This document shows positions 1 through 54,486 of a stretch of DNA of 54,486 nucleotides, in pieces (positions within the stretch are counted from its first letter, which is position 1; every line of letters begins with the position of its first letter). The notes under the pieces were generated by a model. That model saw only the letters and a program-made list of their open reading frames with translations, had not been told where the DNA came from and did no database searches. The DNA is taken from positions 11,406 to 65,891 of IMG/VR virus record IMGVR_UViG_3300029448_000023; one strand, written 5' to 3'. The translations under genes and the position numbers were made by a program. This DNA is from a virus.

Positions 1-720
1 GAAACCACTTTATTTACAATAAATTTAAATCAAGCAGGTTTTCATTGTGCAATATTTGAAGCATGTGATGGTGAGTTAGGTTCACCTCCACCATTGTATT
101 CATTTATGACAAATGGAAATGGTGTTGATGTTGGTATTGTAACAGAAGGTACTTATTATTTAGAAGTTACTAATACAAGGCCTGGTAGATTAGATTTTGA
201 TTTTAGTATAAGTTTATCAGATATAGTTTATGGTTGTTTGAATGATGATGCACTAAACTATGATATGAATGCTAATGTAGATGATGGTAGTTGTGAATTT
301 AATGATTGTAATACACAATACTATTTAGATAATTATGGTGAGATGATATTAGATTGTGATGGTAATTGTGCTCCACTATCTTGGGTAGCAGATGGATATT
401 GTGATGATGGTGCTTGGGCTATTCTTGATGAAGAGGGTAATCAAGTCCCAATCAATCTATATTGTGCAGAATTGAATTTTGACGAAGGTGATTGTGAAGC
501 AATTGATGAAGAATGTTCACCTGGTTTGATTGAAGATTGTAACGGAATATGTGCACCTGCTGGATGGTTAGGTGATGGATTCTGTGATGATGGTTCATAT
601 GAATATAATGGAAATCCAATATTCTTTAATTGTGAAGAGTTTGATTTTGATAATGGTGATTGTACTGGAACTTTACAAAGAGGACAGAGAATCTTAAAAG
701 GGATTTTCATAGGTAAATAA
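1..720 (+). CDS. Secreted Notch-repeat (LNR)-like cysteine-rich protein, 5' partial
   Basis: The reading frame is open from base 1, so the true start lies outside the window; the TTG at 94 is not a convincing start. The first ~75 residues look like a beta-sandwich ending in a GTYYLEV segment, weakly like prepeptidase C-terminal domains of secreted proteins. A GC-x-NDDALNY...DDGSC segment (from base 232) is a motif I associate with exported proteins of marine FCB-type bacteria. Two Lin-12/Notch-like repeats follow (roughly bases 350-495 and 535-665), each with the order DCxGxCAP, DGxCDDG, NC or YC, and (D/N)xGDC. Notch-type repeats bind calcium through such acidic residues. The C-terminus is basic and hydrophobic but is not a full type IX sorting domain. 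It is followed by two more signal-peptide proteins. Function unknown; extracellular or surface location is inferred. Confidence 0.7.
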   Translation, partial: ETTLFTINLNQAGFHCAIFEACDGELGSPPPLYSFMTNGNGVDVGIVTEGTYYLEVTNTRPGRLDFDFSISLSDIVYGCLNDDALNYDMNANVDDGSCEFNDCNTQYYLDNYGEMILDCDGNCAPLSWVADGYCDDGAWAILDEEGNQVPINLYCAELNFDEGDCEAIDEECSPGLIEDCNGICAPAGWLGDGFCDDGSYEYNGNPIFFNCEEFDFDNGDCTGTLQRGQRILKGIFIGK

Positions 721-721
721 T

Positions 722-937
722 ATGAAAAAGTTATTGATTGGTTTACTGCTGGTATCATTTATGGTATCAGCAGAACCTGAAAAAGAAGAAGTTGGTAGAT
801 ATAAAATAGAGGTTACAACATATGTTAGTAAAAAAGGTAATATATATGTGTTGGAAACTATATTTGATACTAAGACGGGTAAAGTGATTGAAAGAAAAAG
901 ATTTTATCATACGAAATATAGGAAAAAGAAAAAATGA
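722..937 (+). CDS. Small secreted basic protein of unknown function
   Basis: This 71-residue protein begins with a typical signal peptide (KK, then a hydrophobic run LLIGLLLVSFMVSA, with likely cleavage after SA). The mature part is short and highly charged, with alternating hydrophobic residues suggesting a few beta strands, and ends in a lysine/arginine-rich tail. It starts one base after the stop of the upstream cysteine-rich gene and overlaps the next gene by 4 bases, so the three are probably co-translated. I do not recognise a family. Confidence 0.6.
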   Translation: MKKLLIGLLLVSFMVSAEPEKEEVGRYKIEVTTYVSKKGNIYVLETIFDTKTGKVIERKRFYHTKYRKKKK

Positions 938-1524
938 GATTTTTAATATTGTTAATGTTAAGTTTAGGTATGTCATCGGAATGGGGAACATCAGTAAGTG
1001 TTAGAACACCAAATGATGATATAAAAGAGTTAGATTATGAATTATCTATAAAATTAAACGATACAAATGGAAAAATTCAATATTTATTAAAAAGAGATTG
1101 GGAAAGAGAATTAGGTGAAAAGTATATCGATGATGTAGTTAATTTTCAACATCAAGTACTTGGACACATTTACTATGGTGTAGATTATGTCAATAAAGAA
1201 TCAAAAGACATAGATTATACAACATATAACATTGGTGCTACAATTGGTTGGTTTAAAGCTGGAGCATCATTTAAAGATATAGATGGTGAGATTTCACCTC
1301 TGTTGAATTTAGCTCTTTCAACAAAATTAAAACAAGAAGATTTGGAATATAATGTAGGTGTTTCAGTTAAATCAAATATTACTGATTACAACATAGTGAA
1401 TGTTAAATCAGAGATAAAGAAATGGTTGACTGATAAACTTAACATATATGGAATTTATAAACACGAATACTACAATGAAAAAGAAGACTTTCAATTTAAA
1501 GTCGGATTAGGAGTCAAACTATGA
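934..1524 (+). CDS. Probable outer-membrane beta-barrel-like secreted protein
   Basis: The 196-residue product starts with a short signal peptide (MRFLILLMLSLGMSS). It continues with alternating hydrophobic/polar strands rich in Tyr, Gly and Lys, such as YGVDYVN, YNIGATIGWFKAGASF, NVGVSVKSN and a terminal FQFKVGLGVKL. Terminal aromatic/hydrophobic strands of this kind are typical of small outer-membrane barrels. No enzyme motif is visible. It overlaps the previous gene by 4 bases (ATGA) and the next leader ORF by 4 bases. A role in altering the host surface, for example superinfection exclusion, is only a guess; a soluble periplasmic beta protein is the alternative. Confidence 0.6.
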   Translation: MRFLILLMLSLGMSSEWGTSVSVRTPNDDIKELDYELSIKLNDTNGKIQYLLKRDWERELGEKYIDDVVNFQHQVLGHIYYGVDYVNKESKDIDYTTYNIGATIGWFKAGASFKDIDGEISPLLNLALSTKLKQEDLEYNVGVSVKSNITDYNIVNVKSEIKKWLTDKLNIYGIYKHEYYNEKEDFQFKVGLGVKL

Positions 1525-1628
1525 AATTAACAAAAGAAACATTGAGAGAAATCATCAAAGAAGTAATTGCTGAAACTGATGCTCATCCTCAAATCTTAAA
1601 GAAAAACAAAGAAGTTGCCCATAACTGA
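1521..1628 (+). CDS. 35-residue leader-type ORF with capsid-targeting-like N-terminus, ends at an in-frame TGA
   Basis: ATG 1521 overlaps the previous stop. The peptide starts MKLTKETLREIIKEVIAE, a basic amphipathic helix ending in I-A-E, the form of the T4 internal-protein targeting peptide (MKTYQEFIAE, cut by gp21 after the Glu). The frame then stops at TGA 1626-1628. The next ORF (1638-1871) lies in the same frame only nine bases further on and has no visible ribosome binding site. The two may therefore be one gene of 117 codons, interrupted by a nonsense codon or sequence error, or joined by readthrough. TGA serves as a normal stop elsewhere in the window (for example at 1522 and 8209), so a code change is unlikely. 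Confidence 0.5.
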   Translation: MKLTKETLREIIKEVIAETDAHPQILKKNKEVAHN

Positions 1629-1637
1629 GCGACTCAT

Positions 1638-1871
1638 ATGGAGTGGAAGTCTTCCACTGATAAAGAAAAGTATGGTGATATGATTGGTGAAGTTGTACAT
1701 CATACATTGTTTGAAGATGGAACTATTACAAAATATGATGTAAAGTTCGGAAACAAAACAATTAAAAACATTCCAACAGATATGTTGGAAGTAGTTGAAT
1801 TACAAGAACATTCTCACGAAGCAACTGAAGAAGATGATGACGATGAGAAAGAAGAAGGAAGTTGTAGTTAA
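1638..1871 (+). CDS. Small acidic-tailed protein, possibly the 3' part of an interrupted internal-protein gene
   Basis: A 77-residue ORF in the same frame as the leader ORF that ends at 1628. It has a compact N-terminal part of likely beta structure (GEVVHHTLFEDGTITKYDVKF), then a strongly acidic tail containing EEDDDDEKEE and a terminal CS. No ribosome binding site precedes ATG 1638 (the upstream bases are CATAACTGAGCGACTCAT), which argues that translation begins at 1521. It abuts the next gene exactly: TAA 1869-1871, then ATG 1872. No family recognised. Confidence 0.55.
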   Translation: MEWKSSTDKEKYGDMIGEVVHHTLFEDGTITKYDVKFGNKTIKNIPTDMLEVVELQEHSHEATEEDDDDEKEEGSCS

Positions 1872-2396
1872 ATGATTAAACTTAAATCACTATTATTTGA
1901 ACAAGAAGAAAAAAAAATACATCCTCTCGTATCCAATTGGAAAAACGAGAAGGCACAATCTTATGCGTCTGTTCTTATAGAAAAATATGGTGAACCTAAA
2001 ATCAAAGGTAAAAAGATGTTGTTATGGGAAGATGTTACTTTAATTGATGAAGAAAAATATCAATACAAAGTTAAAAAGATTGACAAACTTTATATTATAG
2101 ATGAAGCAATTGCACATTCATTTCCAGCAGACCACATTGATTATTGTTACTCAACAATAAAAATACCACAAATACAAGCTAAAGATGGTAAGTCAACAAT
2201 TGAACCTGATTTAGTTGGTAAGTTTGCTGGTGTTACAGGTTCAATCATAATAGATGGATTGAAAGGTGAAGCTACAGCTCGATGTGGTGACACGGTAGCA
2301 AATGATGTAACACTTAATTTTGTATTAGATTCAATTGATGGTAAAATAGAACCATCAAAAGAAACATATGCAAAATCTATATTGGCGACACGATAA
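1872..2396 (+). CDS. Hypothetical protein with capsid-targeting-like leader
   Basis: 174 residues, starting MIKLKSLLFE followed by QEEKK. This leader has the short basic/hydrophobic form and the L-x-E end seen on many proteins here, consistent with a gp21-type cleavage after Glu10. The body begins with a helical WKNEKAQSYASVLIEKYGEP segment, and its C-terminal half is beta-rich with an IIDGLKGEA turn. I recognise no enzyme motif. The stop TAA shares its last base with the ATG of the next gene (TAATG), so translation is probably coupled. An internal head protein is the inferred role. Confidence 0.6.
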   Translation: MIKLKSLLFEQEEKKIHPLVSNWKNEKAQSYASVLIEKYGEPKIKGKKMLLWEDVTLIDEEKYQYKVKKIDKLYIIDEAIAHSFPADHIDYCYSTIKIPQIQAKDGKSTIEPDLVGKFAGVTGSIIIDGLKGEATARCGDTVANDVTLNFVLDSIDGKIEPSKETYAKSILATR

Positions 2397-3421
2397 TGGC
2401 TTGTTGGGATGGATATAAACAAGTGGGAATGAAAAAGAAAGGTGATAAGATGGTACCTAATTGTGTTCCTATTTCTGAAATTGTTAAATTAGCAAAAGAA
2501 AACATTTGTGTCAATTGTGGTAACATTACTACAGAGAATATTTTAGATGAAGATTTAAGAAAATGGTTCAAACAAAAATGGGTAAATATTGGAAAGAAAG
2601 ATAAATCTGGTAAACATCCACCTTGCGGGACAAGTGGAAAGAAAAGAGGATATGCTAAATGTGTACCTGCTTCTAAAGCTCGTGGTATGAGTAAAAAAGA
2701 AAAAGAATCAGCTACTCGTAGAAAAAGAGCAGCACAAAACAAAGCTGGTAGAGGTGGCACATCAGACATAAGTGGTGGTGGTAAAAAACCTATCAGAGTT
2801 AAAACGAAAGCGGAGAGTGTGATGAATGTATCAAAAGAAAAATTAAAAGAAATGATTCGAGCAGAATATCAGAATATTCTATCAGAAAACAATATGATGA
2901 CAGAAGAACAATTCGATGAAGCTGCAGGTAAGAAAGATGCTTGTTATCACAAAGTAAAAGCTCGTTACGATGTATGGCCTTCAGCATATGCAAGTGGTGC
3001 TTTAAGTAAATGTAGAAAAGTAGGTGCTAAAAATTGGGGTAATAAATCTAAAAAGAAAGAATCTATTGAAGAATATGATGTAGAGAATTATCAAGATTAT
3101 AAAGAATTTGTTTCATATATGAAAGAAACATATGGGACTATGAAAGAATCACAGCTTGAAGAAGCAGAATATCAAGGTAGAAAAGTTAAACTTGGTAAGC
3201 CGATGCAAGGTGATACAAAGAAATTTAAAGTTTATGTTAAAAATCCAAAAGGTAATGTAGTTAAAGTTAACTTTGGACACGGTGGTTCATCTGTTAAAGG
3301 TAAATCAATGAGAATCAGAAAATCTAATCCAGATGCAAGAAGGTCATTTAGAGCAAGACATAATTGTGATTCACCAGGACCAAGACACAAAGCAAGATAC
3401 TGGTCTTGTAAAAAGTGGTAA
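2396..3421 (+). CDS. Multi-module basic, cysteine-containing phage protein with internal cleavage-like sites
   Basis: 341 residues made of several small modules that I know as recurrent pieces in marine T4-like phages. They are an N-terminal CWDGYKQVGMKKKG...PNCVP motif, a basic Cys module (PPCGTSGKKRGYAKCVPASKA, ~75-100), a KDACYHKVKARYDVWPSAYA module (~180-215), and a C-terminal module ending RARHNC...ARYWSCKKW (~275-341). The modules are separated by (L/I)-x-E sites: ILSE|N after Glu164, within a leader-like helix VSKEKLKEMIRAEYQ, and LEE|A after Glu256. Many Lys/Arg and paired Cys suggest nucleic acid or zinc binding. Function unknown. It starts inside the previous stop codon and is followed by a promoter-like gap. 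Confidence 0.65.
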   Translation: MACWDGYKQVGMKKKGDKMVPNCVPISEIVKLAKENICVNCGNITTENILDEDLRKWFKQKWVNIGKKDKSGKHPPCGTSGKKRGYAKCVPASKARGMSKKEKESATRRKRAAQNKAGRGGTSDISGGGKKPIRVKTKAESVMNVSKEKLKEMIRAEYQNILSENNMMTEEQFDEAAGKKDACYHKVKARYDVWPSAYASGALSKCRKVGAKNWGNKSKKKESIEEYDVENYQDYKEFVSYMKETYGTMKESQLEEAEYQGRKVKLGKPMQGDTKKFKVYVKNPKGNVVKVNFGHGGSSVKGKSMRIRKSNPDARRSFRARHNCDSPGPRHKARYWSCKKW

Positions 3422-3457
3422 AAAAAGCTTGTTTTATTGCTAAATAATTCGTAAATT
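3421..3457 (+). promoter_or_regulatory. Sigma70-like promoter with AAAAAAGCTTGT upstream element
   Basis: TTGTTT (3429-3434) and TAAATT (3452-3457) are separated by 17 bases and preceded by AAAAAAGC. The same AAAAAAGCTTGT context, again with 17-base spacing, occurs before the polymerase gene (41911) and the SSB gene (45803). It drives the 3474 gene, whose ribosome binding site AGAGGA precedes ATG 3474. Confidence 0.55.
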
Positions 3458-3473
3458 ATCATAGAGGATTAAT

Positions 3474-6400
3474 ATGAATAAACTTGTAGAAGAAATAATT
3501 AAACCAATTTTAGAAGCCAACTCTAACATTAAAAAAGTTGTTGGTATCTATGGTGGTAGATTTCAACCTTTTGGTCCTCATCATTACAAAACTTATAAAT
3601 GGTTAACCAAACAAGTTGACGAAGCTTACATTACAACATCAAATATAAAGAAACCTCCAAGACATCCAATGAATTTCAAAGAGAAAGTTAGACATATGTC
3701 TAAAATGGGTGTTCCCTCAAATCGTATCATAGAAGAAAAGTCACCTTATGTGGCTAAAAACTTAGCAAAAAAATACGACAAAGACACAACAGCATTCGTT
3801 TATGTATTTGGTGCTAAAGATGCTGGTAGATTGGGTGGTAAATATTTCCAAGATTATAAGAAGAGTAAAGGTAACATAAATGGTTACGAAGAAAACGGAT
3901 ATTACTTAGTTGCACCGCATGTTTCAATATCAGTTGGTGGTAAAGAAGTTAGTGGAACAACAATGAGAGAATTATTAGGTTCAGATAAGTTTGATGATAA
4001 ACAAAGAGCTAAGTTATTTAAAAAAATGTTTGGATACTTTAATCAAGGTGTCTTCAATATGATGGTAAATAAATTCAAAAAATTATTTGAACAAGATGTT
4101 GTTACTTGGGACAATACAAAAGAAAAACCAAAAAAGAAAAAACATTTTGATGGTAAAGACAAAGATTTACTTCACGATAAACAAAATGAAACTATTGCTA
4201 TGGGATATCCTGATTTAAAAGGATTGAAGAAAAAATTAAAAAAAGTAAAAAAGGCTAGAAGTAAAACAGATAGTAATAAAGAGTATCAATATCATCCTGT
4301 TAGTGAAGGTTTACCAACAAAAGTAACAGACAAATATAAAAAAATGAAATTAGGTAAAAAAACATGGTCTGATGCAGAAAAAGATTTTTATCTACATCAT
4401 AGTGGAGACCATATTGGTATAGGTGCAGAATTAGATACTTATGATGGTGATGATGATGACAAAGAAAAGGGTGGTGTTCAACCTAATGAAAAAGATAAAA
4501 AGAAAAAAGGTTATGAACCAGTAAGAGAAATTGAATTACCAATTAAAGTTGGTGACACGGTTCTAATGGGTAAGTTTAAAAATAAAAAAGTTGTTATTAA
4601 AGATATTGACTTTAATGAAAAAGGTGATTTAACAATAAATGGTAGACCCGCTTTAAAATTTAGAATTGTAAAAGAGTTTTTAAATGATATTGATTTTAAT
4701 CAAATTATACAGGAAGCTACAAATACATCAACAGATGGTGGAGCAGTTGTAGACGATGGCCCAACTTTTGGGTTTGGTGACCTTGATAATTATGTTGATA
4801 TTAATGATATAATGACAAGAAAATTAGGTTTTAAAATAGTTGATTATATTGTTAATACTCCAACTGATAATGAACCAGATACACCTAAATATACAAACGA
4901 TGGAGCAGTGTCATATGGACCTGCAGGTATAGGTACAGGAAGAACACCTAATAATCAAATTGATTTAACAGGGAGTAAAGTTTGGACAGCTTGGGAAAAA
5001 TATATTGATGGTATAGCATCTACGGCTGGTATGAAATTTGTATCATATTTATTAGATAGAGATATAATCAAACAAACATCTGATGATTCAAAACAAACTA
5101 AAAAACTCAGAGACAAAGAAAATCCTGCAGAAACACCGGAAAGAAAGTATGTTGAAGAACAAATATTTACAAAACAATGGTGGAAGAATCAGTTAACAGA
5201 ACAAGTAGATAGTTCTAAACTAATATCAGTAGCAACTAATCTTTGTAAAAAATATGGTGTTAACCCAAAAATAGAATTAGTTAATACTTTAGGTAATCAA
5301 CACGAAGATTATGCTCACTTTGATTTTGATAAAAAAGTAATGAAAATATCAAAAAAAGCAACTAAAAATTTAAAAGAGTTTTTAATTTCTGTATTACACG
5401 AAATAGACCATGCGAAAGATTTAAAAAAGATGGGTAGAAAATTCATACAAGATTATGAAAAACAACAGAATATGATTGCTCAAGGATTTGTTAAAGGTAA
5501 AAAAGACCCTTATTGGGATAATCCATATGAAATAAAAGCAGAAAAATTTGGAAGAAAAGAAGCAAAAAAATATAATATAAAAAAATTATTTGAAGAATCA
5601 ATCCAAGAAAACATAGTTACAAAAACACAATTAAAACCAAGAGAGAAGGAGTTATTACTTATGGGAGGAGCTTACGGACATATGGCACATCCATTTGATG
5701 ACAAAGATTTAACTTTTGGTGATTTGAAAAAAATCATCACAGATGGATTAGGTGGACAATTGAATCGTGAAGATAATGTTACAGAAAAGTTAGATGGTCA
5801 AAACATAATGGTAAGTTGGAAAGATGGAAAACTTATAGCAGCTAGAAACAAAGGACACATCAAGAATGGTGGAAAGACTGCATTGGATGCAAAAGGTATT
5901 GCGAGTAAATTTAAAGGTAGAGGTGCTATAGCAGATGCATTTAATTTTGCTATGAAAGATTTAGGAAAATCAATAGGTGCATTATCTGATAAACAAAAAA
6001 TGAAGATATTCAACAATGGATACAACTTTATGAATTTAGAAGTAATGTGGCCTAAATCAGCTAATGTAATTGATTATGATGTAGCAGAATTAATATTTCA
6101 CGGAGCACTGATTTATGATGATAAAGGAAATGTAAAAGGTGAAGTAAAAGGTAGTGCTAGAATATTGGCTGGTATGATTAAACAAGTTAATCAACACATA
6201 GGAAAAAAATATTCAATTAGTAAGCCTGTATTTTTAACAATACCAAAACATCAAGACTTTGGTAAAAAGAAAGATAAGTTTTTAGGAAAATTATCTAAAT
6301 TACAAAATAAGTATAGTTTAAAAGATAATGATACATTAGGTTTATACCATCAGAAATGGTGGGAACAATTTATCCTTCAGAAACTTAAAAAGATACCTCA

Positions 6401-6875
6401 AAAATCATTAGAAGGATTGGTTAAAAGATGGGCTTTCTTTGATAAATCATATAAGATACCACAAATAAAAAAAGATTTAAAAGAACACGACATATTTTTA
6501 CAATTTGTATTAGATTTTGATAAAAAGAATCATGCAGCTCAAGTAAAAGAAAATATGAAACCATTTGAAACATTATTTTTTGAAGTAGGAGCTGAAATAT
6601 TAAAAAATGTTGAAGGTTTTATAGCCGCCAATCCAGATAAAGCTGTACAAAATATAAAGAAAAATTTAAAAAAGGCCATATCAGTTGTAAAAAGTGGTGG
6701 TGATATTAAAAAATTAAATAGATTAAAAGTTCAATTAGATAGATTAAATGCAATTGGTGGAACAAAAGCTATTGTTCCAAGTGAGGGAATAGTGTTTAAA
6801 TATAAAGGAAAGACTTATAAATTCACAGGTGCATTTGCTCCAGTGAATCAAATTACAGGTTTAATTTATTTTTAG
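3474..6875 (+). CDS. 1133-residue multi-enzyme chain: NMN-adenylyltransferase-like, zincin-like and DNA/RNA ligase-like domains split by protease sites
   Basis: Part 1 (residues ~15-206) has GGRFQPFGPHH (28-37) and a later SGTTMRELL, the nucleotide-binding HxGH-type and ISGTxxR motifs of NMN adenylyltransferases. Part 2 (~207-414) is lysine-rich and ends in a small beta domain (VGDTVLMGKFKNKKVVIKDI). Part 3 (~415-576) is unrecognised. Part 4 (~577-712) carries HEIDH at 642-646, a zinc protease HExxH motif. Part 5 (713-1133) has a KLDG motif with candidate nucleotidyl-lysine Lys772, LEVM (Glu856), and EGIVFKYKG followed by KTYKF (1104-1117), matching ligase motifs I, III, IV and V. Each junction carries (L/I)-x-E: ILE14|A, LFE206|Q, IQE414|A, LTE576|Q, LFE707|E and IQE712|N. 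The N-terminus is leader-like. I infer cleavage by the head protease into separate packaged enzymes. A single multidomain enzyme is the alternative. Confidence 0.75.
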   Translation: MNKLVEEIIKPILEANSNIKKVVGIYGGRFQPFGPHHYKTYKWLTKQVDEAYITTSNIKKPPRHPMNFKEKVRHMSKMGVPSNRIIEEKSPYVAKNLAKKYDKDTTAFVYVFGAKDAGRLGGKYFQDYKKSKGNINGYEENGYYLVAPHVSISVGGKEVSGTTMRELLGSDKFDDKQRAKLFKKMFGYFNQGVFNMMVNKFKKLFEQDVVTWDNTKEKPKKKKHFDGKDKDLLHDKQNETIAMGYPDLKGLKKKLKKVKKARSKTDSNKEYQYHPVSEGLPTKVTDKYKKMKLGKKTWSDAEKDFYLHHSGDHIGIGAELDTYDGDDDDKEKGGVQPNEKDKKKKGYEPVREIELPIKVGDTVLMGKFKNKKVVIKDIDFNEKGDLTINGRPALKFRIVKEFLNDIDFNQIIQEATNTSTDGGAVVDDGPTFGFGDLDNYVDINDIMTRKLGFKIVDYIVNTPTDNEPDTPKYTNDGAVSYGPAGIGTGRTPNNQIDLTGSKVWTAWEKYIDGIASTAGMKFVSYLLDRDIIKQTSDDSKQTKKLRDKENPAETPERKYVEEQIFTKQWWKNQLTEQVDSSKLISVATNLCKKYGVNPKIELVNTLGNQHEDYAHFDFDKKVMKISKKATKNLKEFLISVLHEIDHAKDLKKMGRKFIQDYEKQQNMIAQGFVKGKKDPYWDNPYEIKAEKFGRKEAKKYNIKKLFEESIQENIVTKTQLKPREKELLLMGGAYGHMAHPFDDKDLTFGDLKKIITDGLGGQLNREDNVTEKLDGQNIMVSWKDGKLIAARNKGHIKNGGKTALDAKGIASKFKGRGAIADAFNFAMKDLGKSIGALSDKQKMKIFNNGYNFMNLEVMWPKSANVIDYDVAELIFHGALIYDDKGNVKGEVKGSARILAGMIKQVNQHIGKKYSISKPVFLTIPKHQDFGKKKDKFLGKLSKLQNKYSLKDNDTLGLYHQKWWEQFILQKLKKIPQKSLEGLVKRWAFFDKSYKIPQIKKDLKEHDIFLQFVLDFDKKNHAAQVKENMKPFETLFFEVGAEILKNVEGFIAANPDKAVQNIKKNLKKAISVVKSGGDIKKLNRLKVQLDRLNAIGGTKAIVPSEGIVFKYKGKTYKFTGAFAPVNQITGLIYF

Positions 6876-6894
6876 ATATTTATATATATAAATA
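6876..6894 (+). promoter_or_regulatory. TATTTATA promoter-like motif
   Basis: ATATTTATATATATAAATA contains TATTTATA at 6877-6884, shared by eleven intergenic gaps here, and also TATAAATA (6887-6894), the T4 late promoter core, in the sense direction. It sits directly after the stop at 6875 and 14-30 bases upstream of ATG 6908. Confidence 0.5.
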
Positions 6895-6907
6895 TAATGA
6901 GGTAGAT

Positions 6908-7450
6908 ATGAGTAAAAAACTTGAACAAAATTTATCTAAAGTTAGAGATATGTTAGCTGGCAATAACAACTCTAAAATAATAGTTGGTGGTAGTAGTGTT
7001 GGTACAAGTCATATGGACGGCCGTCAAGAAGGTGAACGATGGACTGATTTAGAAGGTAAGGAATGGGAAAAGAAAAACGGCATTATTAAAAATGTTAGAA
7101 GAATGCCAGATGTAGGTATTTTTTCAAAAAAATGTAAAGATTGTGGTAGAGATTGTAGTAGAGTTCATAAAAAACAACCACATTTTGATACTTGGAAACG
7201 ATTTGAAAGATGTTTTTATTGTCAAATAAATTATGAAACTTTATTAAAAAGTAAATCAATAGGTGAAAATGGCAATAAATGGCAATTTTGGGTAAAATTA
7301 CAAATGCTACAGAGATGGGATGCAATTGACCAAGAAGTTCAACATTTAGTTTTTGAAAATAGTAATGTTAAACATAACGATAAAGCATTGACAAATGCTT
7401 TAGCAAACGAAAATCAACGACAGGCTAGAGAAGCAGTAAAAAAACTCTAA
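6908..7450 (+). CDS. Zinc-finger-like phage protein upstream of the packaging genes
   Basis: 180 residues with a predicted zinc site CKDCGRDC (76-83) followed by CFYC (about 102-105), giving a CxxC...CxxC arrangement. A helical tail (KALTNALANENQRQAREAVKKL) follows. The ribosome binding site is GAGGTAG before ATG 6908. It lies at the head of the cluster that leads to the terminase large subunit, so a small-terminase or DNA-binding accessory role is possible. I see no clear gp16 similarity, so the function is left open. Confidence 0.6.
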   Translation: MSKKLEQNLSKVRDMLAGNNNSKIIVGGSSVGTSHMDGRQEGERWTDLEGKEWEKKNGIIKNVRRMPDVGIFSKKCKDCGRDCSRVHKKQPHFDTWKRFERCFYCQINYETLLKSKSIGENGNKWQFWVKLQMLQRWDAIDQEVQHLVFENSNVKHNDKALTNALANENQRQAREAVKKL

Positions 7451-7470
7451 TCAACAATAGGAGAAATACA

Positions 7471-7623
7471 ATGACAGAATGGGTATTAGCAAATTGGGAA
7501 TGGGTAATGTTAGGATTTTACACATTAGAAAAAATCGTAAAATTATCACCAAGTAAAAAAGACGACATTATATTCGATGCAGTAATTAAACCTGTATGGG
7601 ATAAATTACCTTTTGGTAAATAA
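7471..7623 (+). CDS. 50-residue membrane-associated protein, holin-like candidate
   Basis: ATG 7471 follows a good ribosome binding site (AGGAG at 7459-7463). The peptide opens with an aromatic hydrophobic segment (WVLANWEWVMLGFYTLEKIV) that could span or dip into the membrane. A short KLSPSKKDDIIFDAVIKPVWDKL tail resembles small phage proteins often found near lysis genes. It is the first of three small membrane proteins in a row. A lysis role is inferred from size and context only. Confidence 0.5.
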   Translation: MTEWVLANWEWVMLGFYTLEKIVKLSPSKKDDIIFDAVIKPVWDKLPFGK

Positions 7624-7624
7624 T

Positions 7625-7894
7625 ATGTTTAGTAAAATCAAAAAATATGTTATAGGGTTTTTTGTTTTATGTGGTGGTATACTTATGGCATTCTTAACTG
7701 GAAAATCAGCAGGTAAAAAAAGTGAGAAGGTAAAGAATGTTAAAAAGAACATTAAAAAAACAAAAAAAGCTATCAACACTAAAAAGAAAAAAATAAGTAA
7801 TGTTAAAAAAAGAACTTACAAGAAAAAAGATGTTGGTACAAAAGAGGCAGCAGATTATTTAAAAAAGTTTGCTAAAAAGGGAAAGAAAAAATGA
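7625..7894 (+). CDS. Lysine-rich single-pass membrane protein
   Basis: I place the start at ATG 7625 (89 residues), one base after the previous stop, rather than at the upstream TTG 7613. A single hydrophobic segment (YVIGFFVLCGGILMAFLTG, ~8-26) is followed by a long, extremely lysine-rich helical region with predicted coiled-coil character. This topology, with a membrane anchor and a charged periplasmic or cytoplasmic rod, resembles inner-membrane spanins, but no sequence similarity is evident. It overlaps the next gene by 4 bases. Confidence 0.5.
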   Translation: MFSKIKKYVIGFFVLCGGILMAFLTGKSAGKKSEKVKNVKKNIKKTKKAINTKKKKISNVKKRTYKKKDVGTKEAADYLKKFAKKGKKK

Positions 7895-8211
7895 AAACAT
7901 TAATTATGATATTATTGTGTTCATTAGTCTTTACTCAAGAAGTTGTACCTTGTGATGGTACTTGTTTATCAGAAGAAGAAACAAAAAATATCTTCAACAA
8001 TATACAAGAACTTGAATTTAATCTTGAAAAAGCTAAAACTCTAAATATAGAGTATGAAGATTTGATGAAAGATTATGAGGTACAAATAAAACTAAAAGAT
8101 GATATGATACAACTTGTCAAGCCAAAATGGTATGATAATAAATATCTTTGGTTCTTTGGTGGAATGTTAATAACAAGTGGTTCTGTTTATTTAGCAGGAC
8201 AAATTAAATGA
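7891..8211 (+). CDS. Exported coiled-coil protein with C-terminal membrane segment
   Basis: 106 residues: a signal peptide (MKTLIMILLCSLVFTQ), a CDGTC pair, a helical coiled-coil region (~30-75), then WYDNKYLWFFGGMLITSGSVYLAG as a C-terminal membrane segment. LLCS is not a good lipobox because position -1 is Leu. It overlaps its neighbours on both sides by 4 bases. With the two preceding ORFs it forms a compact set of small membrane proteins just before the terminase; a spanin-like or lysis role is a reasonable but unproven inference. Confidence 0.5.
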   Translation: MKTLIMILLCSLVFTQEVVPCDGTCLSEEETKNIFNNIQELEFNLEKAKTLNIEYEDLMKDYEVQIKLKDDMIQLVKPKWYDNKYLWFFGGMLITSGSVYLAGQIK

Positions 8212-9818
8212 GTCAAGATTATAAACAAATAATACAAAGAGAATATTTAAATTGTGTAAAAAGTCCAGTACATTTTATGAAAAAGTACTGCAAAATACAA
8301 CACCCTACAAAAGGGAAAATAAAATTCAATTTGTATGACTATCAACAAGAAATGTTAACAGATTTTGTTGATAATCGTTATAATATAATCTTAAAGTCAA
8401 GACAATTAGGTATATCAACTCTTTCAGCAGGATATTCATTATGGATGATGTTATTTAATCAAGATAAAAATATTCTTGTTATTGCAAAAGATAAAGATAC
8501 AGCTAAAAATCTTGTTACTAAGGTTAGAATAATGTATTCTAACTTACCACAATGGTTAAAGACAAATGTTATAGAAGATAATAAATTATCATTAGTATTT
8601 AGTAATGGTTCACAAATTAAAGCAGTAGCTGCAACAGCTGAAGCAGGTCGTTCAGAAGCACTATCTTTACTTGTTATTGATGAGGCTGCTTTTATTGACA
8701 AGATTGATTCAATATGGACTGCGGCACAACAAACACTCGCAACGGGTGGTGATTGTATAGCGTTATCAACACCTAATGGTGTGGGTAATTGGTTTCATCA
8801 ACAATGGATGGGAGCTGTAGATGAAACAAATAATTTTAATACAATAAAACTTCATTGGACTTGTCATCCAGATAGAGATGAAGCATGGAGAGCAGAACAG
8901 GATAAAGTATTAGGCCCCTCACAAGCAGCACAAGAATGTGATGCAGACTTTCTTACTTCAGGTGAATCTGTAGTCGACCCTCAAATATTGTCTTGGTATA
9001 AAGATAATCAAGTGTGTGAACCTGTTGAAAAACTAGGTATAGACAATAATTTATGGATATGGGAACAACCTGATTATACAAAAGAATACATAGTGGTTGC
9101 TGATGTGGCTCGTGGTGATGCTGCAGACTTTTCTGCAACTCAAGTTTTTGAGGTTGATACTATGACACAATGTGCTGAATACAAAGGTAGATTATCAACT
9201 ACAGATTACGGTCATTTTTTGATAGATTTAGCCACAAAATACAATGATGCACTACTTATAGTAGAGAACAATAATATAGGATGGGCTACAATACAAACCA
9301 TCATAGATAGAGGTTATAAAAATTTATTTTATCAATCAAAAGATTTACAAGTGGTTGATGTCGAACATCAGATGAGTAATAAGTACAGGACACAAGATAG
9401 AAATATGGTACCAGGGTTTTCAACAACAGCTAAAACTCGACCATTGATTATTGCAAAAATGGAAGAATATGCAAGAGAAAAATTAGTTAATATAAAATCA
9501 TCAAGATTAATTGAAGAATTATTTGTTTTTATATATAAAACAGGATTGATAAATTCAAGAGCAGAAGCTATGAAAGGATATAATGATGATTTAGTTATGT
9601 CTTTTTCTATTGCTCTTTGGATAAGAGATACAGCATTAAGATTACAAAAAGATAAAAACGACCAACAATGGGCTGTTATGAATGGTATATTACAGAATAA
9701 TGGTAATTCAAACTCAGAAGCAGCTTCAGGGTTTTCAAAGGGTAATCAAAATCAAAACAATCCCTTTGAAATGAACACGGGTAAAGATAAAGAAGATTTA
9801 TCCTGGTTAATTAAATAA
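8208..9818 (+). CDS. terL: Terminase large subunit (gp17-like)
   Basis: ATPase and nuclease of the DNA packaging motor. The N-terminal ATPase has KSRQLGIST (63-71). This is a deviant Walker A, with no Lys before Ser/Thr and the lysine instead at the start (Lys63), as in lambda TerL. Walker B is LLVIDEA (Asp158-Glu159), and the coupling motif is STP (187-189). The C-terminal RNase H-like nuclease shows VVADVARGD (Asp298), LIVENNN (Glu352) and GYNDD (Asp459/460) as candidate metal ligands. At 536 residues it is somewhat shorter than T4 gp17 (610). The start overlaps the previous stop (ATGA), and the portal gene follows 12 bases after the stop. Confidence 0.95.
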   Translation: MSQDYKQIIQREYLNCVKSPVHFMKKYCKIQHPTKGKIKFNLYDYQQEMLTDFVDNRYNIILKSRQLGISTLSAGYSLWMMLFNQDKNILVIAKDKDTAKNLVTKVRIMYSNLPQWLKTNVIEDNKLSLVFSNGSQIKAVAATAEAGRSEALSLLVIDEAAFIDKIDSIWTAAQQTLATGGDCIALSTPNGVGNWFHQQWMGAVDETNNFNTIKLHWTCHPDRDEAWRAEQDKVLGPSQAAQECDADFLTSGESVVDPQILSWYKDNQVCEPVEKLGIDNNLWIWEQPDYTKEYIVVADVARGDAADFSATQVFEVDTMTQCAEYKGRLSTTDYGHFLIDLATKYNDALLIVENNNIGWATIQTIIDRGYKNLFYQSKDLQVVDVEHQMSNKYRTQDRNMVPGFSTTAKTRPLIIAKMEEYAREKLVNIKSSRLIEELFVFIYKTGLINSRAEAMKGYNDDLVMSFSIALWIRDTALRLQKDKNDQQWAVMNGILQNNGNSNSEAASGFSKGNQNQNNPFEMNTGKDKEDLSWLIK

Positions 9819-9830
9819 TAAGAGGTAGAA

Positions 9831-11648
9831 ATGGCACAAAATGAAAATATATTTACACGATTAGGGAAATTATTTCAAAATCAAATCGTAGTTAGAAAAA
9901 CACCATCTGGACAAGTAAAAGTTAAAGATGTCGATTTTTCACAAACAAGTTTAAGTACTAATTTTATTGATAGGTATAACAGATTGTTTAATAGTCAAAA
10001 TGCATCGTGGGGTACTGGATATGCAGCAAAACAAAACTCACAAAATGCTTATGATGCACAGCGAAGAGAATTATTTAGAGATTATGAAGTTATGGATTCA
10101 GACCCAATCATATCATCTGCACTTGATATTTACTCAGATGAATCTACGGTAGATAATGTTGAAGGAAGAGTATTAAAAATTAAAACTGATAATCCAAAAG
10201 TTCATAAAATTTTACACAATTTATTTTATGACATATTAAATATAGAATTTAATTTATGGCCTTGGATTCGTAATATGACCAAATATGGTGATTTCTTTTT
10301 AAAATTAGATATATTAGATAAACATGGTATAATGAATGTTAGACCACTTTCTGTATATGAAACAAATAGATTAGAGGAACACGACCTTGAAGACCCTCGT
10401 AAAGTAGAGTTTCAAGTAACAGAACCACAAGGTAAATATAAAGCAACAAATGGTGAAACTAATGAAGAATTATTTCAAAATTATGAAATAGCTCATTTCA
10501 GATTATATGGGGATGCTAATTTTTTACCATATGGTAAATCAATGTTAGAAGGTGCTCGTAAAGTATGGAAACAATTAACTCTTATGGAAGATGCTATGTT
10601 GATTCATAGAATTATGAGAGCTCCAGAAAAGAGGGTATTTAAGTTAGATATTGGAAACATTCCACCAAACGAAGTCGAAAACTTTATGCAACAGGTTATT
10701 AATAAAATGAAAAAAATACCTGTTATTGACCAAAATACAGGTGAATATAATTTGAGATATAATGTAGAGTCAGTAACAGAAGATTATTTCTTACCTGTTC
10801 GTGGTGGAGATAGTGGAACAGAAATTGACACTTTACCAGGTTTAGGTAATGATAATGCAATTGATGATATTGAATATTTAAGAAACAAAATGATGGCGGC
10901 TCTTAAAGTTCCAAAAGCATTTTTAGGATACGATGAACAAATAGGTTCAAAAGCTACACTTGCAGCTGAAGATGTTAGATTTGCAAGAACGATTGAGAGA
11001 TTACAAAAAGTTGTGTGTGCTGAATTAGAGAAGATTGCTATTGTTCACTTATACACACAAGGATTTGAAGATGCAGAATTAATTAATTTTGATTTAGAAT
11101 TAACAAATCCATCAATGATACATCAACAAGAAAAATTAGAGTTGTTAACACAACAACAAGAAATAGCAACTAATTTGTTAGAAAATAAATTAATGTCTCG
11201 TAAATGGATTTATGATAATATTTTTGAATTTGATGATAATCAGAAAACAGAAATATTCGATGGTATTATCGAAGATACAAAACAAAAATTTAGAATGGAA
11301 CAAATTGAAACAGAAGGAAGTGACCCTGCAAATCAACCACAGGATTCTGGTGAAGGCGAAGAGGATGTTATGGCTAGAAAAGGTGAATGGGGCGGTGACA
11401 GAAGAAGTGGAACTGGTAAGAAAGAATACGGTAATGAGTATGATGCCGATGATTTAAAAGATGCAACAAAGTATGAAAGAGAACGATATGGTAAACGAGA
11501 GTTTAAAGGCAAATCACCATTGGCTGTTGGTAAGGGTGGAACGATTGTTGCGAGAGAAAGCTTACTAAAATCCTTAAAGAAAAAATTTGGAAATAACATC
11601 AATCAAGGAATACTAAATGAGGATTCAATAATTGATGAAGAAAAATAG
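9831..11648 (+). CDS. Portal protein (gp20-like)
   Basis: The dodecameric portal vertex protein through which DNA enters the head. Signature segments include YEVMDSDPIISSALDIYSDE (about 87-106), GKSMLEGARKVWKQLTLMEDA and KVPKAFLGYDEQIGSKATLA. At 605 residues it is longer than T4 gp20 (524) because of a charged, glycine-rich C-terminal extension (from ~490). The extension ends near ILNE|DSII, which fits the (L/I)-x-E protease motif, so the tail may be trimmed. The ribosome binding site AGAGGTAG precedes ATG 9831. It follows the terminase directly, as in T4. Confidence 0.93.
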   Translation: MAQNENIFTRLGKLFQNQIVVRKTPSGQVKVKDVDFSQTSLSTNFIDRYNRLFNSQNASWGTGYAAKQNSQNAYDAQRRELFRDYEVMDSDPIISSALDIYSDESTVDNVEGRVLKIKTDNPKVHKILHNLFYDILNIEFNLWPWIRNMTKYGDFFLKLDILDKHGIMNVRPLSVYETNRLEEHDLEDPRKVEFQVTEPQGKYKATNGETNEELFQNYEIAHFRLYGDANFLPYGKSMLEGARKVWKQLTLMEDAMLIHRIMRAPEKRVFKLDIGNIPPNEVENFMQQVINKMKKIPVIDQNTGEYNLRYNVESVTEDYFLPVRGGDSGTEIDTLPGLGNDNAIDDIEYLRNKMMAALKVPKAFLGYDEQIGSKATLAAEDVRFARTIERLQKVVCAELEKIAIVHLYTQGFEDAELINFDLELTNPSMIHQQEKLELLTQQQEIATNLLENKLMSRKWIYDNIFEFDDNQKTEIFDGIIEDTKQKFRMEQIETEGSDPANQPQDSGEGEEDVMARKGEWGGDRRSGTGKKEYGNEYDADDLKDATKYERERYGKREFKGKSPLAVGKGGTIVARESLLKSLKKKFGNNINQGILNEDSIIDEEK

Positions 11649-11675
11649 AATAAATATATCGTTATTTAGGTTTTT

Positions 11676-11691
11676 CATATATTTATATATG
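11676..11691 (+). promoter_or_regulatory. TATTTATA promoter-like motif
   Basis: CATATATTTATATATG, with the core at 11680-11687, is followed by AATAA as at 23162 and 31433. It lies in the 74-base gap after the portal gene and about 32 bases before the preferred ATG 11723. Confidence 0.5.
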
Positions 11692-11722
11692 AATAATTAC
11701 ACATATGCGACGGAGAACAAGA

Positions 11723-12604
11723 ATGCAAAATAAAATTAAACATTCAAAAATCCGTAATTCAGGATTATTGTTTGAATTTTTACTCAGACAGATTACTTTA
11801 GATGTGCTTAATAAGAACACAACGAGTAAAGCTGTAGAAATGATAAAAGAAAACTTTAATGAAACAACTGAATTGGGAAAAGAATTGGCTTTATACAATA
11901 TCCTTTTAAGTAAAAAATTTAGTGATGACAAACGCGCAGAATTTTTTATTAATGAAGTTTTACAACAAAGGCAAAAATTAAATAATTCAAAGTTACGAAG
12001 AGAACGATATAATTTGATAAAATCATGCAAAGAAAGTTATGATACATCAAAATTGTTTTCGAGTAAAGTTAAAAATTACAAATTATATGCAACAATTTAT
12101 AAACTATTTGAATTTAAATCTTTATCCGCAGAAGAAAAAACTGAATCATTTTTTAATATTGTTGAACATATAACTACTCCAGAAAAAAATATAAAATTAT
12201 CAGAAACTATTGGAGGAGCTCCGATACCTGATGATAGTGATTTAAGAATACTAACATATAGAACTTTGTTAGAAAAATTCAATCAAAAATATTCAAAACT
12301 AAATAAAAATCAAAAAAACTTATTAAGGGAATATATTAATAATGTTTCAAATACAAATTCATTAAAAGAAACAATACAAACTATAGTTAATGAATTAAAA
12401 AAAGATTTAAAATCACACAAAAAAAATCTTAAAGATAAAGTTGTAAAAATCAAAATGGATGAAGCAATCAAATCAATTAGTGAAATGTGTGGGATAGAAG
12501 ATAACTCAAGTATTGTAAAAGACAAATATGTTTTACAAACAATGAGATATTTAGAACTTTTAAAGGAGTTGAAAAAAAGTGACAAACAAACAATTCAAGA
12601 TTAA
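11723..12604 (+). CDS. Conserved head-region protein between portal and prohead protease
   Basis: I prefer ATG 11723 (293 residues), because CGGAG lies 5-11 bases before it; ATG 11705 in the same frame has no ribosome binding site and sits on the promoter motif. The N-terminus has IRNSGLLFEFLLRQITLDVL, a segment I recall from conserved proteins located after the portal gene in marine T4-like phages. The rest is helical and lysine-rich. No enzyme motif is seen. Its position corresponds to the T4 gene 67/68 prohead core region, so a capsid assembly role is plausible. The 3' end overlaps the next gene by 26 bases. Confidence 0.65.
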   Translation: MQNKIKHSKIRNSGLLFEFLLRQITLDVLNKNTTSKAVEMIKENFNETTELGKELALYNILLSKKFSDDKRAEFFINEVLQQRQKLNNSKLRRERYNLIKSCKESYDTSKLFSSKVKNYKLYATIYKLFEFKSLSAEEKTESFFNIVEHITTPEKNIKLSETIGGAPIPDDSDLRILTYRTLLEKFNQKYSKLNKNQKNLLREYINNVSNTNSLKETIQTIVNELKKDLKSHKKNLKDKVVKIKMDEAIKSISEMCGIEDNSSIVKDKYVLQTMRYLELLKELKKSDKQTIQD

Positions 12605-12887
12605 AATCAAAGAAATAATGTTAGAATTATTGAAAGATTATGATTTAGAAGAAATAACCACTACGAGTAATATAGATGGGTATTCAACTCCGTTTGCATT
12701 TGCAGGAAAAGGTAAAAAGGGTAAAAAGAAAAGAAAAAGAATTTCAACAAATAGTACTGGTTATGCTGTTGTGAACGAAGAATTATCACAACAAGATGTT
12801 ACACAGATAAGAAAAATTATAAAAAGCATTTTAAATGATATGTTTAGGGATATATGGTTGAAAAGAAATGCTTGGAATAGAATTTAG
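12579..12887 (+). CDS. Small basic head-region protein with leader-like N-terminus
   Basis: GTG start at 12579 with GGAG at 12565-12568, inside the end of the previous gene. The 102-residue product starts MTNKQFKIKIKEIMLE, a basic amphipathic leader ending in M-L-E/I-M-L-E, close to the (L/I)-x-E head protease motif. A DGYSTPFAFAGKGKKGKKKRKR stretch and a C-terminal helix (IRKIIKSILNDMFRDIWLKRNAW) follow. The STPFAF plus basic patch is familiar from marine T4-like head clusters, but I know no function. Probably a prohead core or internal protein. Confidence 0.55.
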   Translation: MTNKQFKIKIKEIMLELLKDYDLEEITTTSNIDGYSTPFAFAGKGKKGKKKRKRISTNSTGYAVVNEELSQQDVTQIRKIIKSILNDMFRDIWLKRNAWNRI

Positions 12888-12896
12888 GAGAATAAA

Positions 12897-13259
12897 ATGT
12901 CATCAATGTACCAATCAAGTTCATTTAACGAAGCAGGTGTAACACGACCTTATGCACAGATACCGAAAACACCAGATTTTAGTAATGTATTTAATAAAGT
13001 TACTGCACCAGCAGCTGGAGTAGTTCAAGAAGCACCTAATAGTGTTATACTAAATAATGCAGGTAGTTATAAATTTTGTTACACTACATCTGCATCGTTA
13101 GCTGGTTCAACTCTTGACCCAACTGATTACATATCTGGTTCTGTTTTAGACGGTGATAGTGGTCCAATTGAATTACCTATTCAACCAGTAGCATGGGCAG
13201 CAGCAGGAGCTGCAGCTAAAACAGGTGATGTAACATTCGTATATAAAGGAGTAAAATAA
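12897..13259 (+). CDS. Small beta-rich head-region protein of unknown function
   Basis: 120 residues, low in lysine and rich in Ser, Ala, Pro and Val, unlike its basic neighbours. The N-terminus is extended (TRPYAQIPKTPDFSNVFNKV). It is followed by beta-type stretches (SYKFCYTTSAS, DPTDYISGSVLD, DVTFVYKG). The composition is typical of an exposed structural protein such as a decoration or head-fibre subunit, but I do not recognise one. The ribosome binding site AGGAG precedes ATG 12897, and the stop overlaps the protease start (TAATG). Confidence 0.5.
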   Translation: MSSMYQSSSFNEAGVTRPYAQIPKTPDFSNVFNKVTAPAAGVVQEAPNSVILNNAGSYKFCYTTSASLAGSTLDPTDYISGSVLDGDSGPIELPIQPVAWAAAGAAAKTGDVTFVYKGVK

Positions 13260-13885
13260 TGAAGCAAGTAATAGTAGATTATATTCCATTTGAAGTATCA
13301 CCACAACAAATTAATGAGTCAATGAAAAACAACAATGGTAGATTGGTTGTTAAAGGAGTATTGCAAAGAGCAGAAGCTAAAAATCAAAACGGAAGAGTTT
13401 ATCCAAAAGAAACTTTAGTTAGAGAAGCTAAAAAATATGCTGAGATTCAAATTGCTGAACGAAGAGCACTTGGTGAGTTAGACCATCCAGATTCATCTGT
13501 TGTTAACTTGAACAATGTATCTCATAATGTATTGGAAATGCATTGGAAAGATAATGATTTAGTTGGTACGGTCGAGGTATTAGGAACTCCTGCAGGAAAT
13601 ATTTTAAAAGAATTATTTAAATCAGGCATTAAACTTGGTATATCATCAAGAGGACTTGGTTCAGTAAAAGAAATGAACGAAAATGAAGATGGTGATACGG
13701 TAGAAGTACAACCTGATTTTGAACTTATCGCATTTGATTTTGTATCAAATCCATCTACACACGGAGCTTTCTTATCACCAACAAATGAAGGAAAATTAAA
13801 TGAAGGTGTTGGGACAAGAGATGGTGTGTGTTGTCACGATTGCAAAATTGAAAACATAATCAACGATATTTTCAGAGGAGAATAA
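13259..13885 (+). CDS. Prohead maturation protease (gp21-like)
   Basis: 208-residue serine protease that should process scaffold, capsid and core proteins during head maturation. Conserved family segments are NGRVYP (44-49), GELDHP with catalytic His76, GISSRG with catalytic Ser129/130, and AFDFVSNPS (Asp160 region). Its length equals that of T4 gp21. T4 gp21 cuts after (L/I)-x-E. A KLNE|G site (Glu182) near the C-terminus may be a self-processing site, and the major capsid gene carries LINE|F after residue 61. The C-terminal tail with CCHDC is unusual and may bind metal. Confidence 0.9.
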   Translation: MKQVIVDYIPFEVSPQQINESMKNNNGRLVVKGVLQRAEAKNQNGRVYPKETLVREAKKYAEIQIAERRALGELDHPDSSVVNLNNVSHNVLEMHWKDNDLVGTVEVLGTPAGNILKELFKSGIKLGISSRGLGSVKEMNENEDGDTVEVQPDFELIAFDFVSNPSTHGAFLSPTNEGKLNEGVGTRDGVCCHDCKIENIINDIFRGE

Positions 13886-13886
13886 G

Positions 13887-14297
13887 ATGAGTGATTACAA
13901 AAAAATGATGGGATTCATTGATAAAAAAACTTCTAAAAAAGACTCTAAACCTAAAGTAAATGAAGTTCTTAACTCTGTAAAAAAAGAATTTGGTGATTTA
14001 AATGAATCTCTAACTTGGAATAATAGAAAATTCGGTGAGAGATTACCTACAATGGAAGACTATCAAGAAGCACACGATAAAAAAAATATGCAAGAAGGAC
14101 CTGCTTACGAATATAAAAAAGATTTAAAAAACATTGATAAGTCTTATAAATTACATGCCAAATCAGTATTAAATTTTTATGAAAAATTAAGAAAAAAAGG
14201 TTTAGATAAAGAAGCATCAGCTTTACTTGATACATATAAGAAAAATTATGTAACTTTTAAAAAACAATATGATAAAATTGTAAGTAAACTACTCTAA
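13887..14297 (+). CDS. Helical prohead-core-like protein
   Basis: 136 residues, mostly Lys/Glu-rich helix. An LNE|S site at about residue 40 (GDLNESLTWNNRKFGERLP) fits the head protease motif. The C-terminal half (KKDLKNIDKSYKLHAKSVLNFYEKLRKKG) looks like a helical bundle or coiled coil. The start follows the protease stop by one base, and the stop overlaps the next ATG (TAATG). Function unknown; position and processing motif suggest a scaffold or internal head protein. Confidence 0.55.
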   Translation: MSDYKKMMGFIDKKTSKKDSKPKVNEVLNSVKKEFGDLNESLTWNNRKFGERLPTMEDYQEAHDKKNMQEGPAYEYKKDLKNIDKSYKLHAKSVLNFYEKLRKKGLDKEASALLDTYKKNYVTFKKQYDKIVSKLL

Positions 14298-14731
14298 TGC
14301 CTTCAGTATCTAAACAACAACAAAAGTTTTTTGGAGTTGTGAAAGCAATGCAAAAGGGTGATACACCTAAAAAAGGAAAAGCAGGAAAAGCTGCTAAATC
14401 AATGAGTAAAGATGATGTTGATGATTTTGCTTCAACGAAACATAAAGGATTACCAAAAAAGGTAAAAAAGGAAATGAAAGTCAGAGAATTAATAAAAAAA
14501 TTAGTTAGAGAAATAATGACTGAAGAACAAATTACAGAAGCTTTAGATGCTAAAAAAATTAAAAAAGAATTAAACAATAGTTTAAAGGGTGTTAGAAAAA
14601 ATAACTTTACTTTAGCTAGAGAGTTAAATAAAATTAACAAAACAAAAGCTAAACAAGTTATGGTATTATATAAACGATACATAATCGAATATCAAATTCG
14701 AATTGAAAAAATACTGAGAGATGTTAAATGA
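14297..14731 (+). CDS. DUF3008-like domain protein with head-protease-type sites
   Basis: The first ~55 residues (MPSVSKQQQKFFGVV...GDTPKKGKAGKAAKSMSKDDVDDFASTKHKGLPKKV) match the DUF3008 pattern known from bacteria and phages, function unknown. A leader-like helix then appears internally (KVRELIKKLVREIMTEEQITEA), giving IMTE|E and ITE|A sites, followed by a basic helical C-terminal part. The chain would be cut into a DUF3008 piece and a ~65-residue basic peptide if the head protease acts here. It overlaps both neighbours by 1-4 bases. Confidence 0.6.
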   Translation: MPSVSKQQQKFFGVVKAMQKGDTPKKGKAGKAAKSMSKDDVDDFASTKHKGLPKKVKKEMKVRELIKKLVREIMTEEQITEALDAKKIKKELNNSLKGVRKNNFTLARELNKINKTKAKQVMVLYKRYIIEYQIRIEKILRDVK

Positions 14732-15177
14732 AAATAACAATGAAAAGATTAAAAGAAATCATTAGAGAAGAGTTAATTAATGAGAAGGTATTTGGTTCAC
14801 AAGCACAATATGATGCTTATAGAAAAAAACATAATTTAAAACCTGGTACAAAAGTTAAAGTAGCAGGTAAAACAATTACCGTTAAAGGTAAAGGTAAAAT
14901 GTCTAAAAAGGCTAAATCAACAGCTGATAGAATGGCTGATAAATTAAATAAAAAAATGGATGCTTTGAATAAAAAACGAACACAAGGTAAAGTTACAGAA
15001 AATGAAAAAATACCTGGTGAGTTAAAAAGATATATGGATAGATTTTTAGACAAATTAAAAGATAGAAATTTAGTAAGAGCTAAAAAGAAAGAAGTTTTGA
15101 AAAAAGTTTTACAAACATTAGGTATATCTCCTAAAGAATTACAAATGTATATGCAAAGAGTTAAAAGAGAGATATAG
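14728..15177 (+). CDS. Basic internal-head-protein candidate with capsid-targeting-like leader
   Basis: 149 residues, starting MKITMKRLKEIIREELINE, a basic amphipathic helix ending in I-N-E, the same residues as the capsid protein site (LINE). The body has a short beta segment (GTKVKVAGKTITVKGKGK) and lysine-rich helices, giving a strongly positive protein suited to packaging with DNA. It overlaps upstream by 4 bases, and its stop TAG shares a base with the GTG of the next gene. No family recognised. Confidence 0.6.
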   Translation: MKITMKRLKEIIREELINEKVFGSQAQYDAYRKKHNLKPGTKVKVAGKTITVKGKGKMSKKAKSTADRMADKLNKKMDALNKKRTQGKVTENEKIPGELKRYMDRFLDKLKDRNLVRAKKKEVLKKVLQTLGISPKELQMYMQRVKREI

Positions 15178-15491
15178 TGAAACTTATAGACTTATTATTA
15201 GAAAAAAAAGTTGAATTTCCGGAAAAAGATGTAGATTTGGTTAGGAAATACACACATCAAAATCAACATCAGTCCGCTAGGTCACATATAGCTTATTATG
15301 GATGGTCAAAATATGGTAATAGAAATCTTAAAAAATTTGATGAATTTTATAGACTATTAAATAAATTAGGAGATGTATTAGGTGGTTTCGGTCCAGAATT
15401 AAGTAAACTTAAACAAAAAATGGAAAAACCATTTTACAAAGAAATAAAAAAAACTTTTTCAAATGCAGAAGACATTATAAGGAATCTATAG
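15177..15491 (+). CDS. Small protein with short capsid-targeting-like leader, GTG start
   Basis: 104 residues, starting at GTG 15177 inside the previous stop (TAGTG). The leader MKLIDLLLE ends in L-L-E before KK. The body is helical with aromatic residues (YTHQNQHQSARSHIAYYGWSKYGNRN). The first 24 bases around the start are almost the same as those of the next gene, although the protein bodies differ, suggesting that the leader moves as a unit. Function unknown; inferred internal head protein. Confidence 0.55.
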   Translation: MKLIDLLLEKKVEFPEKDVDLVRKYTHQNQHQSARSHIAYYGWSKYGNRNLKKFDEFYRLLNKLGDVLGGFGPELSKLKQKMEKPFYKEIKKTFSNAEDIIRNL

Positions 15492-15976
15492 TGAAACTTA
15501 AAGACTTATTAAATGAATTAGCTATTACTCGAGGTAAAGTTTATACTGATAAAGATTTAAAACCTTTTAAAGTAGATGAAGATAAAATTGATGAAGCTGG
15601 TTCAATTGGTGGAGCTCTCGATATGAGTAGTATAGAAAATAGTTATACAGCTCCAAAAAGAGACACAAGTGTTAAAAATCAAGGTGTTTATTTACAAAAG
15701 TTTTCATCAAAAGAAGCAAGAGCAACTATTGATGGGGCATTAAAAAATTATGTAAAAGATTTAAGAAAGGTTCAAGGTAAAGTTGTTAAGGATTGGATGA
15801 AAGCAGCAAAAGCAAATCAAATTGATTTCTTTGATATTATAAGAGGATTAAAAACAGGTGATGTACGAAGAGCACATCAATATGAAACAGATTTTTTAGT
15901 AAGTTTATTAACAAAAGATAAAATCATTGATAGATTCAGAAGTTATTTTAAAGGTAAAAAAGGTAAAAAAAGATAA
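15491..15976 (+). CDS. Hypothetical protein with capsid-targeting-like leader, GTG start
   Basis: 161 residues, GTG start inside the previous TAG. The leader MKLKDLLNE ends in L-N-E, an excellent (L/I)-x-E site, followed by LAITRGKVYTDKDLKPF. The central part is glycine/serine-rich; the C-terminal two thirds form charged helices (VKDLRKVQGKVVKDWMKAAK, DFFDIIRGLKTGDVRRAHQYE) with a lysine-rich end. No enzyme motif. It ends at a TAATG overlap with the next gene. Confidence 0.55.
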   Translation: MKLKDLLNELAITRGKVYTDKDLKPFKVDEDKIDEAGSIGGALDMSSIENSYTAPKRDTSVKNQGVYLQKFSSKEARATIDGALKNYVKDLRKVQGKVVKDWMKAAKANQIDFFDIIRGLKTGDVRRAHQYETDFLVSLLTKDKIIDRFRSYFKGKKGKKR

Positions 15977-16263
15977 TGGCTACAAATAAAGATATTATTA
16001 AAAAATTAGATTGTGTTGAAGAAAGATTAACTAATGGTGAATTAGAAGAAATACATTCAACGGTAAAAGAAATTAAAGAAGTTTTGTTAGACCCTGAAGA
16101 TGGGTTGATTGTTCGTGTGAATAAAAACACATATTGGAGAAAACAAATCAATATACAAGATATAGAAGAATTAAAGAATTTTAAATCAAATGTAACTCAT
16201 GCACTTTGGGGTGTTTACACTTTAGTGTTGGGTATAATAGCTAAAATATTATTTTGGAAATAG
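15976..16263 (+). CDS. Coiled-coil protein with C-terminal transmembrane helix (XhlA-like topology)
   Basis: 95 residues. A charged coiled coil (~5-45, VEERLTNGELEEIHSTVKEIKEVLL) is followed by a polar stretch and a single C-terminal membrane helix (THALWGVYTLVLGIIAKILFWK). This layout resembles XhlA/holin-accessory proteins. It is unexpected inside a run of prohead core genes, where it could instead anchor prohead assembly to the membrane (T4 proheads initiate on the inner membrane). No sequence family is certain. Confidence 0.5.
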   Translation: MATNKDIIKKLDCVEERLTNGELEEIHSTVKEIKEVLLDPEDGLIVRVNKNTYWRKQINIQDIEELKNFKSNVTHALWGVYTLVLGIIAKILFWK

Positions 16264-16272
16264 GAGATAAAA

Positions 16273-16683
16273 ATGGCTTTAGAAAATATGACATCACAAT
16301 TTCAACCACAAGTAACTACACCTTCTAATGGACAAGCAGGTGCTACTGGTCAAGGATTAGAGAATCTTACAAATCAAGGTTCAAATTTAAATTTAGATGA
16401 CAATCCTATCTTATCAAATGCATTAGCAAATAATCAAGGATTGGAAAATGTTACTAATGCAGGTTCAACTTTAAATATTGATGATGAACCAACAGAATCA
16501 TTAGGACTTGCTAATGGTGTTGGATTGGAAGCTTTAACAGCTAGTGATTCAAATTTAGATATAGATACAAACCCAACTAATTCAAATGGATTAAATGAGA
16601 CCGCATTATCTGTAGGTCTATCAAATTTAGAAATAGGTGCTGAAACTGATATGAGTGACGGATTAGCATCTGGAAATGTTTAA
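16273..16683 (+). CDS. Acidic protein of tandem ~28-residue repeats
   Basis: 136 residues with no lysine-rich segment, unlike its neighbours. Repeats begin at Gly28 (GLENLTNQGSNLNLDDNP), Gly56 (GLENVTNAGSTLNIDDEP), Gly84 (GLEALTASDSNLDIDTNP) and, degenerate, Gly115, with a partial copy at residues 2-6. Spacings are 28, 28 and 31 residues. The Gly-Leu-Glu turn and the Asn/Asp-rich strand suggest a repetitive beta structure or calcium-binding stalk. The ribosome binding site AGGAG precedes ATG 16273. An exposed head or fibre component is possible; not recognised. Confidence 0.55.
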   Translation: MALENMTSQFQPQVTTPSNGQAGATGQGLENLTNQGSNLNLDDNPILSNALANNQGLENVTNAGSTLNIDDEPTESLGLANGVGLEALTASDSNLDIDTNPTNSNGLNETALSVGLSNLEIGAETDMSDGLASGNV

Positions 16684-16706
16684 GTATAACTTAAGGAGAA
16701 ATGAAA

Positions 16707-17327
16707 ATGAAAAAACTAAAAAATATATTAGGTGAGGCTTTCGAGGATACACAAAGAGTCGATAAACACAAGGTAGTTGAAGGTGTTAGAAACTTTGGTA
16801 TTGTTGGAAAAACACTTTATAATAATAATAATGTGATGGAAGTTGCAAAACAACTTTCTGATATAGCTGAATCAGCACACAATCATATTCTTAGTGAACA
16901 AGATGATTGGTTTGATAAGATTTCAGTAAACAAGAATATGAAATCATTAAAAGGTAGTGTGGTTGAATTTCAAAAAACTGCTAAAGAAGCTAATGCTTTG
17001 AATCAAAGATTGACTGGTCTTTATGAGGATATTGGGCATGTATTGAATCGTTACTATGACATCGATGAGGCTATTGAAGAAATGGATAAACCAGATGAAG
17101 ATGAATTAGACAATGACTATGATGATAGAGAAGATAAAGACATTGATAATGATGGTGATTCTGATGATTCAGATGAGTATCTTCACAAAAAAAGACAAGC
17201 AATTAGTAAAGCTATGAAAGAAACTAAACACGAGGTAGACTCAAAACCAACTATTAAATTAGCAGATTTAGCGTCTAATATTGTCACTAATAAACCTGTC
17301 GGTGACCTTACTAAAAAACATAATTAA
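16707..17327 (+). CDS. Prohead-core-like acidic protein with capsid-targeting-like leader
   Basis: I choose ATG 16707 (206 residues): AAGGAG at 16693-16698 is 8 bases upstream, whereas ATG 16701 is only 2 bases from it. The leader MKKLKNILGE|A has I-L-G-E before Ala, close to the T4 internal protein site. The middle is helical, and the C-terminal part contains DKDIDNDGDSDDSDEYLHKKRQAISKA, an Asp-rich EF-hand/dockerin-like loop common in marine T4-like head clusters. It likely binds calcium or acts as a scaffold piece. Inferred internal/core protein. Confidence 0.6.
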   Translation: MKKLKNILGEAFEDTQRVDKHKVVEGVRNFGIVGKTLYNNNNVMEVAKQLSDIAESAHNHILSEQDDWFDKISVNKNMKSLKGSVVEFQKTAKEANALNQRLTGLYEDIGHVLNRYYDIDEAIEEMDKPDEDELDNDYDDREDKDIDNDGDSDDSDEYLHKKRQAISKAMKETKHEVDSKPTIKLADLASNIVTNKPVGDLTKKHN

Positions 17328-17329
17328 AA

Positions 17330-17683
17330 ATGTCTGATAGGTTATTTTATCAATTAGTTCATCATATTGAACATTTGATTTTATATAGTTTAGTTCTTTG
17401 GCAAGTATACTTTATACTTAAATGGTTGTTAAAATATGTAAGTAAAAACTTTAAGTTTGAATCAAAAATCATTTCTCCACAAACTCAAGTTATTGAACAC
17501 ATATCAAAAAACAAAGAATATACAAAAGAAAGTATAAAGAAGGACTTAGGTGCAATTGATGTAAAAGTTGATAAAAAGATATTTATAGACAAACCAGGTG
17601 AAGTAGATATTAAACTGGATGAAGTCAAAAAAGGTAAAGTTAAAACACAAAAAGACAAGTTAAAAAAACTTAGGGGAAAGTAG
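17330..17683 (+). CDS. Membrane-anchored small protein sharing a C-terminal module with the 24852 gene
   Basis: 117 residues. The N-terminus has a hydrophobic helix (LILYSLVLWQVYFILKWLLKYV, ~16-37). The C-terminal half (IDVKVDKKIFIDKPGEVDIK... VKKGKVKTQKDKLKKLRGK) closely parallels the end of the protein at 24852-25253 (IEVDVKRNVFLSK...VKKGKVNNKVNKLRALRK). The two genes thus share a module though their N-termini differ. The module may be a docking tag. Function unknown. The start lies two bases after the previous stop; the next gene starts directly after TAG 17681-17683. Confidence 0.5.
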   Translation: MSDRLFYQLVHHIEHLILYSLVLWQVYFILKWLLKYVSKNFKFESKIISPQTQVIEHISKNKEYTKESIKKDLGAIDVKVDKKIFIDKPGEVDIKLDEVKKGKVKTQKDKLKKLRGK

Positions 17684-18745
17684 TTGAAGATTACAAAAAC
17701 AAACTTGACAGATTTAATTAGAGATGAGTTAGAAAACTTTAAAATTGTCAAATTATCAAAAGACGATATGGAACAATTACATAAAACTGGTCAAATTGAA
17801 AAAGATGGTGTGTTTTATCAATATCAAGAACCTGTAAAAGAAGATTTTAAAATTAGAAAAACAGACAAATTAATGAATCCTATAGCTAAAAAATCTTTTA
17901 GTATTAATGCAGAAAAAGAAGATGAGATAGAAGAAAAACTAAAAATGTCTAAAGGTAGTGGTAGAGGTACATCGTGGATGAATTATGACGATGATACTTA
18001 TCGTATGCAAGTCACAAAAGATAGTAATCAATATCACATTAGTGTTTTTAAAAAGTTTATGGGACCTTCATCTAAAAGATTACTTGATTTAAAAGGATTG
18101 AGTAAAACAGATGCAGCAAAATTAGTAAAATTAGCTAAATCATCTGGTCTTGAAAAAACTGCAAAATACGGAAAATCTAAATATAAAAAATATGTAAGTG
18201 AAGGAAAACTTAACGAAAAATTTGACTTAAAAAAACTTGAAATCGTTATTAAGTCTATTCAAAAGAAAATTAAGAAACAAGGTATAGTTACCAACGATAG
18301 AGATGAAGAACATCTTAAACAATTGATTAAAGTTTATAAGAATATGGGTGGAAGAAAAATTAAAGAATCTGTATGGGGATTACCAAAAGGTTCAAATACA
18401 ACAAAGATGGATGAATTAGATGCTGAACTATCAAGAGCAGGAATAAAATCAATTCCCGATTTTACAAAACTTATAGTACAAGTAAAAGGTAATAAAGGTA
18501 AGATAAATAAAATTATGAAGACTCATAAAGCAAAAAAGATTTTTGAAGGTAAAAGACAACAATTGTCTATTCCAGTAATGGATAAATTAAAGACAGATAA
18601 GATTTTAAAAAAATTAAGACTTAAACCCGGTAAAGATTATGATGTCGGAGTAGGAAGTCGTAATTCATTTATATTAGATATAGAAGGTAAATATTTAGAT
18701 AAATTAATTACATTGTTAATGAAACAAAGAATAAGAGTGAGGTAA
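17684..18745 (+). CDS. Large prohead-core/internal protein candidate, TTG start
   Basis: 353 residues from TTG 17684, with AGGGGAAAG just upstream. The start MKITKTNLTDLIRDELENF is clearly related to the leaders at 1521 and 14728 but lacks a clean L-x-E end. A KLNE|K site occurs in the middle (SEGKLNEKFDLKK, ~residue 180), dividing the protein into two parts. The first part includes a compact beta domain (TYRMQVTKDSNQYHISVFKKF); the second contains two similar alpha/beta pieces (PDFTKLIVQVKG and DYDVGVGSRNSFILDI). No catalytic motif recognised. Confidence 0.55.
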   Translation: MKITKTNLTDLIRDELENFKIVKLSKDDMEQLHKTGQIEKDGVFYQYQEPVKEDFKIRKTDKLMNPIAKKSFSINAEKEDEIEEKLKMSKGSGRGTSWMNYDDDTYRMQVTKDSNQYHISVFKKFMGPSSKRLLDLKGLSKTDAAKLVKLAKSSGLEKTAKYGKSKYKKYVSEGKLNEKFDLKKLEIVIKSIQKKIKKQGIVTNDRDEEHLKQLIKVYKNMGGRKIKESVWGLPKGSNTTKMDELDAELSRAGIKSIPDFTKLIVQVKGNKGKINKIMKTHKAKKIFEGKRQQLSIPVMDKLKTDKILKKLRLKPGKDYDVGVGSRNSFILDIEGKYLDKLITLLMKQRIRVR

Positions 18746-18749
18746 GGTT

Positions 18750-19787
18750 ATGGCTAAAGGTTTAGATTGTGGTACAAGTTACTACATAGCATCGACAGAA
18801 GATTCAATTAAAAAACAGAGAAATGCATTTTTAACCGTAGATGGTGATATTGCTACGGTAAAAAGAATGTTGAAAAGACAAAGAATACCATATGTGGAAA
18901 AATCAGGAAAGATTCACATTATTGGTCAGCATGCATTCAATTATGCACAAATATTTTCACAAGCAGAATTAAAACGACCTATGAAAAGTGGTCTATTGAA
19001 TCCAAAAGAAAAAGATGCTTTACCAGTATTATCATCTATTATAAATGAACTACTGGGTAAACCTAAAAAAGAAGGTGAAGTTTGCGTGTACTGCGTCCCT
19101 TCAAAACCCATTGATGCTGACAGGGAAGTGTCTTACCACGAAGATGTGTTAGGGACAATTATTGAGGGCGTTGGTTATAAAGCACAAAAAGTTGAAGAGG
19201 CAGTTGCAATTGGTTACGAAGGATTAGTAGATAACAATCTAACAGGTATATCAATTTCAATGGGAGCTGGAATGTGTAATATAGCAGTAATGTATAGTGG
19301 AATGACAGCATTATCATTTTCTGTTTCAAGAGGTGGTGATTGGGTTGACCAAAACACATCAGCTGATACAGGAGTTCCTATCCCAAAAGTGACAGCAACA
19401 AAAGAAAATTCATCAACATTAGATTTATCTAAATCACAGATAAGTAACATTTATGAAGAAGATTCATCAGAAGCAAATGTATTGATTGCTCTTCGTTCTT
19501 ATTATGGGGCATTAGTGAATTATTTGTTAACAAATTTAAAACATCAATTTGAGAATGCTGAAAAAGTACCCCAGTTTCAAGAACCAGTTCCGATTGTCAT
19601 AGGTGGTGGAACATCATTAGTAAAAGGGTTTATGGAAGTATTTATGGAACAATTCAATCAAGATGAGTTCCCTATCCCAGTATCAGAAGTAAAATTAATT
19701 GAAGATGCTCACTCAGCAGTTTCAAGAGGTTGTTTGAGTGAAGCCCAACTTGTAGAGGAGGATGAAGGTGAAGAGAGCAACGATTAA
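18750..19787 (+). CDS. Actin/MreB/ParM-fold ATPase in the head gene cluster
   Basis: 345 residues with the three nucleotide-binding motifs of the actin/Hsp70 superfamily. They are phosphate 1 GLDCGTSYY (4-12), phosphate 2 ISISMGAGMCNIAV (167-180), and adenosine motif PIVIGGGTSLVKGF (281-294). A conserved-looking SRGGDWVD turn sits at 193-200. Phosphate 2 lacks the usual leading Asp (Ser instead), so catalysis may be altered. The C-terminus is acidic. Polymerising actin-like proteins segregate plasmids (ParM) or shape cells (MreB). The location between core proteins and scaffold suggests a role in head assembly or positioning of phage factories; this is inference. The ribosome binding site is AGGTT, weak. 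Confidence 0.8.
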   Translation: MAKGLDCGTSYYIASTEDSIKKQRNAFLTVDGDIATVKRMLKRQRIPYVEKSGKIHIIGQHAFNYAQIFSQAELKRPMKSGLLNPKEKDALPVLSSIINELLGKPKKEGEVCVYCVPSKPIDADREVSYHEDVLGTIIEGVGYKAQKVEEAVAIGYEGLVDNNLTGISISMGAGMCNIAVMYSGMTALSFSVSRGGDWVDQNTSADTGVPIPKVTATKENSSTLDLSKSQISNIYEEDSSEANVLIALRSYYGALVNYLLTNLKHQFENAEKVPQFQEPVPIVIGGGTSLVKGFMEVFMEQFNQDEFPIPVSEVKLIEDAHSAVSRGCLSEAQLVEEDEGEESND

Positions 19788-20052
19788 GGAAATACATAAA
19801 TTTCTTAAAACATTGGAAGAAAATCGTTATAAAAAACTTGTAAAGTCTGAATGTAGAAGAATAGCATGGTTTGTTAATAATGATTTATCAGAAGATTACG
19901 ATGCCATGCCAGAGTCATTGAGAAAAAAATGGGTAAAAGCTGAATATAAAAAAGAAAAATATTTAGCTAAAAAATTCTTAGAAAACTTACAAGAATTAGA
20001 AGAACAAAAATTAAGAGAATCAATTCGTAACATAATCAAGAGGTTAATATGA
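19762..20052 (+). CDS. Small basic helical protein overlapping the actin-like gene
   Basis: 96 residues from ATG 19762; GTG 19768 in the same frame is better spaced from the GAGGAGG at 19755-19761 and may be the real start. The product is all-helical and basic. It ends with KLRESIRNIIKRLI, which resembles the leader helices of the surrounding genes but at the C-terminus. It overlaps the actin-like gene by 26 bases and the next gene by 4, so translation is coupled. Function unknown. Confidence 0.5.
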   Translation: MKVKRATIKEIHKFLKTLEENRYKKLVKSECRRIAWFVNNDLSEDYDAMPESLRKKWVKAEYKKEKYLAKKFLENLQELEEQKLRESIRNIIKRLI

Positions 20053-20300
20053 GAAAAAGAAAGAACTTTAGGAAAAAAAGACCTAAAGACACTGCAGTAG
20101 GGTTATCAGTAACGGTTTTTAACAACAATGTAGAAGGAGCTCTAAAAGTTCTTAAAAAGAAAGTAAAAAATTCAAATTTATTTTTAGATTTAAGAAAAAA
20201 AGAATACTATGTAAAGCCATCAGAAATAAATAGACAAAAAAGAAATATGGCAAAATTAAGAAATAAATATAAAAACGAAAAAGAACAAAAAAACTATTAA
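20049..20300 (+). CDS. rpsU: Ribosomal protein bS21-like
   Basis: 83 residues. After a basic N-terminus, VTVFNNNVEGALKVLKKKV...LFLDLRKKEYYVKPSEINRQKR follows the bS21 pattern: a short strand, a helix with VE-AL--LKK, a (R/K)(R/K)-EYY-KPS motif, then an arginine/lysine-rich helix. bS21 sits near the anti-Shine-Dalgarno end of 16S rRNA in the small subunit. Viral bS21 genes are known from marine phages, including pelagiphage HTVC008M. It may bias host ribosomes toward phage mRNAs, which here carry strong AGGAG sites. It lies at the end of the core-protein run, just before the scaffold promoter. Confidence 0.8.
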   Translation: MRKRKNFRKKRPKDTAVGLSVTVFNNNVEGALKVLKKKVKNSNLFLDLRKKEYYVKPSEINRQKRNMAKLRNKYKNEKEQKNY

Positions 20301-20314
20301 TTTTTTGTAAATTC

Positions 20315-20363
20315 GTATATTTATATACACAAACTACAATACACCGTCTTATCTATACGGTGT
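20315..20363 (+). promoter_or_regulatory. Promoter-like motif and leader hairpin upstream of the scaffold gene
   Basis: GTATATTTATATAC (20315-20328) contains TATTTATA and is a perfect 6-base dyad around TT. It is followed by a hairpin ACACCGT/ACGGTGT (20341-20347 and 20357-20363, 9-base loop) that lacks a T tract. The 137-base gap (20301-20437) otherwise holds only AT-rich leader and a GGAG site before ATG 20438. The hairpin may stabilise the mRNA of the abundant scaffold and capsid proteins. Confidence 0.5.
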
Positions 20364-20437
20364 CTAAATATAACTTAACAATTATTAAGTTTCCTAATAA
20401 ACTTATTCCAAAATATATAAAATAATGGAGAAATCAA

Positions 20438-21433
20438 ATGAGTGATTTACTTAAAGAAGCAATTGCAGATGCAAAAGCAGTTCGTGAAACAGCTTTACAA
20501 AATGCAAAAGCAGCTCTTGAAGAGGCTTTCACTCCTCAAATCAAATCTATGCTTTCAGCTAAATTATCTGAGACAGAAGATAGTGATGAAGATGATACTG
20601 AAGAAATGGCCCACGAAGATGAAGAAGAAGCGGGTGATGATGAAGTTGAAGAATCTACTGAAGCTGTCGAAGAAGGTGAGCATGAAGGTGACGATGATGA
20701 AGACGCAGTTGAAGAAGGTGCTCACGAAGGTGAGGACGAAGATGAAGACGCTGTTGAAGAATCTGCTGAAGACAATCTTGATTTAGAAGCGGTAATCAAA
20801 GAACTTGAAGCTGAACTATCTGAAGGCGAAGAAGATGATGACGAGGAAGTTGAAGAATCAACAGAAGCTGTTGAAGAAAATGAAGAAATCGAAGAAGAGT
20901 ACGAAATTGACGAAGCTGCTCTTGAAGAAGATGATGATTTAGAAGAAGAAGTTGATACATCATCTGGAGTCGGTTCTGGTACTGGAAGAGGTAATACAGA
21001 TACTTCATCTGGAATCGGAAAAGGTGGTCAAGAAAAAGCTAAGAAAATGGAATCAATTGAGGCTGAACTAGCAGAACATAAAGAAGCTGTTCAATACTTA
21101 AAAGATAAACTTCACGAAGTTAACATTTTAAATGCTAAATTGCTTTACACAAATAAACTTTTCAAAGAGTTTAGTTTGGACAATAATCAGAAATTAAAAG
21201 TGGTCGAAACTTTTGATAGAGCTCAAACAACTCGTGAAATTAAATTAGTTTACTCTACTATGGCAGAACAATTAAATGAAAATAGTGGTGTAATAAAACG
21301 CAAATCAATTAAAGAATCAGCAAGTGCTCCTGTTAGTTCTACAAAACCTTCTAAAGAATCATCAAAAGTGATTTCTGAAGAAGCTGTTGTAGCTGACAGA
21401 TTCAGAAAACTAGCTGGTATCTTGAAAGGTTAG
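20438..21433 (+). CDS. Prohead scaffold/core protein (gp22-like)
   Basis: 331 residues. The N-terminal helix is followed by a very acidic region (~45-185) dominated by Glu and Asp with repeats such as VEESTEAVEE and VEEGAHEGED, then a Gly/Ser/Thr linker (DTSSGVGSGTGRGNTDTSSG). A C-terminal helical domain (~205-331) carries IEAELAEHKEAVQYLKDKLHEVNILNAKLLYTNKLFKEF, the part I recognise from gp22 scaffold proteins. The scaffold forms the prohead core and is degraded by the gp21 protease; several L-x-E and E-E sites are present. It lies directly before the capsid gene, as in T4. Confidence 0.85.
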   Translation: MSDLLKEAIADAKAVRETALQNAKAALEEAFTPQIKSMLSAKLSETEDSDEDDTEEMAHEDEEEAGDDEVEESTEAVEEGEHEGDDDEDAVEEGAHEGEDEDEDAVEESAEDNLDLEAVIKELEAELSEGEEDDDEEVEESTEAVEENEEIEEEYEIDEAALEEDDDLEEEVDTSSGVGSGTGRGNTDTSSGIGKGGQEKAKKMESIEAELAEHKEAVQYLKDKLHEVNILNAKLLYTNKLFKEFSLDNNQKLKVVETFDRAQTTREIKLVYSTMAEQLNENSGVIKRKSIKESASAPVSSTKPSKESSKVISEEAVVADRFRKLAGILKG

Positions 21434-21445
21434 GAGAAAAACAAA

Positions 21446-23095
21446 ATGTCAAATTATATAAACGAAGCTTTACTTGACGCGTCTCCAATGAAGAAACAGC
21501 AATCAGAAGCTAAAGGACTTGTTAATAAGTGGGATAAAACAGGTCTTTTAGATGGTCTTAATGAAGATTTTAAAAGACAAAGTATGGCGGTTCTTCTTGA
21601 GAATCAAGCAAAGCAACTAATCAATGAGTTTACAACTACAAGTCCTAATGCAGGAGTTGCAGGTGGAAACTACAAAGGTGATGAAGAATGGTCAGGTGTG
21701 GCTCTTCCATTGGTTCGTAGAATCTTTGGTGAAATAGCAGCACAAGAGTTTGTATCAGTTCAACCTATGAACTTACCTTCAGGTCTTGTATTCTATCTTG
21801 ATTTCCAACACGGAAAAACAAGAATGGGATTCACTGCAGGTGATTCAATTCACGGTAACACTGGTCCAAATTCACCGTCTGGTTCATCAGCACCTTATCC
21901 TGATAAAGGATTTTACGGAACAGGTAAATACGGATATACCGTTGGAACAGCTTCAAATCAGTCATTTAATGTAACTGGTTCAGCTGTAAGTTCAACATTA
22001 TCTGAAATTAATTTTGATTCTGAAAATTCAGCATCAGGATTATTTAAACTATCTTCTACTGCTCTTACAGGTCCTGTTGATACAGCAGCTGTTAGAGGTT
22101 GGAATGTTACTTTATCTGGATTCAACGCTGGCGAGACCGTTACAGAGTATAAAGGTGGTCAGTATAGAACTATAGCTGGTGATGATACATCTCCAGGTGT
22201 GTTTACAACCGTTGTTCAATTAGGTGATGTTGGTCAAACAGCTCCTTCTGGTTCACTTGTTGTTTCACCTATCGTATCTAATGTAGAATCATCAAGAGGT
22301 GATTTTGAAGATAAAGGTGGCGACGCTACTAATGATTCACTACAAATACCTGAAGTTGACTTGAAACTAAAATCAAGACCAATCGTTGCTAAAACTCGTA
22401 AGTTGAAAGCAGTTTGGACTCCTGAGTTAGCTCAAGACTTAAACGCTTATCATTCAGTTGACGCTGAAGCTGAATTAACATCTATGTTAAGTGAGTACAT
22501 TTCAATGGAAATTGATTTAGAAATCTTAGATATGTTAATCAACGATGCTGTAACAACTGATTACTGGTCAGCTAAAGTTGGTAAATACTATGATTCATCA
22601 GCTTCTGCTTTTGCAGAAAATACTAGCGGATATGCATATACTAAATTTGAATGGTATCAAACACTTGTTGAAAAAATACAAAAAGTGTCAAATACAATTC
22701 ATCAATTAACTCTAAGAGGTGGTGCTAACTTTGTTGTTGTATCTCCAAAAATAGCAACTATTTTAGAGTCAATTCCAGGATATGCAGCTTCAACTGATGG
22801 TAACAAAGCTCAGTTTGCAATGGGAGTATCGGCAGTCGGTTCAGTTGCTGGACGATTCACCGTATACAAAAATCCATATATGACTGAAAATGTAATCTTA
22901 GTTGGATTTAGAGGTTCAAACTTCCTTGAAACAGGTGCAGTATATGCTCCATATGTTCCATTGATTATGACTCCTCTTGTGTATGACCCAAGTGACTTCA
23001 CACCAAGAAAAGGTGTAATGACACGATACGCTAAGAAAATGATTAGACCAGAGTTTTATGGTAAAATCTATTGTTCAGACTTAAACTTAATATAA
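21446..23095 (+). CDS. Major capsid protein (gp23-like)
   Basis: 549 residues, close to T4 gp23 (521). Typical segments are FKRQSMAVLLENQAKQLINE, GDEEWSGVALPLVRRIF, ARTLKAVWTPELAQDL-like KLKAVWTPELAQDLNAYH, and the C-terminal RKGVMTRYAKKMIRPEFYGKI. The N-terminal part up to LINE (Glu61) should be removed by the prohead protease, leaving FTTTSPNAG as the mature N-terminus; this matches the gp23 cut after residue 65 in T4. The ribosome binding site TAGGAG lies 12 bases after the scaffold stop. A strong terminator follows. Confidence 0.95.
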   Translation: MSNYINEALLDASPMKKQQSEAKGLVNKWDKTGLLDGLNEDFKRQSMAVLLENQAKQLINEFTTTSPNAGVAGGNYKGDEEWSGVALPLVRRIFGEIAAQEFVSVQPMNLPSGLVFYLDFQHGKTRMGFTAGDSIHGNTGPNSPSGSSAPYPDKGFYGTGKYGYTVGTASNQSFNVTGSAVSSTLSEINFDSENSASGLFKLSSTALTGPVDTAAVRGWNVTLSGFNAGETVTEYKGGQYRTIAGDDTSPGVFTTVVQLGDVGQTAPSGSLVVSPIVSNVESSRGDFEDKGGDATNDSLQIPEVDLKLKSRPIVAKTRKLKAVWTPELAQDLNAYHSVDAEAELTSMLSEYISMEIDLEILDMLINDAVTTDYWSAKVGKYYDSSASAFAENTSGYAYTKFEWYQTLVEKIQKVSNTIHQLTLRGGANFVVVSPKIATILESIPGYAASTDGNKAQFAMGVSAVGSVAGRFTVYKNPYMTENVILVGFRGSNFLETGAVYAPYVPLIMTPLVYDPSDFTPRKGVMTRYAKKMIRPEFYGKIYCSDLNLI

Positions 23096-23125
23096 GTTAA
23101 TTCTGTTCATATTAGTTAAGGAAAG

Positions 23126-23150
23126 ACCCTATCTTTTGATAGGGTTTTTT
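23126..23150 (+). terminator. Rho-independent terminator after the capsid gene
   Basis: ACCCTATC (23126-23133), loop TTTT, GATAGGGT (23138-23145), then a T6 run to 23150. It sits 30 bases after the capsid stop and closes the head operon. Confidence 0.9.
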
Positions 23151-23161
23151 CTTATATTAAC

Positions 23162-23178
23162 TATTTATATATGAATAG
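23162..23178 (+). promoter_or_regulatory. TATTTATA promoter-like motif
   Basis: TATTTATATATGAATAG directly follows the capsid terminator and precedes the neck gene (CTGGAG site, ATG 23196). Its position right after a terminator supports promoter function. Confidence 0.6.
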
Positions 23179-23195
23179 TAACCTGGAGTTTTATT

Positions 23196-24374
23196 ATGCC
23201 AAAATCAGTATTTGTATACACAGACCCAACGATAGCTACATCAGCTGATGGTGATACACCATTTGGTTTATATGATGCAGACACAACATTTGTATCTGAA
23301 TCAGTTGAAGTTTGTAAATATGTAGCTAGAAAAATGGGACACCCTGTTATGCAACTTGAGATACCTAGTTCATCAATCTATGCTTGTTTTGAAGAAGCAA
23401 CATCAGATTATTCAACTTATATAAACAATTATAATATGAAGAATTGGATGTGGGAACATTATGGTAATAGTGAAAAAATATCAGGTTCTTTTGGTACAGG
23501 TACAACAAGTCCTGTTAGTCCTAATGGTGGGTTATCAACTTACTTATCTGACCAATATGGAGAGTTAGCTAGAGTAGGTGGTGATACAACTTTACACTCA
23601 GGTTCAATAACCGTAGGAAATAAACAACTTTATGATTTGGCAACAGAAGCTTCATTTTCAAGTGCTGCACATAGTACTAAACGATTAGAAGTACAAACGG
23701 TATTTAATCAAGGGCCATCTGCTATTACAAGATTTTACGACCCTTTCGCTGGTTCCTTTGAACAAAGAAATATGTTAGATTCATTTGGTTTAGGGAGTTC
23801 AGCTCCAGCAGTTTCATATATTATGAGACCAGTTTATCAAGATATTTCCAGAGCAGCTGCTATAGAAACTAATGATAAAATTAGAAAATCAAATTATTCA
23901 TTTGAATTGGTTAATAATCAGTTAAGAATATTTCCACTTCCTACAACAGATGATGTGGGAACAAAAATTTGGTTTAATTATTATGTTAGAGATGAAAGAA
24001 GAGAAGTAACAAGAACATATAATCAAGATAAAACAACAGACCCATCTAATGTACCATATAAATTTATTACATATACAGAAATAAATGCTTCAGGTAGGCA
24101 ATGGATACGAAGGTATACATTAGCACTAGCAAAAGAATTATTAGGTATAATCAGAAGTAAGTACTCTTCAATGCCTATACCTAATGGAGATGTCACTCTT
24201 GATGGAGAAGCATTAAAATCAGAAGGAAGAGAAGAAAAGGCGAATTTAATAGAAGAGTTAAAAGAATTTTTAGAATCAGTTTCTTTAACAGAAAAGGCTA
24301 GAGCTGAAGCTGAAGAAGCAAATGCTCAAAGGGAAGTATTAGCTAAAGCTCCACTTAAAATATATTTAGGATAA
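23196..24374 (+). CDS. Neck/head-completion protein (gp13-like)
   Basis: 392 residues, first gene after the capsid terminator, where T4-like phages place neck genes. The C-terminal part has the pattern QWIRRYTLALAKELLGIIRSKY followed by PIPNGDVTLDGEAL, familiar from neck proteins of marine T4-like phages. The N-terminal part is mixed alpha/beta with SYIMRPVYQDISRAAAIE. It is longer than T4 gp13 (309). The predicted role is to seal the portal vertex and form the tail attachment site. It is followed 4 bases later by the gp14-like gene. Confidence 0.75.
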   Translation: MPKSVFVYTDPTIATSADGDTPFGLYDADTTFVSESVEVCKYVARKMGHPVMQLEIPSSSIYACFEEATSDYSTYINNYNMKNWMWEHYGNSEKISGSFGTGTTSPVSPNGGLSTYLSDQYGELARVGGDTTLHSGSITVGNKQLYDLATEASFSSAAHSTKRLEVQTVFNQGPSAITRFYDPFAGSFEQRNMLDSFGLGSSAPAVSYIMRPVYQDISRAAAIETNDKIRKSNYSFELVNNQLRIFPLPTTDDVGTKIWFNYYVRDERREVTRTYNQDKTTDPSNVPYKFITYTEINASGRQWIRRYTLALAKELLGIIRSKYSSMPIPNGDVTLDGEALKSEGREEKANLIEELKEFLESVSLTEKARAEAEEANAQREVLAKAPLKIYLG

Positions 24375-24378
24375 TCTA

Positions 24379-24852
24379 ATGTCACGAACAAATCCATTTT
24401 TTTTACCGAGAAAAGAATTTGAATTAATCAATTCAATGAATGAAGAATTGATTGATGAGATAGTCGGTCAATCTGTAGATGTTTACAAAGTAAATATAGA
24501 ACAGACAGATGATAATATTTATGGAGAGTCATCGACAAAATATTATGATATAGGATTTAGAGTAAATTGTTTAATTCAATACAATGAACCAGAAATAAAT
24601 CAAGACGAGTTTGGAGCAGATACAACAGGTGATATTGAACTATATTTTCAAAGAGAAAATTTATCAAGTGGTTCTTTAAATTTCTATCCAGAGATTGGTG
24701 ACATTGTAGATTGGAATGATTTTTATTGGGAAATTGACGGTACAACAGAACCTCAATTAGTAGCAGGCCATCCAGGATATAAACATCAGATAAAAGCTAC
24801 AGCACATATTGCGAGACTTTCATCATTACAAATAGAAGAGAGGCCAAGATAA
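24379..24852 (+). CDS. Neck protein (gp14-like)
   Basis: 157 residues. Features typical of the gp14 neck family of marine T4-like phages are DDNIYGESSTKYYDIGFRVNCLIQY, PEIGDIVDWNDFYWEIDGTTEPQLV and a C-terminal IKATAHIARLSSLQI. The beta-rich fold is expected to form the ring between portal and tail. At 157 residues it is shorter than T4 gp14 (256). The stop overlaps the next ATG (TAATG). Confidence 0.75.
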   Translation: MSRTNPFFLPRKEFELINSMNEELIDEIVGQSVDVYKVNIEQTDDNIYGESSTKYYDIGFRVNCLIQYNEPEINQDEFGADTTGDIELYFQRENLSSGSLNFYPEIGDIVDWNDFYWEIDGTTEPQLVAGHPGYKHQIKATAHIARLSSLQIEERPR

Positions 24853-25253
24853 TGGCAGTACAACAAATAAAAACAAAAAGGATTATTAAACACGATACTG
24901 CTAATCCTAATTACAAACCAGACCCTGTTATAGTTAAATCAGAGCCTGTAATGAATGGTAACAAATTAGAAAATACTAATGAAGGAGTATATCAAGGAAA
25001 TATAAAATCATCAACTAATGTTTATGGTGAAGAAATGAAAGATATGATGAGTACAATGATGGGTAAATTAGATAACATCAAAGTACAGAATGGTAATATT
25101 AATGTGAATGATAACTCTATAGAAGTTGATGTAAAAAGAAATGTATTTTTATCTAAAGCAGATGATTCAAATGTTAAAATTGATAATGTAAAAAAAGGTA
25201 AGGTAAACAATAAAGTTAATAAATTAAGAGCTTTGAGAAAAAATGGCAATTAA
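24852..25253 (+). CDS. Small neck-region protein sharing a C-terminal module with the 17330 gene
   Basis: 133 residues. The N-terminal half is extended and polar (TANPNYKPDPVIVKSEPVM). A short helix (EEMKDMMSTMMGKLDNIKV) leads to beta strands and a basic C-terminus with VKRNVFLSK...VKIDNVKKGKVNNKVNKLRALRK, very like the end of the 17330-17683 product. It lies between gp14-like and gp15-like genes, overlapping both. The shared tail may be a common binding site for the portal vertex. Function unknown. Confidence 0.5.
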   Translation: MAVQQIKTKRIIKHDTANPNYKPDPVIVKSEPVMNGNKLENTNEGVYQGNIKSSTNVYGEEMKDMMSTMMGKLDNIKVQNGNINVNDNSIEVDVKRNVFLSKADDSNVKIDNVKKGKVNNKVNKLRALRKNGN

Positions 25254-26100
25254 ACCAATTACAAATAAACAATTAGTCAGTTCAGAGACTATAAATAGGG
25301 CAAATCAAACTTCTACAAAAAGTATTGAAAATAGACCTAATGTGTCTCGTTCTGAAAATGCAGCACAAACATTTACACCTGGTGCAGACTTTACAAAAAA
25401 TTATTCTGTTACATTAGAAGATGTAGATACTTCAATTATTAATTTTGTAAAAAATATAATTAGGCCATCATTTAAAGAAAACAATGAAGTATTTAAAGTA
25501 CCAGTAATGTATGGTAATGAAGAAAGATGGGTTGCTGCTAGAAAAAGAGGAATATTAAAAGATAAAAATGGTACTTTACTATTACCTTTGATAATGTTAA
25601 AAAGAACAGAAGTATCAAAAAATTCTGATTTTATCAATGGTATGGAACACGATTTAAAAAGAAATTCAGACCAATTTGTAGTATCACAACAATGGTCAAA
25701 AACAAATCAATATGATAGATTTGCAGTTTTACAAGGACAAATGCCCATTACTGAATTTGCAGTAACAACACCACCTAACTATGTAAATATAAATTATGAA
25801 TTTGTCATATGGACTAATTTTATTTCACAGATGAATGGATTAGTAGAAGCATTTACTGAGTTTAATAATCAATATTGGGGAGAGGGACAAGAAAGAAAGT
25901 TCTTTTCATTAATTGAAAATATATCAGATGCATCCGAAATGAATAGAAATGGTGAGAGATTTATTAAATCAACATTTTCAGTTAATAGTAGAGCATCATT
26001 GTTACCAGAAGATTATAATTCTGTTGTTACTAATAAAATATCAAATCTTAAAAAAGTAAAAAGTGTTGCAAAAGTTAACTTTGGTGAGTCACTTTTGTAA
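25243..26100 (+). CDS. Tail terminator/sheath-stabiliser-like protein (gp15-like)
   Basis: 285 residues against 272 for T4 gp15. A disordered N-terminus precedes VTLEDVDTSIINFVKNIIRPSF, then KVPVMYGNEERWVAARK, LLLPLIMLKRTEV, and a strand set VNINYEFVIWTNFISQMNGLVEAFTEF. This follows the gp15 order (VPITY..., LPRI..., YELSIFTRYEDDMFQIVEQ). gp15 caps the tail tube and sheath and joins the tail to the neck. The genomic position after gp13- and gp14-like genes and before the sheath agrees. Overlaps the upstream gene by 11 bases. Confidence 0.7.
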   Translation: MAIKPITNKQLVSSETINRANQTSTKSIENRPNVSRSENAAQTFTPGADFTKNYSVTLEDVDTSIINFVKNIIRPSFKENNEVFKVPVMYGNEERWVAARKRGILKDKNGTLLLPLIMLKRTEVSKNSDFINGMEHDLKRNSDQFVVSQQWSKTNQYDRFAVLQGQMPITEFAVTTPPNYVNINYEFVIWTNFISQMNGLVEAFTEFNNQYWGEGQERKFFSLIENISDASEMNRNGERFIKSTFSVNSRASLLPEDYNSVVTNKISNLKKVKSVAKVNFGESLL

Positions 26101-26130
26101 AAAAATAATATGTTTTAGGAAAAAACTATA

Positions 26131-26143
26131 TATTTATATATAC
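26131..26143 (+). promoter_or_regulatory. TATTTATA promoter-like motif
   Basis: TATTTATATATAC at 26131-26143, 28 bases before the start at 26172 and its GGAGG site, in a 71-base gap with no other feature. Confidence 0.5.
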
Positions 26144-26171
26144 AACATTTAAATTTAATGGAGGTTACATA

Positions 26172-26456
26172 ATGTCAGAAGTAAAAAAACTAACAGAAGA
26201 AGAAATAGCAAAGGTAAAAAATATCAGAAAAAATTATGTAGATATACAAAATGCTTTTGGTCAACTTCACTTAACAAAAATCAATTTAGAAAAACAACTT
26301 TCACAAATAGATACTAATTATGATTCACTTACTGCTGAGTATGAAAAAACTCAAACTGCAGAACAAGAATTAGTTAAATCAATCCAAGACCAATATGGCG
26401 TAGGAACACTTAATATAGAAAGTGGTACATTTACTCCTTCTATTGAAAATTCTTAG
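26172..26456 (+). CDS. Small coiled-coil phage protein
   Basis: 94 residues, nearly all a charged coiled coil (residues ~5-75), ending YGVGTLNIESGTFTPSIE. The same end pattern is familiar to me from small conserved proteins near tail genes of marine T4-like phages, without known function. It has its own promoter-like motif and a strong GGAGG site, so it may be highly expressed. Possibly a tail or neck assembly factor. Confidence 0.55.
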   Translation: MSEVKKLTEEEIAKVKNIRKNYVDIQNAFGQLHLTKINLEKQLSQIDTNYDSLTAEYEKTQTAEQELVKSIQDQYGVGTLNIESGTFTPSIENS

Positions 26457-26497
26457 TAAATAAATAAATAAAATTATTGTTTGCGACAATTTTTACA

Positions 26498-26510
26498 TAT
26501 TTATATATGA
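26498..26510 (+). promoter_or_regulatory. TATTTATA promoter-like motif
   Basis: TATTTATATATGA at 26498-26510, within the 119-base gap before the first sheath gene; the rest of the gap is AT-rich leader ending in TAGGAG before ATG 26576. Confidence 0.5.
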
Positions 26511-26575
26511 TGATATATTGCGGTATCGTACAGATTTAATAACAAATAATTTTACAATTCAATAGGAGAAATTCA

Positions 26576-28411
26576 ATGGCAGAAAAAGTAGTCTCTCCAG
26601 GTGTGTTTACAAACGAAATCGATGCATCCTTTTTACCAGCAGCTATAGGTGATATAGGTGCTTGTATAATAGGACCAACCTTTAAGGGACCAGCTTTAGT
26701 TCCAACGGTTGTTAATTCAATGGCAGAGTTTGAAGCAACATTTGGTACAACATTCAGAAGTGGTTCGAATTATTATCAATTCTTAACATCACACACAGCA
26801 GAACAATATTTACAAAACGGTGGACCACTTACCGTTGTTAGAGTAAGTACTGCTACAGCAGCTACATCAAAAATATTTAAAGTTGACTCGGCTGGTAAAT
26901 TCAGTCAACCTTATCAATCAGGTTCAGGTAATGAAACATTAACTTTTGAAACAATAGGTGATGGATTAATTTATAATAACCATGGTGGAACTGGTACATC
27001 ATACGATAATATCGAAGATGCTGAAGAAGGGACAAATAATGTTCTAACATCAGGTTCTTCTGATAATTATAGAGTTGAAATATCAGGTGTTAATAATGCA
27101 AGAGGAACATTTAATGTTTCTATTAGAAGTGGTGGTGATACAATTAAAAGAAAATCAGTATTAGAAACTTTTAATAATGTTTCACTTGACCCTAATTCAA
27201 ACAATTACATTGAAAGAATAATTGGAAACCAAGATTTAACATTAAATGGTTCAGGAACAACAGAACCATACATTAAACCAGTTGGTGAATTTCCAAATAA
27301 ATCTAAATTCGTTAGAGTTAAAACGGTTCACTCATCGACACCTAATTATTTAAATGAAAATGGTGCAAGAACAGATGATAACTTCACAGGTTCTTTACCA
27401 GTAGCTCAATCATCTTCATTTATTGGTGGTGGTGCAGGTGTAGCTAGTTTTGATTTATATGGTGGGTCTCACGGTTCAGCTGATGTTATTCCAGCTAATT
27501 TCTATGATTCAATTGAATCAGGAAATAATCAAGGGTTAAACACTGGTGATTCAACAACATTAACTGCTTATGAAGATGCTATCAATTTAATGGCAAATGC
27601 AGATGAATACGATATTAATCTAATGATGTTACCAGGGTTAAATATAGAAAATGATTCAGCTTTAATTAATAAAGCTATTGATGTCTGTGAAACAAGAGCA
27701 GATGCTTTCTTGATTGCAGACCCTGTTAACTATGGCTCTTCAGTAACAACCGTTAATAGTAAGGCAGATTCTATAGATTCAAATTATGCAGCTGTTTATT
27801 GGCCTTGGGTTCAAATTCAAGATGCTAGAAACAATGGTGCTTTAAGATGGGTTCCACCTTCAGTTGTATTGGGTGGTGTTTATGCATTTAATGATAAAGT
27901 AGCTCATCCATGGTTTGCACCTGCAGGTCTTAACAGAGGTGGTCTTGATACGGTAGTTCAAGCTGAAAGAAAACTATTGTTAAGTCAAAGAGATACACTT
28001 TATGATTCAAGTGTTAATCCGATTGCAACTTTCCCTGGACAAGGTGTAACGGTATTCGGTCAAAAAACACTACAAAAGAAATCAAGTGCTCTTGATAGAA
28101 TCAATGTTAGACGATTACTTATCAGAGTTAAGAAGTTTATCGCTTCTTCATCTCGTTTCTTAGTGTTTGAACAAAACAATGAACAATTAAGAAAACGATT
28201 CTTAAATATCGTGAATCCATTCTTAGAACAAGTTCAATCACAAAGTGGACTAAGTGCCTTTAAAGTTGTAATGGACGAAACCAATAATACACCTGACACT
28301 ATTGATAGAAATCAATTAATAGGTCAGATATTCTTACAACCAACTCGAACAGCCGAGTTTATTATATTGGATTTCACAATACAACCAACTGGAGCAGCAT
28401 TTCCAGAGTAA
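26576..28411 (+). CDS. Tail sheath protein, copy 1 (gp18-like)
   Basis: 611 residues (T4 gp18 is 659). The N-terminus VVSPGVFTNEIDASFLPAA, the central VYWPWVQIQDARNNGALRWVPPSVVLGGVYAFND, and the C-terminal SSRFLVFEQNNEQLRKRFLNIVNPFLEQVQ...GQIFLQPTRTAEFIILDFTIQPTG are hallmark sheath segments. The sheath contracts to drive the tail tube through the host envelope. A second, longer copy follows at 28478. The ribosome binding site AGGAG is 9 bases from ATG. Confidence 0.95.
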   Translation: MAEKVVSPGVFTNEIDASFLPAAIGDIGACIIGPTFKGPALVPTVVNSMAEFEATFGTTFRSGSNYYQFLTSHTAEQYLQNGGPLTVVRVSTATAATSKIFKVDSAGKFSQPYQSGSGNETLTFETIGDGLIYNNHGGTGTSYDNIEDAEEGTNNVLTSGSSDNYRVEISGVNNARGTFNVSIRSGGDTIKRKSVLETFNNVSLDPNSNNYIERIIGNQDLTLNGSGTTEPYIKPVGEFPNKSKFVRVKTVHSSTPNYLNENGARTDDNFTGSLPVAQSSSFIGGGAGVASFDLYGGSHGSADVIPANFYDSIESGNNQGLNTGDSTTLTAYEDAINLMANADEYDINLMMLPGLNIENDSALINKAIDVCETRADAFLIADPVNYGSSVTTVNSKADSIDSNYAAVYWPWVQIQDARNNGALRWVPPSVVLGGVYAFNDKVAHPWFAPAGLNRGGLDTVVQAERKLLLSQRDTLYDSSVNPIATFPGQGVTVFGQKTLQKKSSALDRINVRRLLIRVKKFIASSSRFLVFEQNNEQLRKRFLNIVNPFLEQVQSQSGLSAFKVVMDETNNTPDTIDRNQLIGQIFLQPTRTAEFIILDFTIQPTGAAFPE

Positions 28412-28425
28412 TATAAACTAATCAG

Positions 28426-28452
28426 AGAGTGAGTTTAAATACTCACTCTTTG
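28426..28452 (+). terminator. Hairpin between the two sheath genes
   Basis: AGAGTGAGT (28426-28434), loop TTAAAT, ACTCACTCT (28441-28449), followed by a short T-rich stretch TTGGTTTGATTT. A 9-base perfect stem; the T tract is weak, so it may be a leaky terminator or an RNA stability element. No TATTTATA motif lies between the two genes, so copy 2 probably depends on readthrough. Confidence 0.65.
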
Positions 28453-28477
28453 GTTTGATTTAACAGGAGAATCATTA

Positions 28478-30778
28478 ATGGCAAAAAAACTAATCAGTCC
28501 AGGTGTATTAACAAACGAGATAGATGCATCATTTTTACCAGCAGCCTTAGGAGCAATAGGAGCTGCTGTTGTTGGTCCAGCATCAAAAGGACCTGTTTTA
28601 GTTCCTACCGTAGTTAATAATACAAGAGAATTAGACGATTTATTTGGAGGAGTATTTACAAGTGGTAGTAATCGATATGAATATTTTACTACGATAACTG
28701 CTAAAAAGATTTTAAAAACAAAAGGACCAGTTACATTCGTTAGAGTTAGTGCTGGAAGCCCAAGTGCAGCAGTAAATGGTACATTAACACAAACTGAAGT
28801 TTCAAATTCACTACAAGGTCAATCAGGAACAACTTTTGCATCTACTCAAGACTCAGGTTCTATATTATCGTCAACAGATGTTGATGTTGTTGGAACAGGG
28901 GCAGGTGGAGTAGCAGCAACAGGAAGTTTTCAAATAGCTGGGGGATTATATCACTCACCTACAAATTTACAAGCATCTATGAGTATTGGAAATGTTGATT
29001 TTATATTTACATCAGCATCTGTTGATTTAGCTACAAACACAACTAATGATACTACTATTTTTGTACAATCTGGTTCAAATGTAACAGCAACAGCAATAAA
29101 CTTTAGAAATACGATTAACAATAGTGGTTCTTTTCATAATTTAAGTTTGTCTGCAAGTAATAGTTCAGGTGTAGTTTCATTAACAGCTACCGTTCAAGGT
29201 AATATGAACGATGGAGTGCATGTACACAGATGGTACAATGGAGTGACACCATCAGGACTTGATAATTTATTAATGGTAACCAGTTCCGGTGATGGGGCAT
29301 TATTTTCAAATGTTTCACAACTGAATGGTGGTAGAGATGCCGATACACATTTAAAAATACCATTTAAAATAGAAACTATTGCAGTAGGTGAAACACTAAA
29401 TAGTAGAACGACAGCTACTGGAGGAACACTTAGAACTGATGGTACATTAATCAAAGGTGATACTGATAATGTGAGATGGGAAATACAAGAAGTTGATACA
29501 ACCGTTGGTACATTTTCACTATTAGTCAGACAAGGAAGTGATTCTCATAAAAGACCAATAATTTTAGAAAAATTTGAAAACTTATCATTAGATTCTACAC
29601 AACCAAATTATATAGAAAAAGTAATAGGAAATCAAGTAACTACTTTACAAGGTAGTGGTACAACAGAACCGTATGTAAAAGTAGTAGGTGAGTATGCAAA
29701 TAAATCCAGATTCATAAGAGTAACAGATGTAAATCCATTACCAAACTATCTGGATGAAAATGGTAATTTAACTATATCTGAAGCTTCAGCATCTTTACCA
29801 GCTGTAGGAAGTGGTTCTTTAGGTGGTGGTTTTATCAATGGTTCAGATGGTACCAAAAGTCACCCTATTAATTTTTATGATACAATAACATCAACTAATA
29901 CACAAGGATTAAATCCTACGGCAGCATTATCAGGTAAAACTGCTTACGAAGATGCAATTAATTTACTTGCTAATCAAGATGAATATGATATTAATTTATT
30001 ATACATGCCAGGCATAACAAGTGCTGACCATAGTGCAATAGTCACTAATGCTCTTGAAATGTGTGAAAATAGAGGTGATTGTTTTGCAGTAATAGACCCT
30101 GTGTTATATAATTCTTCATTAAGTGCTGTAACCAGTGAAGGTACTAAATTTAACTCAAGTTATGGTGCAATGTATTGGCCTTGGATTCAAATAAATGATG
30201 ACGCAGGTATGTATAGGTGGGTACCAGGTTCTGTAGGAGCAGCTGAAGTATTTGCTTTCAATGATAAAACAAAGCATCCATGGTTTGCTCCAGCTGGATT
30301 AAATCGTGGTACTATAAATGCAGTACAAGCAGAAAGAAAATTGTTAAATAGTACAAGAGATACATTGTATAGAAATAGAATTAATCCAATTGCTACATTC
30401 CCAGGACAAGGTGTTACAATTTTTGGACAAAAAACATTACAGAAAAAATCATCAGCTCTTGATAGAGTTAATGTGAGAAGATTATTGATAGCAGTTAAAA
30501 AGTTTATTGCTTCATCTTCAAGATTCTTGGTGTTTGAACAAAATACACCAGCTTTGAGAAGAGAATTTTTAGCAATAGCTAATCCATATTTAGAAAAAGT
30601 ACAATCTAAAAGTGGTTTAAATGCTTTTAAAGTAGTGATGGATAACACAAATAATACACCTGACACTATTGATAGAAATCAATTGATAGGACATATATTT
30701 TTACAGCCAACTAAAGCAGCTGAATTTATAACAATTGATTTCACAATTCAAAGAACGGGTGCTGAATTTAGTGAATAA
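28478..30778 (+). CDS. Tail sheath protein, copy 2, with large internal insertion (gp18-like)
   Basis: 766 residues. N- and C-terminal regions are closely similar to copy 1 (LISPGVLTNEIDASFLPAA; SSRFLVFEQNTPALRREFLAIANPYLEKVQ; GHIFLQPTKAAEFITIDFTIQ). The difference is an insertion of about 150 residues after GPVTFVRVSAG (about 95-270), rich in Ser, Thr and Gly with beta character, likely an extra surface domain on the sheath. Both copies keep the C-terminal domain needed for the sheath mesh. Mixed sheaths or alternative tails are possible. The ribosome binding site is AGGAG. Confidence 0.93.
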   Translation: MAKKLISPGVLTNEIDASFLPAALGAIGAAVVGPASKGPVLVPTVVNNTRELDDLFGGVFTSGSNRYEYFTTITAKKILKTKGPVTFVRVSAGSPSAAVNGTLTQTEVSNSLQGQSGTTFASTQDSGSILSSTDVDVVGTGAGGVAATGSFQIAGGLYHSPTNLQASMSIGNVDFIFTSASVDLATNTTNDTTIFVQSGSNVTATAINFRNTINNSGSFHNLSLSASNSSGVVSLTATVQGNMNDGVHVHRWYNGVTPSGLDNLLMVTSSGDGALFSNVSQLNGGRDADTHLKIPFKIETIAVGETLNSRTTATGGTLRTDGTLIKGDTDNVRWEIQEVDTTVGTFSLLVRQGSDSHKRPIILEKFENLSLDSTQPNYIEKVIGNQVTTLQGSGTTEPYVKVVGEYANKSRFIRVTDVNPLPNYLDENGNLTISEASASLPAVGSGSLGGGFINGSDGTKSHPINFYDTITSTNTQGLNPTAALSGKTAYEDAINLLANQDEYDINLLYMPGITSADHSAIVTNALEMCENRGDCFAVIDPVLYNSSLSAVTSEGTKFNSSYGAMYWPWIQINDDAGMYRWVPGSVGAAEVFAFNDKTKHPWFAPAGLNRGTINAVQAERKLLNSTRDTLYRNRINPIATFPGQGVTIFGQKTLQKKSSALDRVNVRRLLIAVKKFIASSSRFLVFEQNTPALRREFLAIANPYLEKVQSKSGLNAFKVVMDNTNNTPDTIDRNQLIGHIFLQPTKAAEFITIDFTIQRTGAEFSE

Positions 30779-30814
30779 ATAAAGAAATAATAGTATATTT
30801 TTTCATATTTCATA

Positions 30815-30827
30815 TATTTATATGTGT
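30815..30827 (+). promoter_or_regulatory. TATTTATA promoter-like motif
   Basis: TATTTATATGTGT at 30815-30827 in the 97-base gap before the tail tube gene; a TAGGAG site follows before ATG 30876. Confidence 0.5.
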
Positions 30828-30875
30828 ATAGAAACATACTTGAAATATGAAGTATGAATTAATAGGAGAAATTAA

Positions 30876-31364
30876 ATGGCTACATTGATTGATGCTAATG
30901 AAATAATGTTTACGGCTTTTGAGCCTAAACTAAAAAATAGATATGTAATGAATCTGAATGGTCTTCCTGCCTATCTTGTAAAAACAATGGCAAGACCTTC
31001 AATAACTTTTGAAGAAGTAGAATTACATCACATAAATGTTAAAAGATATGTTCACGGTAAAGCTACTTGGGAACCGATTGAGATAACTTTGTATGACCCA
31101 GTTGTTCCATCAGCTGCACAAGGTGTTATGGAATGGATTAGATTACACCACGAATCAGTAACTGGTAGAGATGGATATTCTGATTTTTACAAAAAAGATA
31201 TTGATTTTCAAGTTCTTGGTCCTGTAGGTGATGTAGTTGAAGAATGGAAGTTAAAAGGTGCCTTTATACAAGCAGCAAATTTCAATGATTTAGATTATTC
31301 ATCAAGTGACCCTGTAGACATTTCTCTTACATTAAGATACGATTACGCAATACTTCAGTTCTAA
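30876..31364 (+). CDS. Tail tube protein (gp19-like)
   Basis: 162 residues, identical in size class to T4 gp19 (163). Typical segments are NRYVMNLNGLPAYLVKTMARPSITFEEVELHHINVKRYV, WEPIEITLYDPVVPSAAQGVMEWI, GRDGYSDFYKKDIDFQVLGPVGDVVEEWKLKGAFI and the terminal DISLTLRYDYAILQF. It forms the hollow inner tube inside the sheath. Single-gene unit: preceded by a promoter motif and followed by a strong terminator, in keeping with high expression. Confidence 0.95.
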   Translation: MATLIDANEIMFTAFEPKLKNRYVMNLNGLPAYLVKTMARPSITFEEVELHHINVKRYVHGKATWEPIEITLYDPVVPSAAQGVMEWIRLHHESVTGRDGYSDFYKKDIDFQVLGPVGDVVEEWKLKGAFIQAANFNDLDYSSSDPVDISLTLRYDYAILQF

Positions 31365-31390
31365 TCTATTAGAAAAAAAAATCATCAAAA

Positions 31391-31425
31391 AAAAACCCTT
31401 GAAAAAATTCGAGGGTTTTTTATTT
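31391..31425 (+). terminator. Rho-independent terminator after the tail tube gene
   Basis: AAAAACCCTTGAA (31391-31403), loop AAAA, TTCGAGGGTTTTT (31408-31420) with one G-T wobble, then TATTTTT. The A-rich and T-rich arms allow some bidirectional function, but no minus-strand gene exists downstream. Confidence 0.85.
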
Positions 31426-31432
31426 TTATATA

Positions 31433-31448
31433 TATTTATATATGAATA
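31433..31448 (+). promoter_or_regulatory. TATTTATA promoter-like motif
   Basis: TATTTATATATGAATA at 31433-31448, directly after the tube terminator, identical over 16 bases to the motif after the capsid terminator (23162). GAGG lies before ATG 31463. Confidence 0.6.
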
Positions 31449-31462
31449 AGTTATGAGGTTAT

Positions 31463-31936
31463 ATGAAAACATTCAAAGAAATTATTGAACAAGTTTTAGA
31501 ACACGAGGGTGGTTATGTAAACGACCCCAAAGATTTAGGTGGTGAAACAAAGTATGGCATCACTAAAAGGTTTTATCCAGATATTGATATAAAGAATCTA
31601 ACAATAGAACAAGCAAAAGACATCTATAAAAAAGATTATTGGGATAAAAACAAAGTTGAATCTCTTCCACAGAATTTATGGCATATTTATTTTGATATGT
31701 GTGTGAATATGGGTAAGAGAACAGCAGTCAAAGTTCTACAAAGAGCAGCTGTCAACAGAGGTAAAGATATAGAAGTTGATGGTGGCTTAGGACCAATGAC
31801 AATTGGAGCTCTAAAAGGTGTCGAGTTAGATAGAGTTAGAGCATTCAGAGTAAAGTATTATGTAGATTTAATAACAGCTAAACCAGAACAAGAAAAATTC
31901 TTTTTAGGATGGTTTAGACGAGCAACGGAGGTATAA
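31463..31936 (+). CDS. GH108-type lysozyme/endolysin with peptidoglycan-binding C-terminus
   Basis: 157 residues. The N-terminal catalytic pattern VLEHEGGYVNDPKDLGGETKYGITK (about 12-36) matches glycosyl hydrolase family 108 (N-acetylmuramidase), with the catalytic Glu in HEGGY. The C-terminal half (VKVLQRAAVNRGKDIEVDGGLGPMTIGAL) matches the small peptidoglycan-binding domain that accompanies GH108. No signal peptide. It lies between tube and baseplate genes, so it could serve as endolysin or as a tail-associated lysozyme. The N-terminus superficially resembles the head-targeting leaders but is part of the enzyme. Confidence 0.9.
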   Translation: MKTFKEIIEQVLEHEGGYVNDPKDLGGETKYGITKRFYPDIDIKNLTIEQAKDIYKKDYWDKNKVESLPQNLWHIYFDMCVNMGKRTAVKVLQRAAVNRGKDIEVDGGLGPMTIGALKGVELDRVRAFRVKYYVDLITAKPEQEKFFLGWFRRATEV

Positions 31937-31938
31937 AT

Positions 31939-32121
31939 ATGTCAAGTGATAAATTATATAACGATATAAAACAACTATTTACAGATTTTGAAGATAACCA
32001 TTCAATATTTGTAGACAAAGGTAATAAAGCAGCTGGTGGTAGAGCTAGAAAAGCTATCGGTGAAATCAAAAAATTAGTGACGAGTTATAGACAAGCATCT
32101 GTAAATGAATCAAAATCATAG
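31939..32121 (+). CDS. Histone H1-like (Hc1-type) DNA-binding protein
   Basis: 60 residues: a helix LYNDIKQLFTDFEDNHSIFVDKG, then NKAAGGRARKAIGEIKKLVTSYR, which follows the Hc1-like histone H1 pattern (KGNKAAGxRARKxLxEIKKL) of bacteria such as Chlamydia and Bacteroidetes. Hc1 proteins condense DNA. Starting two bases after the lysozyme stop, it is probably co-expressed late. Possible roles are genome compaction before packaging or host nucleoid disruption. Not seen in T4. Confidence 0.7.
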   Translation: MSSDKLYNDIKQLFTDFEDNHSIFVDKGNKAAGGRARKAIGEIKKLVTSYRQASVNESKS

Positions 32122-32130
32122 GAGTCAAAA

Positions 32131-32913
32131 ATGGCAGAACCACAAACAGAAAAAGCAGATATAAAAAAACAAAAATTTCCTAGTGAAATAATTGATTTAC
32201 CGAGCGGTGGTAAAATATATGGAAAAGATTCACCACTATATAAAGGTAAAATAGAAATAAAATATATGACTGCTAAAGAAGAGGATATTTTGACATCACA
32301 GAATCTTATCAAAAAAGGTGCTGTTTTGGAGAAATTAATGGATTCATTGATACTAACTCCTGGTATAAATACAAAAGATTTAGTGTTAGGTGATAAAAAT
32401 GCCATAATGATTGCTATTCGTATTTTAGCATACGGACCTGAATATTCTACAGAGGTTACACATCCTACAACAGATGAAACAATTACTCACAAGTTTAATT
32501 TAGCAGATTGTCCATATAAAATAGTTCCATCAGATGTTGATTATTCTTCAAATGAATTTGACTTTGAATTACCTATTTCAAAATCAAAAATAAAATGGAA
32601 ATTATTGACAGGTATAGATGATGAACAAATTAATGCTGAATTAGATGCAAAGAAAAAATTAGGTTCTTTACAATCATCAGGAATAACGACAAGATTAAAG
32701 CGTGTTATCATCGAATGGGATGGAATAACTGATAAGGCAGAATTATCTGAATCGATTGATAATATGTTATCAAAAGATTCATTAGCTCTCAGAAATGAAA
32801 TAACAAGAATATCACCAGATGTTGAGATGAAACAGGAAATAGAGTTTCCAGAAGGAGGAACGGTTGAAGTGGATATTCCACTGACCGTAAACTTTTTTTG
32901 GCCTGAGTCCTAA
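32131..32913 (+). CDS. Baseplate hub/tail-assembly protein (gp26-like), 0-frame product
   Basis: 260 residues with the T4 baseplate gp26 pattern: PSEIIDLPSGGKIYGKDSPLYKGKIEIKYMTAKEEDILTSQNLIKKGAVLEKLMDSLIL, then LGDKNAIMIAIRILAYGPEYSTEV. It ends VNFFWPES at TAA 32911. Immediately before the stop lies a run of seven T (32893-32899), from which a shift into the +1 (or -2) frame gives a long extension. The pairing of a short and a frameshifted long product just upstream of the tape measure gene is typical of tail assembly chaperones in other tailed phages. Confidence 0.85.
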   Translation: MAEPQTEKADIKKQKFPSEIIDLPSGGKIYGKDSPLYKGKIEIKYMTAKEEDILTSQNLIKKGAVLEKLMDSLILTPGINTKDLVLGDKNAIMIAIRILAYGPEYSTEVTHPTTDETITHKFNLADCPYKIVPSDVDYSSNEFDFELPISKSKIKWKLLTGIDDEQINAELDAKKKLGSLQSSGITTRLKRVIIEWDGITDKAELSESIDNMLSKDSLALRNEITRISPDVEMKQEIEFPEGGTVEVDIPLTVNFFWPES

Positions 32914-33091
32914 AGAAAAACCTTATATTCACAAGTCAATATTTAATCTTGTATATTACGGAAAAGGTTTTAATTTTTCAGAAGTATATAGTATGCCTGT
33001 TTATTTAAGAAATTGGTATCTGAATGAACTTCAAGCTACAATGAAAAAAGAATCTGATGAAATTAAAAAGGCTAACAAACAAAGAAGATAG
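32894..33091 (+). CDS. Frameshift extension of the gp26-like gene
   Basis: The +1 frame is open from 32891 to TAG 33089-33091 and encodes about 63 residues: GLSPKEKPYIHKSIFNLVYY, GFNFSEVYSMPVYLRNWYLN and a Lys/Glu-rich end. No ribosome binding site or plausible start precedes it; the first ATG (32993) lies in the middle. The SEVYSMPVYLRNWYLN segment is the kind found fused or adjacent to gp26 in marine T4-like phages. I infer programmed slippage on TTTTTTT, giving a fused product of about 319-320 residues. A sequencing error in the T run is the alternative, in which case the two frames form one normal gene. Confidence 0.7.
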   Translation, partial: FFGLSPKEKPYIHKSIFNLVYYGKGFNFSEVYSMPVYLRNWYLNELQATMKKESDEIKKANKQRR

Positions 33092-33112
33092 TAGAATTTC
33101 TTAAATTTTTGA

Positions 33113-33124
33113 TATTTATAATAG
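33113..33124 (+). promoter_or_regulatory. TATTTATA promoter-like motif
   Basis: TATTTATAATAG at 33113-33124 in the 76-base gap before the tape measure gene, which has a GGGG-type ribosome binding site before ATG 33168. Confidence 0.45.
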
Positions 33125-33167
33125 AACAGAAACGGTTTCAAAATAAATTCAATATTGGGGAAAATAC

Positions 33168-36137
33168 ATGCCATCATCAAGAGAAATCAATAAACAGAAC
33201 GAATCTCTAAACGAACAAAGAGATTTATTGGCAGACATTGAGGATATTTTTGAAGATGTAGTTTCCTCTGCAGAAGATATGACAAAAAATTTAGAGGGTG
33301 TTGCTGATTTGATGAAACAAATATTAAGTGACACTAACGACATACCTGATAATGTAGATGATACCAATAAAAATACCAACAAATTTACTCAATTACTAAA
33401 AAAAGCAAAAGGTAAGACAAAAGACCTAGCTAAAGGGTTATTACAGGCTGGTAAACAAGTAGCAGACACTATGGTATCTGCTTTTGGTGAGATTGGTAGT
33501 ATCCTATCGTCTATATTGAGTCTGAGTTTTGTAGGAGCTATAACAGGATTATTTGGTGCTGTTATAAGTAAGTTCCAATACGATATGAAAGCAGTTGTCA
33601 ATGAGATAGGTGTTGGATTTGAAGTAGCAGGCAACAGAGCAAATGCATCATTCGAGAAACTGGTAGATAGTGCTGAAAGAATAGGTCTATCAGCAAAAGA
33701 CATAGCTCAAAGTTCTTTTGAATTATCAAATAATTTTGGTATGGCATTTTCAGAATCTCTAAATCTTTCTAAAGATATAGCAGATGGAGCTAAAGCATTA
33801 AATGTACAATCTGGAACAATGGCAACCATTGTAGGGCAATTTCAATTAATAGGAGATTTATCAGCTGAACAATCGCATGTATTATCAGAACAAGTAGGAT
33901 TATTAGCAGCACAACACGATGTGGCTCCTCAAGCAGTACTACAAGATATGGCACAATCTACAGAAGATATGGCTTTATTTTCCAAAGGAGGAGTGAAAAA
34001 TTTTGCAAAGACAGCAATAGAAGCAAGAAAATTAGGTATGAGTGTTAAAGATGTTGCCAACTCATTAAAAGGAATGTTGAATTTTGAAGACTCGTTAAAT
34101 AAAGAGTTACAAGCTTCAGTTATGTTAGGTAAAAATATCAATTTAAATGAAGCAAGAAGATTAGCTTTTGCAGGTGATACTGCAGGGGCATTTCAAGCTA
34201 TAGCTGATGAATTAGGTGATGTTGATTTAGGTTCATTAGACCCATTAACTTTACAATCAGTTGCAGACGCAGCAGGTATGTCAACAGAACAATTACTGAA
34301 GATGTCTAAAGGGGCAGATGAAATGGGTGGTGTTGATATGGGTGAAGAAGCATTATCGGCACAAGACAGAGCAGCACTACAAGCATCAAAAACAATGTCA
34401 AACATGGAAAAAATATTAGCAAAAATGAATAGAACATTAATTAAATTAGCTGACTTATTTGGTGACGATATAATAGGTGCACTTGAAAAAGTTGCAAACT
34501 TTATAGAAAAGATACTTACACCTGAAGGTTTTCAAGAATATATGGATAAACTTAAAGCAGCATTTACAAATTTTGATTGGGTGGGATTAGGTAAGAAAAT
34601 AGGTCAAATGTTACTTGATGGTATAGCATTTATTTTAGTGAATGGAACTAAATTACTTTTTGGTATGGGAAAAGCATTAGGTGACTCACTTGTTGGAGGA
34701 ATGTTGAAAGGAATTGGTGTTATGAAAATAGCTATGCCAAAAACATTTGCTAAAATAGCCACTAAACTATCAAATATATTTAAAGGTATAAGAATTTCTT
34801 GGTTAAAAAATGTGGTTAAACCTATAATGAATGCAACCAGACCATTTCGTAAATTTTTTAAAGAAATAAAAGGTAGTAAAGGATTTGCAGCTCTATCAAA
34901 AGCAGCTAAAGGATTTGCAAAGGCAATAAAATTTATAACTAAACCAATAACCGGGTTATTGAAACCATTCACTTCAGTATTTAAAGTAGCATCTAAACTT
35001 TTCAAACCTATTGTAAGTCTTGTTAAAGTTTTTGGTAAATTAGGCTTAAGAGGTATACCAATTTTAGGACAAATATTATCATTAATTGACGGATTATTTG
35101 GTGGTTTTAATAATGTAGATAAGAGTCTTACAGGTGTGACAGGTACATTTAAAAATATGTATCGATTTGTTAGTGGTTTTGTTATAGGAGTAATTGAAGG
35201 AGTTGTTACAGCATTTACTGGTCTTTTTGATATGATATTTGGAACTGATTTAACTTCATGGTTTAAAGATGCATTTCAATTTATACGAGATGGATTCAAC
35301 ACGGTTACAGATGCTATCGTTGATTTCTTTGCTGATATACCAGGTTCGATTGCAAATATTTTTTCAGGTTTAGGACAACTGATATTAGATTCTATAGAGG
35401 GTATTGGAAGTATAGGTAAGACGATATTAGACTTAGTTGTAGGAGGGTTATCAGGACTTGGTGAAGCTTTAATGGGTGCAGTTAGTATTGGTGCTGAATT
35501 TTTTGTAGATTTATTTAGTGGTGCAATAGAAGGTGTGAAAAAAGTACCGCAAATGATTGCAAATGCATTTTTAGGTATTGGTAGTTTAGTAGCAGGTGCA
35601 GTTTCAGGAGCATTTGATTCTATTGGTGCTATGTTTTCTTCTATTGGAGAATCATTAATGAATTTATTACCAGATATTGATTTTGGAGAATTTGCAGGAG
35701 ATTTTGCACAAAGTATAAAAAATGCTCTTTCTACCGTAACAGATTTTATTAAAAAACCATTTAATTTAATTATTAGAACATTCAATAGAATAAAAAATGC
35801 TATTTCTGATAAAGTATTGTTTAAAGGATATACTTTAATGAAAAAAGGTTTCATAGTGGATAATTCAGTATTTGGAACTATCCCTCCTTTTAATATTGGT
35901 ATACCAAAAATTAAAACACCATCATTGATGGGTGATGTACCTCAGTTAGAAACTGGTGGTACAATAACAAGAACAGGTATAGCACAAGTTGATAAAGGTG
36001 AGATTGTTTCAGGTGTTCGAGGTCAAGCATTGAAACCTGTAGCAGAAGAAGTAGGAAAATTAAAACAAGATATAGCAGAAACTAATAGATTATTAATGAG
36101 AATACTAAATGATGGTATTCCAGTAGTGAAGGCATAA
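33168..36137 (+). CDS. Tail tape measure protein
   Basis: 989 residues. A helical N-terminal part precedes several hydrophobic stretches (SILSSILSLSFVGAITGLFGAVI, IGQMLLDGIAFILVNGTKLLFGMG, and a long glycine-rich membrane-like zone ~680-830). Amphipathic helices lie between, as usual for tape measure proteins. The C-terminus (LETGGTITRTGIAQVDKGEIVSG) resembles tape measure ends of marine phages. It lies directly after the frameshifted chaperone-like gene. T4 gp29 has 590 residues, so by the usual ~0.15 nm per residue the tail would be longer, near 150 nm; this figure is an estimate. Confidence 0.88.
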   Translation: MPSSREINKQNESLNEQRDLLADIEDIFEDVVSSAEDMTKNLEGVADLMKQILSDTNDIPDNVDDTNKNTNKFTQLLKKAKGKTKDLAKGLLQAGKQVADTMVSAFGEIGSILSSILSLSFVGAITGLFGAVISKFQYDMKAVVNEIGVGFEVAGNRANASFEKLVDSAERIGLSAKDIAQSSFELSNNFGMAFSESLNLSKDIADGAKALNVQSGTMATIVGQFQLIGDLSAEQSHVLSEQVGLLAAQHDVAPQAVLQDMAQSTEDMALFSKGGVKNFAKTAIEARKLGMSVKDVANSLKGMLNFEDSLNKELQASVMLGKNINLNEARRLAFAGDTAGAFQAIADELGDVDLGSLDPLTLQSVADAAGMSTEQLLKMSKGADEMGGVDMGEEALSAQDRAALQASKTMSNMEKILAKMNRTLIKLADLFGDDIIGALEKVANFIEKILTPEGFQEYMDKLKAAFTNFDWVGLGKKIGQMLLDGIAFILVNGTKLLFGMGKALGDSLVGGMLKGIGVMKIAMPKTFAKIATKLSNIFKGIRISWLKNVVKPIMNATRPFRKFFKEIKGSKGFAALSKAAKGFAKAIKFITKPITGLLKPFTSVFKVASKLFKPIVSLVKVFGKLGLRGIPILGQILSLIDGLFGGFNNVDKSLTGVTGTFKNMYRFVSGFVIGVIEGVVTAFTGLFDMIFGTDLTSWFKDAFQFIRDGFNTVTDAIVDFFADIPGSIANIFSGLGQLILDSIEGIGSIGKTILDLVVGGLSGLGEALMGAVSIGAEFFVDLFSGAIEGVKKVPQMIANAFLGIGSLVAGAVSGAFDSIGAMFSSIGESLMNLLPDIDFGEFAGDFAQSIKNALSTVTDFIKKPFNLIIRTFNRIKNAISDKVLFKGYTLMKKGFIVDNSVFGTIPPFNIGIPKIKTPSLMGDVPQLETGGTITRTGIAQVDKGEIVSGVRGQALKPVAEEVGKLKQDIAETNRLLMRILNDGIPVVKA

Positions 36138-36141
36138 TATT

Positions 36142-38406
36142 ATGGCAGGCTTAAATAATTTAAATTCAATATTTAGTGACTTAGTTGATGCCGGTACAAC
36201 ACAAGGTGTCAATTACATTGAAAACATTCATGCAAATGGTTTCACCGTAAATACAGAAGGTACAGACTTTTTAGGAATTGAAGGCTCGACATATAATAAT
36301 CCAAGTGAATATGGATACAATAACCATATTGTCAATGCAATATTAGATGTCGAGGGGAGTGGATTTGTTCCACAACTACAGCCAGGTGATGATACATTAT
36401 TTGTAGGAGCATCAGGTACAAATTATAGTAATCCAGGATTAAATTTGGGCACATTTTATATTGATGATTATGCAAATGGACCGTCACCTAGTTTTATAAA
36501 CTTTACAAAAAATAGGCAAGAAAAAGACCTTTCAGAATACATTGGTGTAGAAGGTGATTCTTTTAATCATCCAGACCCAACTGAACAAATTATTATTGAA
36601 GATGACCATTGGGGAGATGAATTTGGCCATAAATTCACACCTAATCGTAAACATTTAGACCCAACTGAATTTAAAGGAGCATCAGGTACGAGTTATAGTA
36701 ATCCAGGTGAATTAGTTGGATTACATTATTATGAAGTTTATGATGATGCAGGGCTCGGTGTTACTGCAATTGATGATATTCATGCAACAGGTTTTACAAA
36801 ATTAAGAAAACATAAAGATTTATCAGAATTTTTAATGGTTGGTGATGGTACGATAAACACTGGTAATGATAATATTGATAACGGGACATTGTTTAGACAA
36901 TTTGGAGGTCAGACCTTTGATTTTGGTGGTGAACAAAAAAATAAATATCTAAGTAACCCAGGTAATACTTTTAGAACAAAAGATACAATTGACCCTGATA
37001 AAGTATCATTAATTCAACAAGGTGGTTTAAGAAGTAATTTAATTAATGGTGTAGATGTTTCGGGTATTACATTAGAAGATATTTACAACGACCATATTAA
37101 TGATTTAATAGATTTTAAAAATGTAAAAAGTAAAGTTGATGGTCGTTTAGATATGAGACACGGTAATGGTAAAGTATCATCACAAGGGTTTTTGCCTTTA
37201 GCATTCGATAGAGGTGAAGAACCTTATGTTATTAGAGGTATAGGTGATTCAAAAAATGTAATAGACCAATCTTTAGATGATATAGAAAGAGTTGGTAAGT
37301 ATTTATTCGATAGTCAAGATGGTATCAAGTTTATTGCAGCTCAAAATGTAGTTGGGTATTTAGCAAACGCATGGCACAGAAATATAAAACACGGGACAGA
37401 TGAACGATATGGATTTTTTGGTGCAAGTGTTGGTAAACAACAATTTCAATACACATATAATCCACTATCAGCATTTTCTTCAACAACACCTTTTATAAAA
37501 GTTAGAATGAATCGTTCTGTTTTATTTGATGAAGATAAATATACAGAATCATCAGACCCTATTTTTGGATTACCTGATTTGACACCCAATAAAAATAGTA
37601 AAGTAGAGGGTATCACAAAACAAAAATTGACTGCAGATGGAGATAAACACACTACATTAGGTGGTTCTATTCTATATAATGTCAATCAATCAATAGATGG
37701 GACAACGGTAAACAATCAAGGTATACCTGGAGATTTTCATACTTTAGCACCTATAGATGAAGAAGAGCAAGTTATAATAAACAAAAGAGGTAATAAAGAT
37801 TCATTATCCACAATAGAAGAAGGTTATCCATTTTATTTCAAAGATATGCGAAACGATAAAATTTTAATGTTCAGAGGATACATTAAAGACTTATCTGAAA
37901 ACATAGCTCCTGCTTATTCAACAGAACAATATGTTGGAAGAAGTGAACCAGTTGTTGCATATCAAAGCACAACCAGAACATTAAATTTTTCATTAGATTT
38001 ATATGCTAATAATCCAGATGAGTTTAAAAGTATTTATCAAAAACTTGACTATTTAACAAGTTTATGTTACCCTGAATATTTTAATGATTCTTCAACAGAA
38101 GGTTATACATTAACAAGACCTAAACCACCTCTTTGTAGAATGAGATTAGCTGATTTATACGGTGGAGCTTCAAAAGCACAAAATGATAATGCGGCATTAA
38201 AACACGGCTTATTAGGATTTTTAAATACTCTAAATTATTCTTTTAATGAAGAAGGTACTTGGAATTATTTTGAAGAGGGTACACGAGCACCTAAATACAT
38301 TACAGCAACTATAGGATTTACGGTAATTCACGATAAGACACCAGATATTAATACAAGATTTTATGGTGTTAATTACGATAAAGTAAAAACAGAAGCGGGA
38401 GTTTAA
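36142..38406 (+). CDS. Baseplate tube-initiator-like protein with repeated N-terminal modules
   Basis: 754 residues. The C-terminal ~200 residues (FRGYIKDLSENIAPAYSTEQYVGRSEPVVAYQSTTRTLNFSLDLYA, LCRMRLADLYG, TATIGFTVIHDKTPDINTRFYG) have the pattern of baseplate proteins that cap or start the tail tube (gp48/gp54 or gpU-like). The N-terminal ~260 residues consist of repeated units (V/G)GASGT-x-YSNPG and GVEGDSFNHPD alternating with IHATGFTKLR-type segments. Two units are nearly identical at the DNA level (36406-36437 and 36676-36707). The repeats are unusual for this family. The start lies 4 bases after the tape measure stop. Confidence 0.7.
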   Translation: MAGLNNLNSIFSDLVDAGTTQGVNYIENIHANGFTVNTEGTDFLGIEGSTYNNPSEYGYNNHIVNAILDVEGSGFVPQLQPGDDTLFVGASGTNYSNPGLNLGTFYIDDYANGPSPSFINFTKNRQEKDLSEYIGVEGDSFNHPDPTEQIIIEDDHWGDEFGHKFTPNRKHLDPTEFKGASGTSYSNPGELVGLHYYEVYDDAGLGVTAIDDIHATGFTKLRKHKDLSEFLMVGDGTINTGNDNIDNGTLFRQFGGQTFDFGGEQKNKYLSNPGNTFRTKDTIDPDKVSLIQQGGLRSNLINGVDVSGITLEDIYNDHINDLIDFKNVKSKVDGRLDMRHGNGKVSSQGFLPLAFDRGEEPYVIRGIGDSKNVIDQSLDDIERVGKYLFDSQDGIKFIAAQNVVGYLANAWHRNIKHGTDERYGFFGASVGKQQFQYTYNPLSAFSSTTPFIKVRMNRSVLFDEDKYTESSDPIFGLPDLTPNKNSKVEGITKQKLTADGDKHTTLGGSILYNVNQSIDGTTVNNQGIPGDFHTLAPIDEEEQVIINKRGNKDSLSTIEEGYPFYFKDMRNDKILMFRGYIKDLSENIAPAYSTEQYVGRSEPVVAYQSTTRTLNFSLDLYANNPDEFKSIYQKLDYLTSLCYPEYFNDSSTEGYTLTRPKPPLCRMRLADLYGGASKAQNDNAALKHGLLGFLNTLNYSFNEEGTWNYFEEGTRAPKYITATIGFTVIHDKTPDINTRFYGVNYDKVKTEAGV

Positions 38407-38407
38407 A

Positions 38408-38677
38408 ATGAGTAGATATGGCAACACTAAATTACAAGTAAAAAAAAATAAATCATACTACAAAACTACTATTTTTAGTAAAATACCCAAATCTGATAGT
38501 GACATCTATGTAATAACACAATTTGGAGATAGATTAGATTTATTAGCTCATCAGTTTTATGGTGATGTATCACTTTGGTGGTATATTGCAAGAGCTAATG
38601 ATTTAAACACAATGATAGTTTCAGAAAATATTCAATTACGAATACCAGGTTCCACACAATACGCAAAAGGTAGATAA
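38408..38677 (+). CDS. Baseplate wedge protein with LysM-like fold (gp53-like)
   Basis: 89 residues. DRLDLLAHQFYGDVSLWWYIARANDLNTMIVSENIQLRIP is the LysM-like pattern of small baseplate proteins such as T4 gp53 and phage gpX: a helix with (L/I)A--FYGD--LWW-IA--N and a closing L-IP. The gene sits between two large baseplate genes; its stop is followed at once by the next ATG. Confidence 0.8.
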   Translation: MSRYGNTKLQVKKNKSYYKTTIFSKIPKSDSDIYVITQFGDRLDLLAHQFYGDVSLWWYIARANDLNTMIVSENIQLRIPGSTQYAKGR

Positions 38678-41600
38678 ATGGCAAAAATAGCATCAAGAAT
38701 TTTTAATGATAGTCTTTCCATTGACCCAGATGTAAAGAAAAGATTAGAGGAAATACAAGATTTATCAGGTGGTATTTTTGATTCAGTTAATGCAACAGAC
38801 GCACAATTAAATAAAGATAAACATAACTTTGGTGGAGCAGGTTATTTGTCAGGTAAAATACCATTTGTCAGAATGTGGACTGCAGTAAGAGTGTCAACAG
38901 AAACTGATACCGTAACAGAGGTTCCTGTTGATGAGAATATTTCAAACTATAATTTTGATTTTGTAAATAACTCTTATGAATTTCCACAAGTTGTAGAACC
39001 AAGTCAATATAGTGGAGCAGTAATTAAAGAGACTAAGTTGGAAAAATATCCTAAAGATACATTTAAAATTTATCAACTAGGAATGAATAAATCAGGAGAA
39101 AGAAACATATTAGGGTCAACATCTACTAATGACACTACAGCATTAGGAGAAACAATATTACCATCTCAAAAAAACAATTATACAGATTCATCTTACACAG
39201 GTAATAGAAAAAATTTACAACCACCGGCTGGTATAACAGCTCTTACTTCAACAACACAAAATTCTTCAGGTCCTGTAGCTGGTATTTTATCAACAACAAT
39301 AAATTTTACCGTTTATGATTATGAAGAATTTGATTCAATTTATAGTAGATATTTTATGAGACCGGCAGCTAAAGTTTTTGTTGATTTTGGATATAGTGAT
39401 GATAAATCATTTAAATTATATGACCCTCAAGAATACATTGCAGACCCAAAAACATTTAATGAAAACATATATGGGAAAGTAGAATATGATGGTGATGGAA
39501 ATAAAACAATATCAAAGGGCCAATTACAACAATCAAATTACGGAATGAATTTTATTCAAGGACAAGTAGTAAGTTTTACTTCAGATTTAGACCCCACGAC
39601 TGGAGCATATAAATGTAGTGTTAAAATATCTTCTAAGGCAACACAAATTATTGATGTAGATATAAATGAAGATATAATTGGAAATATTAAAAAAAATCTA
39701 TTATCAAATATTGAGTTTAAAATTCTAAACTTAGCTCAAAAAACTTTATTTCCAGAGTATAGTAAAACTTTAATACCAGAAGACTTAGATGAACAGAACA
39801 TAGATGATTATAAAGCTTTTACTAATTTACTTGGTTCAGAAATATTATCTGATGGTACTAAATACCCAAACACACCTACAGACTTAGCAATTCAATTAGG
39901 TATATATTGGAAGGGTAGTTTTGCAAAAGATGAGGATGATGAGACAAAAAAAATACCAAAGACTGGAGAGGATGCCATATACTTATCCTATGGTTTTATT
40001 GAAGATGTATTATTAAATGGTGAGTTGGCAAAGTATCCTAAAGCTGCCGAACAATTCAATGATGGTGATGCTATAGAATTTGATAGTAGTAGGAGTTATA
40101 CACGATATTCTTCAACATTAATGGAAAGACAACAATTTTTAAAATCAACCACAAAACTCCCATTCTTGTTTCCGGTGAGATGGAACAACACATACAATAC
40201 GAGAAAGGGAAAAGTACCTGACCCACTTGCAAATTGGGAAGGAAATGGTAGATATAATAATGATATAAAATACGAAAGAATACCAATCCGTGAAGTATTT
40301 ATAAAGTTAGCTGTTTTTAAACGAGCAATAAATTCTGCAGATTCAGTATCTGAAATATTTAATTATATGTTTAAGGCCCTGGCAGAATCTACTGGTTACA
40401 TATGGAATTGGGGTATTGATACAGCTGACATGGTTGGTGATAGAATAGGTGTAGTTGATAGAAACTATATTGCAAAAGAAATACTTACTAATGATACATT
40501 GAAAACCCAAACTAATGGAGAAGAATTTTTTAATGATATGTTTCGTTTTGAACCATTTTCTCCAAACACGATAGTAAAATCAATGACATTTGGTTTGTCA
40601 CCGGGTGATGGTAGTGCCATATCATCAAAATTAGCATTACAAAGTTTAGGTTCAGCAGGTAGAAATGTATTTGCATCATCAGAAATAATAGACCAGACAC
40701 AAGTTCATATGAAAATAGAGGACATACCACCAGGTGAAACTACATATCAAGCTAAATATAGTGTAGAGTTTTATCCACCATCTCAAGGTGGTTCTGATTT
40801 AGAAAAGATTTTTAGTGCATTTGAAAGTCAAGACGAATTGACAAAAACAGACTCAACTTTTTTGTCCTCTCAAAACATATATGGAGGGGATTTTGGGGAT
40901 TTTTCGATACCAGCAGCTGCAACTCAACATTACAAGGACGCCACACAAGATTTAATAGATAAAAAAGGTGATACAGGAGATATTGAACCTTCTTCAAAAC
41001 CAACTATTGAATATAAAAAACATAAAGCAGTTTTAGAAAATCAGAATTATGAATTTTGTGATAATGTATATGATTATTTTACAAAACGACATTTAGCATT
41101 TACATTGAAATCAAAACCAACAATTCTACCAATGAAATTGAATTTAAAAATACATGGTTTTACGGGCTTACAACCTAGTGATAAATTTAAAATAAATCAT
41201 ATTCCATCAAGATATGCAAATTTTGTATTTTTTCAAATTATGAGAATTACACATACTATATCACCTGGTGTGTTTAATACCGAGTTGGATTGTGTACCAC
41301 GAATGAGAGATGATGTTAAAGAACAATTAGTAATTAACAATGAAAAAAAATCTGTATTGGCTCCATCGTATTTAAAAGACGCTCACAAGTGTAAGGGAGT
41401 GGAAGCAGTTTTACCTTTTTTAAGTTATATGAAACCTGACATAGGTATGATGAATAAATTTATTAGTAAAGAAAACCAACTCAAAAATGACTGGTTCTAT
41501 GGTCGAAGAATTCATAAGGTAGATGCTGTGTATAAAGTAAGAACATTACCAACTGGTGTAGGGAAAAGTAAATATGTTAGAGGATTTTTACCTAAAACAT

Positions 41601-41902
41601 TCGATGTACCTGATTTAGGTGATGAAGGAAAATCAGACTCAGAATTATATGAACTTAACCTCCGTAGGGTTGTTGAAGGTATTCGACAAAGTGGACAAGT
41701 AGAAGGATTAGATTATAAAAAAGTTACAGCTGATAATATAGAAGGTTACAAAACACGCTATACTTTTGAAGGTGATACTGAATATTATGTAATTGTTTCA
41801 GACAGCAGATTCTTTATAGCACCTACAAGTTATTGTAAAGAAGGGCCTATTATAAATTTATTTTTATACTCCAATTTTCCTGAAACATTGGAAGACGCAT
41901 AA
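38678..41902 (+). CDS. Large baseplate hub protein
   Basis: 1074 residues, the largest tail protein here after the tape measure. The N-terminal part has a membrane-free beta/alpha composition. A segment ILSTTINFTVYDYEEFDSIYSRYFMRPAAKVFVDFGYSDDK (~205-245) and a C-terminal MKLNLKIHGFTGLQPSDKFKINHIPSRY...VFFQIMRITHTISPGVFNTELDCVPRMR (~825-885) are typical of hub proteins with a gp27-like beta-barrel fold in marine T4-like phages. The last ~170 residues are extra and of unknown fold. Assignment to gp27 is by pattern and position. Confidence 0.7.
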   Translation: MAKIASRIFNDSLSIDPDVKKRLEEIQDLSGGIFDSVNATDAQLNKDKHNFGGAGYLSGKIPFVRMWTAVRVSTETDTVTEVPVDENISNYNFDFVNNSYEFPQVVEPSQYSGAVIKETKLEKYPKDTFKIYQLGMNKSGERNILGSTSTNDTTALGETILPSQKNNYTDSSYTGNRKNLQPPAGITALTSTTQNSSGPVAGILSTTINFTVYDYEEFDSIYSRYFMRPAAKVFVDFGYSDDKSFKLYDPQEYIADPKTFNENIYGKVEYDGDGNKTISKGQLQQSNYGMNFIQGQVVSFTSDLDPTTGAYKCSVKISSKATQIIDVDINEDIIGNIKKNLLSNIEFKILNLAQKTLFPEYSKTLIPEDLDEQNIDDYKAFTNLLGSEILSDGTKYPNTPTDLAIQLGIYWKGSFAKDEDDETKKIPKTGEDAIYLSYGFIEDVLLNGELAKYPKAAEQFNDGDAIEFDSSRSYTRYSSTLMERQQFLKSTTKLPFLFPVRWNNTYNTRKGKVPDPLANWEGNGRYNNDIKYERIPIREVFIKLAVFKRAINSADSVSEIFNYMFKALAESTGYIWNWGIDTADMVGDRIGVVDRNYIAKEILTNDTLKTQTNGEEFFNDMFRFEPFSPNTIVKSMTFGLSPGDGSAISSKLALQSLGSAGRNVFASSEIIDQTQVHMKIEDIPPGETTYQAKYSVEFYPPSQGGSDLEKIFSAFESQDELTKTDSTFLSSQNIYGGDFGDFSIPAAATQHYKDATQDLIDKKGDTGDIEPSSKPTIEYKKHKAVLENQNYEFCDNVYDYFTKRHLAFTLKSKPTILPMKLNLKIHGFTGLQPSDKFKINHIPSRYANFVFFQIMRITHTISPGVFNTELDCVPRMRDDVKEQLVINNEKKSVLAPSYLKDAHKCKGVEAVLPFLSYMKPDIGMMNKFISKENQLKNDWFYGRRIHKVDAVYKVRTLPTGVGKSKYVRGFLPKTFDVPDLGDEGKSDSELYELNLRRVVEGIRQSGQVEGLDYKKVTADNIEGYKTRYTFEGDTEYYVIVSDSRFFIAPTSYCKEGPIINLFLYSNFPETLEDA

Positions 41903-41939
41903 AAAAAAGCTTGTTTTATTCAGCAAAATGTTATATATT
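41903..41939 (+). promoter_or_regulatory. Sigma70-like promoter with AAAAAAGCTTGT element
   Basis: TTGTTT (41911-41916), 17-base spacer, TATATT (41934-41939), preceded by AAAAAAAAGC. The expected start site (~41946) nearly coincides with ATG 41948, so the mRNA may be leaderless. It separates the late tail genes from the replication genes. Confidence 0.65.
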
Positions 41940-41947
41940 GTAGTACG

Positions 41948-43195
41948 ATGTATTGTGTTATTCCGATATTTAAAGAACCTTTCCTACATCCATTACACGA
42001 AAACAATGGATTATCAGCCTTATGGTGTCAACCAGAATCTGCAGAAGAACCATTCTTTATAGTTCAAAAACATCCTGATTCTGATGATATACTTCAAGAT
42101 TACAAATGGTTAGATGAAGAATTGATACTCACTCCTGATAAAAAAATATTAAATCATTTCTATGAATTTAAAGATGTAGTGGATAAAAACTTCATTTGGT
42201 GGAATGAAACAGGTAAACCATTTGAGAAAAACATATCCAATAATGCAATAGATTTCCTGAGTAACAAGTTCTACAATGTTAAAAAACTTAACGAAATCAT
42301 ACCATTATCGAAACATAATGAGTATTGTAGTGACATCTATAAAGGAATGGCTAGAGCATATACGGGTGAGAATGACGATTATATGAACGATGCTATTAAA
42401 GCTTTCGGTTCAATTGAAAAGAATGGAATCAAAGTATCGGATGATATATGTGATATATTTGATATGAGAGTAAAGAAGCATATATCAAATGGAAAACTAT
42501 ATAGTAATTACAATCTGTGGACAACAACAGGTCGTCCAAGTAATTCATTTGGGAGTGTAAACTTTGCAGCTCTACCACCTGAGAAAAGAAAAGGGTTTGT
42601 GGCTGAAAACGATTATTTAGTAGAGTTTGACTTTGATGCTTATCACTTGAGGTTGATTGCTGACTTGGTTGGTTATCATACATTTGGTACAGAATCAGTT
42701 CACGAACATCTTTCAAAATGGTATGAATGTTCTTATGAGGAATCAAAACAGAAAACATTTAGATTATTGTATGGTGGAATTGATAAACAAACAAGAGAAA
42801 AAGTTCCATTCTTTGATTTAACACATAAATATATAAACAAAAAATGGAATGAAATAAATACTCATAATTTAGTATTTACAGATATTTATAGACGGAAACT
42901 ATTATTTGAAAATTATGATGATTTAAATAGAAATAAAGTTTTTAATTATCTGATTCAATCTTTAGAAACAGAATCAAATATTAAGAAGATTTTATTAATT
43001 CAAGACTATTTATTAGAGAAGAAGACTAAATTGGTTTTATATGGATACGATAGTTTCCTATTTGATTTCTCACAACAAGATGGAGTGGAAACTTTGAAAG
43101 ATATAAAATCAATTTTAGAAGAAAACAAACATTACACCAAATCCAAAATGGGTTTAAATTATGGTGAAATGAAAGATATTACAAAGAGGTTATAA
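41948..43195 (+). CDS. Short family A DNA polymerase-like protein
   Basis: 415 residues with the order of PolA polymerase motifs: TTGRPSNSFGSVNFAALP (193-210, compare TGRLSS..PNLQNIP), motif A LVEFDFDAYHLRLIADLVG with Asp228, motif B KQKTFRLLYGG (267-277), the N-Y-x-x-Q motif (333-337) and motif C LVLYGYDSFLF with Asp368. Both catalytic Asp are kept, but the usual motif A Glu (QIE) is His and motif C HDE reads YDS. There is no 3'-5' exonuclease domain, and the protein is much shorter than PolI or T7 polymerase. No ribosome binding site precedes ATG 41948. T4-like phages normally use family B gp43, so this may be a secondary polymerase. Confidence 0.72.
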   Translation: MYCVIPIFKEPFLHPLHENNGLSALWCQPESAEEPFFIVQKHPDSDDILQDYKWLDEELILTPDKKILNHFYEFKDVVDKNFIWWNETGKPFEKNISNNAIDFLSNKFYNVKKLNEIIPLSKHNEYCSDIYKGMARAYTGENDDYMNDAIKAFGSIEKNGIKVSDDICDIFDMRVKKHISNGKLYSNYNLWTTTGRPSNSFGSVNFAALPPEKRKGFVAENDYLVEFDFDAYHLRLIADLVGYHTFGTESVHEHLSKWYECSYEESKQKTFRLLYGGIDKQTREKVPFFDLTHKYINKKWNEINTHNLVFTDIYRRKLLFENYDDLNRNKVFNYLIQSLETESNIKKILLIQDYLLEKKTKLVLYGYDSFLFDFSQQDGVETLKDIKSILEENKHYTKSKMGLNYGEMKDITKRL

Positions 43196-45226
43196 ATGAA
43201 ACAATTGATTAATAAAATACTTTTAGAATGGTCTCTTCGTGTTCACGATGGGATGCCTAACAAAGATAATCCACTACACATTGTACAATTAAGAGAAACA
43301 CTTTCTCATATGAAATTAACAGAAGATGTTACTAATTTGATTATACAGAATTTAATTGAACAAGATGAAGATGAACAAGATGAAGAAAAATTTTATGCTC
43401 GTTCAAAAAAATCTGATAAAATAGTTGTCTATACAAATAAAGACAATTGGGAAAGTGATATTAAAGATGGTTCACACGAAAAAGTTGATAGAGAAGACGC
43501 TGAAAAAGAATTAAAACAACAAGATACAGATGAACCTGAACAAAAAGATGAACCTGAACCAGTTGAATACCCATCCACAGCAGATTATATGTCCTCAAAT
43601 GATACAGAAACAACAGATAAACCTGACACTTCAGAAGCTATATCAAAAGTAAATGATAAAAGATTTGGTGTATTGAAGAAAAAAGAAATAGCAGTTGAAA
43701 AGGGTTATATAGGTGAAGAAGATGCTCAAAAAGTTGATGAATTTCATCAAGATATAAATGAGTTTTTACAAAATCCTACAAAAGAAACAGCTGAAGCAAT
43801 GGTTGAAAAATATAAATTATCTCAAAATGCATCTGGTTCTAAATTATATTTAGGATTCATAGCAGGTGATATGAGAAAATTATTAGGTCAAAATAATAAG
43901 TTAGTTGATTCAGTAGGAAATACTATAAGTCAATTTGTAGATTTAAAAGCAAAAGGTGATGTTCAAAAAAGAGCAATGGATAAATTACAAGGAGCATCAA
44001 AACCTGGTTTAACAACCGTTGTCAAGAGTGACGACCCTGGTGTTCAGAAATTATTCAGTACACCACCATATGATAGATTAGAAGAAAAATTTCATCAAGT
44101 ATTTGGACCTAAAGGTGAAGATGGACAATTATTAAGACCGAGTAGTGAACATTCAAAAGCATACTTTCAACAATCTGTTAATGAAAATGAATCATTAGAT
44201 AACACGATTAGCGCACTAAAAGAATTAGAAGAACAGGGTACAGCATCTCCAGGTGTTAGAACAGCTTTAGAACAACATAAAGAAAGAATGAAAACAATAT
44301 CTGAAAAATATGATTCAATGAGCACTGAAGAAAGACGAAAAGTAGTTGAAGAATCTTATTCACAGATGGCAAGAGAGATGCATGAATCAGACCCTGATGT
44401 TGCTAGAGGTATTATGAAAAATATGGCTGAGATGGCATTATATGATTCTGAAATAGCAGGAGGAGATGAGTGTTATATGCCTTCAGCTGGAACTTTCCCT
44501 TCAGGAGATAAATTAAGAGTTGACAGAGATGGTAAAGGTAAAGTTGAAAAAATAGCTGCTGTTTCTGTTAAGTTTGGTAAGAGTGGAGCGTTTTATGGAT
44601 TCCCGGGAGAAAGTACTCAATATCAAAAGTTTCATCCTGATGAAGACAAAAGAACATATATGAGAACAAGAGTTGGACATCAAGGTCATTCATTAGGAGT
44701 TAGAGATGATTTAATTCAAGACCAAACTAAATTCGATAAATTAATTGAAGAAAGTGAAATAGATTCAGCTATAAAAGACTCTGAAAAATTACGAAAAAAA
44801 CTAAATGAGATGCAACAACAAGTTGATACAATCAGAGCTGATATTACAAATCCTGATGGTAAGTATACGAATAAAGACTTAGTTACTAAAAGAAAAGAAT
44901 TAGAAGAGATGAATAAAGAATCACAAACTCTACTAAAAGAGGTAATTGATGAAGAAAAATTAATAGAAATTATGGGTAAAAAGAATGCTAAAATGTTTAT
45001 GACAGGAGGATGTAATGCTATAAATATTATTTCTATGAGTGCAGTTTTAAAAACATCAAATGGTTTATCTGTAATTGAACACAATCATCAAATCATAAAT
45101 GAAGATGGTTTAACTTCTGAAACAGAAGAAGGAACTACAAATCTAAAACAATATGGTTTTCAATTTAGAGCTTTTGATAAAAGAGGTGGCGGTTTATTAA
45201 CAGGATTCATAGGTGGAGAACAATAA
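43196..45226 (+). CDS. Large unknown protein with leader-like N-terminus and acidic linker
   Basis: 676 residues, starting MKQLINKILLE|W, a short basic leader with L-L-E; a second site LIE|Q occurs at about residue 56 before an acidic stretch. Then comes FYARSKKSDKIVVYTNKDNWE, a long disordered acidic region (to ~145), a helical middle (including an EEKFHQVFGPKG piece), and a C-terminal part with AGGDECYMPSAGTFPSGDKLRVD and FMTGGCNAINIISMSAVLKTSNGLSVIEHNHQI. I recognise no catalytic motif. It follows the polymerase stop immediately and overlaps the next gene. If the leader is real, it is a packaged protein encoded outside the head cluster. Confidence 0.55.
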   Translation: MKQLINKILLEWSLRVHDGMPNKDNPLHIVQLRETLSHMKLTEDVTNLIIQNLIEQDEDEQDEEKFYARSKKSDKIVVYTNKDNWESDIKDGSHEKVDREDAEKELKQQDTDEPEQKDEPEPVEYPSTADYMSSNDTETTDKPDTSEAISKVNDKRFGVLKKKEIAVEKGYIGEEDAQKVDEFHQDINEFLQNPTKETAEAMVEKYKLSQNASGSKLYLGFIAGDMRKLLGQNNKLVDSVGNTISQFVDLKAKGDVQKRAMDKLQGASKPGLTTVVKSDDPGVQKLFSTPPYDRLEEKFHQVFGPKGEDGQLLRPSSEHSKAYFQQSVNENESLDNTISALKELEEQGTASPGVRTALEQHKERMKTISEKYDSMSTEERRKVVEESYSQMAREMHESDPDVARGIMKNMAEMALYDSEIAGGDECYMPSAGTFPSGDKLRVDRDGKGKVEKIAAVSVKFGKSGAFYGFPGESTQYQKFHPDEDKRTYMRTRVGHQGHSLGVRDDLIQDQTKFDKLIEESEIDSAIKDSEKLRKKLNEMQQQVDTIRADITNPDGKYTNKDLVTKRKELEEMNKESQTLLKEVIDEEKLIEIMGKKNAKMFMTGGCNAINIISMSAVLKTSNGLSVIEHNHQIINEDGLTSETEEGTTNLKQYGFQFRAFDKRGGGLLTGFIGGEQ

Positions 45227-45633
45227 TGAACTCACAATTATTATGTACATTTACAACAAAAGAAAATCTTGACATAGTGTTGAGTGAAATTGTATCATCA
45301 TATAAAATTATATTTGATAAAATTTATGTTTTACAGAATGAAGAACAGGTAGAGGAACTGATGTGTACTTACAATGTTGATTCTACAAATGCAGTTGATT
45401 ATAATGCAGTAGAAAGTACTATTTCTCTACACAGAAAAAAATTCACAAATACACTATATACAATAAATGGATTGAATGAAGTTATAGCATCATTAAATAA
45501 TGGTTTAATGGATAGTAAATTCATAGTACCTTGGGACGATTTTAAAAACACACTTTTGATTACAAATAATGATGGATTAAAAAGAATAAATACAAGAATT
45601 TTTAAGATAATAAAAACAAAGGATATAAAGTGA
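45226..45633 (+). CDS. Conserved phage protein of unknown function
   Basis: 135 residues, starting MNSQLLCTFTTKENLDIVLSEIVSSYKIIFDKIYVL with a later LMCTYNVDS. This has the look of conserved small proteins beside replication genes of T4-like cyanophages, but I cannot assign a name. Mixed alpha/beta, no signal peptide. The start is inside the previous stop (TAATG) and the end overlaps the next GTG by 4 bases, so it belongs to the same translation unit. Confidence 0.6.
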   Translation: MNSQLLCTFTTKENLDIVLSEIVSSYKIIFDKIYVLQNEEQVEELMCTYNVDSTNAVDYNAVESTISLHRKKFTNTLYTINGLNEVIASLNNGLMDSKFIVPWDDFKNTLLITNNDGLKRINTRIFKIIKTKDIK

Positions 45634-45794
45634 AGTTTGCATTAAGATTAAAAAAAACAGATGAACAAATAGATGTTGTAAATGCTGTCAATGAAGTAGA
45701 AGCTCGAGATTTTTTCATTAGAAGAAAAAATATTGATGTAGAGGCTTTTACTAATATATTTGAAGTAGTTGAAAAAAAAATTAAAAAAAGATAA
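45630..45794 (+). CDS. 54-residue protein, GTG start
   Basis: GTG 45630 overlaps the previous stop (GTGA), with AAAGGA at 45617-45622 as ribosome binding site. The product is a single alternating strand/helix unit with TDEQIDVVNAVNEVEARDFFIRRKNIDVEAFTNIFEVV and a KKIKKR end. The pattern (strand, helix, strand) resembles small regulatory or RNA-binding units but is too short to assign. It closes the operon before the SSB promoter. Confidence 0.55.
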   Translation: MKFALRLKKTDEQIDVVNAVNEVEARDFFIRRKNIDVEAFTNIFEVVEKKIKKR

Positions 45795-45835
45795 AAAAAA
45801 GCTTGTATGTTTGGAAAAAGCGTCGTATATTTATA
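45795..45835 (+). promoter_or_regulatory. Composite promoter before the SSB gene
   Basis: A sigma70-like pair TTGTAT (45803-45808) and TATATT (45826-45831), 17-base spacer, preceded by AAAAAAAAGC. The -10 overlaps CGTATATTTATATACG, a perfect dyad containing TATTTATA (45828-45835). This is the only gap where both promoter types coincide, which would fit expression through the whole infection. Confidence 0.6.
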
Positions 45836-45855
45836 TACGATTTAAAAATAGGTTA

Positions 45856-45878
45856 TATGGTTACAAGAGTTAACCATA
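45856..45878 (+). promoter_or_regulatory. Leader hairpin in the SSB mRNA
   Basis: TATGGTTA (45856-45863), loop CAAGAGT, TAACCATA (45871-45878), followed by about 30 unstructured A/T-rich bases up to the AGGAG site. In T4 the gene 32 leader has a pseudoknot followed by an unstructured AU-rich operator to which gp32 binds to repress itself; this layout is similar. Confidence 0.5.
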
Positions 45879-45917
45879 AATAATAAACAATAAACGATAA
45901 TACATAGGAGAAAAAAC

Positions 45918-46709
45918 ATGGACATAAATGCCATAAAAAACCGTCTAACTCAGTTAGAATCAACCTCATCAACAACCAAATCATTTTGGAAACCACAACC
46001 AGGAAAACAAGTAGTTCGTGTTGTGCCTTATAAACATAATAAAGATAATCCATTTATTGAATTATTCTTTCATTATTCATTAGGTGACAATAAAACATAC
46101 TTATCACCTGTTTCTTTTGGTCGCCCAGACCCTGTTCAAGAATTTGCTGACAAGTTAAAATCTACAGGTAATAAGGATGAATGGATTCAAGGTAAAAGAC
46201 TTGAACCTAAAATGAGAACTTTCGCTCCTGTCATCGTAAGAGGACAAGAAAACGAAGGTGTTAAATTTTGGGGATTCGGTAAAACCGTATATCAAGAGTT
46301 ATTAAGTGTAATAGCTGACCCTGATTATGGTGACATTACTGATGCTATGAATGGTAGAGATATTATGATTGAAAGACAGACTCCCGCAGAGGCTGGAAAT
46401 CAATATGGTAAAACTACCGTGAGAGTTAAGCCTAATCAAACTCCAATTACTGAAGATGATACTCAACTTCAAAGTGTTTTTGATAATCAAGCTGATTTAA
46501 CAGAGTTGTATACAGAACCTACTTATGATGATTTAAAAGAAGTTTTGAAAAACTATCTTAATCCATCATCATCAGAAGAAACTGAAACAACAACTGAGAC
46601 AGCTTCAACTACATCAACAACAACTAGCACAAGTGCAACACCAAGTGCTACTACTGCTAAGAAAACAGCAGATGTTGAAGATGCATTTGACCAATTATTC
46701 AATAGTTAA
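45918..46709 (+). CDS. Single-stranded DNA-binding protein (gp32-like)
   Basis: 263 residues (T4 gp32 is 301). The N-terminal helix (MDINAIKNRLTQLES) would serve cooperative binding. The core has FWKPQPGKQVVRVVPYKHNKDNPFIELFFHYSLG and GVKFWGFGKTVYQELLSVIADPDYGDITDAMNGRDIMIER, the OB-fold pattern of gp32 proteins. A Ser/Thr-rich linker (~218-248) leads to an acidic tail DVEDAFDQLFNS for partner proteins. It coats ssDNA during replication and recombination with the neighbouring UvsX- and helicase-like proteins. Strong AGGAG site and composite promoter upstream. Confidence 0.88.
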   Translation: MDINAIKNRLTQLESTSSTTKSFWKPQPGKQVVRVVPYKHNKDNPFIELFFHYSLGDNKTYLSPVSFGRPDPVQEFADKLKSTGNKDEWIQGKRLEPKMRTFAPVIVRGQENEGVKFWGFGKTVYQELLSVIADPDYGDITDAMNGRDIMIERQTPAEAGNQYGKTTVRVKPNQTPITEDDTQLQSVFDNQADLTELYTEPTYDDLKEVLKNYLNPSSSEETETTTETASTTSTTTSTSATPSATTAKKTADVEDAFDQLFNS

Positions 46710-46722
46710 ATAAAACAAATAT

Positions 46723-46784
46723 GAGAAGAGTGTTTGAGCTCTCGGCCGCTGTCGGTGTAAGTCCCACCTCAAACACTTCCTCTC
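46723..46784 (+). ncRNA. Structured GC-rich RNA element upstream of the recA/uvsX-like gene
   Basis: A 9-base perfect stem GTGTTTGAG (46730-46738) / CTCAAACAC (46768-46776), extended by GAGA (46723-46726) / TCTC (46781-46784), encloses GCTCTCGGCCGCTGTCGG followed by TGTAAGTCCCAC. The loop is far richer in G and C than anything nearby. No T tract follows, so it is not a terminator. GGTGTAAGTCC resembles loop segments of cobalamin riboswitches and of twister-type ribozymes, but the remaining parts of those motifs are not evident. Candidate cis-regulatory RNA or ribozyme. Confidence 0.5.
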
Positions 46785-46800
46785 TAAATAGGAGAACAAT

Positions 46801-47922
46801 ATGTCAGAAAAAGACGAATTGGCTGGAATTATAGCCGATGAACTAAATAAAACATTTAAACATCAAAAGGTAGCTTATTTTCTTGAAGGAGAAGGTGACA
46901 ACCCAACTGATGTAACTGATTTTATTTCAACTGGTTCCACAATATTAGATTTAGCAATTGCTAATAGACCTGATGGTGGGATTGGTGTAGGTAAAATCAC
47001 GGAATTAAATGGTTTAGAAGGTAGTGGTAAATCTTTGATAGGTTCTCATTTGTTAGCTTCAACACAGAAGAAAGATGGTATAGCAGTTTACATTGATACA
47101 GAATCAGCAGTGTCTCAAGAGTTTTTGAGAGCTATTGGTGTCAATACTAAAAATATGTTATATGTACATCTTGAAACTTGTGAAGAGATATTTGATACTA
47201 TTGAAACAATCATTACTAAAATCAGAGAATCAGACAAAGATAGGTTAGTAACTATTCTTGTTGATTCATTAGCAGCTGCTTCTACAAAAGTAGAGATGGA
47301 TGCTGATTTTGATAAAGATGGTTGGGCTACTGCTAAAGCTATTATTATAAGTAAGGCTATGAGAAAGATTACTCAAATGATAGCTAGACAAAAAGTAGCT
47401 CTTGTGTTTACAAATCAGTTAAGACAAAAGTTAGGTGTAATGTTTGGAGACCCTTGGACTACTTCAGGTGGTAAGGCTCTTCCATTCCATTCATCGACTC
47501 GTGTTAGATTTAAAAATGCAGGACAAATCAAAGACGGAAGTAAAAATACTATCGGTATTAAAATAAAAGGGCAAGTGATTAAGAATCGTCTTGGTCCTCC
47601 AATGAGAACTGCAGAGTTTCCATTGTATTTTGATACTGGTATTGATGACTTTGGTAGTTGGTTGACAACGATGAAAGAGCACAAGATATGTAAAGTTGGA
47701 GGTGCTTGGTACACATTACAACATTGTGACCTTGAAACTGGTGAATTAATTAAAGAATACAAATTTCAATCTAAAGATTTTGAAGAACTTATGTTAAGTA
47801 ATAAAGAATTAAAAGATTATTGTTACGGATTAATCTGTGATGCTTGTATTTTAAAATATGATTCAAAAGAACTTGGCATCGATGATGTAGAGGAAACTGA
47901 GGAGTCTGTGGATGAACTCTAA
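46801..47922 (+). CDS. uvsX: RecA/UvsX-like recombinase
   Basis: 373 residues (T4 UvsX is 391). Walker A GLEGSGKS (71-78), catalytic Glu in YIDTESA (Glu101), Walker B VTILVDSLAA (Asp155), and a DNA-binding loop region around TNQLRQKLGVMFGDPWTTSGGKALPFHSS. It forms filaments on ssDNA for strand exchange and recombination-dependent replication, with the gp32-like SSB upstream and the DnaB-like helicase downstream. C-terminus acidic. The last 11 bases overlap the exonuclease gene. Confidence 0.93.
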   Translation: MSEKDELAGIIADELNKTFKHQKVAYFLEGEGDNPTDVTDFISTGSTILDLAIANRPDGGIGVGKITELNGLEGSGKSLIGSHLLASTQKKDGIAVYIDTESAVSQEFLRAIGVNTKNMLYVHLETCEEIFDTIETIITKIRESDKDRLVTILVDSLAAASTKVEMDADFDKDGWATAKAIIISKAMRKITQMIARQKVALVFTNQLRQKLGVMFGDPWTTSGGKALPFHSSTRVRFKNAGQIKDGSKNTIGIKIKGQVIKNRLGPPMRTAEFPLYFDTGIDDFGSWLTTMKEHKICKVGGAWYTLQHCDLETGELIKEYKFQSKDFEELMLSNKELKDYCYGLICDACILKYDSKELGIDDVEETEESVDEL

Positions 47923-48976
47923 AAAAGAATTAAATAAAACATATTTATCTTTTTTAGACAAAACCAAAGATGATACACACAAAGCTGTAAATCATCTGAA
48001 TGACAGAGTTTTAATTGTGGATGGCCTGAATACATTTATCAGGTCATTCGCAGTTAATCCTTCTTTGAATGATGATGGATTACATATTGGTGGGTTAGTT
48101 GGGTTTCTAAAGTCTATAAGATATTCTTCTGATGTATTAAAACCATCAAGAGTAATTATAGTATTTGACGGAAAAGGTGGTTCAAATAGAAGAAGAAAAC
48201 TTTATCCAGAATATAAAGCAAATCGAAAAGTAAAAAGTAAATTGAATCGTAATGTGGATTGGGGAACAGCTCCAGCCGATGAACAACAATCAATGAAACA
48301 ACAAATGGGTAGATTAATTCAATATCTTGAGCAATTACCTTTAACAATTGTTTCAGTTGATGGTATTGAAGCTGATGATTCAATGGCTTATATCTCTCAA
48401 CAATTACTACCAAAAAGTGATTGTATATTAATGAGTACAGATAAAGACTTTTTACAATTGGTAGATGATAGAGTAAAAGTTTGGTCTCCAACAAAAAAGA
48501 AATTATATAACAAACAAGCTATATTCGAAGAATATGGTATACATTCACATAATATATTAACTTACAGAATATTAGATGGTGATAAGTCAGATAATATAGC
48601 TGGAATAAAGGGTGCAGGTATCAAAACTCTTAAAAAATTCTGCCCCCAATTTTCATCTGAAGAAAAATTTACTGCTAAAGATTTATTAGAATTTGTAAAT
48701 AATTCAGATTCTAAAATAAAACTCTTGGAAAATATAAAAAATAGTAGTAAATTAATAAAGAGAAATTACTTATTAATGCAATTAAATAATGTGGATATAC
48801 CAAATCATACAAAGATGAAGATTCAAGGAGCTGTAAATGGTGATATTCCACAATTGATTAAGTATAAATTTCAAACTATGTTTTTACAAGATAAACTATC
48901 AGCTCAGATAAGGAACTTTGATAATTGGGTAATGGAATTCACAAGATTAGACAGATACAGAGGAGTAAGTAAATGA
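47912..48976 (+). CDS. 5'-3' exonuclease / flap endonuclease (T4 RNase H-like)
   Basis: 354 residues (T4 Rnh is 305). Conserved acidic motifs are LIVDGLNTF (Asp37), VIIVFDGKGGSNRRRKLYPEYKANR (Asp86 plus the arch basic residues), IEADDSMAY (Glu153, Asp155, Asp156), MSTDKDFLQL (Asp177, Asp179) and GDKSDNIAGIKGAGIKTL (Asp224, Asp227 and the helix-hairpin-helix). It removes RNA primers and flaps during lagging-strand synthesis. Overlaps the recombinase gene by 11 bases and folE by 4. Confidence 0.92.
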   Translation: MNSKKELNKTYLSFLDKTKDDTHKAVNHLNDRVLIVDGLNTFIRSFAVNPSLNDDGLHIGGLVGFLKSIRYSSDVLKPSRVIIVFDGKGGSNRRRKLYPEYKANRKVKSKLNRNVDWGTAPADEQQSMKQQMGRLIQYLEQLPLTIVSVDGIEADDSMAYISQQLLPKSDCILMSTDKDFLQLVDDRVKVWSPTKKKLYNKQAIFEEYGIHSHNILTYRILDGDKSDNIAGIKGAGIKTLKKFCPQFSSEEKFTAKDLLEFVNNSDSKIKLLENIKNSSKLIKRNYLLMQLNNVDIPNHTKMKIQGAVNGDIPQLIKYKFQTMFLQDKLSAQIRNFDNWVMEFTRLDRYRGVSK

Positions 48977-49608
48977 AAGAAAAATTAAAATATGCTAACG
49001 GAAACATGCCGTTATTTGAAACAGAACAAAAAAATATGATTGAAGAAGCAGCTGAACATTATGGTAAATATATGGATGCTCTTGGATTTGATTGGAGAAA
49101 TGACCCTAATTCATCAGACACACCAATGAGGGTTGCTAAATCTTTTGTTAATGATTTAGCTCATGGTTGTTACAATCACGAACCTAAGATTACAGCGTTT
49201 GATAATGTTGATGGATATGATGGAATGGTATTTCAAGGAAACATTAAAGTAAATTCATTTTGTTCACATCATCATTTACCTTTTATAGGAGTAGCTCACA
49301 CAGCTTACATTCCAAGTAAAGATGGTAAAATTATTGGATTGAGTAAATTGAATAGAATTGTTGAACATTATGCTCGTAGACCTCAAGTACAAGAAAATTT
49401 GACAATGCAGATTCACGACCATATCAATAAAATGTGTACTGATAATCTAGGAGTGGCTGTTATGATTTCATCAGGTCATATGTGTGCTTGTGTTCGTGGT
49501 GTTAAACACGATGCTACAATGAAAACATCAAAACTAAGTGGTGAGTTTATGAGAGATGGTAGTAAAGCTCGGTCAGAATTTTATAGTTTTGTAAAGGATT
49601 TAAAATGA
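48973..49608 (+). CDS. folE: GTP cyclohydrolase I
   Basis: 211 residues. Zinc ligands appear as FCSHHHLPF (Cys97, His100) and HMCACVRG (Cys171), with the conserved IIGLSKLNRIVEHYARRPQVQE and DTPMRVAKSF segments. It converts GTP to 7,8-dihydroneopterin triphosphate, the first step of folate and of 7-deazaguanine (preQ0) synthesis. In phages FolE is often linked with 7-deazaguanine DNA modification; no other gene of that pathway is in this window. It overlaps both neighbours by 4 bases inside the replication operon. Confidence 0.93.
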   Translation: MKEKLKYANGNMPLFETEQKNMIEEAAEHYGKYMDALGFDWRNDPNSSDTPMRVAKSFVNDLAHGCYNHEPKITAFDNVDGYDGMVFQGNIKVNSFCSHHHLPFIGVAHTAYIPSKDGKIIGLSKLNRIVEHYARRPQVQENLTMQIHDHINKMCTDNLGVAVMISSGHMCACVRGVKHDATMKTSKLSGEFMRDGSKARSEFYSFVKDLK

Positions 49609-49976
49609 AATTCTTAACAAGAAAACTAATAACACACGAAAATTTAAATCCTCGAGGTTATTTACACGGAGGTGAACTATTAAAATGGATTGATGAAGAA
49701 GGTGGTATTCATGCTGGTATAGAAATGAATACAAGTTTAATAGTTACCAAATGTATGTCAGAGATTGATTTTAAGTTTCCAGTTATACTTGGAGATGTTA
49801 TAGAAATAGGAATGCAAACTTTAGATATAGGTAAAACATCTTGTACATTGGCTTGTCAAGTTAGAAGTTTACATGCTGACAAAATAGTATTATCAATAGA
49901 TAAAATAGTATATGTCAGAGTTAATAAATATGGTTTACCTAAAGGTCATGGTTGGATGAGTAAGGAGAATGAATGA
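49605..49976 (+). CDS. Hotdog-fold acyl-CoA thioesterase (YciA-like)
   Basis: 123 residues. LNPRGYLHGGELLKWIDEEGGIHA (14-37) is the hotdog thioesterase signature, with the Asn15...HGG (21-23)...Asp30 pattern of YciA/ACOT enzymes. It is followed by IDFKFPVILGDVIEIGMQ and a C-terminal DKIVYVRVNKYGLPKGH. These enzymes hydrolyse acyl-CoA to free fatty acid and CoA. No T4 counterpart. It is embedded by 4-base overlaps between folE and the helicase gene, so it is an established part of the operon and not a recent end insertion. Confidence 0.85.
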   Translation: MKFLTRKLITHENLNPRGYLHGGELLKWIDEEGGIHAGIEMNTSLIVTKCMSEIDFKFPVILGDVIEIGMQTLDIGKTSCTLACQVRSLHADKIVLSIDKIVYVRVNKYGLPKGHGWMSKENE

Positions 49977-51340
49977 GTGACAAACTTTCACAATTCGGTC
50001 ATAGTTTTCAAATAAAATCAATTGTTTGTCTGATGACAAAACCTCAATTTATTGAACAGACTATTGATATTTTAAATGAAGATGCTTATGATAGTGATGG
50101 TCTAAAATGGATAGTAAAAAATTGTAAAGAATATTTTACTGAGTATAAAAAAACCATAACATTAGATGTCTTTAAAGTAAAATTAAATGATGTTGAAAAT
50201 GATATATTAAAAACTACTATCTTGGAGAATTTAAAAGAAGTTCACAGAAACTTTGATTCTACTGAATTAGATTTTGTTCAAGATGAAACACTTAATTTTT
50301 TTAAAAATCAATGTATAAAAAATGCTATTATAGAATCTGTTGATATATTAGAATCTAAAGGTGACTTTGAACAAATAAAAAATATAATAGATGATGCGAT
50401 GAAAGCTGGTACTGAAAGAAATATAGGACACGAGTATCAAGAAGAAGCAGCTATAGAAGAACGATATTCAGAAATGGCTCGTAACACGGTTCCGACACCT
50501 TGGAATGTAATAAATGATTTGACACAAGGTGGATTGGCTGGTGGAGAACTTGGTGTGATTGTTGCTCCTGCCGGTATTGGTAAAACTTGGATATTGTGTG
50601 CTTTAGGTGCTGGTTCTATGAAAAAGGGAAAGAATATAGTTCACTATTCATTGGAGTTGAATGAAGCTTATGTAGGTTTAAGATATGATAGTTGTTTTAC
50701 AGGTATAGCTAATCAAAATTTAAAGTATCATATTGATGATGTTAAAAAATCAATTGATAAAGTTGATGGTGAATTAGTTGTAAAATACTTTCCTACAAAA
50801 ACAGCTTCAGTTCATACATTATCAGCTCACTTACAAAAACTAAAAACTTTAGGAAAAGATTTTGATATGGTAGTTGTAGATTACGGTGACATATTGAGAG
50901 ATACAAGTAATAGTAAAGAAGTAAGACATGCACTTGGAAACATATATGAAGATTTAAGAGGACTAGCTGGTGAATTTGAAGTTCCAATATGGACAGCATC
51001 ACAAGCTAACAGAAGTGCTCTTGACGAGGATGTGATTGAGGCCACAAAAGTTGCTGAATCATATCAAAAAGTGATGACTGCAGATTTTGTAGTTTCATTG
51101 AGTAGAAAAGTAGAAGACAAGATAGGTAACACAGGTAGGTTCCATGTAATCAAAAATAGATTTGGACCTGATGGTTTAACATATCCAGCTAAAGTAAATA
51201 CTAATACTGGTTTTGTTGAGATATATGAATCTAATACCGTAGATGGAAAAGAACAACAAAAGAAAATAGATAATAGAGATAATTTAACAAGAAAATTATT
51301 ATCAACTAAATATGAAGATATGATGGAGGACTTTAGTTAA
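49973..51340 (+). CDS. Replicative DnaB-like helicase (gp41-like)
   Basis: 455 residues, close to T4 gp41 (475). An N-terminal helical domain (~1-150) precedes the RecA-type motor with Walker A PAGIGKT (199-205), a Glu in HYSLELNE, Walker B MVVVDYGDIL, and the VPIWTASQANRSA sensor region. It unwinds the fork 5'-3' as a hexamer. A primase gene (gp61-like) is not visible in the window. The start overlaps the thioesterase stop by 4 bases; the stop shares a base with the next ATG. Confidence 0.92.
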   Translation: MSDKLSQFGHSFQIKSIVCLMTKPQFIEQTIDILNEDAYDSDGLKWIVKNCKEYFTEYKKTITLDVFKVKLNDVENDILKTTILENLKEVHRNFDSTELDFVQDETLNFFKNQCIKNAIIESVDILESKGDFEQIKNIIDDAMKAGTERNIGHEYQEEAAIEERYSEMARNTVPTPWNVINDLTQGGLAGGELGVIVAPAGIGKTWILCALGAGSMKKGKNIVHYSLELNEAYVGLRYDSCFTGIANQNLKYHIDDVKKSIDKVDGELVVKYFPTKTASVHTLSAHLQKLKTLGKDFDMVVVDYGDILRDTSNSKEVRHALGNIYEDLRGLAGEFEVPIWTASQANRSALDEDVIEATKVAESYQKVMTADFVVSLSRKVEDKIGNTGRFHVIKNRFGPDGLTYPAKVNTNTGFVEIYESNTVDGKEQQKKIDNRDNLTRKLLSTKYEDMMEDFS

Positions 51341-51447
51341 TGATTAGTATTGAAGAAAATGAATTAAAATATCCGTTAACAATAACGATACCAGAAAATT
51401 ATTGGACTTATTCAATAAATAATTCTGAAGAAAACGAAGAAGAATAA
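51340..51447 (+). CDS. 35-residue acidic protein
   Basis: ATG 51340 lies in the helicase stop (TAATG), which is the main support. The peptide has a short beta-prone middle (YPLTITIPENYWTYSI) between acidic ends (IEENE, EENEEE). Similar tiny acidic ORFs end many phage operons. No function assigned; it could also be non-coding by chance. Confidence 0.4.
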   Translation: MISIEENELKYPLTITIPENYWTYSINNSEENEEE

Positions 51448-51460
51448 TATTTATAGATGA
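51448..51460 (+). promoter_or_regulatory. TATTTATA promoter-like motif
   Basis: TATTTATAGATGA at 51448-51460, right after the small acidic ORF and 43 bases before the ribonucleotide reductase start, which has CAGGAG before ATG 51503. Its presence before a metabolic gene suggests the motif is not strictly late. Confidence 0.4.
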
Positions 51461-51502
51461 CCTCAAAAATAGGTTATATAACTTCACAGGAGAAAAATTA
51501 CA

Positions 51503-53509
51503 ATGGATTACAAAAGATTTAACCTTTCGGAAAATTTTTTAGATAACTACAAACGCAAGCAAGCACCATTCGGTTTCAATGGACTTGGTGAACTTGTATA
51601 TATGAGAACATACTCAAGAATTAAAGAAGATGGTAAAAATGAAATGTGGTGGGAAACTTGTCAACGAGTAGTTGAAGGTACTTACAACATGCAGAAAAGA
51701 TGGATAGAATCACATCATTTAGGGTGGAATGCGTGGCAAGCTCAGAGGTCGGCTCAAGAAATGTACGACCGAATGTTTAATATGAAGTTTTTGCCACCCG
51801 GTAGAGGTCTGTGGGCAATGGGTACTCCCATCACAGAAGAACGAAACTTGTATGCCGCCCTTAACAATTGTGCATTTGTATCAACTGATAATCTAAAAGA
51901 AGATTTATCAAAACCATTTACATTCTTAATGGATGCTTCAATGGTCGGTGTTGGTGTAGGATTTGACACAAAGGGTGCAGAAGCATTTGTAGTAAGAGGG
52001 CCAAAAGATGACCGAGAAACAGAAACATATATAGTACCTGATACAAGAGAAGGTTGGGTTGAGTCAGTAAGAAGATTACTTGATTCATATTTTCTTGGTA
52101 TAACAGGTGTAGATTTTGATTACACAAAAATTAGGCCAGAAGGTGCACCAATAAAAGGATTTGGTGGAGTTTCGAGTGGATATGAACCATTAAAAGAAGT
52201 TCACGATGCTATCAGAGATTGTTTAGATAAAAACATAGGTGAACCAATCACAATTACAACAATCGTAGATATAATGAATCTGATTGGTAAATGTGTTGTG
52301 GCGGGTAATGTTAGAAGAACTGCTGAAATTGTATTTGGTGACCCTGAATCAGAAGAATATATCAATTTAAAGAATTATAAGAAGAATCCAAACAGAGAAC
52401 AATTTGGTTGGACATCTAACAATTCAGTATTTGCTGAGTTAGGACAAGATTATACAGATATAGCAGAAAGAATTAATGACAACGGAGAACCAGGACTTGC
52501 TTGGTTAGATAATATGAGACACTATTCAAGAATGAAGAATGGTGGAGATAATAAAGACCATAGAGTAAGTGGTGGTAATCCTTGTTTGGAACAATCATTA
52601 GAATCGTATGAGTTATGTTGTTTGGTAGAAACATTCCCACATAACCACAAAGATTTAGATGATTATTTAACAACATTAAAATATGCATATTTATATGCTA
52701 AAACGGTGACGCTTGGAAAAACACATTGGCCAGAAACCAATCGTGTAATGTTAAGAAATCGTAGGATTGGATGCAGTGTAAGTGGTATCGCACAATTCAT
52801 TACTCATAGAGGACAAGGTGAGTTAAGAAAATGGTTAGAAACAGGATATGATAAATTACAAGAATATGATAAAAACTATTCAGATTGGTTTGCTGTTCCT
52901 CGTAGTATAAAAACTACATCAGTAAAGCCAAGTGGAACGGTTTCATTATTGGCTGGTTCTACACCAGGTTTACATTATCCTGAAAGTAGATTTTATATCA
53001 GAAGAATTAGATTATCAAATCTAAGTCCATTAATCAAACCATTAGAGAAAGCAGGATATAAGATTGAGCCCGCTTTTGGTAGTGAAGATTCGACCGTAGT
53101 GATTGAAGTACCAGTTGATGTAGGGGAAGGTATACGGACGGTTAGTGAGGTTCCAATGTGGGAGCAGATGGCCCTTGCAGCATTTATGCAAAGATATTGG
53201 GCTGATAATCAAGTGAGTTGCACGGTGACATTTGACCCTAAAACTGAGGGTAAACAAATTGCTACAGCACTTAACTATTTTCAGTATCAATTGAAAGGTA
53301 TTTCATTTTTACCTAAATTAGAATTAGGTGCTTATAAACAAATGCCATACGAAGAGATGACTGAAAAAGAATATGATAAAATGGTTAAAGGTTTAAAAAG
53401 ATTATCATTTAGACAAGTAAAAGGTAATGAAGCAGAAGTTGATAAATTTTGTAACAATGATACTTGTGAAATTGATTTTGAGGTTATAAAAGAAACACAG
53501 GAGGTCTAA
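51503..53509 (+). CDS. nrdJ: Adenosylcobalamin-dependent (class II) ribonucleotide reductase, monomeric type
   Basis: 668 residues. The order LNNCAFVS (Cys123), VGFDTKG, GKCVVAGNVRRTAEI, GGNPCLEQ (Asn359, Cys361, Glu363: the radical-site trio), TSVKPSGTVSLLAGSTPGLHYPES and a C-terminal redox pair CNNDTC (Cys650, Cys655) match the Lactobacillus leichmannii-type NrdJ (739 residues). It reduces ribonucleoside triphosphates to deoxy forms with vitamin B12, feeding phage DNA synthesis. Common in marine phages; T4 instead uses class I NrdAB. B12 must come from the host. The stop shares a base with the next ATG. Confidence 0.95.
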   Translation: MDYKRFNLSENFLDNYKRKQAPFGFNGLGELVYMRTYSRIKEDGKNEMWWETCQRVVEGTYNMQKRWIESHHLGWNAWQAQRSAQEMYDRMFNMKFLPPGRGLWAMGTPITEERNLYAALNNCAFVSTDNLKEDLSKPFTFLMDASMVGVGVGFDTKGAEAFVVRGPKDDRETETYIVPDTREGWVESVRRLLDSYFLGITGVDFDYTKIRPEGAPIKGFGGVSSGYEPLKEVHDAIRDCLDKNIGEPITITTIVDIMNLIGKCVVAGNVRRTAEIVFGDPESEEYINLKNYKKNPNREQFGWTSNNSVFAELGQDYTDIAERINDNGEPGLAWLDNMRHYSRMKNGGDNKDHRVSGGNPCLEQSLESYELCCLVETFPHNHKDLDDYLTTLKYAYLYAKTVTLGKTHWPETNRVMLRNRRIGCSVSGIAQFITHRGQGELRKWLETGYDKLQEYDKNYSDWFAVPRSIKTTSVKPSGTVSLLAGSTPGLHYPESRFYIRRIRLSNLSPLIKPLEKAGYKIEPAFGSEDSTVVIEVPVDVGEGIRTVSEVPMWEQMALAAFMQRYWADNQVSCTVTFDPKTEGKQIATALNYFQYQLKGISFLPKLELGAYKQMPYEEMTEKEYDKMVKGLKRLSFRQVKGNEAEVDKFCNNDTCEIDFEVIKETQEV

Positions 53510-53955
53510 TGAAAATAGAAAAAGAAATTTTAGGTTTTACGGCTGGTAATTTTGATTTATTACATCCAGGTTACATAAATTGTTTTAAAGATGCTAAACA
53601 ACATTGTGATAAGTTTATTGTATTTTTACAAATAGACCCATCACTACACAGGAAAAGTAAATATAAACCTGTAGTACCTGTTTATGATAGGTATAAAGCA
53701 TTAATGGCTATTCGTTATATAGATGAAGTTTATACTTATCAAACAGAAGAAGAGTTATATAGTTTAATTAAGTTTTGGAAACCTGACATTAGAATATTAG
53801 GTGAAGATTACATAGGGAGAAGTTTTACAGGTGATGATTTACCGCCTAAAATAATTTATACTACTCGTTCTCACGGTTGGTCTACTACATTGTTAAAAGA
53901 CCTAATTACTAAACAAACAATAGAACAAAATCCTGATTTTTTAGAGGAGAAGTAA
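53509..53955 (+). CDS. Cytidylyltransferase-like nucleotidyltransferase (TagD/HldE C-terminal type)
   Basis: 148 residues. GNFDLLHPGYINCF (13-26) is the HxGH nucleotide-binding motif with the second His replaced by Tyr. RYIDEV (69-74), GEDY (99-101) and RSHGWSTTLLK (120-130, the ISTT-type motif) complete the family pattern. Members transfer CMP or AMP to glycerol-3-phosphate or sugar-phosphates for surface polymers. The substrate is unknown; loss of the second His could lower activity. The enzyme may take part in nucleotide-sugar synthesis for host surface or phage decoration. Overlaps nrdJ by one base. Confidence 0.8.
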   Translation: MKIEKEILGFTAGNFDLLHPGYINCFKDAKQHCDKFIVFLQIDPSLHRKSKYKPVVPVYDRYKALMAIRYIDEVYTYQTEEELYSLIKFWKPDIRILGEDYIGRSFTGDDLPPKIIYTTRSHGWSTTLLKDLITKQTIEQNPDFLEEK

Positions 53956-53956
53956 A

Positions 53957-54486
53957 ATGTGGAATATAAAATTAATTAAAAATACAATTAAAGTACTTTG
54001 TTTACTTGGATTAATACTATTAGTATTCAATAGTTGTCAAGATACAAATCCATTAACACCAGGACCTGAATTGAGATTAATGGAACAACATTCAATGATG
54101 CCAGGTGAATTACCTCAACCAATGATTGTTGGTGGTTATCCAGTCAATCCAGCTTGTCCTAATTGTAAATACGACTTTATGGTTTCAATACAATCAGATG
54201 GATGGTGGGGTGGACATTTTTGTGGTGGTTCATTAGTTAGAGAAGATTGGGTAGTAACAGCAGCTCATTGTGTTCAAGGAGATTCACCAAGTAGTATTGA
54301 AGTTGTGATTGGATTACATAATGTAAATGGAACTAATGGTTCACAAACAAGAGATGTAGATGCTATAATAATTCATCCACAATATAGTGGTAATTCATTA
54401 AACAATGATTATGCACTTTTACATTTAACACAACCAATTACAGATTTTGAACCAATTAAATTAGTTACATCAGATTTACACGATGA
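53957..54486 (+). CDS. Trypsin-like (S1) serine protease lipoprotein, 3' partial
   Basis: ATG 53957 follows an AGAGGAG site; the frame runs to the window edge (176 codons). The N-terminus is a lipoprotein signal (hydrophobic run, then FNSC with Cys27). After a ~30-residue spacer comes PMIVGGYPV (activation-site IVGG, 57-60), CGGSLVREDWVVTAAHC (catalytic His104) and NNDYALLHL (catalytic Asp151), the S1 family pattern; the Ser part lies outside. The IVGG suggests activation by cleavage. A secreted trypsin is rare in phages. It may be a surface-anchored protease on host cells, or mark a host-like gene at the window end. Confidence 0.85.
   Translation, partial: MWNIKLIKNTIKVLCLLGLILLVFNSCQDTNPLTPGPELRLMEQHSMMPGELPQPMIVGGYPVNPACPNCKYDFMVSIQSDGWWGGHFCGGSLVREDWVVTAAHCVQGDSPSSIEVVIGLHNVNGTNGSQTRDVDAIIIHPQYSGNSLNNDYALLHLTQPITDFEPIKLVTSDLHD

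Follow-up and report, generated by a model that had tools for sequence, protein, structure and literature searches.

The window analysed here, 54,486 nucleotides within a 65.9 kb virus record, covers part of the late region of a marine T4-like phage and contains a gene for a modular protein that is best explained, and in our judgement probably, as a cargo polyprotein processed by the phage head protease. The product is built from separable modules; the motif (L/I)-x-E marks the module borders and is conserved there, and relatives have exchanged modules at these motifs. The gene lies in the head operon of a phage that also encodes a gp21-type protease and a capsid protein whose pro-peptide ends in the same motif. 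From these observations we infer that the chain is cut, packaged and injected, with the physiological role proposed below. The first-pass annotation had read the ORF as a chain of enzymes targeted to the prohead by its N-terminus and cut inside the capsid; the modular chain, the border sites, the leader-like N-terminus and the presence of a gp21-type protease in the same late region are the parts of that interpretation that held up.

Gene context and module composition

The ORF begins with ATG, encodes 1133 residues and is followed on the same strand by genes for terminase, portal, gp21-type protease, gp23-type capsid protein, tail sheath and tape measure (Table 1). Relatives of the whole polyprotein were found in 59 viral loci, and many more loci share single modules. 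In nearly all loci with enough sequence, the terminase gene follows downstream at a distance of 0.7-4.4 kb and on the same strand.

Table 1. Features of the window, with the residues of the polyprotein in brackets and the basis of each assignment.
Feature	Position	Strand	Basis
Head-region ORF, leader MIKLKSLLFE, possible further cargo	1872..2396	+	leader sequence
Modular polyprotein gene, 1133 aa	3474..6875	+	ORF and relatives
Leader MNKLVEEIIKPILE (1-14), resembling T4 capsid-targeting leaders	3474..3515	+	sequence; model helix 2-15
Border site, Glu14	3507..3515	+	motif within 10 aa in 27/33 relatives
NMNAT/NadM-type nucleotidyltransferase module (15-206)	3516..4091	+	Pfam, profile, Foldseek
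Border site KLFE, Glu206	4083..4091	+	kept in 19/23 ungapped relatives
Low-complexity stretch and KOW-like module (207-414)	4092..4715	+	model; most variable between relatives
KOW-like recurring module (~353-400)	4530..4673	+	at least 264 viral loci
Border site IIQE, Glu414	4707..4715	+	kept in 28/33 relatives; Glu invariant in A7
Module C (415-576), helical	4716..5201	+	model and relatives
Border site QLTE, Glu576	5193..5201	+	left edge of removable zincin module
Zincin-like module (577-707), HEIDH and NPYExxAE	5202..5594	+	motifs, model
Border site KLFE, Glu707	5586..5594	+	sequence and AlphaFold model
Border site SIQE, Glu712	5601..5609	+	right edge of removable zincin module
RNA-ligase-like module (713-1133)	5610..6872	+	motifs EKLDG, ARNKG, NLEVM, EGIVF, YKFTG
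Large terminase, conserved neighbour	8208..9818	+	downstream in 49/51 loci
T4 gp21-type head maturation protease, likely processing enzyme	13259..13885	+	phrog_207, E 3.4e-52
Two head-region ORFs, leaders MKLIDLLLE and MKLKDLLNE, possible further cargo	15177..15976	+	leader sequence
Head-region ORF, leader MKMKKLKNILGE, possible further cargo	16701..17327	+	leader sequence
gp23-type major capsid protein; pro-peptide ends QLINE (Glu61)	21446..23095	+	relatives compared

All enzyme motifs listed in the first-pass annotation are present in the ORF (GRFQPFGPHH at 28-37, SGTTMR at 160-165, HEIDH at 642-646, EKLDG with Lys772, EGIVFKY and KTYKF), and the enzyme names attached to them apply at superfamily level only: the NMNAT name was well supported by profile searches, whereas the zincin and ligase names obtained no significant profile match. 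Residues 15-206 can be assigned with good support, by predicted fold and motifs, to the NMNAT superfamily of nucleotidyltransferases. This module scored 27.3 bits against Pfam PF01467 (cut-off 21), matched NadM structures and archaeal NMNATs by profile (E 1.4e-6) and had bifunctional NadM 2qjt as its best Foldseek match (E 9e-4, probability 1.0). NMN is a predicted substrate and not a proven one, since NaMNAT and PPAT structures match the module too. With NadM-type NMN adenylyltransferases, which include its nearest solved structures, the module shares the GRFQPxxxxH and SGTxxR motifs; it differs from them in having no Nudix partner and in being fused to a ligase-like domain.

The small beta module near residues 353-400 is called KOW-like from a reading of its sequence and predicted strands rather than from a profile match. 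In the zincin-like module, HExxH and the key downstream Glu are conserved in five sequences, and the module has distant relatives in L133-L135. A profile search of it against solved structures returned nothing significant, the best match being projannalysin (E 0.2), so the assignment, at superfamily level, rests on motifs.

The C-terminal module is best described as RNA-ligase-like. Motifs I, Ia, III, IV and V are present, and in 30 sequences neither the lysine nor any of the other catalytic positions varies. Its model (pLDDT 78) had T4 Rnl1 as the first and Rnl2 as the fourth PDB fold match in a search without significant matches (Foldseek E 0.15), and many RNA ligases stood at ranks 16-30 when a viral structure library was searched with the model. 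The score against PF09414 was 12.9 bits, below the cut-off of 27, and no solved structure was matched significantly in a profile search. T4 DNA ligase and Alt yielded no match when compared with the module, and T4 Rnl2 matched it in motif I only. The module thus shares all five nucleotidyltransferase motifs with the T4 RNA ligase 1/2 superfamily and differs in a long C-terminal helical region of its own and in its GHMxHPFD N-terminus. An NAD-using ligase, with the NMNAT recycling NMN, was also considered and rejected; PF01653 matched 3 of 34 members with a best E of 0.0064, which is too weak.

Predicted structure of the full-length protein

The AlphaFold model of the full-length protein is of modest confidence (mean pLDDT 60.7). 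Confident blocks cover approximately residues 20-206, 577-669 and much of 743-1095, with a weaker one at 361-394, and they are separated by low-confidence joints at 207-354, 413-435, 530-574 and 673-742. The border sites at 206, 414, 576, 707 and 712 are all found within these joints or at their edges, so the border Glu positions match the predicted domain limits, as the first-pass annotation had proposed to check. The leader around residue 14 is modelled with modest confidence and contains a helix at 2-15. Other (L/I)-x-E motifs, ending at 87/88, 635, 643 and 1004, fall in folded parts of the model.

Number, position and conservation of (L/I)-x-E sites

The sites first listed (ending at 14, 206, 414, 576, 707 and 712) were placed correctly, and the list had omitted six others of the same form, ending at 6, 87, 88, 635, 643 and 1004. 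Half of the 12 tripeptides in the polyprotein therefore stand outside the border set, and the total is not clearly above the 8.4 expected from composition; over 34 polyproteins, 348 were counted against 279 expected. The count in a single protein was accordingly dropped as evidence, and the case rests on comparison among relatives.

By this comparison it is the position of the motifs, not their number, that exceeds chance: border sites are conserved and coincide with the breakpoints of module exchange. Sites inside domains are not conserved, unlike border sites; the motif at 87 is kept in 4 of 33 relatives and that at 1004 in 3 of 33. Around site 414, in a variable linker, flank identity is 18% while the motif is kept in 28/33 relatives. 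An (L/I)-x-E occurs at most 25 residues before the ligase core in 57 of 60 sequences (absent in 3/60), and where the LLxE/GG adjoining the ligase has become LLLM or LLxC, most sequences have an upstream site instead (slashes mark candidate cut positions). Before the NMNAT module the motif is missing from the preceding 25 residues in 10 of 36 sequences, several of which have VNE in its place. No site occurs inside the stretch 207-414, even though no other part varies as much between relatives. Cuts at the six border sites would yield pieces of 14, 192, 208, 162, 131, 5 and 421 residues.

Breakpoints among relatives

The comparison drew on 146 relatives of the ORF, taken from viral and binned contigs; 77 of them were non-redundant. 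Alignments to the full protein used whole ORFs. A strict breakpoint was defined, among the 77 non-redundant proteins, as a place where one protein is continuous and the other has an extra block of at least 40 residues. Such breakpoints lay within 5 residues of an (L/I)-x-E in 73 of 210 cases, whereas 300 rotations gave 19.6 on average and 33 at most. The control motifs (L/I)-x-D, (L/I)-x-K and (L/I)-x-N stood at chance near breakpoints; (V/M/F)-x-E was enriched as well, to a lesser degree than (L/I)-x-E, as expected of a slightly relaxed cleavage site. Because the relatives share descent, these counts are not independent events, a dependence that the control motifs carry too. A looser test on 34 polyproteins placed 212 of 400 edges of local similarity within 15 residues of (L/I)-x-E (94 after rotation). 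In one relative that lacks the zincin (L079), 136 residues have been lost from LTE/ to IQE/, almost exactly residues 577-712, Glu to Glu.

These results bear on the possibility that the protein is of the polyvalent type and is never cut, its domains working together as one chain in the virion or the cell, and that (L/I)-x-E only marks linkers prone to recombination. The N4 virion RNA polymerase, a polyvalent protein, is packaged uncleaved (PMC5512222), the motif count is near chance, and distant relatives keep NMNAT and ligase in one chain even where the junction motif is unclear (L235). A linker need not keep an exact L/I-x-E while its flanks drift, however, and under this reading the lack of a breakpoint link for the control motifs and the leaders of stand-alone relatives (next section) are difficult to explain. 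We regard an uncleaved protein as unlikely.

Mosaic, stand-alone and split relatives

Among relatives, the NMNAT and ligase parts hardly change and the remainder varies. The polyprotein of Microcystis phage Mel-JY01 consists of these two parts only, and one relative (L228) is as long as 1909 residues. Other relatives carry a CCA-adding module (PolyA_pol, E 6.5e-30; tRNA nucleotidyltransferase PHROG, E 1.6e-57), an HD domain, a zeta/polynucleotide-kinase-like kinase, a ParB-like module and several modules without assigned function. Ligase, CCA-adding enzyme and kinase form the classic RNA-repair set against tRNA-cutting defences (PMC7824862), and judged from sequence the repertoire shows an RNA-repair theme.

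Processing by the chain's own zincin, with the head protease uninvolved, is another reading. The chain does contain a zincin module with HEIDH and NPYExxAE, and release by embedded zincins has been proposed for polyvalent proteins (PMC5512222). Most relatives have no zincin yet keep the border motifs, which makes self-processing improbable as a general mechanism, and the motif is that of known gp21 specificity and of the phage's own capsid site. The probability that the zincin cuts the junctions is, in our estimate, very small.

Single modules are also encoded alone. A stand-alone ligase in a metagenomic jumbo phage genome (L238) begins MKFLKSYEEFLNE/NLILE/GGSYGHL, and a stand-alone kinase of Pelagibacter phage HTVC008M (L239) begins MIPFILKE/GLYDPGIF. 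The same domain, when singly encoded, thus bears a leader of its own that stops at the same position.

In three relatives (L020, L021 and L022) the ligase is split, and the polyprotein ends with its C-terminal part, which in L020 and L022 starts with GKLIAARNKG right after LSE/ or LIKE/. A separate downstream gene has its own LLNE/ or LLLE/ and ends at KLDGQNLMISWKED or a close variant, and the two halves are complementary without overlap. An assembly artefact is unlikely since the three contigs come from different samples. From their sequences, the arrangement fits two pieces that would each be trimmed and then reassembled.

Head protease, capsid site and leaders

The T4 protease gp21 cuts behind L/I-X-E, and cargo is directed into the head by leaders 10-19 residues long (PMC9026906). 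In the present phage the capsid protein is the main substrate to be expected for the gp21-type protease; a conserved L-(I/V)-x-E closes its pro-peptide, and 53 of 55 relatives have an (L/I)-x-E within this short stretch. Leaders comparable to MNKLVEEIIKPILE were read from the T4 record for cargo and core proteins, for example MKTYQEFIAE/ in IPII/IPIII. Further head-region ORFs that start with such leaders are given in Table 1. The lysozyme at 31463, with the start MKTFKEIIE, was considered as leader-bearing cargo and rejected, because its GH108 domain match begins at residue 9.

Proposed processing pathway

The polyprotein would be made late as one chain, along with the head proteins. Its amphipathic N-terminal leader, probably together with short helices before later sites, would bring the chain into the prohead core, where the gp21-type protease would cut after (L/I)-x-E. 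The cuts are expected to free the NMNAT-type enzyme, the KOW-like piece, the helical piece, the zincin and the RNA-ligase-like enzyme, besides small spacer peptides. The freed enzymes would be packed with the DNA and would most likely enter the cell together with it, and RNA-ligase and NAD-related activities may then, from the first minute on, repair or offset the damage that host defences do to RNA or NAD.

Cutting within the prohead could also serve another end, the pieces being scaffold-like core peptides that leave the capsid rather than injected effectors. In T4, gp22 and gp67 are broken down into numerous fragments, most of which are removed (PMC9026906), and short peptides between paired sites in relatives, such as IDE/FLIHNDIGKIFE/, would be pieces of this kind. 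The modules, by comparison, are folded enzymes with invariant catalytic residues, and they are swapped for CCA-adding, kinase and HD enzymes, which is not expected of a scaffold; we hold this fate of the pieces to be rather improbable.

Relation to known systems

The nearest precedent for several enzymes in one virion protein is the polyvalent proteins. Iyer et al. (2017; PMC5512222) predicted virion-delivered multi-enzyme proteins, already drew the analogy to viral polyproteins and proposed that embedded zincins release the domains or that C-terminal assemblin-like peptidases process the chain. Polyvalent proteins, which occur in phages and conjugative elements, unite several catalytic domains of unrelated kinds in a single polypeptide, are thought to be delivered with DNA, contain zincin and ParB-like modules and are extremely mosaic. 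By the measure of at least two unrelated enzymatic domains in one polypeptide, the present protein belongs with them (NMNAT, zincin motifs, ligase-like module). Its relatives carry ParB-like and other modules, one of these modules matching a Pseudomonas phage protein annotated as PLxRFG. The comparison does not favour release by an embedded peptidase, the zincin being absent from most relatives that keep the joints. The motif at the joints described here is instead the one cut by a T4-type head protease that is encoded separately, and the RNA-ligase, CCA and kinase repertoire differs as well. Few polyvalent proteins were reported from cyanobacteria in that study; the word cyanophage is absent from its text, and the NMNAT-ligase core was not found there by the terms searched.

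Like T4 IPI-IPIII and Alt, the polyprotein has a short leader at its N-terminus that stops at (L/I)-x-E, and, as in T4, a gp21-type protease is encoded by the same phage, here together with a gp23 that has the site. T4 uses one gene and one leader for each internal protein, whereas here one gene would supply several enzymes. In the giant phages, the protease phiKZ gp175 or SPN3US gp245 acts on many head proteins during maturation, ejection proteins among them, and cuts behind a Glu in a short motif. These cuts are described as pro-peptide removal, not as release of several enzymes (PMC10052503).

The earlier proposal of a new kind of virion cargo was too strong, given the proteins predicted in PMC5512222 and the known gp21-trimmed cargo of T4 (PMC9026906). 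What looks new is the combination of such enzymes into exchangeable polyproteins cut by a head protease, of which no earlier description was found in the searchable literature, most subscription journals being outside its coverage. Exchangeable polyproteins of this kind are a widespread class and not a single curiosity.

On balance we favour a wider reading, in which genuine enzyme polyproteins exist in tailed phages. One late gene would encode a string of interchangeable enzymes, to be separated in the head by the capsid protease, and marine T4-like phages would rearrange their RNA-repair and NAD-related kits by exchanging modules between protease sites. Head maturation would then double as the step of cargo release. 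If this is true, DNA phages have a polyprotein strategy like that of RNA viruses, with the capsid protease as the cutting enzyme. Many hypothetical proteins of marine T4-like phages would become readable by cutting at (L/I)-x-E, the freed enzymes would have guessable functions, and the set carried by a phage would hint at the defences that it meets. The same reading makes a prediction for virion proteomics, for instance of Mel-JY01, with its NMNAT-ligase fusion, and of HTVC008M, with its stand-alone kinase and leader.

Polyprotein modules in related viruses and contigs

NMNAT-ligase-like fusions were found on two contigs, one of them 400 kb, binned with Erysipelotrichaceae and Bacillus genomes, and their presence there suggests that NMNAT and the ligase-like domain form an old functional pair reaching beyond marine T4-like phages. 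In three related viral loci (L020, L021 and L022), the ligase domain is divided over two genes at SWKED / GKLIAARNKG, with (L/I)-x-E sites preceding the halves; this arrangement may represent a naturally split enzyme assembled in the virion.

At least 264 viral loci contain the KOW-like module (consensus IxVGDTVxxGKFKNKKVxVKxI...NGRPALKFR). It frequently comes immediately after the leader MxKLTEWLVKPLLE, with the proposed cut behind the leader's final Glu, and could possibly serve as a cargo tag binding core or DNA. Another polyprotein module, SDLYTDENPKGTIHGL..., is shared with a P-TIM68 hypothetical protein encoded a short distance after the major head protein gene.

Other genes in the window

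Several small head-region ORFs each open with a short leader of hydrophobic/basic character whose last residues are (L/I)-x-E, which makes additional packaged proteins likely. The two tail sheath genes adjoin and are each full-length. The cytidylyltransferase-like protein is stand-alone and the second of its kind in the window.

Positions of features in the window and in related loci (L numbers)
Feature	Position	Remarks
NMNAT-ligase-like fusions	L235:5260-7209; L234:2392-4440	
KOW-like module	window 4530-4673; also L066-L144	
Separate ligase-part genes	L020:4257-4565; L021:3429-3725; L022:3248-3499	Matching C-halves in upstream polyproteins
Hypothetical protein with polyprotein module	L240:2743-3864	Prochlorococcus phage P-TIM68
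Several small ORFs, head region	window 14728-17327 and 1872-2396	Short leader at start
Tail sheath genes, two	window 26576-28411 and 28478-30778	Both phrog_23
GTP cyclohydrolase I	window 48973-49608	E 2.9e-46
Cytidylyltransferase-like protein	window 53509-53955	E 4e-14

Follow-up and report, generated by a model that had tools for sequence, protein, structure and literature searches.

The gene that precedes the tape measure gene in the viral DNA studied here (the window, a stretch of 54,486 nt from IMG/VR virus record IMGVR_UViG_3300029448_000023) raises the question of whether its product is complete at the 0-frame stop codon or whether some ribosomes continue in another frame to produce a longer protein, and, if they do, in which direction they shift and what directs them. 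The gp26-like open reading frame ends in GTA AAC TTT TTT TGG CCT GAG TCC TAA, with a run of seven T residues (T7) at 32893-32899 and the 0-frame stop, at 32911-32913, 12 nt past it. The +1 frame is closed by TGA at 32882 and TAA at 32888 and is then open as far as TAG at 33089, which gives an extension of 63 codons counted from 32900, and the -1 frame is shut at 32904. This confirms the frame layout described in the original prediction, which had proposed a programmed frameshift. Between 32891 and 33089, the +1 frame contains two ATG codons, one at 32993 within the conserved core and one at 33041 past it, and no GTG or TTG; in the extension, for which the lack of a start of its own had been claimed, the first ATG already lies inside the core. 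When the local DNA was simulated with a first-order random model, 63 codons stayed open in 18 of 5000 draws; conservation among relatives carries more weight. Taken together, the data presented below argue strongly for a programmed +1 ribosomal frameshift through which one chaperone gene would yield two forms, likely directed by a hairpin; genes of this kind are known, and the direction of the shift is unusual.

The 0-frame protein matches PF12322 (T4_baseplate, E 3.1e-11, 43.8 bits versus a cut-off of 24.5) and phrog_150 (baseplate hub, E 2.6e-10), and the gene pair is best read as encoding a putative tail assembly chaperone in two forms, the T4 gp26-like TAC-N and the T4 gp51-like TAC-NC. 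As in systems of the lambda G/GT kind, the gene lies directly upstream of the tape measure gene, which matches six more tape measure families besides phrog_1535, seven in all. The features of the locus are collected in the table. The interval between the tail tube and chaperone genes holds a GH108 lysozyme-like gene (31463-31936) and a small Hc1 histone-like gene (31939-32121; PF07432, E 2.8e-17).

Features of the chaperone locus, with positions in the window
Feature	Position	Strand	Basis
TAC-N, putative short tail assembly chaperone, T4 gp26-like, 260 aa, 0 frame	32131..32913	+	PF12322 and phrog_150
SD-like AAGGAGG, directly 5' of hairpin	32852..32858	+	role inferred
Predicted upstream RNA hairpin, two 6-pair stems, end 4 nt before slip codon	32860..32888	+	
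Candidate slip site TTT TTT TGG	32893..32901	+	tally over 164 loci
TAC-C, C-terminal domain, +1 frame, 63 codons and TAG	32900..33091	+	
Tape measure protein gene, next downstream	33168..36137	+	phrog_1535 tail length tape measure, E 5.5e-19
Tail tube protein gene, upstream	30876..31364	+	phrog_4542 tail tube protein, E 3.2e-35

Relatives were drawn from viral contigs in two scans. The 0-frame protein as query found at least 599 relatives among at least 600 stretches, the best 80 of which were kept, and the Flavobacterium immuto protein, used as query in the second, contributed the best 80 of a longer list. Three of these 160 loci were cut by contig ends, and all of the remaining 157 carry the C domain in the +1 frame (157/157); the window and six phage records, either annotated or deposited, bring the total to 164 distinct +1 loci, 93 of which, at no more than 85% identity, form the non-redundant set. 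When profiles of the N and C domains were run over all frames, the C domain fell in +1 in 166 loci, in -1 in nine, including three weak matches (phiMAM1, E 5.8; Atu_ph07, 0.19; Cygsa01, 0.062), and in frame 0 in one, T4 gp51. Removal of the window's own record (L081) and of a duplicate of SP-15 (L107) brings the 166 to 164. Four loci without a C match (L097, L099, L103, and L106) and three at a contig end (L005, L011, and L130) were unclassified in this run, one (L100) had no N-domain match, and L085, L090, L091, and L092 were excluded ahead of classification; judged by eye, the C domain of L085 (LR756511) is apparently in the -1 frame. The +1 loci include cultured phages of Flavobacterium and Microcystis as well as Bacillus SP-15, Listeria LIS04, and Streptococcus GXN1, and the record of the Microcystis phage has two overlapping hypothetical proteins at the locus. 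Among eight genome-contig loci, one was cut and the seven classifiable ones are all +1, five of the seven records bearing Bacteroidota names.

The two-frame layout, for which comparison with relatives had been suggested, is kept in all 164 loci, and in none of them (0/164) do the two parts form one continuous ORF. The C domain occurs in +1 across the same loci, in agreement with the conserved core noticed in the extension, and the proposal that the gene ahead of the tape measure gene carries a programmed frameshift like that of lambda G/GT is supported by this shared layout and the sequence evidence as a whole. Upstream of the slip site, codon-position entropy is highest at position 3 of the 0 frame (1.76 bits, compared to 1.39 at position 1 and 1.21 at position 2), and downstream it is highest at position 3 of the +1 frame (1.50, compared to 1.29 and 0.93). 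As judged from these profiles, the coding constraint moves from frame 0 to +1 at the slip site. Counted from the first codon after the slip pair (mostly TGG or TAC), the 0-frame stop is found 4 or 6 codons downstream in 157/164 loci, and rarely 3 or 5.

The slip sites themselves are varied in their letters and uniform in one property. TTT TTT TGG CCT accounts for 100 of the 164, TTT CTT TGG CCT for 35, TTT TTT TAC CCT for 16, and TTT CTA TGG CCT for four, with nine further types occurring once each, and 154/164 fit the pattern TTT-(TTT/CTT)-(TGG/TAC)-CC; CTT is the second slip codon, in TTTCTTTGG, in 36 loci. The first slip codon is TTT in 162/164 loci and in 91 of the 93 non-redundant ones, versus a background of 79% (p 7e-8). 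What the sites share would be a TTT (Phe) codon with T or C as the next base, which allows tRNA-Phe to pair again after moving forward by one base. A T directly before the first slip codon is found in 0/93 loci, compared to 38% for third-position T in the background, and the two-fold codons before the slip site end in C in 31 of 31 cases, compared to 23%. Because a T at this position would create T_TTT_TTT, a -1 heptamer, we read its absence as apparent avoidance of a -1 shift.

These variant sites also weigh on other means by which the +1 frame might be reached. At T7 sites, including that of the window, a -2 slip, as in the tail chaperone gene of phage Mu, leads to the same frame with one more Phe. 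At TTTCTTTGG (36 loci), TTCTTTTGG (L012), and TTCTTTCGT (GXN1), however, a -2 move would leave the tRNA on mismatched codons, whereas a +1 move at those same sites can be made on TTT_Y pairs, and -2 re-pairing is possible neither at TTTCTTTGG nor at the TTCTTT sites of the same clade; from this pairing argument at the variant sites, the direction is read as +1 and not as the -2 of Mu. Slippage of RNA polymerase on the T run would instead supply messages one base short or two longer, and 118/164 sites do have T7, but there is no T run longer than three in 42/164, two more have runs of only 4 or 5, and the T that would lengthen the run from the front is absent in 93/93. Because the T runs are broken in this way, as in TTTCTTTGG, we consider both the -2 slip and polymerase slippage highly improbable. 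TAC-C could also have a start of its own, as a separate gene, or be reached by reinitiation, and it is annotated as its own ORF in Mel-JY01 and in cyanophage records, with some ATG, GTG, or TTG present in the +1 frame up to base +45 in 118/164 loci. On the other hand, none of these codons occurs between the opening of the +1 frame and base +45 in 46/164 loci (ATG alone is missing from that interval in 112/164), the first in the window lies at 32993 within the core, and both parts are read in one ORF in T4 gp51. A separate gene is rejected as an even less probable reading because of the 46 loci without a usual start and because constraint on the +1 frame sets in at the slip site. Sequencing errors are usual in homopolymers, but an error, or a decayed gene, would hardly recur at one and the same offset in 164 loci whose site letters vary, and its probability is practically nil. 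A chance open frame was rejected as well, the layout being common to 164 loci. What these comparisons favor is a programmed +1 shift on the ribosome.

The sequence just upstream of the slip site offers a candidate for what directs that shift. In the window, the fold at 32857-32892 has an energy of -14.3 kcal/mol (z -3.86), equaled by 1 of 200 shuffles, and the folding energy of the segment from -48 to 0 is below that of all 200 synonymous versions. Across the loci, the mean folding energy of 60-nt segments reaches its minimum at -40..+20 (-15.5), compared to -5.3 to -7.7 for segments starting at -240 to -100. The 48 nt before the slip site rank in the lowest 5% of synonymous versions in 44/93 loci, versus 5, 10, and 9 of 93 for three upstream control regions; under a GC-matched null, which was possible for 72 of the 93 loci, the count is 23/72, versus 5/91 and 11/93 in controls. 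The ranking is uneven between groups, with 16/17 in the window's clade, 7/25 in the immuto-like group, 2/9 in the TAC-type, 3/10 in the CGA-type, and 11/27 in the others. SP-15 and LR756508 pass this test, and Flavobacterium immuto (rank 0.85), Mel-JY01 (0.13), GXN1 (0.34), and LIS04 (0.53) fall short; not all of the +1 relatives have the hairpin. Stems scoring at least 14 occur near the slip site in 45/93 loci, versus 14% expected, with a spacer peak of 3-4 nt.

Comparison within the window's clade gives a more detailed picture. Over 20 distinct rows, a 10-pair structure has 87% of its cells paired, falling to 21-60% when slid, and there are 16 double changes versus 4.5 in shuffles that ignore relatedness; all of them lie in the outer stem and none in the inner stem. 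Of five covariation measures, two do not exceed the shuffles (pairs with a double change, 4 versus 2.9; further pair types, 11 versus 8.9). RNAalifold predicted no pairs for the whole 21-row clade alignment and finds the stem only once three rows in a shifted register are omitted, leaving rows of one register; by group, it finds stems in the TAC and CGA groups and no stem in the immuto-like group. Such a hairpin is present in 0/29 of the cyanophage loci with a -1 shift, and an Rfam scan returned one sub-threshold match (E 0.11) on the other strand. Downstream structure was rejected as the main stimulator, its signal being weaker (at +31..+79, mean z -0.77 and 24% of 93 loci in the lowest 5%) than that upstream (mean z -1.60 and 47%). 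These comparisons show that in the window's clade a predicted hairpin is under selection beyond that on the protein sequence; a hairpin in this gene family is apparently new, and it is likely a new stimulator. It is also conceivable, if unlikely, that the hairpin serves another function, such as partial transcription termination, and that the frameshift needs only the slip codons, given that a GC-richer stem precedes a T run and that the frameshift layout persists in many loci whose hairpin is not significant. A terminator was not called here by the scan, whose single match, at another place on the opposite strand, is about the number obtained with shuffles, and the end of the stem is mostly 3-4 nt before the run, a position less in keeping with such a function, as is the absence of the hairpin from cyanophage T_TTT_TTC sites.

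A second element, the SD-like sequence, may take part. SD-like matches of at least 6 nt occur at -45..-15 in 58% of the 93 loci, versus 22% of synonymous versions, and where an SD-like element and a hairpin occur together (n = 59), the hairpin lies between the SD-like element and the slip site in 48/59. With the hairpin collapsed, the gap from the SD-like element to the slip site is 3-12 nt in 41/48, and that in the window shrinks from 34 nt to 5 nt; that the hairpin brings the element into reach of the slip site is a guess. An SD-like element is also found within 30 nt in 62% of the cyanophage -1 loci, versus 34% expected, and their energy minimum, taken without a synonymous control, falls at the slip and after it. 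The idea of a host that does not use SD sequences, with the hairpin standing in for one, is not supported for the window's phage because SD matches of at least 5 nt are carried by 25/45 of its chosen gene starts, versus 9.5% of random positions. The phage also encodes ribosomal protein bS21 (20049-20300, with the match at 20106-20264; PF01165, E 5.7e-15), a protein that adjoins the anti-SD of the small ribosomal subunit. Bacteroidetes phages with bS21 have been described (passages of PMC9723584).

Based on these results, we infer the following mechanism. Most ribosomes would terminate at 32911 to give the short TAC-N, and a fraction, on reaching the two Phe codons (TTT TTT), would advance by one base and translate 63 more codons to give TAC-NC. 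By analogy with lambda gpG/gpGT, many copies of TAC-N and few of TAC-NC would coat the tape measure protein, and the tube protein would be brought in by TAC-C. The hairpin would refold where the message exits the ribosome, approximately 4 nt behind the slip codon, hindering a backward slip and favoring a forward one, and most likely sets the direction in this way, possibly assisted by the purine-rich SD-like element beside it. The broader proposal, that in a large clade of phages a natural hairpin refolding during translation prevents a -1 slip, promotes +1, and draws a distant SD-like element to a spacing like that in prfB, and so represents a new kind of bacterial stimulator, is more tentative, and we would place it slightly below an even chance; if it is true, the -1 relatives of the T4-like chaperone family constitute a built-in control.

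The link between the extension and known chaperones was examined at the level of sequence and predicted structure. As the first domain profiles contained T4 gp51, SP-15, and cyanophage rows, homology was tested with held-out profiles. A C profile built from cyanophages only matches residues 209-245 of T4 gp51 (E 1.1e-5 per 1000 sequences; best reversed decoy, 0.23), and one built from the +1 clade only matches ValKK3 (Vibrio) at 2.2e-4, P-SSM2 at 0.0046, and S-PM2 at 0.011 (best reversed decoy, 3.5), as well as LIS04, SP-15, and GXN1. T4 gp51 is not among the best 16 matches of the latter profile, and the window's extension scores only 0.15 against the cyanophage profile, close to the best reversed decoy of 0.23. 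The probable relationship of the extension to T4 gp51 is, therefore, stepwise only, from the +1 clade to cyanophages and from these to T4 gp51. Over the 282 positions of phrog_150, T4 gp26 (208 aa) spans 14-235 and gp51 (249 aa) spans 13-280, and we conclude that T4 has the short and long forms as two genes and that the window would make both from one. For the 0-frame protein, AlphaFold gives a model with a pLDDT of 88.5, and TAC-C alone is predicted as three helices (pLDDT 88.7). The top Foldseek match of the TAC-N model, the HK97 tail assembly chaperone 2ob9, is non-significant (E 1.9), and in a comparison with 505 chains, only 3klu (Z 6.2), which is YqbN, of an XkdN-like chaperone family, and 2ob9 (Z 5.2) reach Z of at least 5, both weak matches. 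A search of PDB sequences with the TAC-N profile gave a single match, outer surface protein A (E 0.06). DUF6760 (PF20546) is weakly matched by 8/41 extensions (best E 0.0025), not including that of the window, and was found in 3/395 genomes searched. Two of the loci (L279 and L280, both nt 859-1623) have N-domain-like and C-domain-like parts in one 255-aa ORF, beside genes judged by eye to be sheath- and tube-like, with the DUF6760 match of L280 reported with one TAA inside, and on the reverse strand of L278, the DUF6760 match lies in the -1 frame relative to the ORF before it and overlaps that ORF. Contractile injection systems may also have the chaperone pair.

Within the family, the direction of the shift apparently follows lineage. 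In S-PM2 and P-SSM2, the C domain follows T_TTT_TTC and lies in the -1 frame, and among the best 80 of 276 relatives from a cyanophage-seeded scan (one being S-PM2 again), all 80 have T_TTT_TTC and -1. The short cyanophage gene annotated as gp51 in S-PM2 and P-SSM2 looks like a -1 extension of gp26 (L093, L104, and L196-L275). In a tree of 46 N domains, unrooted and subject to a long-branch warning, above all for T4, the 27 +1 rows fall on one side of a branch that has a support of 95/78, below the star limit, and is present in 96% of 200 bootstrap trees; L103 and L106 were set as -1 in this tree by eye or annotation, and Atu_ph07 and PA5oct (both -1) adjoin the +1 rows. A homologous pair that is expressed by -1, by +1, or from two genes, apparently according to lineage, offers a direct test of what determines direction.

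The 2022 study by Vladimirov and colleagues reportedly found that frameshifting appears conserved in several T4-like groups. The review by Atkins et al. describes the G-T frameshift as widely conserved except in T4 (passages of PMC5009743), the PRFect paper cites Vladimirov et al. 2022 for T4-like phages in which the short and the long form are separate genes (PMC10885494), and the Adele paper cites it for polyT -1 signals in T4-like TAC-N genes (PMC12846349). Chaperone frameshifting in T4-like phages is already in print (Vladimirov et al. 2022, as cited in those passages), which refines the suggestion that a frameshift in such a phage would be notable; the direction here is unusual. A +1 site or an upstream hairpin in the T4-like chaperone family was not found in the titles and abstracts listed, a survey mostly outside subscription journals.

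Tail assembly is governed by two proteins whose ratio is determined by the chaperone frameshift, and the locus described here can be set beside several such systems. T4 gp26 and gp51 share its N-terminal family (PF12322), gp51 combining that domain with a related C-terminal domain, but in T4 these are two separate genes, with gp26 on the opposite strand and gp51 reading both parts in one frame. Cyanophages and other T4-like phages with a frameshift likewise have TAC-N and TAC-C before the tape measure gene and a shift near the end of TAC-N, but cyanophages shift by -1 at T_TTT_TTC (in the best 80 of 276) with no upstream hairpin (0/29), whereas the window, with its C domain in +1, does not belong to the -1 type. 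Lambda gpG/gpGT also consists of a short and a long chaperone from the gene before the tape measure gene (passages of PMC5009743) but shifts by -1, and no lambda chaperone family is among the Pfam and PHROG matches of the window. The tail chaperone frameshift is also other than -1 in Mu (-2) and in the haloarchaeal myovirus HSTV-2, these belonging to other families and hosts. The shift of HSTV-2 is called very likely +1 in a passage of PMC5009743, which mentions no hairpin. The site is not of the prfB type, as its SD-like element ends 34 nt before the slip and its A-site codon is a sense codon. A mechanistic parallel is found in reporters, in which a hairpin directly upstream of the slip site reduces -1 and increases +1 frameshifting (Cho et al. 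2013, PMC3639245), with the same effects obtained in systems that include 70S ribosomes (Huang et al. 2018, PMC6321510). In both sets of reporters, as described in passages of these papers, a stable stem lies just behind the slip site at a +1-prone codon, as it would here; in the 70S reporter, however, the +1 effect was seen only without RF2 and at a stop codon in the A site (CUUUGA), whereas the window has a sense codon. The reporters were, moreover, designed or SARS-derived elements tested in yeast, in human, or with 70S ribosomes in vitro, and the window appears to present a natural, conserved case in a phage. If its hairpin is causal, this would be a conserved natural bacterial example of a mechanism that, in the passages of PMC3639245 and PMC6321510, rests on reporters.
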